Positions 1 to 39,923 of a DNA stretch of 39,923 nucleotides are shown here, one piece after another. Source of the stretch: Corallococcus carmarthensis (lineage in GTDB: Bacteria > Myxococcota > Myxococcia > Myxococcales > Myxococcaceae); contig NZ_RAWE01000073.1 in the NCBI RefSeq assembly GCF_003611695.1, positions 1-39,923 on the forward strand, given 5' to 3'. The notes under the pieces were generated by a model, which made no database searches, was not told the origin of the DNA, and saw nothing but the letters and a program-made list of their open reading frames with translations. The translations under genes and the position numbers were made by a program. How positions within the stretch are numbered: position 1 is the stretch's first letter; the number at the start of each line of letters is the position of its first letter.

Positions 1-2
1 CT

Positions 3-1106
3 TCGGCGGTGGGCGCGGGGCGATGGCCCAATCCAACCCTGGAGTGGCAACGGGAGAAGGTCACCTCGGGTTCGGCTTTGAGGGCGAGCCAGGACATCGT
101 GAACGTCTCCATTCCGCTGGTGCTCTCCGGGCGCCTGGGGCTGGAAGCCGAAGCCGCGAACCGGGGCGCCCAGGCCGCGGAGGCAACCCTCGCGAGAGCA
201 CGGGGTGAGCTGCACCATGCAGCGGTGCGCGCCTTCTCCGCGGCGCTGGCGGCCCAGGAGCGACGGCTCATCCTGGAGGAGTCGCTTTCCGCTCTGAGGC
301 GTCTGGCGGAAGTCATTGTCGTACGCGAGCGGGCGGGCGATGCCGCCGGCTACGACAGGCTGCGCATCGAGACCGAAGCAGCGGCGGTGGAGGACGGCTT
401 GAGTGGCGCGGTGCTCGACGAGCATCACGCTCGGGCCCAGGCGCTTCACCTGCTGGGCCCGGGAACGCAGTCCCTGCCTCACCTCCAGGGGCCGCTGGCT
501 CCGGACCGCGTGCTGCCTTCCTCGGAACAGCTCCTGTCCCAGTTGGAGCTGCGCCGCGCCGATGTCCGGGCCCTGGAGCTGGAGGCACAAGGCGCCCAGT
601 CAGCCCACAGGGCAGCGACGCGAGGCTGGGTCCCGGACCCCACGGTGAACGTCGGTGGGCAGCTCATCAACGTGGGACAGCCGGGGGCTGGCGGCGGCTA
701 CGTGGTGGGCCTCGCGCTGCCGTTGCCGCTCTTCGAGCGCAGGCAGGGTCCGGAGGCCCAGGCGCAGGCCCGCCTTCAGCTCGCCGAGGCCCGACGGGCC
801 GCGCTCATCCATGCCGCACGCACCCGCCTCACCGCCGTGCTGGAGGACGTGGCTGGCCAGCGAGCGCGGCGAACCCGGCAGCGGGAAGGCGTGCTCGCTC
901 GCGCGGAGGAACTGCGCCGGATCGCCCAGGCGGCATACCGGGGCGGCAGTGCGGATCTCCTCGTCCTGGTGGACGCGGAACGGACCGCCCGCGAAGCGCG
1001 GCTGACCGCCGTGGAGCTGGCCCTCTCGGTCGCCGAGGCCGAAGCCGACCTCTTCCTTCTTTCGGGCGCCTGGGATGGCGCCGAACCCCGGAGTGCCCAG
1101 CCATGA
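3..1106 (+). CDS. TolC-family outer-membrane efflux protein, 5' partial
   Basis: Outer-membrane channel of a heavy-metal RND efflux system (CzcC/CusC-like). The frame is open to the left edge, so the signal peptide and N-terminus lie outside the window; a GTG at position 9 is in frame but reads as an internal codon, because the N-P-T-L-E-W motif just after it is typical of early mature TolC-family sequence. The rest shows the two-fold OEP pattern: long Ala/Leu/Glu/Arg-rich helices (around 150-360 and 540-1060) separated by a Gly-rich strand near 680-740 that ends in L-P-L-P-L-F, the usual beta-strand signature of this family. It overlaps the adaptor gene by four bases (ATGA at 1103), which indicates translational coupling in a C-B-A operon. 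Substrate cannot be read from this subunit. Confidence 0.88.
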   Translation, partial: SAVGAGRWPNPTLEWQREKVTSGSALRASQDIVNVSIPLVLSGRLGLEAEAANRGAQAAEATLARARGELHHAAVRAFSAALAAQERRLILEESLSALRRLAEVIVVRERAGDAAGYDRLRIETEAAAVEDGLSGAVLDEHHARAQALHLLGPGTQSLPHLQGPLAPDRVLPSSEQLLSQLELRRADVRALELEAQGAQSAHRAATRGWVPDPTVNVGGQLINVGQPGAGGGYVVGLALPLPLFERRQGPEAQAQARLQLAEARRAALIHAARTRLTAVLEDVAGQRARRTRQREGVLARAEELRRIAQAAYRGGSADLLVLVDAERTAREARLTAVELALSVAEAEADLFLLSGAWDGAEPRSAQP

Positions 1107-2722
1107 GCCGCCCGCATCTTCTCTCCCTGGCCTTCGCATGCATGCTCGCCACGTCCTGCAAGGACCCGGGCCATGCCCATGAGGGTGAGGCTGCCCACGG
1201 ACACGGCGAAGGGGCCGCGCACGGCGCCACGAACGCCACCGAGCCGGAGCGACCGGGCCTGACCGTCACCGTCTACCAGGAGGGCCTGGAGCTGTTCATG
1301 GAGTACCCGGCGCTGGTGGTGGGACAGCCCTCACCGCTGGTGGCGCACTTCACCGACGCGCGCGATCCGGAAGGCTTCAAGGTGGTGACGAAGGGCCGTG
1401 TGACGGCGACCCTGCGCTACGCGGACGGTGCCGAGGAGCGCTTCGTCGCGGAGAAGCTGCTGCGCGACGGCATCTTCAAACCCGAGGTGCGGCCCACGAA
1501 GCCCGGCGCGGCCACGCTGACCCTGCGCCTCGAAGGAGAACAGGTGTCCGGGACGGTGGAGGCGGGGCAGGTGATGGTGCACCCCTCCCTTGCCGCCGCA
1601 GTGGCCGCCGCGTCCCCCGAGGAATCAGCGGGAGCGCCTTCGGTGCCCTTCCTCAAGGAGCAGCAGTGGAAGACCCGCTACGCCACGACTCCCGCCGAAG
1701 CCCGGGTGCTCCAGGGCGGGGTGCGCGCCAACGGTGAATTGAAGCCCGTGGCGGGGCAGGCGGCGGAGCTGTCCGCGCCCGTGGCAGGAAGGATCCTCGT
1801 GGGCGGGCTGGTGCCCCACCTGGGGCAGCGGGTGAAGGCAGGGGACGTGCTGGTGAGGCTCGCACCCACGGCGATGGCGGGCACGACGGATCTGGCCACG
1901 GTGGAGATGGAGGCGGCACGGGCACGGGCCGAGCTGGGACTGGCCGAACGCGAGGTGACGCGGGCGGAGGAGATGTTCGCGGCGAAGGCGCTTCCAGAGA
2001 AGCAGCTCGACACGGCGCGGGTGGCGCGCGAAGTGGCGGCGGCGAAGGTGGCGGCCACCGAGCGTCAGCTCTCCCTCTATCGCGGCACGCAGAGCGGTGC
2101 GGGGGGCGCTGGAGGCGCGGCCTTCGAGCTGCGCTCACCGCTGGAGGGCGTGGTGTCCTTCGCGGACGTGACGCCCGGCGCGGTGGTGCAGGCAGGGACC
2201 CGGCTCGTGTCCGTCCTCAATCCTTCAAGGTTGTGGTTGGAGGCGAAGGTGTACGAGGTGGACGCGCCGAAGGTGGAGCACTCGCCGGGAGCGGCTTTCA
2301 CCGTGGCGGGGTTCACGCGCGAGTTCACCGTGGACGAGAAGACGGGGCGCCGGGTCGCGGTGGGCACCGTGGTGGATCCCGAGACGCGCACCGTACCCGT
2401 GCTCTTCGAGTTGCCCAATCCCGAGGGCATGCTCAAGCCGGGCATGTTCGCCAAGGTGACGCTCTACACGGGAGAGACCGTGAGAGCCCTGGCCGTTCCC
2501 GAGGCCGCGGTGGTGGACGACAACGGCCGGCCCACCGTCTTCGTCATGGAGGGAGGCGAGTCCTTCTTCAAGCGCACCCTCCGTCCCGGCATTCGCTCCG
2601 GCGGCTGGGTCCAGGTGCTGGACGGGGTGAAGGAAGGCGAGCGCGTCGTCTCCCGTGGGGCCTACGAACTGAAGTTGTCCACCGCCACCGGGGCCATTCC
2701 CGAGCACGGTCACCAGCACTAA
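1103..2722 (+). CDS. RND periplasmic adaptor, His-rich lipoprotein (CusB/CzcB-like)
   Basis: Membrane-fusion protein that links the inner-membrane pump to the TolC-like channel. A type II signal ends in the lipobox L-A-T-S-C, with the lipid-modified Cys at residue 19. Directly after it comes a His-rich stretch (residues 24-40, seven His), and the protein ends in E-H-G-H-Q-H; both look like metal-binding arms. A pre-domain covers about 50-165. The split lipoyl domain is at about 222-255 and 340-375, on both sides of an Ala/Glu/Arg-rich alpha-hairpin (about 258-330), followed by beta-barrel and membrane-proximal domains. At 539 residues it is long for an adaptor because of the pre-domain. The ATGA start overlap with the gene before it fixes the start. 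Probably exports a divalent or monovalent transition metal (Cu, Ag, Zn, Co); the exact ion is not decided by the sequence. Confidence 0.9.
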   Translation: MSRPHLLSLAFACMLATSCKDPGHAHEGEAAHGHGEGAAHGATNATEPERPGLTVTVYQEGLELFMEYPALVVGQPSPLVAHFTDARDPEGFKVVTKGRVTATLRYADGAEERFVAEKLLRDGIFKPEVRPTKPGAATLTLRLEGEQVSGTVEAGQVMVHPSLAAAVAAASPEESAGAPSVPFLKEQQWKTRYATTPAEARVLQGGVRANGELKPVAGQAAELSAPVAGRILVGGLVPHLGQRVKAGDVLVRLAPTAMAGTTDLATVEMEAARARAELGLAEREVTRAEEMFAAKALPEKQLDTARVAREVAAAKVAATERQLSLYRGTQSGAGGAGGAAFELRSPLEGVVSFADVTPGAVVQAGTRLVSVLNPSRLWLEAKVYEVDAPKVEHSPGAAFTVAGFTREFTVDEKTGRRVAVGTVVDPETRTVPVLFELPNPEGMLKPGMFAKVTLYTGETVRALAVPEAAVVDDNGRPTVFVMEGGESFFKRTLRPGIRSGGWVQVLDGVKEGERVVSRGAYELKLSTATGAIPEHGHQH

Positions 2723-2749
2723 GCCCCTTCCCACTCAGGCACGACACCG

Positions 2750-5700
2750 ATGAATCGCCTCATTCGCTGGTCCATCGACAACCGGTTGTTGGTGGTGGCC
2801 GCCTCCGTGCTGCTGCTGGTGCTGGGCTTCCAGGTCGCCCGAAGCATGCCCGTGGACGTCTTCCCCGACCTCACCGCGCCCACCGTCACCGTTCTCACCG
2901 AGGCCCACGGCCTGGCCCCCGAGGAGGTGGAGACGCTCGTCACGTTCCCCATCGAGACGGCCGTCAACGGGGCCACGGGTGTCCGCCGGGTCCGCTCGGC
3001 GTCGGGCGTGGGCATCTCCATCGTCTGGGTGGAGTTCGAGTGGGGCACGGACATCTACACCGCGCGACAGGTGGTGAACGAGAAACTCCAGCTCGTCGCC
3101 GCACAGCTCCCGGCGGACGTGCCCCCACCGTCCATGGCGCCCATCTCCTCCGTCATGGGAGAGATCCTCTTCCTCTCCGTCTCCTGGAAGCCGGAGGCAC
3201 TGGCGAAGGATGCGGCGGGCCGTGAGGCACAGCTGATGGAGGCACGCGGCGCGGCGGACTGGGTCCTGCGCAAACGCCTGCTCTCCGTCCCGGGCGTCTC
3301 CCAGGTGGTGCCCATCGGCGGGTCGGTGAAGCAATACCAGGTGCTCTTGCGTCCGGAGTCCCTGCAAGCGTTGGGGGTGTCCTTCGAGCAGGTGGCCCAT
3401 GCCCTACGCACCACGAACCAGAACGCTTCCGGCGGCTTCTACGTGCAGGGCGGACAGGAGTACCTGCTGCGCGCCGTGGGACGGGCCCGGGGGGTGGCGG
3501 ATCTGGCGGGCACTGTCGTCAAGGTGCGAGGCGGCGTCCCCATCACCGTGGGACAGGTGGCCGATGTGCAGGTGGGGCCTCGGATCAAGCGCGGCGAGGG
3601 CAGCGCCAACGCGGAGCCCGCTGTCATTCTCGCGGTGATGAAGCAGCCGGACGCCAACACGCTCGCGCTGACCGAGCGGCTGGATGCGGTGCTGGACGAG
3701 GTGCAGGCAACGCTGCCGCAGGGAATGGTGGTGGGACGCAACATCTTCCGGCAGTCGGACTTCATCTCCGTGGCGGTGCGCAACGTGTCGGTGGCCCTGC
3801 GGGACGGCGCCCTCCTCGTCGCGGTCATCCTGCTCGTCTTCCTGATGAACGCGCGGGCGACGTTCATCTCACTCACGGCCATTCCCCTGTCGCTGGTCGC
3901 GACGGTGCTGGCGCTCAAGGCCCTGGGGGTGACGCTCAACACCATGACGATTGGCGGGCTCACCATCGCCATTGGCGCGCTGGTGGATGACGCCATCATC
4001 GACGTGGAGAACGTCTTCCGGAGGCTGCGGGAGAACGCGCACCTGCCGGAGGACCAGCGGCAACCCATGCTGGAGGTCATCTATCGGGCCTCCATCGAGG
4101 TCCGTCACTCCATCGTCTTCGCCACGCTGATCATCATCCTCGTCTTCCTGCCGCTCTTCTTCCTGTCGGGGCTGGAAGGGCGGATGCTGGCTCCCCTGGG
4201 ACTCGCGTACATCGTGGCCATCGCCGCCTCGCTGGTGGTGGCGATGACGCTCACGCCTGCCCTGTGCGCGTACCTGCTGCCGAAGGCCAAGGCGCTCGGG
4301 GCGGAAGAGGGGCCTGTCCTCCGCTGGTTGAAGACGCGCTACCGCCCGGTGCTCCTGTGGGCGCTCGCCAGGCCCCGGGCCATCCTCGCGGGGGCGGGGC
4401 TGGCGCTGGTGGCCACGTTCGCTGTCGTGCCGTTCCTGGGACGGGCGTTCCTCCCCGAGTTCAACGAGGGCACGCTCACGCTCAACGTCGTGACGCTGCC
4501 GGGGACGTCCTTGCAGGAGAGTGACCGGCTGGGCCGGCGCGTGGAGCAGGTGCTGTTGTCCTTCCCCGAGGTCGTCTCCACCTCCCGGCGCACGGGACGC
4601 GCGGAGCTGGATGAGCACGCCCAGGACGTCAACGCGGCGGAAGTGGACGTGGGACTGGACCTGTCCCGGGGAGAGCGAAGCAAGGAACAGCTCCTGGAGG
4701 CCCTCCGCAAGGCGCTGGCGCAGGTCCCGGGTGCCATCATCACCATTGGCCAGCCGCTCAGCCACCGCATCGACCACATGCTGTCCGGCACGCGGGCCAA
4801 CATCGCGTTGAAACTGTATGGCGACGACCTGGACCGGCTGCGCACGCTGGCCGAGCAGGTGAAGAAGGTCGCGGAGGCCACGCCGGGCGCGGTGGACGTG
4901 GCCATCGAGCAACAGGTGGACATCCCCCAGATTGGGATCCGCGCGGACCGGGACGCGGTGGCACGCTACGGACTCACGTCAGGCGAGGTGGCCGAAGCGG
5001 TGGAGCGTGCCTTCGCCGGAGAGACGGTGGGCACCGTCCTGGAAGGCCAGCTCGTGGTGGACATCGCCGTGCGCCTGGATGACGCCTCACGAGAAGACCT
5101 GGACGCCATCGCGGCGACGCCCATCGACACGCCCACGGGCCACCGCATCCCGCTGAAGATGTTGGCGAGCCTCACGCGCGAAACGGGCCCCAACACCATC
5201 AGCCGCGAGGGTGTGCAGCGCAAGATGGTGGTGCAGGCCAACGTGGCGGGGCGCGACCTGTCCACGGTGGTGGAGGAACTGCGCGCTCGCATCCCGCGCG
5301 AGGTGCCCATGCCCACGGGCTATTACGTGGACTACGGCGGCCAGTTCGAGAGCGCCGAGGCAGCCACGCGCACCATCGGCTGGCTGAGCGTGGGCGTGGT
5401 GGTCGGCGTCTTCCTGTTGCTGGTGGTGGCCTTCGGCTCCGTGCGCAACGCGCTGCTCACGCTCATCAACCTGCCGCTGGCGCTCATCGGCGGCGTGCTG
5501 GCGGTGGCACTCACCTCAGGCGTGGTGAGCGTGGCGTCCCTGGTGGGGTTCATCACGTTGTTTGGAATCGCCACGCGCAACGGCATCCTCATGGTGAGCC
5601 ACTACGAGCACCTGATGACCGAGGAGCGGAAGGGGCTTGCGGAGGCCGTGGTCCAGGGCTCGCTGGAGCGGCTGGCGCCTGTCCTGATGACGGCCCTGTG

Positions 5701-5896
5701 CGCGGGGCTGGCCCTGGTGCCCCTGGTCCTCGCGGGGGGCGAGGCAGGCAACGAGATCCAGGCCCCCATGGGTGTGGTCATCCTCGGGGGCCTGCTGTCC
5801 TCCACCTTCCTCAACATGCTGGTGGTGCCGGTGCTGTTCCGGCGCTTCGGCCGGCCACCCGAATCTCGCGCTGCCGCGGTGCCCGCGGAGGGATGA
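2750..5896 (+). CDS. CusA/CzcA-family heavy-metal RND efflux pump
   Basis: Inner-membrane proton/metal antiporter, 1048 residues, the usual HME-RND length. It starts with the family opening (M-N-R-L-I-R-W-S-I-D-N-R) and TM1, then porter domains, a TM2-6 block (about 345-510), a second porter domain and a C-terminal TM7-12 block (about 875-1035). TM4 carries the proton-relay signature V-D-D-A-I-I-D-V-E-N: D413 and E420 align by eye with CzcA D408 and E415, while the CzcA D402 position is Ala, as in CusA. Two extra acidic residues, D414 and D418, are present. A Met in the segment R-I-D-H-M-L-S-G (near residue 680) lies where CusA has a copper-relay Met. The gene follows the adaptor by 27 bases in one operon. 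Cu/Ag-type specificity is favoured but not proven. Confidence 0.93.
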   Translation: MNRLIRWSIDNRLLVVAASVLLLVLGFQVARSMPVDVFPDLTAPTVTVLTEAHGLAPEEVETLVTFPIETAVNGATGVRRVRSASGVGISIVWVEFEWGTDIYTARQVVNEKLQLVAAQLPADVPPPSMAPISSVMGEILFLSVSWKPEALAKDAAGREAQLMEARGAADWVLRKRLLSVPGVSQVVPIGGSVKQYQVLLRPESLQALGVSFEQVAHALRTTNQNASGGFYVQGGQEYLLRAVGRARGVADLAGTVVKVRGGVPITVGQVADVQVGPRIKRGEGSANAEPAVILAVMKQPDANTLALTERLDAVLDEVQATLPQGMVVGRNIFRQSDFISVAVRNVSVALRDGALLVAVILLVFLMNARATFISLTAIPLSLVATVLALKALGVTLNTMTIGGLTIAIGALVDDAIIDVENVFRRLRENAHLPEDQRQPMLEVIYRASIEVRHSIVFATLIIILVFLPLFFLSGLEGRMLAPLGLAYIVAIAASLVVAMTLTPALCAYLLPKAKALGAEEGPVLRWLKTRYRPVLLWALARPRAILAGAGLALVATFAVVPFLGRAFLPEFNEGTLTLNVVTLPGTSLQESDRLGRRVEQVLLSFPEVVSTSRRTGRAELDEHAQDVNAAEVDVGLDLSRGERSKEQLLEALRKALAQVPGAIITIGQPLSHRIDHMLSGTRANIALKLYGDDLDRLRTLAEQVKKVAEATPGAVDVAIEQQVDIPQIGIRADRDAVARYGLTSGEVAEAVERAFAGETVGTVLEGQLVVDIAVRLDDASREDLDAIAATPIDTPTGHRIPLKMLASLTRETGPNTISREGVQRKMVVQANVAGRDLSTVVEELRARIPREVPMPTGYYVDYGGQFESAEAATRTIGWLSVGVVVGVFLLLVVAFGSVRNALLTLINLPLALIGGVLAVALTSGVVSVASLVGFITLFGIATRNGILMVSHYEHLMTEERKGLAEAVVQGSLERLAPVLMTALCAGLALVPLVLAGGEAGNEIQAPMGVVILGGLLSSTFLNMLVVPVLFRRFGRPPESRAAAVPAEG

Positions 5897-5911
5897 GCTC
5901 AGCGCACCGGT

Positions 5912-5964
5912 TCCCGCCCCATCATCTCCTCCCACGCCGAGCCCCTCTCCGAGGCTGGGCGGGA
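5912..5964. terminator. Candidate bidirectional terminator hairpin
   Basis: The 8-base arms TCCCGCCC (5912-5919) and GGGCGGGA (5957-5964) are perfect complements, and an inner AGCC/GGCT pair (5940-5943 with 5953-5956) stacks on the right arm. The site lies between the convergent ends of the efflux operon and the VOC gene. There is no T-tract, so intrinsic termination is only a possibility. Confidence 0.35.
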
Positions 5965-6035
5965 CGCACGTAGGGTTGGAGGTGATGCACCGGGCAGCCA
6001 GGCCGACAGCGTGGACCTTGAGCGCCCTCCCTGAA

Positions 6036-6446
6036 TCACTGCTGCGGCTGCACGGCGGCCGGGTCCATCCAGAAGGACTCCCACTGGTGGCCGTCCAGGT
6101 CCTCGAAGCTGCGCTGGTACATGAAGCCCTGGTCCATCTTCTCCTTGGTCTCCTTCGCGCCCGCCGCCAGCGCCTTCTCCACCAGCGTGTCGACGGCGGC
6201 ACGGCTCTCCGCCGTCAGGGCGATGATGACCGCGGTGGACTTCTTCGTGTCCGCGACCTCTTTCTTGATGAAGCTCTTGAAGAACGGCTTCACCAGCAGC
6301 ATCGCGTAGATGTCCTCGCTGATGATCATGCAGGTGGCGTCGGCGTTGGTGAACTGGGGGTTGAACGTGTAGCCCAGCTTCGTGAAGAACCCGACCGCGC
6401 GGTCCAGCGATTCGACGGGGAGGTTGACGAAGATCTTGGTGCCCAT
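6036..6446 (-). CDS. VOC-superfamily (glyoxalase/bleomycin-resistance fold) protein
   Basis: Small cytosolic protein of 136 residues with two beta-alpha-beta-beta-beta modules. It starts with the K-I-F-V-N-L-P-V strand, then an F-F-T-K-L-G-Y-x-F-N-P-Q-F-T segment and C-M-I-I-S, and ends in D-L-D-G-H-Q-W-E-S-F-W-M-D-P; these are hallmarks of the YaeR/PhnB-like branch annotated as extradiol dioxygenase or lactoylglutathione-lyase relatives. The candidate metal ligands of the second module are the Gly-His-Gln-Trp His and the following Glu; the first-module His is not evident, so metal dependence and substrate are open. AGGAG sits 7-8 bases upstream of the ATG. It stands alone between the RND operon (convergent) and the FAD oxidase (same strand, 120 bases away). 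Confidence 0.85.
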   Translation of the reverse strand: MGTKIFVNLPVESLDRAVGFFTKLGYTFNPQFTNADATCMIISEDIYAMLLVKPFFKSFIKKEVADTKKSTAVIIALTAESRAAVDTLVEKALAAGAKETKEKMDQGFMYQRSFEDLDGHQWESFWMDPAAVQPQQ

Positions 6447-6566
6447 GGTGCGTCTCCTGGCGGAAAGAGGATGAGGTGAGCGTCGCCTTCATCCACGCGA
6501 CGAACGTGCGCCCGCTGGATCGACACCGGATTTATTTTCCCGCGCGCAGCCGCCAAACCTCCGGAA

Positions 6567-7937
6567 TCACAGCAGCTTGCCCGGGTTGAGGAGCCCCAGC
6601 GGGTCGAGTGCCCCCTTGATCGCATGGTGCAGGCGCAGCGTCTCCGGGCCCAGCTGGGCCCCCAGGAAGCCGCGCTTGAGCGAACCCACGCCGTGCTCAC
6701 CCGTGATGGTGCCTCCCAGGGCCAGCGCCGCGCGCAGGATGTCGTCGAACGCTTCCTTCGCCCGCGCCAGCGCCGCCGGATCCTTCCGGTCGAAGACGAC
6801 CGTGGGGTGCATGTTCCCGTCACCCGCGTGGCCAAACGTCCCGATGAGCACCCGGTGCCGCTCCGCGATGCGCTCCACCTCCGCGAGCAGCTCCGGAATG
6901 CGCACGACGGGCACGCCCACGTCGTCCAGCAGCGTGGCGCCGCGCTGCTCCAGCGCCGGGAAGGCGAAACGCCGGGCGCCCATGAGCAGCTCGCCCTCGG
7001 CCTCGTCGGCGGTGCTCATCACGGAGGTCGCGCCGGCCCGTTCGCAAGCCGCGACCATCAACGCCAGTTCCTCTTCTCCCTGCGGACCTCCCGCGTCGGA
7101 GCGCGCCAGGAGCAGGGCCTCGGCTTCGACGTCCAGGCCCATGGGCTTCCAGGCCTCCACGGCGCGCACGGTGGTGCGGTCCATCAACTCCAGCAGGGAC
7201 GGGCGCGAGCGCTCCATGATGTCGCAGACGGCCGTGCCCGCGCTCACGAGCGTGGGGAACGCGGCCACCAGCGTCGTCGCCTTCTGTGGACGGGGCCTCA
7301 GCCGCAGCGTGGCTTCAGTGAGGACACCCAGCGTGCCCTCGGAGCCGACGAAGAGGCGCGTCAGGTCGTAGCCCGCCACGTTCTTCACCGTCCGTCCGCC
7401 GGTGCGCACCACGGTGCCGTCCGCGAGCACCGCCTCCAGTCCCAGCACCGCGTCGCCCGTCACGCCGTACTTCACGCAGCACAGGCCTCCCGCGTTGGTC
7501 GCCAGGTTGCCGCCGATGGAGGAGAACTCCCAGCTCGCGGGATCCGGCGCGTACCAGAGTCCCTGCTCCGCGGCGGCGGCCTTCACCGCGCCGTTGAGCG
7601 CCCCGGGCTGGACGACGGCCAGCATCCCGCGCCGGTCCACTTCCAGGATGCGGTTCATCCGCATGAGCGACAGGACGATGCAGCCGTCGCTCGCGTTCGC
7701 GCCGCCCGACAGCCCCGAGCCCGCGCCCCGGGGCACCACCGGTACGCGCAGCGCCGTGGCCACGCGGAGCACGGCCTGCACTTCGGCCGTGGACGAGGGC
7801 CGCACCAACACACGCGGCATGCCCGAGGGCGCCCACTCCGCCTGGTCGTTCCGGTGCGCCGCGAGCACGTCCGGATCCGTGATGACCGCCTCCGCTGGCA
7901 ACACCTCCGCCAGCGCCCGCTCCACGTCGACCGTCAT
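6567..7937 (-). CDS. FAD-linked oxidase, GlcD/D-lactate dehydrogenase type
   Basis: Flavoprotein of 456 residues that oxidises a 2-hydroxy acid such as glycolate or D-lactate; the exact substrate is not decided. The N-terminal PCMH-type FAD domain (about 40-215) has the pyrophosphate loop [11 protein letters not shown] (69-79), the segment [11 protein letters not shown] (141-151) and [18 protein letters not shown] (187-204). The C-terminal FAD-oxidase domain has the [10 protein letters not shown] and G-E-H-G-V-G motifs. The open frame extends 97 codons further upstream, but that part has no family character. The ATG at 7937 has GGGAGG 5 bases upstream and matches the usual N-terminus. No Fe-S partner (GlcF-type) is next to it, so it probably works as a single-subunit dehydrogenase passing electrons to quinone or a soluble carrier. 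Confidence 0.9.
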
Positions 7938-8251
7938 GAAGGCCTCCCAGGCATCGGAACGTGAACGCCGGGCCGGCTGCCCGTCATCCGTTCCGTGACT
8001 CCGAAGCTCCAGCTTGCCTCGGAGCCGGAGCCGCTTCACCCAGGACCTGCGCCAGGAACGTCCGAGGGGCGGCGGCGCCGGGACAGGCTGCTCCGCCAGG
8101 TCCTCGCTGAACCCGGTGTCCTCCACGCTGCGTGTGACAGCCGTGTGGCACAGGCTGCCTTCCAGGGAGGCTGGTCCCCATGTGGAGGGTCGTGAAACAA
8201 TCCGTAATACCGCGGTTCCGAATGGCACGGTTCGAGGAGGCGGTACAGCAC
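7938..8251. promoter_or_regulatory. 314-base divergent intergenic region, FAD oxidase / response regulator
   Basis: I see no gene here. The right end is the most AT-rich part (about 8190-8225) and should hold the promoter of the two-component operon. A perfect 8-base palindrome ACCGCGGT lies at 8209-8216, 36 bases before the regulator start, a fitting place for an autoregulatory site. The AGGAGG at 8235-8240 is the ribosome binding site of the regulator. No clear sigma-70 hexamers are visible. Confidence 0.4.
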
Positions 8252-8944
8252 ATGAGATTCCTGCTCGTCGAGGACGAGGCGAAGATGGTGCTCCTGCTTC
8301 GCAAGGGACTGGGGGAAGAGGGGCACACCCTGGAGGTCTGTTCGCGGGGCAGCGAGGCGCTCGCGCTGGGAAGCCCGGAGGACTACGACGTCATCGTCCT
8401 CGACTGGTCGCTGCCAGACACGGATGGCATGACGCTGCTCAAGTGCTGGCGCGAGGCAGGCGTGCGCACCCCGGTGCTCATGCTGACGGCGCGCGGCACC
8501 ACCGCCGACAAGGTGAAGGGCCTGCGCTCTGGCGCGGACGACTATCTGGTCAAACCCTTCGACTTCGAGGAGCTGCTCGCGCGGCTGGAGGTGCTGGGGC
8601 GCCGGAGCGAAGCGAAGGACGGCGTGGTGCGCCTGGGGGAGCTGGTGCTGGAGCCCGGCCGGCGCATCCTGCGCATCGGTTCACGGGAGGAGTCGCTCAC
8701 CGCGCGCGAGTTCGCCCTCTTCAGCGCGCTGGCGCGCCATCCCGGTGAGCCCCAGGTGCGGGCGCGGCTGATGGAGCAGACGTGGGGGCCGGACTTCGAC
8801 GGCAGCGCCAACGTGCTCGACGTGTACGTGGGGTACCTGCGCACGAAGCTGGAGCGTCTGGGGGCCGCGCACGTGACCATCCGCTCCGTGCGGGGCGTGG
8901 GCTACAAGCTCGTCGTGGCGCTGCCCGGTGAGCGCCCGGCATGA
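8252..8944 (+). CDS. OmpR/PhoB-family response regulator
   Basis: Cytosolic transcription factor of 230 residues activated by the kinase encoded next. The receiver domain (1-115) has the acidic pair E7-D8, the phospho-acceptor D51 (V-I-V-L-D-W-S-L-P), the conserved T in L-M-L-T-A-R-G, and Lys in D-D-Y-L-V-K-P-F. The winged-helix DNA-binding domain (about 130-228) ends in the typical V-D-V-Y-V-G-Y-L-R-x-K-L and R-G-V-G-Y-K-L. The frame continues 24 codons upstream, but M-R-F-L-L-V-E-D-E is the true beta-1 start and AGGAGG precedes it by 11 bases. The stop overlaps the kinase start (ATGA, 8941-8944). Because it is next to the multicopper-oxidase operon, a metal-response role is plausible but inferred. 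Confidence 0.93.
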
Positions 8945-10344
8945 GGCTGACGCGGCGCTTGTGGTTGCACGGAGCACTGCTGCCCGCGCTGGCCACGCTG
9001 GGCGCGCTGGCGGTCGCGGGGCAGTTGTTCCGCGCGGACCTGGAAAGCTCGCTGGATCGTGCGCTGCTGGCCCAGGCCGCCGTGGAGAGCGTGAGCCTCT
9101 TCGACGGTCCCGGGCAGAAGGTCCACCTGCACATGGCCGTCTCCCCGCTGGTGGAACAGGTGCGCCCCTTCGCCCCGCAGGGCTATCTCTACCAGTCGGA
9201 TGGGCGGCTGGTGATGCGCTATCCGCCGGTCTCCGAGGGCACGCCCGAGCCGCCGCGCCGCGTGCCGGGCACCCGGGACGGCCCTCCGGTGCTGACCACC
9301 GAGGTGGCCCCGGACGGAAGCCGGTGGCGCGAGGTCATGGTCAACGTGCGCTCGCCGCAAGGGGAATGGTACGGGCTGCGGCTCCTGGCTTCGCTGGGAC
9401 AGGTGGACCGCTCGGTGGATTCGTTCTTCCGGATGGCGTTCTCCCTGACGGCGGTGATGGGAGGGTTGCTGCTGATCGTCCAGACCTTGCTGGCGCGCCG
9501 GTTGTCACGGCGGCTGGGAGCCATCGCCCAGAGCCTGGATCGGCTGCGCGAAGGGGACTTCACGCTGTCCCTGGCGGGCGACACGGGCGCCGACGAGATC
9601 GGCCAGGTGGGTGCGGCGCTCCGCGAAGCCACGGCGCGGGTGCGCGGCGCACGCGAGGCGCAGGAGCGGCTCATCGCGAACGCGGCGCATGAGCTGCGCA
9701 CCCCGCTGGCGCTGATGCGCACCAGCCTGGACCTGGCGCTGCGGCGCGAGCGGAGCCTGGAGGAGCTGCGCGCATCGCTCAGGGACGCACGCACGGAGGT
9801 GGACCGGCTGGCGTTGCTGGCGGACTCGCTGCTGGACATGGCCACCGCGGGGCGCGGCGCGTGGGATTGGAAGAAGGGGGACCTGGGCCTGCTGCTGACG
9901 CACGCGGTGGAAGGGGCCCGCGCGGAGGCCGAGCGGCGGGGCCTGCTCATCCACCTGGAAACGCCCGCCGGGATGGAGGCGCCGTTCGACGCGGGCAGCC
10001 TGCGGCAGGCGGTGGACAACCTCCTGGGCAATGCCCTCAAGTTCTCCCCGAGGGGCGGAGAGATCCATGTCCGGCTGGCGGCGGAGGCGGGACGCTTTCG
10101 CGTGAGCGTGACGGACACCGGCCCGGGCATTCCCCTGGCGGAGCGCGACGCGGTGTTCGAACCCTTCCACCGCGTGGCCGGCGCGGAGCCCAGGCCCGGA
10201 GCGGGGCTGGGCCTGGCCATCGTGCGCGAGGTCGCGCGGCGGCACGGAGGTTGGGCCTACGTCGCGCCCGGGACCGCGCCCGGCGCAGAGCTGGTGCTGG
10301 AGCTGCCAGCGGCGCCGCCCGTGGAGGGCCGGGCCTCATGGTGA
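8941..10344 (+). CDS. Membrane sensor histidine kinase
   Basis: Inner-membrane sensor of 467 residues. TM1 is at about 8-29, a periplasmic domain at 30-160, TM2 at 163-184, then HAMP (about 185-237), DHp with phospho-acceptor His-250 in A-A-H-E-L-R-T-P, and a HATPase domain with N-box D-N-L-L-G-N-A-L-K-F, G1 D-T-G-P-G-I-P and G2 G-A-G-L-G-L-A-I-V. The periplasmic part contains V-H-L-H-M at 61-65, a cluster that could bind Cu or another soft metal (inference). Its 3' end overlaps by nine bases the 3' end of the convergent cytochrome/binding-protein gene, so the system and the oxidase operon are tightly packed end to end. The closest functional families are CusS/CopS-like kinases, but the sequence alone does not prove the signal. 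Confidence 0.92.
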   Translation: MRLTRRLWLHGALLPALATLGALAVAGQLFRADLESSLDRALLAQAAVESVSLFDGPGQKVHLHMAVSPLVEQVRPFAPQGYLYQSDGRLVMRYPPVSEGTPEPPRRVPGTRDGPPVLTTEVAPDGSRWREVMVNVRSPQGEWYGLRLLASLGQVDRSVDSFFRMAFSLTAVMGGLLLIVQTLLARRLSRRLGAIAQSLDRLREGDFTLSLAGDTGADEIGQVGAALREATARVRGAREAQERLIANAAHELRTPLALMRTSLDLALRRERSLEELRASLRDARTEVDRLALLADSLLDMATAGRGAWDWKKGDLGLLLTHAVEGARAEAERRGLLIHLETPAGMEAPFDAGSLRQAVDNLLGNALKFSPRGGEIHVRLAAEAGRFRVSVTDTGPGIPLAERDAVFEPFHRVAGAEPRPGAGLGLAIVREVARRHGGWAYVAPGTAPGAELVLELPAAPPVEGRASW

Positions 10345-11952
10345 CAGGGGAATCCAGTCCGACGCGGCCCGCAGGCGTCCCGTCGTCGCCTCCAGCGTCG
10401 CGAGCTGCGCGCCCTGGACGCCGACCCGGCGGTTCACGCCGAAGCTGACCGGCGGAGAGACCCCGGTGTCGAAGTCGCGCAGGGACTCCAACTGCTGTTG
10501 AAGGCCCGCGCGCGTGAGGTCCGCGCCCGCGCGGGTGACGGCCTCCACGAACACCCGCGCGGCGGCGTAGGCCCCCAACTGGAAGGCGGTGTGGCCGGGC
10601 TTCAAGCCGTGCCGGTCCATGAACACGGTCAGCGCCTCCAGGTCCGGCGCGTGCTCGCCCAGCCCCATGGGCGACAGGAAGAAGACCTGTCCCCCGGTGA
10701 GCTCCGGCCGCCGCGGATCCGCGAGCGCCGCCGGAGCGAACACCGGCACCTTCATCGCACGCGCGGCCAGCGTCTTCGTGAGCGAGGCCAGTCCCTCGGA
10801 CGTCCCGGTGTACAGCACCGCGAACGGCGCCGGCCCCGGCTCCGTCTCCGTCTCCTCCAGCGCGGGGCCCCAGTCCAGCGGCGTGGCCAGCTCACGGCGG
10901 GCCGCTTCCGCGCGCACGGCCTCCCACCACGCGCGGCCAGCCGCGTCCTCCGGATGCACCACCGCGAGCGGCTGCCGTCGCAGGCGGGGCCCCTCGGTGC
11001 TGGACAGGTGCTGCACCGCGAGCCGCGCCAGGGCGGAGGGCTCCGGGTAGAGGAAGAACACCGGCCCCTCGTCCGGCGGCGGCCCCGGCTCCAACGGCAG
11101 GGGCAGCACCAGCGGCGCGCCTTCCTGCTCCAGCCGCGCGTCGGACGCGAGCCGCGCTGGACGGAGGCTGGCCACCAGCGCGAAGACGTCCCGCTCCAGC
11201 AGCCGCGCCGTGGCATCCGCGCCCGCGGAGGACGCGGCCGTCGCGTACAGCGCCGCGTCGTCCTCCACCACCAACTCCAGCTTGCGCCGGAAGATGCCGC
11301 CGCGCGCGTTCACGTCCGCGAACACCGCGCGCACCACCGCCTGGACCTCCTGTCCCACCGGCGCCAGGTGCCCCTTCAACGGCAGCGCCGCGCCCACCGT
11401 GAGCGTCGTCGTGGAGAGGCCGGGATCCGGCGCCGCGTCCAGCGTCTGGAGGTAGCCGAGCAGTGCGTCCGCGTCCGCCTCCGTGAGCGCGTAGCGCGGC
11501 ATGGCCACGCCCAGGGGCCGGCCGCTGGCGGAGCGTCCCTCCGTGATGGCGCGCAGCAGCGTGGCGCGCGTGTACGCGGGGCGTGCGCGGTCCTCGATGT
11601 CCTCCAGTCCCACCGCGCGCGAATGCTGGAGCGAGCCGGGGGTGATGTCCGGCACCTCCACGCCGCCTTCGCGGCTGCCCCGCCCGGAGGGGCCATGGCA
11701 ACGTGCGCACGCGGCGACGGTCCCTTCCAGCTCCACCCGCTCGGGCCCCAGGAAGCCGGTGAGCGGCGAACCCTGGGGGGACTGGCCCCGCTGGAAGAGG
11801 CCGCGCCCGTGCCTCACCTCCGCGGAAGTCGCGGCCCGCGGGGGTGACTCGCGCCTGCAACCGGACAGCAGCAGCCCGGCCGCGAGCACCAGCACCACGC
11901 CCCACCGGGTGCCCGGTGCGAGCCCCGTCCCACCACCGCGCCTCCACCGCAT
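10336..11952 (-). CDS. Lipoprotein fusing c-type cytochrome and type 1 periplasmic binding domain
   Basis: Exported protein of 538 residues. A type II signal ends in L-L-S-G-C (lipid Cys-32). A mono-heme cytochrome c domain follows: C-A-R-C-H at 82-86 for covalent heme, and M151 in A-M-P-R-Y-A-L-T-E-A-D-A as the probable distal ligand. Residues about 184-515 form a Peripla_BP_6-type (branched-chain amino acid/ligand) binding fold that starts L-T-V-G-A-A-L-P-L-K-G and contains A-D-V-N-A-R-G-G-I. No ABC permease or ATPase gene is nearby, so import is unlikely; ligand sensing or presentation coupled to electron transfer is possible. The frame is open far upstream, but the ATG at 11952 gives the signal peptide and lies 11 bases after the Sco gene. 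It is the last gene of the oxidase operon. Confidence 0.85.
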   Translation of the reverse strand: MRWRRGGGTGLAPGTRWGVVLVLAAGLLLSGCRRESPPRAATSAEVRHGRGLFQRGQSPQGSPLTGFLGPERVELEGTVAACARCHGPSGRGSREGGVEVPDITPGSLQHSRAVGLEDIEDRARPAYTRATLLRAITEGRSASGRPLGVAMPRYALTEADADALLGYLQTLDAAPDPGLSTTTLTVGAALPLKGHLAPVGQEVQAVVRAVFADVNARGGIFRRKLELVVEDDAALYATAASSAGADATARLLERDVFALVASLRPARLASDARLEQEGAPLVLPLPLEPGPPPDEGPVFFLYPEPSALARLAVQHLSSTEGPRLRRQPLAVVHPEDAAGRAWWEAVRAEAARRELATPLDWGPALEETETEPGPAPFAVLYTGTSEGLASLTKTLAARAMKVPVFAPAALADPRRPELTGGQVFFLSPMGLGEHAPDLEALTVFMDRHGLKPGHTAFQLGAYAAARVFVEAVTRAGADLTRAGLQQQLESLRDFDTGVSPPVSFGVNRRVGVQGAQLATLEATTGRLRAASDWIPLSP

Positions 11953-11963
11953 GCCGTGCCCCC

Positions 11964-13088
11964 TCACCTGGGATCGTTCAGGTGTTCCACCGCGGCGACG
12001 ATGTTGTCCGCCATCGCCATGGCCGGGGACTTGACCCACATGCCCGTGGCGGCGTCGCCGATGAGCAGCGTCGTGTTGTGCTCGTCCGGCTTCTCCGCGT
12101 AGCCGCCGAGCTTCTTCAGCACGAGCGTGAGGTTCTCCCGGGAACCCGTGAGGAAGTACCACCCCGGCTGCGCGCCGAACTTCTTCGCGAACTTCGCCAG
12201 GCTCTTCGGCGTGTCGTTGGTGGGGTCCACGGAGAGCGTGATCATGTGCACGTCCTTGCCCATGCGCTCCGCGAGCTTCTTCTGCACCTCCGCCAGATGC
12301 TGCGTGATGGGGGAGCACGCGCCCTTGCAGGACGTGAACGCGAAGTTGATCAGCACCGTCCGGCCCCGCACCAGGTCCTCGTAGAAGCGGTGCGTCTTGC
12401 CGTGCTGGTCCACCAGCTCCGTGTTGGTGAAGTACTTCGCCGCCGCGGCGTCCTGGGCGGCCGTGCCGTCCACGGCCGTCAGCTCGGGCGGCGCGGCGGA
12501 GGAGGCCTGAGCCTCCTTCACCGCCTCTACGATGCGCGAGGGGCTGCCCAGTCCGTCCACGCGCGTCCACCGGTGGGTGAGCGCGTTGCCCACGAGCACG
12601 AGCGGCCGGTGCGACTCCTTGTCCGGCACGTATCCCCCCAGCGCCACCAGCGCCTCCTTCACCTTCGCGGGCTCGCCGGTGAGGAAGGACCAGTCCGGCC
12701 CGGGGTGGAAGGGCTCCGCGAACTTCGCCAGCCGCTCCGGCGTGTCGTTGTTCACGTCCAGCGTGATGGAGATGAAGCGCACGTTCGACTTCGGCCCCAG
12801 CGCCTTGCGTGCCCGGTCGAGCGTGGCCGTCACCGGCGTGCAGATGGTCTTGCAGCGCGTGAAGATGAAGTTGATGGCCACGGTCTGTCCGCGCACCAGG
12901 TCCGACCACAGCCGGACCTGCCGGCCGTGTTGATCCACCAGCGCCACGTCCGGCACCGTCACCTCCAGGGACTCGGGCGCCGCGGGCCGGGCGGGGAGGG
13001 GGACGCGCACGTCCTCTTGCGCGAGCGCGAGCGGCGCGCACGTCAGCGCCAGGGCGAACAGGGCCTGCTTCAGGGTCGGGATTCTCAT
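11964..13088 (-). CDS. Tandem Sco1/SenC/PrrC copper-chaperone protein
   Basis: Exported protein of 374 residues with a cleavable-looking signal (1-23, A-L-A before Gln) and two thioredoxin-fold Sco domains. Domain 1 (about 42-195) has C79-K-T-I-C83 and His-160; domain 2 (about 215-370) has C254-K-G-A-C258 and His-337. The CxxxC plus distal His set is the Cu-binding site of Sco proteins that load copper into CuA centres or other cuproenzymes; here both domains keep all three ligands. Normal Sco proteins have one domain of about 200 residues. The start overlaps the stop of the beta-propeller gene (ATGA, 13085-13088). The neighbouring giant multicopper oxidase is the natural client; no cytochrome oxidase gene is in the window. 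Confidence 0.92.
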   Translation of the reverse strand: MRIPTLKQALFALALTCAPLALAQEDVRVPLPARPAAPESLEVTVPDVALVDQHGRQVRLWSDLVRGQTVAINFIFTRCKTICTPVTATLDRARKALGPKSNVRFISITLDVNNDTPERLAKFAEPFHPGPDWSFLTGEPAKVKEALVALGGYVPDKESHRPLVLVGNALTHRWTRVDGLGSPSRIVEAVKEAQASSAAPPELTAVDGTAAQDAAAAKYFTNTELVDQHGKTHRFYEDLVRGRTVLINFAFTSCKGACSPITQHLAEVQKKLAERMGKDVHMITLSVDPTNDTPKSLAKFAKKFGAQPGWYFLTGSRENLTLVLKKLGGYAEKPDEHNTTLLIGDAATGMWVKSPAMAMADNIVAAVEHLNDPR

Positions 13089-15073
13089 GGGGTGGACTCG
13101 GAGGTGAGGGCGGCCGCGAGCGGGGACGACACGCCGAGGGTGGACGTGGGCAGGCGGCCCAGGTCGAGCCCCCGGCCCTCCACGCCCACCACGAACTTGT
13201 ATTGGCCCGGCGACGGCGGCCGGAAGTCGACCTCGAAGACGCTGTCGGCGACGCGCCGGGGTTCGGTGCGCACCTGCCAGGTGCCGGGCGTGCGGAACAG
13301 CAGCACGCGGATCTCCTCCGGCGCCACCGGGGGTGTGCCCGTGCCCGCGGTGGGCTCCAGGCGGAAGCGCAGCGGCACCGTCTCTTCCGGCGCGTACGTC
13401 CGCTTCGCGTCGAACTCCGGCGTGAGCTTCAAGGGCAGCGTCTTCGCGAACGACGCATCCAGGGGGACCTGGCCCACCGTCCACTCCAGGCATGCCACGA
13501 CCCGGGGGTTGTCCAGCAGCACCTGGACGTCATAGGTGCCGTTCTCGCGCACGCTGCCCCGGGCGGTGAAGACGCCGGGCTCCACTTCGCGCAGCGAGCG
13601 ATCCAACACCTTCACCGCGCGGGGTTCACGGCCGTAGTTCAGGTGCGTGCCGCGCGGGGCCATCATGCCTTCCTGGTAGAGAAACAGCGCGCGGTCCGCG
13701 TTGCCCGCGGCGATGACGCCGTTGCCCTCAGGCAGCGGCGCGATGGGATCCGAGCGGCCCAGCTCCCGTGCCTCGGCCGCGGGCCGCTGGCCCATGGTGA
13801 TGCGCACCTGGGAGGGTGTGCTGCCATTACTCTCCAGCGTCTTCAACTCCACCAGCGTCACGCGGCTGTCGGTGGTGTTGCGCACGTAGGCGAATGCGTC
13901 CGTGAACACGACGGAGTCCGGCGCGGAGAAGCCGGTGAGCGTGTGGGCCACCTGCCCGGACGCCGCGTCCAGGATGTCCACCGTGCTGGTGTCCTGGTGC
14001 ACCAGGAACGCCCAGCGGCCGGTGTTGTCGAAGCGCAGCGCGTCCAGGCCGCCCTTCACCGGGATGCGGCGCGACACCTCGCGGCGGGCGGCGTCCACCA
14101 CCACCACCTCATGCGCCCCGGGCCTCGCGGCGAAGAGGGCCCGGGCCACGTCGCTCCAGGCCAGCGCGGTGACGCCGACGCCCACCTCCACCTGGCCCAG
14201 CATCTGGCCGGAGGTCACGTCCAGCGCCGTCAGCGCCGTGGCGTCGCGGGCGGAGACCCAGGCGGTGCGTCCGCTGTCGGAGAAGCCGAAGGCGTGCGGG
14301 CCCGGCCCCACGTCCACCGGATCGCGCACGGCGTGCCCGGGCGTGTCGATGACGCTCACCGTGCCGTCGCCGTCGTTGCTCACCCACGCGGTGAGGCCAT
14401 CCGGGGACAGCGCGATGCGCCCCGGATTGCGGCCCACGCGCAGCGGGCGCGTCACCACGAAGCGCTGGGTGTCCACCACGGACACGGTGTCCTGCGACGG
14501 CACCGTCACGTACAGCGCGGAGCGGTCCGGCAGGAGCGCCCAGTCCGCCGCGCCACCGCCCACGGACACCAGGTGCTGGAGCTTCGTGCGGTCGAAGGCG
14601 ATCTGCGGGTTGATGACGGACACCGTCTGGTCGTGATTGAGCGTGAGGAACCAGTACGCGTTGAAGTCCACGTCCGCCTGCGCGGACAGCAGCCCGCCCA
14701 GATACGTCCTCACCCGCGCCTTGCACGCGGCGTCGTCCGGGGCAGGTTCTCCTTGGGGGCGCAGGCGCATCCACGCCAGGGGACGGCGCCCCGCCAGGGG
14801 TTCACCCGTGCGGGCATCCGTGAGTGCGACGCGTGCGACCGCCTGCAGCGGCGAACCCTGTTCGGCCTCCAGCGGCCGGGGCGTCAGCGTCAGGTCGAAC
14901 GCGAGCGACACCCCGTCGCGCGTCACCTTCACGGCGGGCGCGGTGAGGGGCGAGGGTGCGGACCGCGAGGCGGTGGGCGCGGCGGGGACCCGCGCGAGGA
15001 GGCGGTGGGCGCCCATGGCGAGGAGCCCGGTGGACAGCAGACCGGCGGTGGCGAGGACGAAGGGCTTGCGCAT
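13085..15073 (-). CDS. Exported YVTN/YncE-like beta-propeller protein with flanking Ig-like domains
   Basis: Protein of 662 residues with an N-terminal signal or anchor (about 7-24). Residues 45-105 form a beta-sandwich like the FixH/YtkA type, followed by a central propeller (about 145-425) made of repeating blades with T-V-S-V-(I/V)-(N/D)-(T/P), L-S-P-D-G-x-T-A-W-V-S-N and T-V-D-I-L-D-A signatures, as in YncE and cytochrome-d1-like folds. The C-terminal 490-650 again looks Ig/FixH-like. There is no CxxCH, so no covalent c-heme is evident. It lies between the multicopper oxidase (96 bases upstream) and the Sco gene (4-base overlap). Likely a periplasmic scaffold or a metal- or redox-protein partner of the oxidase; no enzymatic motif is seen. 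Confidence 0.8.
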   Translation of the reverse strand: MRKPFVLATAGLLSTGLLAMGAHRLLARVPAAPTASRSAPSPLTAPAVKVTRDGVSLAFDLTLTPRPLEAEQGSPLQAVARVALTDARTGEPLAGRRPLAWMRLRPQGEPAPDDAACKARVRTYLGGLLSAQADVDFNAYWFLTLNHDQTVSVINPQIAFDRTKLQHLVSVGGGAADWALLPDRSALYVTVPSQDTVSVVDTQRFVVTRPLRVGRNPGRIALSPDGLTAWVSNDGDGTVSVIDTPGHAVRDPVDVGPGPHAFGFSDSGRTAWVSARDATALTALDVTSGQMLGQVEVGVGVTALAWSDVARALFAARPGAHEVVVVDAARREVSRRIPVKGGLDALRFDNTGRWAFLVHQDTSTVDILDAASGQVAHTLTGFSAPDSVVFTDAFAYVRNTTDSRVTLVELKTLESNGSTPSQVRITMGQRPAAEARELGRSDPIAPLPEGNGVIAAGNADRALFLYQEGMMAPRGTHLNYGREPRAVKVLDRSLREVEPGVFTARGSVRENGTYDVQVLLDNPRVVACLEWTVGQVPLDASFAKTLPLKLTPEFDAKRTYAPEETVPLRFRLEPTAGTGTPPVAPEEIRVLLFRTPGTWQVRTEPRRVADSVFEVDFRPPSPGQYKFVVGVEGRGLDLGRLPTSTLGVSSPLAAALTSESTP

Positions 15074-15109
15074 GGGCGGTTCGAAGAGGTGAGGCCAGGA
15101 AGGAGGAGG

Positions 15110-15153
15110 GGGCGGCGCGAGGGGAAGGGGAACCTTCCACCGCCGCGCCGCCC
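15110..15153 (-). promoter_or_regulatory. Nested intercistronic hairpin between oxidase and beta-propeller genes
   Basis: Outer arms GGGCGGCGCG (15110-15119) and CGCGCCGCCC (15144-15153) are perfect 10-base complements. Inside, GGAAGG (15123-15128) pairs with CCTTCC (15133-15138) around a four-base loop. The site is 17 bases after the oxidase stop and 37 bases before the next start. No T-tract follows on the minus strand. It could act as an mRNA 3'-end stabiliser or partial terminator that raises the oxidase message over the downstream genes. Confidence 0.55.
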
Positions 15154-15169
15154 GGGGAGGGCACCGGGG

Positions 15170-18100
15170 CTACTCCACCCGGTACACGCCCCACAGACCG
15201 CCGCTGCTCCAGAGGAAGCTGGGCATGTCGCGGTACAGGTAGTCGCCCTTGACGCCGTAGGCGCCGCCCGCGCCGTACTCCGGGACGATGTTCCAGTGGT
15301 GCATCACGGACGAACCGCCCTGCGTGGAGATGACCGGCGACGTGGCGTTGGGGCCCATCACCCGCGACTGCGCGCCCGCGGCCCAGGGGTTGCGGCGCCA
15401 CTCCGCGCCGTGGATGGCGAACGCGTGCTGCCGCGAGTGGCCCGACGGCTGTCCCACGCGCCAGCGCACCGGCTCACCCACCTTGGCGGTGAACACCGGC
15501 GTGGCCGGGTCGCCGCCGTAGGCCGTGCTGCTGAGGATGGCGGTGAGGTCGTAGTTGTTCGTGTCCTCTGGCGGCGTCTGCGGCGGCACACCCAGGCGGG
15601 CCCACAGCGGATCGGTGCGGTAGTTGAAGCCCTTCTGGCCGGTGTCCTGGGAGTCGTCGATGCCGTTGGTGTTGCGCAGCGCCGTGCCGCTGTTCAGGCC
15701 GCTGGTGCCGGAGTCCTGGAAGCGGGTGTTGTCGGTGTGCAGGCCCAGGTCGTCCTGGTAGAGCAGGACGAACTCACGGAACGTCTGCTTGCTGCCGTCC
15801 TGGCGCGTGTAGCGCACGCGCGCCTGCGCGTCCGTGCCGGAGTCGGTGCTCCAGTCCGCGTCCTTCGGCTCGATGACCAGCGCGCCAATGGCGCCGTGCA
15901 TGCCGTGGTTCACCACGTCCGCCATGTTGCGCAGGTTGACGATGCCGAACTCCGTCGGCGTCACCAGACCCACCGGGAACGGCGCCGTCCACGGCGAGCT
16001 CTTGAACTCACCCGCGAACCAGCGGTACGTGCGCGTCGCGCCCGGCGGCACCGTCTGCTGGGCGTTGAGGCCCACGTTCGCGCCGTCGTCCGTGTTCACG
16101 TCCACGTTGACCAGCTGCGGGTGCAGCGAGACGTGGTTGGACATCCGCGTCTGGTTGACGTTGAAGCTGGACGTGATGGCCGAGTGGTGCGCCCACACGT
16201 CCTTCTTCGTGGGCACCGTGGCGGGCAGCCGGTTGGTGAGCACCACCTGCACGCACTCGCCGGCCCGCGCGCGGAGGACCAGCGGCTCCGGGGCGCGCTT
16301 GCCCAGCTTCAGGTCGGACAGGTACTCGTCGCGGGCGAAGATGATCGCGTCCGGATCATAGAAGCCGTGCTTGCTGTTGTAGACGAGCCGTCCGCCGGGC
16401 AGCCAGTTGCGCGCGTCGATGGCGGATACATTGTAGAGCCGCACCGGCGCGTTGCGCGGGCACGAGTCCACCTTCACCGGCTTGGTGCCCAGCTTCCCGC
16501 TGTTCTCGTACTGGAGCACCAGCTCCCGGTCGATCTTCAGCATCTCCTCGCGCTCCTCCAGCGCGAACGTCACGGTGCGCTGCTTCACCTCCTCGCCCTT
16601 CTCGTTGATCTCGTAGGAGGCCTGGATGGTGTCGTCGCTCTCGCTCAACCGGGGCAGGCCCGCGCGCTCCGGCATCTCCAGCAGCGCCACGGGCGGGTAG
16701 GCCTGGAGCGGCTCCTTGCCTCCCGCGGACACCGCCAGATCCAGCCGCGGGTTCAGGTCCACCGCGAGCATCGCCACGTCACCCAGCGAGCGCAGCCCCT
16801 TCTGCTTGTTGCGGTACGTGCGCATCAGGCCCCACATGCCGTTCCAGAGGTCGCCGTTGGAGGCGCTCATGTACATGTAGTCCGCCGTCTCGTAGGTGCC
16901 GCCGATGGCGGGCAGGCCCCCGGTCAGCTCGAACTCGAAGTGTTCGGAGATGCCAATGGCCTGGGCGTTCTGGAAGCCGCTGTTCGGATCGCCGCCCTCG
17001 CGCAGCCACTTGTGGCCGTGCAGGTTGAAGCTGTGCTGCTCCTCCTGCGAGCCCTGGACCAGGCGGATCTTGATGCGGTCGCCCTCGTAGCCCGCCATCA
17101 GCGGGGTGTACGGGTCGCCGTGGATGTCCGAGCGGAAGACGTTGGACATCTCACCCGCCTTGGTGGCGAGCAGCTTGCGGGTGCCGCAGCGTGAGGAGCG
17201 CGCGGAGATGCGCACCGGGATGGGTTCGTTGCGGTAGTTGATCATCATGGCGCCCGGGTCCGCGGCGCTGATGGCCTCCGGCATGGGGGTGGACTCGAAG
17301 CCGACCGCCCAGGGCAGCGCGTCCTCCTTGTAGTTGGGAGGGTTCACGGGCTGGCCGCACTCGTCGTAGAGCGGGTTGTAGTCCATGAAGCCCAGCGTGA
17401 ACTCGCGGAAGCTCTGGCTGGGGTCCGCGGTGATGACGTCCGCGCGCCAGCTGGTGGGGCCGCCGTCCGCCACGCGCGAGCCGTAGTAGACGCCGGTGCG
17501 CGGGTCGCGCCACTTGGAGCCCTTGGGCTCCACGATGAGCGCGCCGAAGAAGCCGTGCTGCTGGTGCGACGACGGGCCGAAGTGATCATGGGTGAAGACC
17601 GTCTCCAGCGTGCGCTGCGCGGACTGGTCATCCGCCCACCAGCGCTGCACCGTGGTCTGCGCCGTGCCTGGCGCGCGGCTGATGCGCGGGTGCGACGCGG
17701 GGGCGGTGAGCGTCACGCGCGTGCCTGTCTCACCGACGTTGCCGTCCGCCGCGAAGGCGCCGCCGGCCGCGTTGGCCAGGTGGATGCGCTCCGCCACGGT
17801 GTCGGAGGACAGCGTGCCGTCCTCGTAGTTCCAGCCGTTGCCGGCGCCGTCCGCCGACGTCACGTCGAACTTCACCAGGTGGATGTGCTGCCCGATGACA
17901 TCCGTGGGCGTGTAGATCTGGAACGCGTCCGGCTCCAGGTGCTTGGGGATGAGGTTCGTCGAATAGAAGTTGATGCACTCGCCGGACTGGGCCCGGAAGA
18001 AGAAGGGCTCCGGCGGGCGCAGGCCGTCCTGGGTCGCGTTCACGTCCTCGTTGAGGACCATCAGCCGGGCCTGCGGGTCATGCCACCCGGCGCGGTTGAT

Positions 18101-20449
18101 GCGCTGCAGGTCGATCTGGAGGTAGGCCGCGCGGTAGTTGCGCACGCCCGCGTTCGCGGGGCAGGGGTCCGCGAAGGGCGCCCCCGCCACCGCCTTGCGC
18201 CCGTTGACGTTGAACGTCCCGCTGCCGCCCAGCGGCGTGTACGAGGGGTAGCCCGCGGCCTGATCCCCGTAGAGGGTGGTGACGCCGGAGGCGTTGGGGA
18301 ACTCGCCCGCGTGGAACGCCATGGCGTTCTTCTCCATGGGGGTGCCGTTGTGGGGGAGCAGCTTGATGTTGAGCGCGGCGGGGTCCACGTCGAAGCGGCC
18401 GGAGGCGCCGTACGTCACGGTGCCCACGGCGCGCGTGACGATGTGGCGGGGCAGGCCGCCGTCGTAATCCAGGTCCAGCGGCGCCTGCGGCGCGCGGCGG
18501 CCCGACAGGCCCGCGATGTAGAAGGGGAAGCCGGGGAACGCCGGGCGCGTCACCGGCCGGCCGTTGGAGTCCGTGACGGTGGTGCTGGCGTAGGTCGGCA
18601 TGGGCGGCATCGCCCGGTTGGGCAGCGGGACGACCGCGGGGTTGGGCGTGCCGTTCTTGATCTCCGCGTCGGGGAGGAGGCGGTCGCTGGTGCCGGCCTC
18701 GAAGACGTCGTGCACGCGCCACAGCGCCCACATGCCCTGCGCGAAGTGCGGGTACAGGTGGCAGTGGTGGATGGAGTCGCCCGCGGTGAAGTTGCGGTTG
18801 CCGGAGCCGCCGTAGTTGATGTCGTAGGTGAAGGTGGAGCCCGGCCCGATGGTCTGCGAGTCCAGGTAGTTGGACGTCTCCACGCTGGGAGAGAACTTCC
18901 ACTGGTGGGCGTGGAGGTGGAAGACGTGCGTCTCCGCGGGGCCCGCGTGGATGTTGCGGATGCGCACCGGGTCCCCCAGGTAGCTGTGGTGCACGTTGGT
19001 GGGGTCATCCGGGTAGAGCGCCTGGGTGGCGCGGCCGGAGGCGTCCTTCTCCACGTTCATCGCGGGGTCGCCGTTGGCCCACGACTCCAGGAAGAACTCC
19101 TCGTACTCGCAGGTGACGCAGTCCTTGGTGGGACCGATCTTCGCGCGGTTGGCGAGCAACTCCGCGCCCAGGCCGGCCACGCCGTAGTTGATGCCGAAGC
19201 CGTCGCGCACGCTGTGGAACGTGGGGTTCCACTCCAGCTCGTCGAAGGCCTGAACCGCCTTCACCTCGTCGTGGTAGATGGCGGTGAACTCGCGGAAGCT
19301 GCCCGTGTCCTTGGAGGTGGACGTCCCCACCTCCGTGCTGGAGTAGCCGGTGATGAGCGCCTCCAGGTCGCCGTGGCGGATGCGGTTGTCCCCGTCCAGG
19401 ATGGCCAGCAGCGGCCGGCCCGAACCGTCCTTCGCCTCGTAGTCGATGACGGGCGTGCCGTCGGGGTTGCGGGACGTGGTGACGGCCTCCAGCGCCTTGC
19501 CCGTGACCTTGGAGCGGTACCACCGCGCGCCCGGCGGCTCGACGTTGATGGCGCCGAAGAGGCCGTGCACCGTGGAGCCGCCGTCGCCCTGGCCTCCGAA
19601 CGACGCGCCCATGCTGTAGAAGAAGAAGACGCCCTCGTGGTCCGCGTACCAGGTGTACGTGGTGCTGGCGCCGGGGCTCACCAGGCTGCTCGCGTTCTTG
19701 CCCACCCAGGCCCCGTCCGAGCCCATGGTGAAGTACTGCAGGCCCTGCACGTGGATGGACGCGGTGCGCGTGGCCGGAGAGTCTTCCTTGTGCGTGTCGT
19801 CGAACTTGCCCTCGTCGCCCGGGTAGACCCAGAAGCCGCCGGAGGGCGCGTTCTGGAGCAGCGACTTGACCCGGTCATACGTGGGCGTCAGCACCCAGGC
19901 GGGCAGCACCTTGCGCAGGAACGTCCAGCCATTGCTGGAGCCCGACGCCCGGCTCACGCCCGGCTGCGACTGGGACGGGCTGGGGATGGCGGAGCGCGTG
20001 GGCGCCAGCATGTTGTGGAACTGGACCGTGAGGCAGTCCCCCACGTTGGCGCGCAGCGTGAGCGGGCGCGGGCGCTTGTCCGCCTTCAGTCGGACGTTGC
20101 CTGGAATCAGGCCGGGCTTGCCGTCGATGGCCTCCACGTCGTCGCGGAGCGCGTAGATCATCCCCGTCGGGTTGTAGGAACCCAGGCGGTTGTAGGTGTA
20201 GACCTGATCGAAGGCGACCACCTCCGCGCTGACGGTCCGCGCGCAGGCAGGGGAGGGAGGCGGGACGGGGTCCGGGAGGATCTTGTCCCGGTACGGCAGG
20301 TTGACGATCTGGATGCCCTGCGCGGTGGAGCCCGTGCCCGCCGCGTCACCGGGCGCTCGCGGCCCGCAAGCCATCACGCCGCAAAGCGCGGCGAAGAGCG
20401 CGGTCCGACCGTGTCGTGACGCAATGCTTCTCTTATGGTGTGGATACAC
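15170..20449 (-). CDS. Giant six-cupredoxin lipoprotein multicopper oxidase
   Basis: Exported protein of 1759 residues. A GTG start follows GAGGGGG; the signal ends in V-M-A-C with lipid Cys-28. It has three two-domain units, about 60-640, 740-1215 and 1320-1759. In each, a Gly-(D/E)-C-(L/I/V) strand starts the odd domain, which ends in (I/V)-x-V-E-P or L-(I/V)-(V/I)-E-P; the even domain has an H-x-F-x-(L/I)-H-x-(H/A)-x-W strand and a terminal W-(A/G)-(L/V)-x-R-(V/T/D) strand. Only unit 1 keeps H508-x-x-H511-x-H513 and H562-C563-H564-x3-H568-x4-M573 (type 1/type 3 ligands); only unit 2 keeps H855-x-H857 and H954-x-H956. Together these are a full mononuclear-plus-trinuclear copper set in permuted order. 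Size and domain count resemble Mn(II) oxidases of the MnxG/McoA type and ceruloplasmin. Mn oxidation is inferred; cuprous or organic oxidation is possible too. It is the first gene of a four-gene operon. Confidence 0.9.
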   Translation of the reverse strand: MYPHHKRSIASRHGRTALFAALCGVMACGPRAPGDAAGTGSTAQGIQIVNLPYRDKILPDPVPPPSPACARTVSAEVVAFDQVYTYNRLGSYNPTGMIYALRDDVEAIDGKPGLIPGNVRLKADKRPRPLTLRANVGDCLTVQFHNMLAPTRSAIPSPSQSQPGVSRASGSSNGWTFLRKVLPAWVLTPTYDRVKSLLQNAPSGGFWVYPGDEGKFDDTHKEDSPATRTASIHVQGLQYFTMGSDGAWVGKNASSLVSPGASTTYTWYADHEGVFFFYSMGASFGGQGDGGSTVHGLFGAINVEPPGARWYRSKVTGKALEAVTTSRNPDGTPVIDYEAKDGSGRPLLAILDGDNRIRHGDLEALITGYSSTEVGTSTSKDTGSFREFTAIYHDEVKAVQAFDELEWNPTFHSVRDGFGINYGVAGLGAELLANRAKIGPTKDCVTCEYEEFFLESWANGDPAMNVEKDASGRATQALYPDDPTNVHHSYLGDPVRIRNIHAGPAETHVFHLHAHQWKFSPSVETSNYLDSQTIGPGSTFTYDINYGGSGNRNFTAGDSIHHCHLYPHFAQGMWALWRVHDVFEAGTSDRLLPDAEIKNGTPNPAVVPLPNRAMPPMPTYASTTVTDSNGRPVTRPAFPGFPFYIAGLSGRRAPQAPLDLDYDGGLPRHIVTRAVGTVTYGASGRFDVDPAALNIKLLPHNGTPMEKNAMAFHAGEFPNASGVTTLYGDQAAGYPSYTPLGGSGTFNVNGRKAVAGAPFADPCPANAGVRNYRAAYLQIDLQRINRAGWHDPQARLMVLNEDVNATQDGLRPPEPFFFRAQSGECINFYSTNLIPKHLEPDAFQIYTPTDVIGQHIHLVKFDVTSADGAGNGWNYEDGTLSSDTVAERIHLANAAGGAFAADGNVGETGTRVTLTAPASHPRISRAPGTAQTTVQRWWADDQSAQRTLETVFTHDHFGPSSHQQHGFFGALIVEPKGSKWRDPRTGVYYGSRVADGGPTSWRADVITADPSQSFREFTLGFMDYNPLYDECGQPVNPPNYKEDALPWAVGFESTPMPEAISAADPGAMMINYRNEPIPVRISARSSRCGTRKLLATKAGEMSNVFRSDIHGDPYTPLMAGYEGDRIKIRLVQGSQEEQHSFNLHGHKWLREGGDPNSGFQNAQAIGISEHFEFELTGGLPAIGGTYETADYMYMSASNGDLWNGMWGLMRTYRNKQKGLRSLGDVAMLAVDLNPRLDLAVSAGGKEPLQAYPPVALLEMPERAGLPRLSESDDTIQASYEINEKGEEVKQRTVTFALEEREEMLKIDRELVLQYENSGKLGTKPVKVDSCPRNAPVRLYNVSAIDARNWLPGGRLVYNSKHGFYDPDAIIFARDEYLSDLKLGKRAPEPLVLRARAGECVQVVLTNRLPATVPTKKDVWAHHSAITSSFNVNQTRMSNHVSLHPQLVNVDVNTDDGANVGLNAQQTVPPGATRTYRWFAGEFKSSPWTAPFPVGLVTPTEFGIVNLRNMADVVNHGMHGAIGALVIEPKDADWSTDSGTDAQARVRYTRQDGSKQTFREFVLLYQDDLGLHTDNTRFQDSGTSGLNSGTALRNTNGIDDSQDTGQKGFNYRTDPLWARLGVPPQTPPEDTNNYDLTAILSSTAYGGDPATPVFTAKVGEPVRWRVGQPSGHSRQHAFAIHGAEWRRNPWAAGAQSRVMGPNATSPVISTQGGSSVMHHWNIVPEYGAGGAYGVKGDYLYRDMPSFLWSSGGLWGVYRVE

Positions 20450-20728
20450 AACGCCCCCTCGGCATTGCCCGATGTCGTGGATGAGAGTCTTTTAATGAAG
20501 AGCTTCTCAGGGTCCCTTGCCGTTGGCGGGCGAGGGACTGGGTGAAACACAGACGGACTTGAAGTGACGTGATTTCACTATGGGAGGTGCTGACCGGAAG
20601 TAAACAGGCCGCCCAAGGCTCTGGATTTGTTGGGGTGGAGAGGCTGGAGGTCGTCCTCTCTAAGAGGATTCAAAGGAAGATCAGGGAGCAGGGTGCGGCG
20701 CCCGCTGGACGCACCAGCGACTGAATTC
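20450..20728. promoter_or_regulatory. Divergent promoter region, oxidase operon / pseudouridine synthase
   Basis: 279 bases without a gene. The stretch 20480-20515 is AT-rich for this genome (contains TTTTAATG on the plus strand) and is the likely core promoter of the oxidase operon. An inverted repeat AGTGA (20563-20567) / TCACT (20575-20579) with a 7-base spacer lies further upstream and could be an operator for the nearby two-component regulator. No consensus -35/-10 pair is evident on either strand. Confidence 0.4.
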
Positions 20729-22162
20729 ATGGAACCGACTGTGATGCTTTGGATGGATACGAACGGGGAGGTCCCCCCGGAGCGGCTGGCGAGCCCGTTC
20801 CGCCGCGGACCCCCCAGTGCCTGGGGCCGCAAGGCGGCGGAGGCGCTCCAGCAGGCGCTGGGCCGCGACGCCGCGCGCTTGGAGGCGTTGTGGCGGCCCG
20901 GTGGCGGCAAGATGTTCGGCGTGCTGGGGGTCGCGGCGCCTGGGGGGCGGTTCGGGTTCCTCCGGGCGTTCTCCGGGATGCTGGGCGGGGCCTGGACGGT
21001 GGAGGGCTTCGTGCCGCCGCTGTTCGATCCCGTGGCCCGGGCGGAGTTCTGGCCCGCGGGCGAGGCGGAGCTGGCCGCGCTGGAGCACCAGCACGCGGCG
21101 TTGAGCCGGGAAGTGGAGGCGCTGCGGCAGCGGGGGCCGGGCCATGCCGCCGCGCTGCGCGAGGCGGAAGCGCGCCGCGCGGAGGTGGCGCACCAGCGCG
21201 CCGAGTGCTCGCGGGCCCTGTGGCGCCAGGTGACCCGGGGCTATGTCATTCCCAATGCGCGCGGCGAGACCCAGACCCTGGACATGCTCTTCGCGCCACG
21301 CTCGCCGCCAGGGGGCGCCGGTGACTGCGCGGCGCCCAAGCTGTTGGCGTATGCCTTTCGCAACGGATTGAAGCCCCTGGAGCTCGCGGAGTTCTGGTGG
21401 GGCGCTCCACCGCTCGATGGCCGCCGCGAGTCCGGCGCGTACTACCCGGCGTGTGACAACAAGTGCGGCACGGTGCTGCCGTACATGTTGCAAGGCTTGA
21501 CGGTCGAGCTGCCGTCACCCACCGAGAACGTCACCGACGGGCCGCGCGTCCTTCATGAGGACCCGTGGCTGCTCGTGGTCGACAAGCCCGTGGGACTGCC
21601 CACGCTTCCCGGACGCCATGCGCCCACGCGCGACTCGGTGCTCGTCCAGCTCCAGCTCCGGTTCCCGGACCTGGTCCACGCCAGCTTCCTCCACGAACTG
21701 GATACAGAGTCCTCCGGCCTCCTGCTCATCGCGCGCGACGCGGTGACGCGCGCCTCGCTCCAGCGCCAGTTCTCCCAACGCGAGGCGGAGCACCGCCACG
21801 TCGCCTGGGTGGACGGACCCGTGGAGGAAGACGCCGGCGTCATCGACCTGCCGCTGCGCTCGACGGCCCACGCGTCCCTGAAGGACTGCGTGGACGCTCG
21901 CCACGGCAAGCGGACCGTGAGCGCGTGGAAGGTCCTCCGTCGCGAGGCGGCCCGGACCCGGGTGGAGTTCATTCCCACGACCCATCCGGCCGCCACGTTG
22001 CGTATCCATGCAGCACATCGCCTGGGGCTGGGAGTTCCCATCGCCGGGGATGCGCGCTTTGGACGAGAGGACGCGCGGCTGATGCTCCATGCCGAGGCGC
22101 TGGCCTTCGTGCATCCACGCACGAACGAGCGTCTGTCATTCACGTTGCCCGCGCCTTTCTGA
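20729..22162 (+). CDS. RluA-family RNA pseudouridine synthase with long N-terminal extension
   Basis: Cytosolic RNA-modifying enzyme of 477 residues from this start that converts uridine to pseudouridine. The C-terminal catalytic domain (about 270-477) has H-E-L-D-T-E-S-S-G, with the catalytic Asp-325; the usual family form is H-R-L-D-x-x-T-S-G, so the Arg is Glu here. It then has L-R-I-H-A-A-H-R-L-G-L-G-V-P-I-A-G-D-A-R-F-G, the RNA-binding tail motif. The N-terminal 270 residues contain a coiled coil (about 110-170), a P-P-G-G-A-G-D-C-A-A-P-K-L-L segment and a C-D-N-K-C pair; this layout is known from a long RluA subfamily. The frame is open to a TTG at 20627, but residues before Met at 20729 lack family character. 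ATGs at 20744 and 20753 are alternatives; no strong ribosome binding site decides. Confidence 0.85.
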   Translation: MEPTVMLWMDTNGEVPPERLASPFRRGPPSAWGRKAAEALQQALGRDAARLEALWRPGGGKMFGVLGVAAPGGRFGFLRAFSGMLGGAWTVEGFVPPLFDPVARAEFWPAGEAELAALEHQHAALSREVEALRQRGPGHAAALREAEARRAEVAHQRAECSRALWRQVTRGYVIPNARGETQTLDMLFAPRSPPGGAGDCAAPKLLAYAFRNGLKPLELAEFWWGAPPLDGRRESGAYYPACDNKCGTVLPYMLQGLTVELPSPTENVTDGPRVLHEDPWLLVVDKPVGLPTLPGRHAPTRDSVLVQLQLRFPDLVHASFLHELDTESSGLLLIARDAVTRASLQRQFSQREAEHRHVAWVDGPVEEDAGVIDLPLRSTAHASLKDCVDARHGKRTVSAWKVLRREAARTRVEFIPTTHPAATLRIHAAHRLGLGVPIAGDARFGREDARLMLHAEALAFVHPRTNERLSFTLPAPF

Positions 22163-22273
22163 AGCAAGACTGGGTGGATTGTTTGATCAATCCCGGCGCT
22201 TGCGGAAACCAAGCGAGAGGGAAGGGCGGGAAGGCCCTTCAGGAACAGACACCCCACCTTGGAGAGGAATCCC

Positions 22274-22813
22274 ATGACCTACGCACGCAAGAACCCCGGT
22301 CAGAAGTCTTTCATCGCGGGCCTGCTGCTGGCCGCGACGGCGCTGACCGGCTGCGGAGAGGACGACATCAAACGCAAGTACCAGGGGACGTACGGCCTGG
22401 AGCTCCAGCTCGACACCGGCGCGAGGCAGTCAGAGGGAGCGCTGGACGTGGGCTTCAACGTCTACAACGACGGTGACGCCTTCATCACGATGAACAAGCT
22501 GCAGTGCTCCCTCGCCGCCACCTACGTCGGGAACATCACCGAGCCCGGCGCGGAAGGCGGCAAGGTGGAGTACGAGGATCTGCGCGACGTGCGCCCGGAT
22601 CAGATCCGCGTGTGCCCGGTGCCCCCGAAGCTCGGAGAGAACCTCTGGCTGGACTTCCGCCTGGGCAAGGGCCGCATCCAGAGCAGCCAGCTCACCCTCG
22701 ACTACGCGGGAACGGTGGTGCGAGGCGCGTTCGAGGAGGTGTCGGACGGACAGGGCACCCGCGTGGGGTCCTTTGGCTACACGTTCCTGGGTGACGAGGT
22801 GGAGCTGCCCTGA
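22274..22813 (+). CDS. Predicted lipoprotein, unknown function
   Basis: Exported protein of 179 residues. The signal ends in A-L-T-G-C (lipobox Cys near 29) followed by Gly-Glu-Asp-Asp, a sequence that should allow outer-membrane sorting under the usual +2 rule. The mature part is beta-rich (Y-x-G-T-Y-G-L-E-L-Q-L, L-D-V-G-F-N-V-Y, F-G-Y-T-F-L-G) with two Cys that may pair, consistent with a small beta-sandwich or barrel. GGAGAGG lies 7 bases before the ATG and decides the start over an upstream TTG. No known domain is recognised. It stands alone, 111 bases after the pseudouridine synthase. Confidence 0.8.
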   Translation: MTYARKNPGQKSFIAGLLLAATALTGCGEDDIKRKYQGTYGLELQLDTGARQSEGALDVGFNVYNDGDAFITMNKLQCSLAATYVGNITEPGAEGGKVEYEDLRDVRPDQIRVCPVPPKLGENLWLDFRLGKGRIQSSQLTLDYAGTVVRGAFEEVSDGQGTRVGSFGYTFLGDEVELP

Positions 22814-22951
22814 GTCACCGGGCGCAATCCCGCCGTCCACCGCGTGACACCGGATGTGGCCTCCGCGAACGCCCATCTCCGGCCCACGTCGCGGTGGGCG
22901 TCGAATGCCATGCACAGGCCCGGACCCTTCCCGCCAGGTGCTTGCGTGATT

Positions 22952-22974
22952 CCCGGGTTGCGCGCATACCCGGG
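22952..22974 (+). terminator. Candidate terminator hairpin after lipoprotein gene
   Basis: CCCGGGT (22952-22958) and ACCCGGG (22968-22974) are perfect 7-base arms with a 9-base loop, followed by CTTTC. It lies 138 bases after the lipoprotein stop and 26 bases before the next gene. The T-run is short, so function is uncertain. The rest of the 187-base gap shows nothing clear. Confidence 0.35.
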
Positions 22975-23000
22975 CTTTCGCGACGTGGGGGGCAGCGGTC

Positions 23001-23618
23001 GTGCTCGAACTCAAACCGGAACCCGAAGCCTGGTTGCCTTTGTCAGGCGATGCGGAGCGCCACGCGTTGGACCATCCGTGGCCTCCGCCGGAGCAGGGCA
23101 GCGTGCGCTTCGTCGTCGGCGACGACTTCTTCCGCCTGGAGCACGACGCCCGCCTGGCGCTCTACCGCGACCTGTCGGAGCGGATGCTCGCCGTGTTCCG
23201 CGAGCTCACTCCTCCCGGCGGCTGGCTCTACGCGCTGGATCCCCAGCACCCCTGCTACCGCCTCTACCCGCACGTCCGCTTCGAGGCCGGCGCGACGCTG
23301 CAGGAGATGACCGGGCTCTACACGCGCGAACACATGGAGCTGGTGGAGCGCGGCATCCATCCGCCGTCGTTCGAACCGCGCTGGGCCATGGACGTCCACC
23401 CGGCGGGGGACCCCGAACACCTCTTCGCGCCGCCGGACTTCCACTTCGTCTTCGCGGCGCGCTACCGCGTGGGCAACTTCGACGGGCTGGAAGCCCCGGG
23501 CCGGGGCCCCATCGAAACGGAGACCTACGAGCTCCTGGGACACCGCCTCATCGCCGCCGTGGACCGGAACCCGCCGGCGCTCTTCCAGCGCGCGCGCAGG
23601 TTGGGACCCGACGACTGA
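23001..23618 (+). CDS. Conserved hypothetical protein, possibly DUF2716-like
   Basis: Cytosolic protein of 205 residues with a GTG start preceded by a GGGGGG tract. There is no signal peptide or TM segment. The middle part A-L-D-P-Q-H-P-C-Y-R-L-Y-P-H and a later H-P-A-G-D followed by an F-A-x-x-Y-x-x-G-x-F segment and E-L-L-G-H-R-L resemble the DUF2716 pattern (A-L-D-x-Q-H-x-x-Y-R, P-x-G-D, G-x-F-x-H-P). DUF2716 proteins often occur as single genes in actinobacteria and myxobacteria with no known function. The match is from memory of the pattern, not from a search. The next gene is a small convergent tautomerase 15 bases away. Confidence 0.7.
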   Translation: MLELKPEPEAWLPLSGDAERHALDHPWPPPEQGSVRFVVGDDFFRLEHDARLALYRDLSERMLAVFRELTPPGGWLYALDPQHPCYRLYPHVRFEAGATLQEMTGLYTREHMELVERGIHPPSFEPRWAMDVHPAGDPEHLFAPPDFHFVFAARYRVGNFDGLEAPGRGPIETETYELLGHRLIAAVDRNPPALFQRARRLGPDD

Positions 23619-23633
23619 GGTGAAGCCGGAACG

Positions 23634-23828
23634 TCAGTCCGGCCGCGGCACGGCGCGCGGGCGGGGCGCACCCTCGTAGTAGAGGTTGGCGCGCCCCTCG
23701 CTGTAGACGACCAGCACCCGGTCGTTCTCCTCCAGGAGTCCCGACGTCTTCTGCGTGACCTTGCGGACCAGCGTGTCGAGCTGCGCCGGACCCTGCTTGC
23801 TGCTGGCCCGGACCGTGACGACTGGCAT
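23634..23828 (-). CDS. Small 4-oxalocrotonate-tautomerase-like protein
   Basis: Protein of 64 residues, the normal length of a 4-OT subunit. It starts Met-Pro-Val-Val-T-V; removal of Met would expose the catalytic amino-terminal Pro-1. The segment Q-L-D-T-L-V-R-K-V-T is the expected helix, and V-L-V-V-Y-S-E the second beta strand. The enzyme family ketonises 2-hydroxydienoates or related enols as oligomers. The Arg-11 position of 4-OT is Lys here, so substrate and activity are open. The frame is longer upstream, but only this start gives Pro-1; AGGAG lies 12 bases before it. Confidence 0.65.
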   Translation of the reverse strand: MPVVTVRASSKQGPAQLDTLVRKVTQKTSGLLEENDRVLVVYSEGRANLYYEGAPRPRAVPRPD

Positions 23829-23938
23829 TCGGTGTTCCGCTCCTGGTGACCTCCCGCGACGGGCAGAAGGGCGCTGCGTGTCATAGCCAACGGAACACTT
23901 CGTTGACAAGTGCGCGCTGCCACGGTGGATAGGGACCC

Positions 23939-24553
23939 ATGCTCCACCTCGCTCGCGCATTGCTGGTTGTTTCGCTTGCCCTGGTTTCCACGTCCGCCGC
24001 CGCGCAGTCGCGCGAAGCGGAGGACCTGCGGGGCCACGTGTCTCCCACGCCGGCATGGCTGCCCCGGGGCGTGTTCCTGGGCACGCAGTTCAACAACGGC
24101 GCGGTCATCCCCAACCTGCGCTTGCAGTGGGAGTTCACCATCTTCCAGGACCGCAAGGACGCGTGGATCGCCGTCCTGGAGGGTGGGGTGGGGTGGGCGG
24201 CGTCGCTGCCCGACACGGCGCTGCAGGGGTTCATCCTGCCGGTGTCCTCCTACTATGAGCACACCGTGCAGGCGGGCTTCGGCTACCGCAACCACCTGCC
24301 GGGCAACATCCACTGGGGCTTCCAGGTGACGGGCGGCCCCACCTTCTACGGCGCCCACTTCACCACCCAGCCCCCGGACCGCCGCACCGCCGGCAGCGTC
24401 CAGGGCCGCTTCCAGATTGGCTACCAGCTGCCGCGGGACGTGGGCGTGGGGCTCGCGCTGAGCTACTCGGAGCCGTTCGGCCTCAAGAACCGCAGCTTCG
24501 CGCGTGACTTCGTGGGTGGCGTGAACGTCGGATTTTTCGCGGATTGGCGGTAG
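23939..24553 (+). CDS. Exported beta-barrel-like outer-membrane protein
   Basis: Protein of 204 residues with a Sec signal ending in S-A-A-A-Q (about 1-23). The mature part is made of short alternating strands rich in Gly and aromatic residues (W-E-F-T-I-F, G-G-V-G-W-A-A, Y-E-H-T-V-Q-A-G-F-G-Y-R, V-G-L-A-L-S-Y) and ends in a strand with aromatic residues (N-V-G-F-F-A-D-W-R), close to the terminal strand pattern recognised by BAM. An 8-strand barrel fits the length. Function is unknown. It is divergent from the tautomerase gene (110 bases) and 70 bases before the FHA gene. Confidence 0.75.
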   Translation: MLHLARALLVVSLALVSTSAAAQSREAEDLRGHVSPTPAWLPRGVFLGTQFNNGAVIPNLRLQWEFTIFQDRKDAWIAVLEGGVGWAASLPDTALQGFILPVSSYYEHTVQAGFGYRNHLPGNIHWGFQVTGGPTFYGAHFTTQPPDRRTAGSVQGRFQIGYQLPRDVGVGLALSYSEPFGLKNRSFARDFVGGVNVGFFADWR

Positions 24554-24623
24554 GGGCGCGGTACACTCCATGAGCGAGAGCGGCCCCGCCTGCCGGTGCG
24601 GGTAGGGGGCCGCGTCCACGTCC

Positions 24624-25136
24624 ATGGCCGAGCTGCTCAGTGCCCACGTCGCGCGCTACCTGCGCAACCGCGAGGAGTTCGAACGGGGACTCCCCGCGGC
24701 GGTCCTCCTCTTCACGCCTCCCCTGGGCACGGAGCCTCCCTCCGACCTGGAGGAGTACCCGCTGCGCACGGTGACCAACGCGGGCCCGCCCACGCTCGGG
24801 CAGGACGAACCCGTCGTCTTCCCGCTGCTCAAGTCCCAGGGCAACGCCTTCGGCCGGGGCATCACCGTGGGGCGCACCGGCAACAACGACGTCGTCCTGG
24901 ATGACGGCAGTGTGTCCCGATTTCACGCGTGGTTTTCGCGGGAGTCTGGGGATACCGGTTTTCTGCTGACGGATGCGGGCTCGAAGAACGGCTCGTACGC
25001 GGCCGGGAGCCGGCTGTTGGCCCGCAAACCCAGGCCGTTGGAGGACGGAATGCGGCTGCGCTTCGGTCAGGTGGAGGTCAGCTTCTACACGGCCGGCGGC
25101 TTCGCGCGCCTGCTGGCGGTGCGGCTGCAGTCCTGA
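24624..25136 (+). CDS. FHA-domain protein
   Basis: Cytosolic phosphothreonine-binding protein of 170 residues. The FHA fold covers about 75-160 and keeps the key residues G83-R84, S98-R99-F100-H101 and N122-G123. Residues 1-70 are a variable N-terminal part that starts with an Ala/Leu-rich helix. FHA proteins bind phospho-Thr on Ser/Thr-kinase targets; the next gene encodes a PP2C phosphatase 57 bases downstream, which suggests one phospho-signalling unit, a common theme in myxobacteria. No kinase gene is in the window. Confidence 0.88.
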   Translation: MAELLSAHVARYLRNREEFERGLPAAVLLFTPPLGTEPPSDLEEYPLRTVTNAGPPTLGQDEPVVFPLLKSQGNAFGRGITVGRTGNNDVVLDDGSVSRFHAWFSRESGDTGFLLTDAGSKNGSYAAGSRLLARKPRPLEDGMRLRFGQVEVSFYTAGGFARLLAVRLQS

Positions 25137-25193
25137 AGCCTTGCCACGTCTTCGGCGGCCTGCGTAACGTGCGGAGTCACCCTCTAGGCACGG

Positions 25194-26486
<1,293 letters not shown>

Positions 26487-26503
26487 GCAGGGAACCCCAC
26501 CGC

Positions 26504-26547
26504 CCCCCGGGACGTCTTCAAGAGGACGCTCTGGAATTTCCCGGGGG
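26504..26547 (+). terminator. Intergenic stem-loop between phosphatase and repeat-protein genes
   Basis: CCCCCGGGA (26504-26512) pairs perfectly with TCCCGGGGG (26539-26547), and CGTC/GACG (26513-26516 with 26525-26528) extends it inside with a bulge. It lies 18 bases after the phosphatase stop and 51 bases before the next start. No T-tract is present; it may work as an attenuator or RNA-stability element. Confidence 0.4.
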
Positions 26548-26597
26548 AAACCGTCGTTGGGGGGCCGGCCTGGGAGTAAGGTCCCGGCCGCGTACAC

Positions 26598-29576
26598 ATG
26601 CGCAAATGGGTCTTCATCGTGGTGGCCGCCGTGCTGGCGCTCGCCGCCATCGTGCTGGGGCCCCGGTGGGGCGCTCCAGCCTCGCGCCCCGTCTCGCCCG
26701 TCTCCGCCAGCTCCATCCGCCAGGGGATGCCCGCCTTCAACGCGGTGACGGTGTCTTCCGGCGCGCAGGAGGGGCTGACGCTCACCGGGCGCGTGCTGGA
26801 TGGCAACGGCCGGCCGGTGGCGGACGCGGAGGTGTCGCTCGCGGCCTCGGCGGAGCGGACGCTGGCGGACGTGCGGTGCGACGAGTGCGGCCTGGCATTG
26901 CTGGCCTGCACCGCGCATGAGACGGCGCTGCACACGCGGGCCTTCTTCGAACAGCAGCAGGGCTTCCTCACGGCGCGCGCCACGGTGCGCTCGGACGCGG
27001 AAGGGAAGTTCCGCTTCGAGCATCTGGCGGGCGTGTCCTTCACCGTCTGGGCGCGCTCGGCGGGCCTGGGCGTGGCGCTCAAGGACCGGGCCGCGCCGGG
27101 CGAGGCGGTGGAGCTGTATCTGCCGCCGCTCCGGAGCATCACCGGCACGGTGGTGGATGACTCCGGCCATGCGAAGCCCGGGGCGCGCGTGCGCGCGGTG
27201 TCGCGCAAGGTGCCGCTGCCCTTCGAGGCCGTGGCGGGCGCGGGTGGAGCCTTCACGCTGTCGGGCCTGGGCGAGGGGCCCTTCTACGTGCTCGCGGACG
27301 CGGAGGGTTTCCAGCCCGCGGTGGCGCAGCAGGTGGAAGCGGACTCTCAGCCGCTGCGCCTGAAGCTGACGCCGTCGCGCACGCTGGAGGTGCGGGTGAC
27401 GCGCGACGGAGCGCCGGCGGCGGCGACGGTGCGGCTGCGGGGCGATCACCTGACGCGCGAGGAGCACACGGAGGCGCAGGGTGGGCCGGTGCGCTTCAAC
27501 GGCCTGTACCCGGACGAGGTGGTGGTGACGGCGGAGGCGCCGGGCTTCGGCTCCGCGCCCCAGACGCTCACGCTGTCGCAGCGGGTGACGCAGGTGACGC
27601 TGGTGCTGGAGGCCGCGGGCCGGCTGCTCGTCACGGTGGTGGACGAGGAGGGCCAGCCGGTACCCAACCCGCAACTGCTGCTGCGCACGGTGGCGGGCGA
27701 CCTCATCCGCCGCGACGCGGTGCCCACCGGGGCGCTGGCGGAGCTGGGGCCGCTGGCGCCGGGCGAGTACGTGCTGGAGGGCCAGGCGGAGGGCTTCACC
27801 GCGGCGCAATTGCCCGCGCGCGTGGTGCAGGGCGAGACGCCGCTGGAGCTGGAGCTGGCGAAGGCCACGGTCATCAGCGGGCAGGTCATCGATGAGTACG
27901 GCCGGCCCGCGGCGGGCGTGTCCGTGCTGGTGCAGCCCACCGGCGAGGTGGTGAACGCGGGCGAGGACGGCCACTTCTCGGCGCCGGTGCCCATGCCGGG
28001 GCTCTACACGCTGCACGCGCACCACTCCGAGTGGGGCGGCGGCAGCGTGCAGGCGACGGCGCCCGCGACGGACGTGACGCTGTCGCTGGAGGCGAAGGCG
28101 GGCGCGGACGTGACGGTGTCCAGTGGCGGCCGGCGGGTGGAGGGCGCGGACGTGGTGATGTGGGCGGATCCGGAGAACATCTTCCGCAGCGACCGTCCCT
28201 CCGGACCGGACGGCGTGGTGCCCATGCGCGGGCTGCCGCCGGGGACGTACCAACTGGTGGCGTCGCATCCGGAGTACCTGCAGTCGGCGCCCAAGGCGGT
28301 GACGGTGCAGGACGGTGCCCGGCAGCAGGTGACGGTGGAGCTGGAGGCCGGCGCGCAGCTCTCGGGCGACGTGGTGGATGAGGACGGCCAGCCGGTGGTG
28401 GGCGCGGCGATGAGCGTGTCGCCGCGCGTCGCGCAGCCCACGCAGTCGGATTCGAGCGGCCACTTCGAGTTCCGCGCGCTGAAGCCGGACCGCACCTACG
28501 TGGTGGAGGCGCGCCACGCGGGCTACGACGCGATGGAGCGGCCGCAGGCGAAGCCGGGCGGGCCGCCGGTGCAGGTGAAGATGCACCGGCGCACGACGTT
28601 CCGGGGCCGCGTGGTGGATGACTCCGGCCAGTCGGTGCGCCGCTTCCGCGTGGACGAGCACGACGTGAACAGCCCGGACGGCCGCTTCGAGCTGCCGCTG
28701 TCCACGGCGGGTGACCGGCTCATCGTCGCGGTGGACGCGGCGGGGTACGAGCCCCAGGTGGTGGATCGCCCGGCGACGCCGCAGGACATGGGCGACATCG
28801 TGCTGGTGAAGGCCCCGTCGGTGTCCGGCCGCGTGCGCGATGCGTCCGGTGGCGCGGTGGCGGACGCGGTGGTGACGTGCGACGTGTGCGACGGGTCGGT
28901 GCTGTCCGGGCCGGACGGCAACTTCACGCTGGCGAGTCCGCCCTTCGTGCCTCGCTTCACGGTGTCCGCGCGCAAGGGCAAGGTGAGTGGCACGCAGGAG
29001 GTGCCGCGCGGCAGCACGGCGCCGGTGGAGCTGACCCTCAAGCCCGCGACGCACCTGACGGGCCGGGTGTACCGGGCGGACGGGCAGCCCGCGGCGGGCG
29101 CGCAGGTGGAGGGGCTCAACGCGGACCGCAGCGAGACGGTGTCTCTCATCACCGGCGCGGATGGCCGCTACAGCGCGGACCTGTCGCCGGGCAGCTACCG
29201 CTTCGTGGTGGGGCCTCGCGGGGGCATGGGTGAGCCGGCGGTGGTGGTGCAGGTGGCGGGCGCGGACATGACGTTGGACCTGGGGCCGGTGCCGGGCACG
29301 GGCTCCGTGACGGTGCTGCTCCAGCCGGAGCGGGGCAAGGCGCTGTGGGTGGTGCCGGGCGACGTGGGTGCGGTGGGCAACCCGCCCACGGAGTTGCTGC
29401 GCTCGCGTTATGCGCAGCTCGTGTACCAGCCCATGTCGGAGCGGGTGGTGGTGCAGGGCTTGCGGCCGGGCCGCTACACGCTGGTGTGGGGCTATTTCCA
29501 CGCGGAGATGCCGGGGACGGGTCCGGTGGTGCGCGCGGTGGAGGTTCCCTCCCAGGGTGAGGTATCCCTGCGGTAG
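26598..29576 (+). CDS. Exported protein with about ten carboxypeptidase-regulatory-like repeats
   Basis: Protein of 992 residues with an N-terminal hydrophobic signal or anchor (about 4-25) and an extracytoplasmic part made almost entirely of CarboxypepD_reg-like beta-sandwich repeats. I count about ten repeat starts of the form (T/S)-G-x-V-x-(D)-x-x-G-x-P-(V/A)-x-(G/D)-A-x-V. Two insertions are unusual: a Cys-rich D-x-x-C-D-E-C-x7-C segment near residues 95-110 and C-D-V-C-D near 760, which may bind metal or form disulfides. There is no catalytic domain. Similar long proteins in myxobacteria are thought to be surface or adhesive scaffolds, with no proven role. It is in line with the phosphatase upstream and coaBC 40 bases downstream. 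Confidence 0.82.
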   Translation: MRKWVFIVVAAVLALAAIVLGPRWGAPASRPVSPVSASSIRQGMPAFNAVTVSSGAQEGLTLTGRVLDGNGRPVADAEVSLAASAERTLADVRCDECGLALLACTAHETALHTRAFFEQQQGFLTARATVRSDAEGKFRFEHLAGVSFTVWARSAGLGVALKDRAAPGEAVELYLPPLRSITGTVVDDSGHAKPGARVRAVSRKVPLPFEAVAGAGGAFTLSGLGEGPFYVLADAEGFQPAVAQQVEADSQPLRLKLTPSRTLEVRVTRDGAPAAATVRLRGDHLTREEHTEAQGGPVRFNGLYPDEVVVTAEAPGFGSAPQTLTLSQRVTQVTLVLEAAGRLLVTVVDEEGQPVPNPQLLLRTVAGDLIRRDAVPTGALAELGPLAPGEYVLEGQAEGFTAAQLPARVVQGETPLELELAKATVISGQVIDEYGRPAAGVSVLVQPTGEVVNAGEDGHFSAPVPMPGLYTLHAHHSEWGGGSVQATAPATDVTLSLEAKAGADVTVSSGGRRVEGADVVMWADPENIFRSDRPSGPDGVVPMRGLPPGTYQLVASHPEYLQSAPKAVTVQDGARQQVTVELEAGAQLSGDVVDEDGQPVVGAAMSVSPRVAQPTQSDSSGHFEFRALKPDRTYVVEARHAGYDAMERPQAKPGGPPVQVKMHRRTTFRGRVVDDSGQSVRRFRVDEHDVNSPDGRFELPLSTAGDRLIVAVDAAGYEPQVVDRPATPQDMGDIVLVKAPSVSGRVRDASGGAVADAVVTCDVCDGSVLSGPDGNFTLASPPFVPRFTVSARKGKVSGTQEVPRGSTAPVELTLKPATHLTGRVYRADGQPAAGAQVEGLNADRSETVSLITGADGRYSADLSPGSYRFVVGPRGGMGEPAVVVQVAGADMTLDLGPVPGTGSVTVLLQPERGKALWVVPGDVGAVGNPPTELLRSRYAQLVYQPMSERVVVQGLRPGRYTLVWGYFHAEMPGTGPVVRAVEVPSQGEVSLR

Positions 29577-29616
29577 TCGTGTTGCGACCGGACGGGCTGG
29601 CGCGTAATGAAGCCGC

Positions 29617-30834
29617 ATGGACGCATCGGCTCTGAAGGGTCGCCGGATCATCGTCGGCGTGGGTGGCGGCATCGCGGCATACAAGGCCTGCGAGCTGGTG
29701 CGTGAATTGGGCCGCGCGGGCGCGGAGGTGCGAGTGGCCATGACAGAGGCCGCGCGCCAGTTCGTCACCCCGCTGACCTTCCAGGCGCTCGTGGGGCACC
29801 CGCCGCTGACGGACTACTTCGACCCGGCGCAGGAGGGGAACTTCGGCCACCTGGACCTGGCCCGTTGGGGCGAGGTCTACGTGGTGGCGCCCGCGACGGC
29901 GGACCTGATCGCGAAGATCCGCGCGGGCTTCGGTGGTGACGCGGTGACGACGTCGCTGCTCGCCTTCAAGGGGCCGGTGGTGCTGGCGCCCGCGATGAAC
30001 GTGGCGATGTGGGAGAACACCCGGACGCAGGAGAACGTGGCATCGCTGCTGACGGAGGCGCGCTTCAGCACGGTGGGGCCGGGCGCGGGGATGCTGGCGT
30101 GCGGCGACGTGGGCTCGGGCCGGTTGGCGGACGTGGGCGCCATCGTGTCCGCGGTGGCGGCGAGGCTGGGTGGCGGTCCGCTCACGGGCAAGACGGTGCT
30201 GGTGACGGCGGGCCCCACGCGCGAGTACCTGGATCCGGTGCGGTTCATCTCCAATCCGTCCACGGGGAAGATGGGCATGGCGCTGGCGCACGAGGCGCGA
30301 GCGCTGGGCGCGACGGTGACAGTGGTGCTGGGGCCGGTGGGCCCCGTGGACCGCACGGGCCTGGAGGTGGTGGACGTGGTGAGCGCGGAGGACATGGCGC
30401 GCGAGGTGCTGGCGCGCGTGGAGTCCGCGGACGCGTTCATCGCCACGGCGGCGGTGAGTGACTGGCGACCGGAGACGCGAGCGCCGCAGAAGGTGAAGAA
30501 GGGCGAGGGCCCGGAGAACCTCAAGCTGGTGCGCACGCCGGACGTGTTGCTGGAGGCGTCGCGCAAGGTGGCGGGCAGGGCGAGGCGTCCGGTGCTGGTG
30601 GGCTTCGCGGCGGAGACGGAGCGGGTGGTGGAGCACGCGCGCGAGAAGCTGGAGCGCAAGGGGCTGGACGCCATCGTCGCCAACGACGTCACCGCCGAGG
30701 GCGCTGGGTTCGGCACGGACACGAACCGCGTGACGGTGATTTCTCGCGGTGGCGCCGACCGTGTGTTGCACGGCAGCAAGCGTGCGGTGGCGGGGGAGAT
30801 CCTGTCGCTGCTGCTCGTGTCACCGCGCGGCTGA
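29617..30834 (+). CDS. coaBC: Bifunctional phosphopantothenoylcysteine synthetase/decarboxylase
   Basis: Coenzyme A biosynthesis enzyme of 405 residues, the normal length. CoaC (about 8-185) is a flavoprotein that decarboxylates phosphopantothenoylcysteine: it has the G-x-G-G-G-I-A-A-Y-K start, active-site His-78 in F-G-H-L-D-L-A, P-A-M-N128-V-A-M-W and Cys-162 in G-M-L-A-C-G. CoaB (about 188-400) joins phosphopantothenate with cysteine using CTP: V-T-A-G-P-T-R-E-Y-L-D-P-V-R, S-N-x-S-T-G-K-M-G, A-A-V-S-D-W and V-A-N-D-V are all present. The N-terminal start gives the expected length. The 3' end overlaps by 15 bases the convergent SnoaL-like remnant. It is an essential housekeeping gene in most bacteria. 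Confidence 0.97.
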   Translation: MDASALKGRRIIVGVGGGIAAYKACELVRELGRAGAEVRVAMTEAARQFVTPLTFQALVGHPPLTDYFDPAQEGNFGHLDLARWGEVYVVAPATADLIAKIRAGFGGDAVTTSLLAFKGPVVLAPAMNVAMWENTRTQENVASLLTEARFSTVGPGAGMLACGDVGSGRLADVGAIVSAVAARLGGGPLTGKTVLVTAGPTREYLDPVRFISNPSTGKMGMALAHEARALGATVTVVLGPVGPVDRTGLEVVDVVSAEDMAREVLARVESADAFIATAAVSDWRPETRAPQKVKKGEGPENLKLVRTPDVLLEASRKVAGRARRPVLVGFAAETERVVEHAREKLERKGLDAIVANDVTAEGAGFGTDTNRVTVISRGGADRVLHGSKRAVAGEILSLLLVSPRG

Positions 30835-31212
30835 GCGCTTCGGCGTCATCAGCCGCAGCATCAGTCGCGCGAAGGCGTTGGGTGGCTGGATGCGGGTGTT
30901 CTGGAAGGCGGTGAAGTACCAGACGCCGTCACGCTTCACGGCGACCGTGGTCTGGATGGAGCGCCGTCCCTTGGGCGCTTTGCGCTGCCAGCGCAGCTTG
31001 ATGACGCCTTCGGTGTGGATGAGCGCCACGTCCGGTCCGAGGAAGCGCAGGGACTTCATCCCGCCGTCGAGGACGGATCCCCGGAGGACGCCGTCGAAGA
31101 GGGCCTGGTGGGCCTCCGCATTGGCCTGTCGTCCCTGGATGTGGCTGCCGTCGAAGGCGACGTAGTCCACGTCCTCCGTGAAGCAGGAGGCATAGGCCTG
31201 TGCGTCTCCCTG
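30820..31212 (-). pseudogene. Truncated SnoaL-like (SgcJ/EcaC) gene
   Basis: The conserved part G-D-A-Q-A-Y-A-S-C-F-T-E-D-V-D-Y-V-A-F-D through W-Y-F-T-A-F-Q-N-T-R matches the SgcJ/EcaC family of the NTF2-like fold (about 130 residues; a small cone-shaped dimer with varied or no enzyme activity). The normal N-terminal helix of about 25 residues before G-D-A is missing. In frame, the sequence changes near 31213 into a Pro/Cys-rich stretch without family character, in a low-GC region that belongs to another element. The frame remains open to 31323, so a chimeric 167-residue product could be made, but the N-terminus is probably lost. A truncated, non-functional gene is the best reading. Confidence 0.65.
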
Positions 31213-31247
31213 GTCAGACCCGCAACCCCATGGTGAAGTGGCTTGCC

Positions 31248-31454
31248 ATGGACATTGATGATTTGGAGCGAGAGTACCGAGAAACGCGGGACCAGTTGAT
31301 TGCGGATGTGCAGCTCCTGGCACTCATTGACTCAAACAAGCTGGACCCGTTCAACACAAGCAACCGCATTGCCAGTAAGAACATCGTGAAGCGACACGCT
31401 GAACTGGTTCTAAAGCGCTTTGTTGAGGTAGGTCAAAAGCTCGTGCCAGGGTAG
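31248..31454 (+). CDS. Small low-GC ORF of unknown function, likely transferred
   Basis: Predicted protein of 68 residues (ATG at 31248; an in-frame ATG at 31230 would add six). GC is 106 of 207 bases, about 51%, far below the surroundings, and third-position GC bias is absent. The product is mostly helical, with a charged M-D-I-D-D-L-E-R-E-Y start, a middle S-N-K-L-D-P-F-N segment, and a Lys/Arg-rich second helix. No domain is recognised. The codon use and position directly at the broken SnoaL-like gene suggest it came with an inserted DNA segment. No transposase or terminal repeat remains visible. Confidence 0.55.
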   Translation: MDIDDLEREYRETRDQLIADVQLLALIDSNKLDPFNTSNRIASKNIVKRHAELVLKRFVEVGQKLVPG

Positions 31455-31499
31455 AACGGCACCAAGCAGCATTCTGGCGGACGGGCGCGAAGTGCCAGT

Positions 31500-31581
31500 G
31501 AGCGAGCTGGCACACCCGGACGGATGTGGACCCGGGGGCGCGCTACTTCCGCTCGCTCGTCGTGGAAGCGCTCAGGGAATG
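31500..31581 (+). pseudogene. Possible 3' fragment of a lost gene
   Basis: Between the small ORF and the SDR gene, the plus-strand frame starting near 31504 reads to D-V-D-P-G-A-R-Y-F-R-S-L-V-V-E-A-L-R-E and a TGA at 31579-31581. This looks like the C-terminal end of a protein, but the frame has a stop just upstream. GC here is again high. It may be the remainder of a gene cut by the same event that broke the SnoaL-like gene. Evidence is weak. Confidence 0.25.
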
Positions 31582-32630
31582 ACCTTGCGGCGGCGGTAGT
31601 CCGCGAAGACTTCGCGGAAACTCGCCTCCGTTTCGATGTGCTCCTGGAACCCGTGCCGGCGCGCTTTGGACGTATCCGCGAGGAAGTCGAAGTTCGTCGA
31701 GAACACCCCGTGCGCATGACGCCACGGCGCGATGTCCTTGTAGGGATGCGGCGCGAGCCCGTGCTTCGCCACCATCGCGTCCCAGAGCGGTGCCTTGTCC
31801 GCCATCACGTCCACCAGCGACATGGGCAGGGGAGGGGCCACCTCCAGCTCGAACATGCGCGCGATCCGCGGCCACAGCTCGCTCCAGCGGAACTGGTCGC
31901 CGTTGTTGATGTTGAAGGCCTGGTTGGCGGCCTTCGGGTTCGTCGCCGCCCAGAGCATGGCGTGCGCCAGGAGCCTCGCGTCCGTGACGTCCAGGAGGAT
32001 GTCGTACGCGGACGGCGGCCCGGGGAAGCGCAGCGGGATGCCCAGCTCCTTCGACATGGAGGCGTACACCGCGATGGCCAGCCCCGCGTTCATCGGAGTG
32101 CCCATGGCGTAGCCCACCACGACGGACGGGCGGAGCGCGGACCACGTCCACGCCTTGCCCTGCTGCCTCTGCTCCAGGAAGTTCTGCTGCTCGACGTTGA
32201 ACTCGGGCGGCATGTGCGGCGCGTCCGTCTCGCGGGCGGGCGTCTTGAACGGGCCCAGGTGCGCGCCGTAGACCTTGTATCCCTGCATCAGGTTGATGTG
32301 CTGGAGGTTCCTGGCGACGGGCTCCACCGCGCTCACCACGTTGACGAGCATGGCGACGTTGGGCGCCACCAGCTCCGCGGGCGTCGGCCGGTCCTGGTAG
32401 GCGGCGTAGAAGATGTGCGTCACCTGCGTCAGGCCGCTCAGCTTCTCGCGGCTGTCCGCCGCGTCGAGCAGGTCCACCGGGATGAAGCGCACGCCCTCCC
32501 GCGCTTCGCCTCCGCGACGCGACAGGCCGATGACCTCCCAGCCGCCGAGCGCTTCCAGGTGTTCGATGAAGTTGAGGCCAGCGATTCCATTGGCCCCGAC
32601 AACCAGGGCCACGTTCTTGGGAGCAGACAT
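31572..32630 (-). CDS. PRISE-type short-chain reductase (extended SDR)
   Basis: NADPH-dependent extended SDR of 352 residues, related to progesterone 5-beta-reductase/iridoid synthase. It has the G12-A-N-G-x-x-G nucleotide motif, S-R-R-G as the NADPH-phosphate-binding segment, T-H-I-F-Y-A-A-Y, Q-G-Y-K-V-Y with the catalytic Lys, W-S-A-L-R-P-S-V-V-V-G, L-R-F-P-G-P, A-F-N-I-N-N-G-D-x-F-R-W and H-G-F near the C-terminus. The family N-F-Y-Y-x-x-E-D segment with the catalytic Tyr reads E-F-N-V-E-Q-Q-N by my alignment, so this Tyr seems to be lost. The ATG at 32630 is preceded by GGAG; an ATG four codons upstream lacks one. It is divergent from a LysR gene 115 bases away, which probably controls it. 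Confidence 0.88.
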   Translation of the reverse strand: MSAPKNVALVVGANGIAGLNFIEHLEALGGWEVIGLSRRGGEAREGVRFIPVDLLDAADSREKLSGLTQVTHIFYAAYQDRPTPAELVAPNVAMLVNVVSAVEPVARNLQHINLMQGYKVYGAHLGPFKTPARETDAPHMPPEFNVEQQNFLEQRQQGKAWTWSALRPSVVVGYAMGTPMNAGLAIAVYASMSKELGIPLRFPGPPSAYDILLDVTDARLLAHAMLWAATNPKAANQAFNINNGDQFRWSELWPRIARMFELEVAPPLPMSLVDVMADKAPLWDAMVAKHGLAPHPYKDIAPWRHAHGVFSTNFDFLADTSKARRHGFQEHIETEASFREVFADYRRRKVIP

Positions 32631-32721
32631 GGGGTTCTCCATGCGGCCCCACGTGGATCCGTTTCCGGGCCGCACGGGTCTAGTATTCGCGGGCCCTGTC
32701 GAGGGGTAGAGCCGTCCCGGG

Positions 32722-32734
32722 CACAAGGCTTGTG
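32722..32734. promoter_or_regulatory. Perfect palindrome, candidate LysR operator
   Basis: CACAAG-G-CTTGTG is a perfect inverted repeat with 6-base arms and a single centre base. It lies 11 bases before the lysR-type start and 92 bases before the divergent reductase start, a usual place for a LysR autoregulatory site. A TAGTAT at 32681-32686 may be a -10 element in the same gap. Confidence 0.5.
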
Positions 32735-32745
32735 AGTTCAATTCC

Positions 32746-33648
32746 ATGGCGCGTCTGGAAATCAATCGCTCCGGAGAGATGGAAGTCTTCGTCCGGGTCG
32801 TCGAGCAGGAGGGCTTCTCCGCGGCGGCGCGCACGCTGCGGATGACACCCTCGGCGGTCAGCAAGCTCGTCGCACGGCTGGAAGCCCGCCTGGGCGCACG
32901 GCTCGTGCACCGCAACACGCGGGGTTTCCAGCTCACCTCGGAGGGCTGCGTCTTCTACGAGCGCAGCGTGCAGGTGCTCGCGGAAATGGACGAAGCCGAG
33001 CGCGGCGTCACGTCGCATGACGCGCCGTCAGGCCGCGTGCGCATCAACACCAACGTGCCCTATGGCACGCACTTCCTCCTGCCCCAGGTGCCCGCGTTCC
33101 AGGCCCGCTACCCGGGCATCCGCCTGGACATCGGACTCACGGATCAGGTCGTGGACCTGCTCGAGGATCGCGCGGACGTGGCCATCCGAGCGGGGCCGCT
33201 CAAGTCCTCAAACCTCATCGCGCGCAGGCTGGGCGAGACGCGCAAGGTCATCGTCGGCGCGCCGGTCTATCTGAAGCGCATGGGCACGCCGAAGTCCGCC
33301 GCGGAGCTGGAACGGCACACGCGCATGGGAGCCAGCCACACGCCCGCGCTGGAGCACTGGCCCTTCGTGGAGCGTGGCACCACCGTGAACGTGCCCGTCT
33401 CCGGGGCCCTGTTCGCCAGCGACGGCGAAGCCCTGCGGCACCTGGCGCTCGCGGGTGCTGGTCTCGCGCGCATCGCGGCGTTCCAGGTGCGCGACGACAT
33501 CAAGGCCGGACGGCTCAGTGCCGTGTTGGAGGAACGCAACCCAGGGGACACCGTCGTCTTCCATGCGGTGTACCTCGATCCCGCGAGGCACCTCCCGGCG
33601 CGCATCCGGGCGTTTCTCGACTACTTCGGCGAATTGGGCATGGGCTGA
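32746..33648 (+). CDS. LysR-family transcriptional regulator
   Basis: DNA-binding regulator of 300 residues. The N-terminal winged HTH (about 10-68) contains E-M-E-V-F-V-R-V-V-E-Q-E-G-F-S-A-A-A-R-x-L and S-A-V-S-K-L-V-A-R-L-E; a linker helix and the periplasmic-binding-like effector domain (about 95-295) follow, with G-x-V-R-I-N, L-L-P-Q-V-P-A-F and D-V-A-I-R-A-G. The A-I-R-x-G and L-x-A-R-R-L-G signatures place it in the CrgA/AaeR-like group that commonly controls a neighbouring SDR or quinone reductase. The divergent reductase is the likely target. The next gene, convergent, ends 13 bases after it. Confidence 0.93.
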   Translation: MARLEINRSGEMEVFVRVVEQEGFSAAARTLRMTPSAVSKLVARLEARLGARLVHRNTRGFQLTSEGCVFYERSVQVLAEMDEAERGVTSHDAPSGRVRINTNVPYGTHFLLPQVPAFQARYPGIRLDIGLTDQVVDLLEDRADVAIRAGPLKSSNLIARRLGETRKVIVGAPVYLKRMGTPKSAAELERHTRMGASHTPALEHWPFVERGTTVNVPVSGALFASDGEALRHLALAGAGLARIAAFQVRDDIKAGRLSAVLEERNPGDTVVFHAVYLDPARHLPARIRAFLDYFGELGMG

Positions 33649-33661
33649 ACCGGGCAAGGCC

Positions 33662-34138
33662 CTATTCCTCCGGCGGTTCGCTGCTCAGCCAGAACGAGCG
33701 GTTGCCGCTGCACAGAGCCTTCTCCAGGAACTCCTCGAAGGACGCCGCGATACGCGGAGCCTCTTCTGGATACGTCTCGTGGAACGCGTCGAGCAGTGGG
33801 TAGCTTCCGCCTGCCTGCTGCGCGACGTCCACGAGGACGTAGTCGCCGTCCTGCATGTCCACCACGCAGTAGTGCGTTGCCGCTCCAGCGCTGTCGTCGT
33901 CTCGCCCCAGGATGGCAGTGCGCGCGCGCTCGATGCGCTCCAACGGGAGCAGGTGGTAGTTCACGTCCGGGAGCGGGGCGAAGAGCGTCGCTCCGTTGCA
34001 GTGCAGATAGAGGGCTCGCAGGTCCTCGTCGAGCTTCCATCCCATGCGTGTTTCAAAGGCAGCGATCTGCTCGGGCGTGGCGGGCGGACGGGGGTAATGG
34101 AGTCGCGAGACTTCAGCGAGAAGGCTTTTCATTGACAT
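33662..34138 (-). CDS. SMI1/KNR4-family protein, probable immunity protein (SitI-like)
   Basis: Cytosolic protein of 158 residues. The SUKH signature is clear: T-P-E-Q-I-A-A-F-E-x-x-M-G-W-x-L-D-E-D-L-R-A-L-Y-x-x-x-N-G-A-x-L-F, then Y-x-L-L-P-L-E-R-I, and a C-terminal F-E-E-F-L helix. SMI1/KNR4 proteins are frequent immunity proteins against nuclease toxins of polymorphic toxin systems. The start lies 9 bases after the toxin-like gene, and AGGAG overlaps its stop, so the two are translated together. In Myxococcus xanthus, SitI immunity proteins are found directly after SitA toxins. GC here is about 60-65% in counted lines. Confidence 0.88.
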   Translation of the reverse strand: MSMKSLLAEVSRLHYPRPPATPEQIAAFETRMGWKLDEDLRALYLHCNGATLFAPLPDVNYHLLPLERIERARTAILGRDDDSAGAATHYCVVDMQDGDYVLVDVAQQAGGSYPLLDAFHETYPEEAPRIAASFEEFLEKALCSGNRSFWLSSEPPEE

Positions 34139-34147
34139 GGTCGCTCC

Positions 34148-34792
34148 TCAATCCGCGTAGGGTCGCTCTGGGCCCGGCGCGAGCCACTTGCCGCCAGGGG
34201 CGTAGCAGGCGGGGTACTCGTTGGTGAGCACCTTGTGGACGTCCCCAGGGACGGGGATGACGTTGCCAGCGGCTGTAGGGGCACCACCGTGCGCGAGATC
34301 GAAGATGTGATGCCCGGCCCAGTTCTCTCCGCCGTTCGTCTTCGGCCACTCTCCGAACTCTGAACTCCACTTGCGGCGGAAGGACTCCCGCGCGGATTGC
34401 CACGTGTTACGCCGCCACTGTCCGTCCGCCACCTTCGGGTAGTCGCAGCAGCAGTGGGTGATGGCCAAGCGCCCACCGGCTTCCGCGGGCATGAACAGGT
34501 AGCGTCCCTGCCAGTCTCCCTTGATATCCGCAAGCCACATGCAACCCATCAGGGCGTGTCCCTGCGCCGCGCACTTCGACTCGCAGCGCGAAAGGAACGC
34601 GGCGCTGCACTGCCAGGGCCCGTAATAGATGGTCGTCCGGAGTTGTCCTCCGTCCGGTGTCCTGACGACGGGCCCCACCCACTTCCCCATGGCGGGCTTG
34701 CCCACCGAGCCGACAGTGGCAGAGCCACACCCGAGAAGAGTCAGGACGATTGCCGCGCTCGCGGCACGCGGGATGGGCAGAAGAGTTGTCAC
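34148..34792 (-). CDS. Lipoprotein with HNH-like C-terminal domain, probable SitA-type toxin
   Basis: Exported lipoprotein of 214 residues from the GTG at 34792 (a GTG at 34819 is an alternative; neither has a strong ribosome binding site). The lipobox is L-L-G-C with Cys-22. The middle part is Cys-rich (C62, C70, C74, C84, C114-C116). The C-terminus has W-A-G-H161-H162-I-F-D-L, N177-V-I-P-V-P, H186 and Y-P-A-C-Y, a pattern like HNH/endonuclease-VII toxins (H-H-x(n)-N-x(n)-H). In SitA toxins a lipoprotein N-terminus is joined to a varied C-terminal toxin domain, delivered between myxobacteria by outer-membrane exchange. Catalysis and the family assignment are inferred. GC is about 60% in counted lines, lower than the neighbours. 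Confidence 0.7.
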   Translation of the reverse strand: MTTLLPIPRAASAAIVLTLLGCGSATVGSVGKPAMGKWVGPVVRTPDGGQLRTTIYYGPWQCSAAFLSRCESKCAAQGHALMGCMWLADIKGDWQGRYLFMPAEAGGRLAITHCCCDYPKVADGQWRRNTWQSARESFRRKWSSEFGEWPKTNGGENWAGHHIFDLAHGGAPTAAGNVIPVPGDVHKVLTNEYPACYAPGGKWLAPGPERPYAD

Positions 34793-34841
34793 GGCTGAGC
34801 GTGATAGCGCGGTGAGCACCTGCCCGCCAAACAGGCCGCGG

Positions 34842-35771
34842 CTACTTCGCCAACGTGGGCATGAACTGACCGAAGCCCACCGACGCGACCTGTCCCGGCG
34901 CACCTTCCACCCCGTGCAGGAAGGTGTGCTGCTCCACGTGCACGGCTTCGTGGTAGTCGGGCGTGTCACCCTCCGCGGCCCAGTTCACACGGTCCATGCG
35001 GATGACGCGTGACGAATACGGCAGCAGCGTCGCCGGATCCGTCACCAGTTCCAGCTCCACGTGCGCGTACCGTCCTGGCGTCTCGTCCGTCTGTCCGACG
35101 GGCTCCCGCACGACCTTCAGCCTCGCGCACCGGGGCTCTGGATCGGCTTCGGAGCAGGGCACGCCTACGTCCAGCCGGAGGCGCTCCTCCGCGGAGACCT
35201 CCTCGGTCTTCTTGCGGCCCGTGCCCACGGACATCGTCGTCGCCACGACCTCCGTCCTCCCCGGCTTGAAGCGCGCCCCGTGCCAGCTGCCCACCCATTC
35301 GTTCCAGCGGTTGCGGGCGTCCTGTTCCAGGCCATTCGTGAGCGCCCTGGCCATCTGGGCCTTCTTCCGGGGGCTGACCGGCAGCGCGTCCAGCAGGTCC
35401 TGACCGGGGCCGTCCTCCAGCGGATCAATCCCCTGGAAGTCCCCCTGCGCGTCGATGATGGACGTGGCCAGCGGCTCCACGAACGCGGGGAAGGGGGCGT
35501 CGAGGATCTCCACATCCTGAACCACCAACCGCCGGCGGCCGTCCTCATCCACGGGACCGAGCCGCATCCCATACCGGCGCTGCGCCGTCATCCGGCCGCT
35601 CCAGTCCGTGCGCACATCCACCGTGTGCATCACCCGCATGGCTGTCTGCTCCGGCCAGCCGTAGCGCAGCGTCACCAGGTCTCCACCCTGTGCGCCTCCG
35701 AGCGTGGCGCAACCCAGGACTCCGGAGGACAACGCTGAGATGACCAGCCACGGGCGAGAAGAGGAAGCCAT
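34842..35771 (-). CDS. Predicted lipoprotein, possible SitB-like partner
   Basis: Exported lipoprotein of 309 residues. The signal ends in S-G-V-L-G-C with Cys-21. The mature part begins with beta-rich V-T-L-R-Y-G-W-P and contains many amphipathic strands and polar stretches, somewhat like DUF6263-type lipoproteins; no catalytic motif is seen. It precedes the toxin-like gene on the same strand by 22-49 bases. In M. xanthus, sit loci often have a lipoprotein gene (sitB) before sitA, so a helper role in toxin delivery is the working idea; homology to SitB was not tested. The GAAGGG before the ATG fits a weak ribosome binding site. Confidence 0.7.
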   Translation of the reverse strand: MASSSRPWLVISALSSGVLGCATLGGAQGGDLVTLRYGWPEQTAMRVMHTVDVRTDWSGRMTAQRRYGMRLGPVDEDGRRRLVVQDVEILDAPFPAFVEPLATSIIDAQGDFQGIDPLEDGPGQDLLDALPVSPRKKAQMARALTNGLEQDARNRWNEWVGSWHGARFKPGRTEVVATTMSVGTGRKKTEEVSAEERLRLDVGVPCSEADPEPRCARLKVVREPVGQTDETPGRYAHVELELVTDPATLLPYSSRVIRMDRVNWAAEGDTPDYHEAVHVEQHTFLHGVEGAPGQVASVGFGQFMPTLAK

Positions 35772-35847
35772 GTCCCTTCACGATAACAACGCCCGGCGGG
35801 CCGCGCGGCACGGCGTGAATCCCGGGCCGCGCGAACCGGACATTCGC

Positions 35848-36255
35848 TCAAGCCAGCGCCGCCGAGGTGCCACGCCGCAGGCCCGCGTACTCCAGCGCAG
35901 CGAACACCGCGACCGCCAACGCCTGCGCCGTGACGAACGCCACCCCGAGCCCCGTGGGCGCCGTCGGGCCGTGCGTCATCAGGAGCACGCTGTCCACCAC
36001 CCACAGCGCGTTCACCGCGACCACGAACCAAACGGGCCAGGAGGGCAGGGTGGCTCGCGACGCCAGGTACCCGAGCAGCAGCGCGAAGGGGAGGAGCCCC
36101 AGCCCCGCCGCTCGCAAGAGCCCCGGCTCCAGGCCCAGCAGCGGACCCAGGGGCCCCGCGGCCACCGCCATCAACAACCCCATGGCTCCGCTGGCGACGC
36201 CGTCCAGCAGCAGCGCGCGGCGCAACAGACTTCCCGACACGTTCTTGAGGCTCAT
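35848..36255 (-). CDS. Small four-helix membrane protein
   Basis: Inner-membrane protein of 135 residues with four hydrophobic helices at about 12-35, 43-65, 72-92 and 104-125. Residues are mostly Ala, Leu, Gly and Val, and there is an H-G-P-T-A-P-T-G loop between helices 3 and 4. No catalytic motif is seen; it resembles uncharacterised integral membrane proteins near XRE regulators. The ATG at 36255 is chosen over one 17 codons upstream because the extra residues are Pro/Arg-rich. It is divergent from the XRE gene (146 bases) and may be under its control. Confidence 0.75.
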   Translation of the reverse strand: MSLKNVSGSLLRRALLLDGVASGAMGLLMAVAAGPLGPLLGLEPGLLRAAGLGLLPFALLLGYLASRATLPSWPVWFVVAVNALWVVDSVLLMTHGPTAPTGLGVAFVTAQALAVAVFAALEYAGLRRGTSAALA

Positions 36256-36349
36256 GGCACACGGTTCCTTGCGAAGGAGTGGAAGCGGCGGAGGCCGTGA
36301 AGCCATCCGTCGTTGATGGACAAGATGCGAGCCGGCCCGCGCGGTGTCG

Positions 36350-36366
36350 ATTACCTCCGAGGGAAT
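36350..36366. promoter_or_regulatory. Near-palindrome upstream of XRE regulator, candidate operator
   Basis: ATTACCTC-C-GAGGGAAT matches as an inverted repeat in seven of eight positions around one centre base. It lies 35 bases before the regulator start and 94 bases upstream of the divergent membrane-protein start. The position suits a shared operator or autoregulatory site of the XRE/MmyB protein. Confidence 0.45.
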
Positions 36367-36401
36367 GGAAGCGCTGACGTGGCGCCCCTATCTTCCCGTC
36401 C

Positions 36402-37220
36402 ATGACGAGCCTTCAGCAGAGCCGTCCCGTGGGAGAGCTGCTGCGCGGCTGGCGTCAGCGGCGCGGGCTGAGCCAGATGGATCTCGCGCTGCGAGCGGAG
36501 GTCTCCACCCGGCACGTGAGCTTCCTGGAGACCGGCCGCTCCCAGCCCAGCCGCGAGATGCTGCTCCACCTGGCGGAGGAACTGGACGTGCCCCTGCGCG
36601 ATCGCAACGGCCTGCTGGTGGCGGCGGGCTTTGCCCCTGTCTTCTCCGAGCGCCCCCTGGAGGACCCCGCGCTCAACGCCACGCGCGAGGCCGTGGAGCT
36701 GGTGCTCGCCGGCCATGAGCCATACCCGGCGCTCGCGGTGGACCGGCACTGGACGCTCGTCACCGCGAACCGCGCGGTCGGCGTGCTGCTGTCGGACGTG
36801 GCACCAGAGATGCTCCAACCCCCCGTCAACGTCCTGCGCCTGAGCCTGCACCCGTCCGGGCTCGCGCCGCGCATCGAGAACCTGCGCCAGTGGCGCGACC
36901 ACGTCCTCACGCGGCTGCACCGTCAGGTGGACGTCACCGCGGACGCCACGCTCGCGGCGCTCCTGGAGGAGCTGAAGGGCTACCCGGTACCGGAGGCCGC
37001 CCCGGACGCGAAGGCGCGCGACTTCGCGGGCGTGGTGGTGCCCCTGCGCGTGCGCACGTCGCTGGGACGGTTGTCCCTGTTCAGCACCACCACCGTGTTC
37101 GGCACGCCCGTGGACATCACGCTCGCGGAGCTGGCCATCGAGTCGTTCTTCCCCGCGGACCCGGACACGGCGGAGGCACTGCGGCGGGCCGCCACGGAGC
37201 GGGCCCGCCAGGACACCTGA
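36402..37220 (+). CDS. XRE-family regulator with MmyB-like ligand domain
   Basis: Transcription factor of 272 residues. An N-terminal HTH (about 10-65) contains L-R-x-W-R-Q-R-R-G-L-S-Q-M-D-L-A-L-R-A-E-V-S-T-R-H-V-S-F-L-E-T-G-R-S-x-P-S. Residues about 95-262 are a MmyB-like PAS fold (Y-P-A-L-A-V-D-R-H-W-x-L-V-x-A-N, L-R-x-x-L-H-P-x-G-L-A, T-P-V-D-I-T-L-A-E-L-A-I-E-S-F-F-P-A-D). Family members bind fatty-acid-like ligands and repress or activate a neighbouring gene. The divergent membrane protein is the nearest target. The near-palindrome before the gene may be its operator. Confidence 0.92.
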   Translation: MTSLQQSRPVGELLRGWRQRRGLSQMDLALRAEVSTRHVSFLETGRSQPSREMLLHLAEELDVPLRDRNGLLVAAGFAPVFSERPLEDPALNATREAVELVLAGHEPYPALAVDRHWTLVTANRAVGVLLSDVAPEMLQPPVNVLRLSLHPSGLAPRIENLRQWRDHVLTRLHRQVDVTADATLAALLEELKGYPVPEAAPDAKARDFAGVVVPLRVRTSLGRLSLFSTTTVFGTPVDITLAELAIESFFPADPDTAEALRRAATERARQDT

Positions 37221-37224
37221 GGCG

Positions 37225-37788
37225 CTACGGCTTCAAGCGCACCGTGCGCAGCGCCGTGCCCCATGAGACGACCTGATCCAGGAGCGTGTTCACCTGCTTC
37301 TCCTTGTGCGGATCCGGCTTGAAGACGGTGTAATGCTCGAAGTCCGTGGCGAGGAACAGCTGCACCTGCGCGCGCACCGTGGCCAGTTGCAGCTCCGCGG
37401 CGACGAGGCGCAACTGCTCCACCGCTCGCACGCCGCCCGCGCTGCCGTAGCCCACGAAGCCGGCGGCCTTGTTGTTCCACTCGCCGTAGACGAAATCGAG
37501 CGCGTTCTTCAGCGCGCCGGACGTGCCGTGGTTGTACTCGGGCGTGACGAAGACGTAGGCGTCGTAGCCCGCCACCGTCGCGGCCCACTTCTGGGTGTGC
37601 GGCTGCGTGTACTTGCCCATGGACGGCGGGGTCGGCTCGTCCAGCAGGGGCAGCTGGAAGTCCTGGATGTCGACGATGTCGTACGTGGCGTCGCTGCGCT
37701 TCTTCGCGATGTCGTGGACCCAGCTGGCGACTTTGTCCGCCTTGCGGCCCGGCCGGGTGCTGCCAACGACGATGGCCACCTTGATCAT
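37225..37788 (-). CDS. NAD(P)H-dependent FMN reductase
   Basis: Flavodoxin-fold enzyme of 187 residues that reduces FMN or quinones with NAD(P)H. It keeps G-S-T-R-P-G-R as the FMN-phosphate loop (9-15), T-P-E-Y-N-H-G-T-S-G-A-L-K-N-A-L-D as the isoalloxazine loop, and G-Y-G-S-A-G-G near the middle. Similar proteins are YieF/ChrR-type quinone or chromate reductases and azoreductases; the exact substrate is not decided. The frame is open 40 codons upstream, but M-I-K-V-A-I-V-V-G-S is the true beta-1 start. It is convergent with the XRE gene (4 bases between stops) and separate from the TetR gene by 100 bases. Confidence 0.92.
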   Translation of the reverse strand: MIKVAIVVGSTRPGRKADKVASWVHDIAKKRSDATYDIVDIQDFQLPLLDEPTPPSMGKYTQPHTQKWAATVAGYDAYVFVTPEYNHGTSGALKNALDFVYGEWNNKAAGFVGYGSAGGVRAVEQLRLVAAELQLATVRAQVQLFLATDFEHYTVFKPDPHKEKQVNTLLDQVVSWGTALRTVRLKP

Positions 37789-37888
37789 GTGCGGGGAACT
37801 CCTGGGAAATGGGCGTGGAATCAGCGCCCGGCATCTTCTCCGCGTCCGCCCTGTGGCCAAGGGCGGTTCGCCGCACGTGTGTCCTGAT

Positions 37889-38533
37889 TCAACCAGAGCC
37901 CTGCGCACCCTTCATGGAAGGGGCGGAAGCCGCCAGGCCGTGCTGCACGAACGCCGACATCTGGGCCCCGGCCGCATCCAGATTGAACGTGTGATCCTCC
38001 AGCCATTGTCCCATCGTGCCGCAGAGGGTCATGACCAGGAGGAGGGCCATCGTCCGGGGGTCGACCTCGTGCCGGATCTGTCCCAGCGCGATGCCCTGGC
38101 GGATCCGCTGCTCGAAGGCGTGGAGCGTCTGCTGCTTCAGCGTCGCGATGTCAGGGGGAAGCGGCGGACCGGCACCCGGCTCGGACAGGACGATCCGCAA
38201 GGCGCAGAGCCGGGAGTGATCCGACGTCGGCTGTTGGAGGAAGCCTCCCAGCATCTTCAGGAGGGCGGGCAGGCCCTCCTCGATGCTGAAGGCCTCCATC
38301 GCGGTCCGGAACTCCGCTGCGACGTAGCGCATCAGCTCGCGCAGGAACTCCGCCTTGGAGCCGAAGTGATGCGCGGGCAGCCCCCGGCTGTAGCCGGCGG
38401 CCTTGCCGACCTCCGCGAGCGTCAGTGCGTCGGTCCCTCGCTCCGCGACGAGCCGTGCCCCGGCCGCAAGCATCCGGCGTGCGGCTTCGTCACGTCTTTC
38501 TTCCTGCGTCCTGCGTGTCCGCCGCTGCTTCAT
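37889..38533 (-). CDS. TetR-family transcriptional regulator
   Basis: Repressor of 214 residues. The N-terminal HTH (about 14-65) contains R-R-M-L-A-A-G-A-R-L-V-A-E-R-G, L-T-L-A-E-V-G-K-A-A-G-Y-S-R-G, and H-H-F-G-S-K-A-E-F-L. The C-terminal ligand domain (about 80-205) is all helical with a large hydrophobic core. It starts 18 bases after the quinone oxidoreductase stop on the same strand, so they form an operon, and it probably represses its own promoter in front of the oxidoreductase. Target ligand is unknown, perhaps a quinone or electrophile. Confidence 0.93.
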   Translation of the reverse strand: MKQRRTRRTQEERRDEAARRMLAAGARLVAERGTDALTLAEVGKAAGYSRGLPAHHFGSKAEFLRELMRYVAAEFRTAMEAFSIEEGLPALLKMLGGFLQQPTSDHSRLCALRIVLSEPGAGPPLPPDIATLKQQTLHAFEQRIRQGIALGQIRHEVDPRTMALLLVMTLCGTMGQWLEDHTFNLDAAGAQMSAFVQHGLAASAPSMKGAQGSG

Positions 38534-38551
38534 GTTCTTCCTGGGGGTGTT

Positions 38552-39496
38552 TCACACGAGCAGGACGATCTTGCCCGTGACCTGACCCTCTTCAAGCACC
38601 GCATGCGCCTGGGCTGCCTGCTCCAGGGGGAAGGTCTTCCCGACCCGAGGCACCAGCCGCCGGGTGACCGCCAGTTCGAACAGGGACTGTCCCACGGCGG
38701 ACTGCTCCGCCGGATCAATCGAATCAAGGCTCAGGAGCGAAAGCGTGGGGGAGTGGGCGAAGCCCGTCAGGAATCCTGTCCCGAAGTCGGGAGCGGGAAA
38801 CCCCGCGGCGACGCCATTCAGCACATAGCGCCCATTGGGACGCAGCTTCTGGAGGAAGGTCGCCAGCTGGGGGCCGGCCACCGGATCCACGATGACGTCG
38901 AACCCGCCCGGAAGCCCGCTGGCGGCCTGGCGATCCACGACGCTTTCAATGCCCAGCCCGGCCAGCGACGAAGCACGCGCCTCGGTGGTGATGGCCGTGA
39001 CCCGCGCGCCCTGTGACACCGCGAGCTGGACGACGCTCATCCCGATGCCACCGCCCGCGCCGCGAACCAGGACACGCTCCCCGGCCCGAAGCCCCGCGCG
39101 CAAGAGGGAGAACTGCGCCACGAGCGCATTGATGCCCAGGGCGATCGCCTCCACGGACGACAGGCCCGGCGGAATGGGAATGAGCTGGGCCGGTTCGGCC
39201 ACGACCTCTTCCGCGTAACCCCCGGTGCGGACCAGCGCGAAGACGTGCTTGCCGAGCCACTCGCGCGCGTCCTCCGAACCCACTCGGGTCACCTTGCCCG
39301 CGACCTCCGCACCTGGAACGAAGCCGGGCTGATCAAAGCCTGGGAACAGGCCGCGCCGTTGGAATGCGTCCACCAGTCCGACCCCCGCGGCCTCGACCGC
39401 GACGACGACCTGGCCGGCCTGGGGGACCCGCGCAGGGACCTCACCCGGCACCAGTCCTTCAGGCCCGCCCAACCGCTCGACCTTGACTGCTCTCAT
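38552..39496 (-). CDS. Zinc-independent quinone oxidoreductase, MDR family
   Basis: NADPH-dependent quinone or enone reductase of 314 residues. The N-terminal GroES-like domain contains G-x-V-x-V-x-V-E-A-A-G-V, F-V-P-G-A-E-V-A-G-K-V and G-G-Y-A-E-E-V. The Rossmann domain (about 125-265) has V-L-V-R-G-A-G-G-G-I-G-M-S-V-V-Q-L-A and A-I-T-T-E-A-R. The Cys/His ligands of zinc alcohol dehydrogenases are absent, as in QOR/zeta-crystallin. The ATG at 39496 follows GGGAGAG by six bases and gives the normal N-terminus; the longer open frame upstream is not coding. It forms an operon with the TetR gene. Confidence 0.92.
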   Translation of the reverse strand: MRAVKVERLGGPEGLVPGEVPARVPQAGQVVVAVEAAGVGLVDAFQRRGLFPGFDQPGFVPGAEVAGKVTRVGSEDAREWLGKHVFALVRTGGYAEEVVAEPAQLIPIPPGLSSVEAIALGINALVAQFSLLRAGLRAGERVLVRGAGGGIGMSVVQLAVSQGARVTAITTEARASSLAGLGIESVVDRQAASGLPGGFDVIVDPVAGPQLATFLQKLRPNGRYVLNGVAAGFPAPDFGTGFLTGFAHSPTLSLLSLDSIDPAEQSAVGQSLFELAVTRRLVPRVGKTFPLEQAAQAHAVLEEGQVTGKIVLLV

Positions 39497-39536
39497 TGCG
39501 CTCTCCCGACGCGGATGACTCCGCCTTCGAATTAAT

Positions 39537-39563
39537 ATTTGCTTGTCGTGCCAGCAAGTAAAT
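39537..39563 (-). promoter_or_regulatory. AT-rich promoter with imperfect inverted repeat, probable TetR site
   Basis: The stretch 39530-39563 is a clear AT island in a high-GC surrounding, 40-65 bases before the oxidoreductase start. On the minus strand TATTAAT can serve as -10. The region contains an imperfect inverted repeat (ATTT-x-GCTTG near 39537-39545; CAGCAAGTAAAT at 39552-39563; TTGCT/AGCAA is its exact core). This is a fitting autoregulatory TetR operator that overlaps the promoter. Confidence 0.5.
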
Positions 39564-39590
39564 GAGGCCATCAGGTCGTCCATGAGGTTC

Positions 39591-39609
39591 CCCCGGGACG
39601 CACCCGGGG
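39591..39609. repeat. Perfect 7-base inverted repeat
   Basis: CCCCGGG (39591-39597) and CCCGGGG (39603-39609) form a hairpin with a 5-base loop between the divergent oxidoreductase and the last gene. No T-tract follows. The role is unknown. The rest of the 232-base intergenic region shows no gene. Confidence 0.35.
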
Positions 39610-39728
39610 CGCGTTCAGTGCTTCCGCCCGGAAGATGGCGGAGGCCCTCCCGGTGGGTTAAGCGGACAGGCAACTTCCCCGGCTGCTTCCTTGCACCAGG
39701 GCAGCCCCTCCGATACCGATCGCCCACC

Positions 39729-39923
39729 GTGAACGACGACACGCCTGATTCCGCGCAGGAGCTGGCCGACGTGCTCCAGGACGTGCGCCGCCACCTCCTC
39801 TGGCAGGAGGAGAGCGCGGGCCGCACGCTGCTCGTCGACGCGAAGGTCGCCGCCGAGCTTCAGCAGCAGCGCGCCGCCGCCTCGTCCGTGCGCTCGATGA
39901 TCGCCCGGACCAAGGCCCCCGAG
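39729..39923 (+). CDS. 3'-truncated gene, possibly uracil-DNA glycosylase N-terminus
   Basis: A GTG at 39729 begins an open frame of at least 65 codons that runs off the window. The product starts V-N-D-D-T-P-D-S-A-Q-E-L-A-D-V-L and continues V-R-R-H-L-L-W-Q-E-E-S-A-G-R, a charged helical segment. From memory, many deltaproteobacterial family 4/5 uracil-DNA glycosylases start with a D-V-R-R-H-L-x-W-x-E-E-S-G-like helix before a long linker, so that is a possible identity. The catalytic domain is outside the window, so this is not secure. Confidence 0.55.
   Translation, partial: MNDDTPDSAQELADVLQDVRRHLLWQEESAGRTLLVDAKVAAELQQQRAAASSVRSMIARTKAPE

Follow-up and report, generated by a model that had tools for sequence, protein, structure and literature searches.

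Sco proteins are described, in passages of PMC9145763 and PMC7558416, chiefly as factors for the assembly of cytochrome oxidase. A 39,923-nucleotide stretch of DNA from Corallococcus carmarthensis (contig NZ_RAWE01000073.1; hereafter the window) carries two Sco domains in a single polypeptide, encoded in a cluster with a giant multicopper oxidase. How did two Sco domains come to be joined in one chain, and what might such a chain do for a multicopper oxidase? Because Sco proteins have been described mainly for cytochrome oxidase, their list of clients would grow if a Sco pair were dedicated to a multicopper oxidase.

A single polypeptide with two complete Sco domains

The tandem Sco gene (11964..13088, minus strand) encodes a protein of 374 amino acids, with the N-terminus MRIPTLKQALFALALTCAPLALAQ in the minus-strand frame 13088..11964. 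A longer open reading frame of 509 amino acids starts at 13493, upstream of the ATG at 13088. We prefer the ATG at 13088 as the start, because it overlaps the stop codon of the preceding gene (ATGA) and is followed by a signal peptide, as judged by eye. The third-position GC of the frame is 96%. Pfam SCO1-SenC (PF02630) matches the protein in two stretches (135.9 bits, E 1.1e-39), and each half alone passes the PF02630 cut-off of 22.8 bits in a whole-genome search (74.2 and 65.6 bits). A sequence-only reading had claimed two complete Sco domains, with C79, C83, H160, C254, C258, and H337 intact; translation and the two Pfam stretches bear out the domains, and all six amino acids are found at these positions.

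Domain 1 (residues 39–197; 12498..12974, minus strand) has its cysteines in the motif C79-K-T-I-C83 (12840..12854) and its histidine at H160 (12609..12611), while domain 2 (residues 213–372; 11973..12452, minus strand) has C254-K-G-A-C258 (12315..12329) and H337 (12078..12080), all assigned by translation and alignment and all on the minus strand. The conserved aspartate before NDTP is found in both domains. The two are connected by a linker (residues 198–212; 12453..12497, minus strand) that is predicted to be disordered.

Residues 1–24 (13017..13088, minus strand) form a probable signal peptide, for which model confidence is low. By eye, the N-terminus resembles a cleavable export signal, with no lipobox at C17 and no evident anchor. 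Fused relatives at loci L075 and L076 have lipoprotein-like N-termini.

Predicted structure

Domain 1 alone was modeled by AlphaFold2 with a pLDDT of 92.3, and the best Foldseek match to this model in the PDB is BsSco (1xzo, E 2.2e-12). The full chain was modeled with a pLDDT of 84.6 and a pTM of 0.57, with residues 199–212 of the linker below 50. The alignment behind the full-chain model had 23 rows (20 Sco1 and 3 Sco2), every one of them on domain 1; given many Sco1 and many Sco2 rows, MAFFT stacked them onto a single domain. Both ranges of the full-chain model match Sco chains. The top 14 rows are all Sco-type (Z 16.3–20.3, rmsd 2.0–3.4, 148–160 residues), with 4hde as the best match of domain 2 (Z 20.3), and two more Sco NMR entries, at Z 14.7 and 13.9, rank alongside peroxiredoxins. 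Non-Sco folds matching the domain models are those of ResA, TlpA, and peroxiredoxins. As modeled, the tandem protein is two thioredoxin-like Sco domains on a floppy linker.

Two sites in one chain predicted to be flexible bring to mind a copper relay, an idea of the sequence-only reading, in which one domain would receive copper and pass it to the other, which alone would dock on the oxidase. The motifs of the two positions differ, being mostly CTT[VI]C in the first and Cx[DG]AC in the second (CKTIC and CKGAC in the window), so the domains are probably not equivalent, and hand-over of copper between a Sco protein and another periplasmic chaperone is described for PccA and SenC in a passage of PMC7558416. 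However, no interdomain arrangement is fixed in the model, given its pTM and an alignment with rows on domain 1 alone, and the sequence data give no ranking of the two affinities. The model therefore neither supports nor excludes a relay, and we regard this possibility as rather unlikely.

The mnxG-type operon

Within an operon-like cluster, the tandem Sco gene sits between a YVTN gene and a cytochrome c/SBP gene, behind the MnxG-type oxidase. The oxidase is a giant MnxG-like multicopper oxidase of 1759 amino acids, whose GTG start is not certain (15170..20449, minus strand). It is followed by a YVTN/YncE-like β-propeller of 662 amino acids (13085..15073, minus strand), directly upstream of the tandem Sco gene. 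Downstream of the latter is a gene for a cytochrome c domain and a Peripla_BP_6 substrate-binding domain (10336..11952, minus strand), which has the same place in the cluster as in Pseudomonas putida GB-1. Table 4 of PMC11409713 gives the order in P. putida GB-1 as mnxG, a YVTN repeat protein, two SCO1/SenC genes, an SBP with a cytochrome c domain, and a SurA domain. The order MnxG, YVTN, Sco1, Sco2, and cytochrome c/SBP is shared by loci of Pseudomonadota and Myxococcales.

The oxidase matches NF041487, the NCBI model for MnxG, with an E value of 2.3e-289. Its score of 963 bits is below the cut-off of 3100, and we therefore call it MnxG-like and not a certified MnxG; this cut-off was passed in none of 195 Myxococcota genomes. 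The sole solved relative found is MnxG (PDB 9bxa, E 1.5e-140). The oxidase has the type 1 copper motif HCHLYPHFAQGM and the HxH strings HLHAH, HCH, HIH, HDH, and HGH. The pattern HCHxxxHxxxxM occurs in all 110 MnxG-type frames longer than 1500 amino acids, that of the window included, and two looser patterns occur in 102 and 97 of the 110. We take HCHxxxHxxxxM and the further HxH motifs to represent a type 1 copper site and to be sufficient for a trinuclear one.

Intact Sco sites beside an oxidase that keeps type 1 and HxH motifs make loading of the oxidase the natural reading. The sequence-only reading had arrived at this idea, which is supported by two intact sites in one chain next to such an oxidase, both sites being conserved and both domains being under purifying selection. 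It missed the origin of the chain in two split Sco genes, adjacent in mnxG operons of Pseudomonas and others, that had diverged before they were fused. A more specific form of the idea, likewise put forward by that reading, in which one domain would serve the type 1 copper and the other the trinuclear cluster, agrees with the presence of motifs for both kinds of site in the oxidase and with the conservation of an unequal Sco pair across phyla. Yet no sequence feature ties either domain to a site, and the passages of PMC9145763 and PMC7558416 contain no case of one Sco per site for a multicopper oxidase. Such a division by site is very unlikely in our estimate.

Two further gene sets lie near the cluster in the window. 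A response regulator and kinase pair (8180–10344) is tail to tail with the cytochrome/SBP gene. Such a pair flanks 13 of 19 fused clusters (L065–L080, L094–L096), and L095 is one further, with a kinase piece at the edge. The regulator in the window is OmpR-like by its domains and differs from the sigma-54 regulator MnxR of Pseudomonas, as described in part of PMC11409713. At positions 9–5896 are an outer membrane factor, a CusB/CzcB-like adaptor, and a CusA/CzcA-like RND pump.

The operon might not serve manganese at all: the oxidase might act on Cu(I), Fe(II), or something else, with the Sco domains providing general copper handling. The gap between 963 bits and the MnxG cut-off of 3100, together with the nearby CusA/CzcA-type efflux set and regulator/kinase pair, is consistent with this. 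Against it, gene order and contents match the Pseudomonas mnxG operon, and the sole structure found for a relative is that of MnxG (9bxa). We consider a purpose other than manganese possible but doubtful.

Distribution of fused and split forms

The tandem protein occurs as one open frame in 27 of 145 Myxococcales genomes, counted from listed matches that span both domains; one of these (G121) has a fused copy truncated where its contig ends, as well as a second copy that covers residues 35–356. Several of the 27 genomes are single-contig, and an assembly error as the source of the double frame was ruled out. Of 195 Myxococcota genomes, 33 encode an MnxG-type oxidase, and the same 33 encode the propeller. 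All 33 also have a Sco pair or fusion: 27 have the fusion and 6 have split genes only, while one (G043) has both. This last genome has three mnx-type clusters (L069, L081, and L089), with one fused and two split Sco and two oxidase classes by score. A few genomes, such as G011, G012, G032, and G137, have strong single Sco matches without MnxG.

The named-genome set covers 80 of 555 confirmed MnxG loci, mostly from Pseudomonas. Two Sco genes are present at 67 of the 80 loci, one at three (L152, L165, and L179, the last on a contig that ends inside the first Sco), and none in the stretch examined at ten, nine of which end within about 2.6 kb after MnxG; none of the 80 has a fused Sco. At one Pseudomonas locus (L166), the nearly 10 kb that follow MnxG contain no gene for a propeller, a Sco protein, or a cytochrome, and so a lone MnxG does exist. 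Among 33 Myxococcales loci (the window and L065–L096), 24 are fused, 8 are split, and 1 has the oxidase without a Sco (L084); eight single-Sco loci without MnxG (L097–L104) are outside this count. L106 and L093, which represent a single genomic location, were counted once per set. Over 113 loci, the complete order is found with separate Sco genes at 69 and with a fused Sco at 20, the rest being cut, re-ordered, doubled, or incomplete.

Fusion is seen only in Myxococcales, in 27 of the 33 MnxG-bearing genomes. At a threshold of E 1e-42, matches that extend over both domains were absent from 398 genomes of the phylum of Pseudomonas umsongensis (at most four candidates per genome; with no positive control, this empty result carries no weight by itself) and from 297 genomes of the phylum of the L108 MAG (at most six candidates per genome), where two matches proved to be one-domain matches.

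Several loci depart from the usual arrangement. L087 (4301–9209) has a fused Sco with propeller and cytochrome/SBP genes and no MnxG in the 7.8 kb upstream (best tblastn E 0.046); its genome carries a second, complete cluster (L072). L188 (5397–9926) has a split Sco pair and a cytochrome/SBP gene, with neither propeller nor MnxG within 16,000 bases, and the two Sco genes of L187 are non-adjacent. In Myxococcales, L099–L104 are single Sco genes without MnxG that make up a separate branch of the Sco tree; five of the six adjoin a cytochrome/SBP-like gene, with none seen in L104. Three MnxG-type genes occur in a row in L153 (Pseudomonas), and two in L161 (a gammaproteobacterial MAG).

Conservation of both copper sites

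Both Sco proteins have the two cysteines, the aspartate, and the histidine in 66 of 67 named pairs and in 31 of 32 myxobacterial pairs. The exceptions are L108, in which the second cysteine is lost in both Sco proteins, and L074, whose contig ends inside domain 1. The metal-binding histidine is kept in 109 of 110 first-position and 99 of 99 second-position domains, the one miss being the contig-cut L179. Compared with six relatives by a simple counting method, dN/dS is 0.18–0.34 for domain 1 and 0.10–0.22 for domain 2; by this measure, both domains are under purifying selection. Degeneration of domain 2 was ruled out, as all its ligands are present and its dN/dS is low.

Both Sco proteins of the mnxG cluster in L108 (8251–9517, an Acidobacteria MAG) have kept the first cysteine, the aspartate, and the histidine, their motifs being CxxxY and CxxxQ. 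The joint loss in L108 hints that the partners change together. The lone Sco of L152 has CxxxE, with histidine and aspartate kept.

One domain might be a copper chaperone and the other mainly a thiol-disulfide reductant, acting on the copper-site cysteines of the oxidase or the heme-binding cysteines of the neighboring cytochrome. An oxidoreductase role for Sco in the assembly of CuA has been proposed, according to passages of PMC7558416 and PMC9145763, and ResA, TlpA, and peroxiredoxins are among the folds that match the domain models. A pure reductant would not need the histidine, however, which is kept in both positions (109/110 and 99/99), and the three Sco proteins without a second cysteine (both of L108 and that of L152) still keep histidine and aspartate. 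We judge this division of labor to be decidedly unlikely.

Two other features were compared between forms and positions. His-rich tails, with at least three histidines around the domain start, occur in 76 of 138 split Sco proteins of named genomes, in 0 of 24 fused ones, and also in 0 of 16 split myxobacterial ones, and thus follow lineage and not fusion. The pI did not separate the Sco1 and Sco2 positions and so gave no clue to donor and acceptor.

Descent of the two domains

A tree of 106 Sco domains separates first- from second-position Sco proteins by a single change. Labels cover 99 of its rows, with seven single Sco proteins unlabeled and with those of L165 and both of L187 labeled by kind and not by place. 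An earlier tree of 108 rows had two canonical Sco outgroups on long branches, one of them inside the Sco2 group; the 106-domain tree was therefore built without these two, left out L108_S1, L148_S1, L097_S1, and L098_S1 as well, and added the four Sco proteins of L187 and L188. In both trees, domain 1 falls among the Sco1 genes and domain 2 among the Sco2 genes, making them orthologs of the first and second Sco genes in split operons. This grouping is with Pseudomonas-type operons, GB-1 itself being absent from the trees. Since domains 1 and 2 fall with Sco1 and Sco2 genes, respectively, the Sco pair is older than the fusion. As judged from these trees, the tandem protein arose by fusion of two paralogs whose divergence is ancient. 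A recent internal duplication was ruled out, as the domains fall with different, widely spread paralogs.

In a tree of 38 operon loci, the fused and split states require four changes, at least three of which are forced by strongly supported branches. Near-copies and most Pseudomonas loci were left out of this tree, and the oxidase for L083 was taken from L084 of the same genome. The Sco columns alone give three changes. An AU test of these columns rejected a single fused clade (p-AU 2e-39; 37 rows, L105 left out), for a group named after the earlier trees had been seen. The fused L075 and L076 cluster with split Sco proteins of two genomes of the Acidobacteria MAG phylum (99/96), namely the Sco2 of L187 and L188 and the Sco1 of L188 only. 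The fusion joints are unlike in sequence and length between fused lineages. We thus count at least two independent fusions in myxobacteria and consider three or four probable; formally, some of the changes could instead be fissions.

Overlapping neighbor genes can fuse without functional gain, which is a caveat for our main reading of the pair. The split Sco genes are closely spaced and their open frames often overlap, so an in-frame deletion of a stop codon and signal peptide should be easy, and the fusion might be neutral, the product of chance deletion. Three points stand against this: at least two and probably three or four separate events struck the same pair and were kept each time, both domains are still constrained as judged by dN/dS, and fused domains are necessarily made 1:1. 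We hold a neutral fusion to be a tentative alternative at most.

A probable role as a fused Sco pair for a multicopper oxidase

The tandem protein is probably the fused form of a dedicated periplasmic Sco pair of the mnxG-type operon, a 1:1 pair that matures the oxidase. Each domain would bind one copper. After export to the periplasm, both domains would act 1:1 on one client, the MnxG-like oxidase, which by its motifs may hold at least four copper ions. Their tasks would not be interchangeable, in that one might take copper from its partner, or each might serve a different site or redox step. Fusion would hold two already cooperating proteins in fixed stoichiometry and proximity, and the floppy linker would let both domains reach the client.

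Long joint conservation and repeated fusion lead us to see Sco1 and Sco2 as partners, and the repeated joining in myxobacteria suggests that both chaperones act next to each other. A single chain is not required for function, since the pair usually consists of two separate proteins. The coupling between Sco and MnxG is strong and yet not absolute, as seen from loci with one Sco (L152 and L165) or none (L166) and from Sco genes without MnxG in the stretch examined (L087 and L188). A bolder proposal, which we offer with considerable reserve, is that giant MnxG-type oxidases in general need two non-interchangeable Sco proteins on one client, and that myxobacteria fused them repeatedly for copper hand-over within a complex or for delivery of two coppers. 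If true, the fused protein would be a ready-made single-chain machine for inserting copper into a multicopper oxidase.

That these two unequal genes were joined more than once naturally hints at physical contact between their products, and in the fused chain either site can be knocked out on its own. This opens the biology of myxobacterial mnxG-type operons, and the insertion of copper into giant multicopper oxidases, to direct tests.

Comparison with known systems

MnxG is already known, as are single-domain Sco proteins and the Sco pairs encoded in mnxG operons. The fused Sco form and its repeated origin were absent from the open-access literature searched, most subscription papers being outside it. 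When the text of papers was searched for Sco proteins of tandem or double form, the matches listed were all unrelated, and no discussion was found in the open-access literature searched, where one paper mentions mnxG together with SenC, of why mnxG operons have two Sco genes.

BsSco (YpmQ) of Bacillus subtilis (1xzo, 1on4) has the same Sco fold and CxxxC...H site, and is the best sequence match of the tandem protein, on domain 2 (E 1.3e-15). It differs in having one domain and in serving the CuA site of cytochrome c oxidase, as described in a passage of PMC9145763. The proteobacterial ScoI and SenC proteins (4wbj, 4txo) likewise have the Sco fold and copper site in common with the window protein, but they are single-domain proteins with a one-helix or lipid anchor, according to part of PMC9145763. 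On the side of the client, Bacillus MnxG (9bxa) is a homolog of the window oxidase, with six matched pieces along its length (E 1.5e-140). It has 1227 residues compared with 1759 in the window oxidase, and works with MnxE and MnxF in the Mnx complex (part of PMC5622069). The paired SCO1/SenC genes of P. putida GB-1 (IMG 641547572 and 641547573, in the relevant part of PMC11409713) share neighbors and order with the window, whereas their products are two separate exported Sco proteins and that of the window is one chain.
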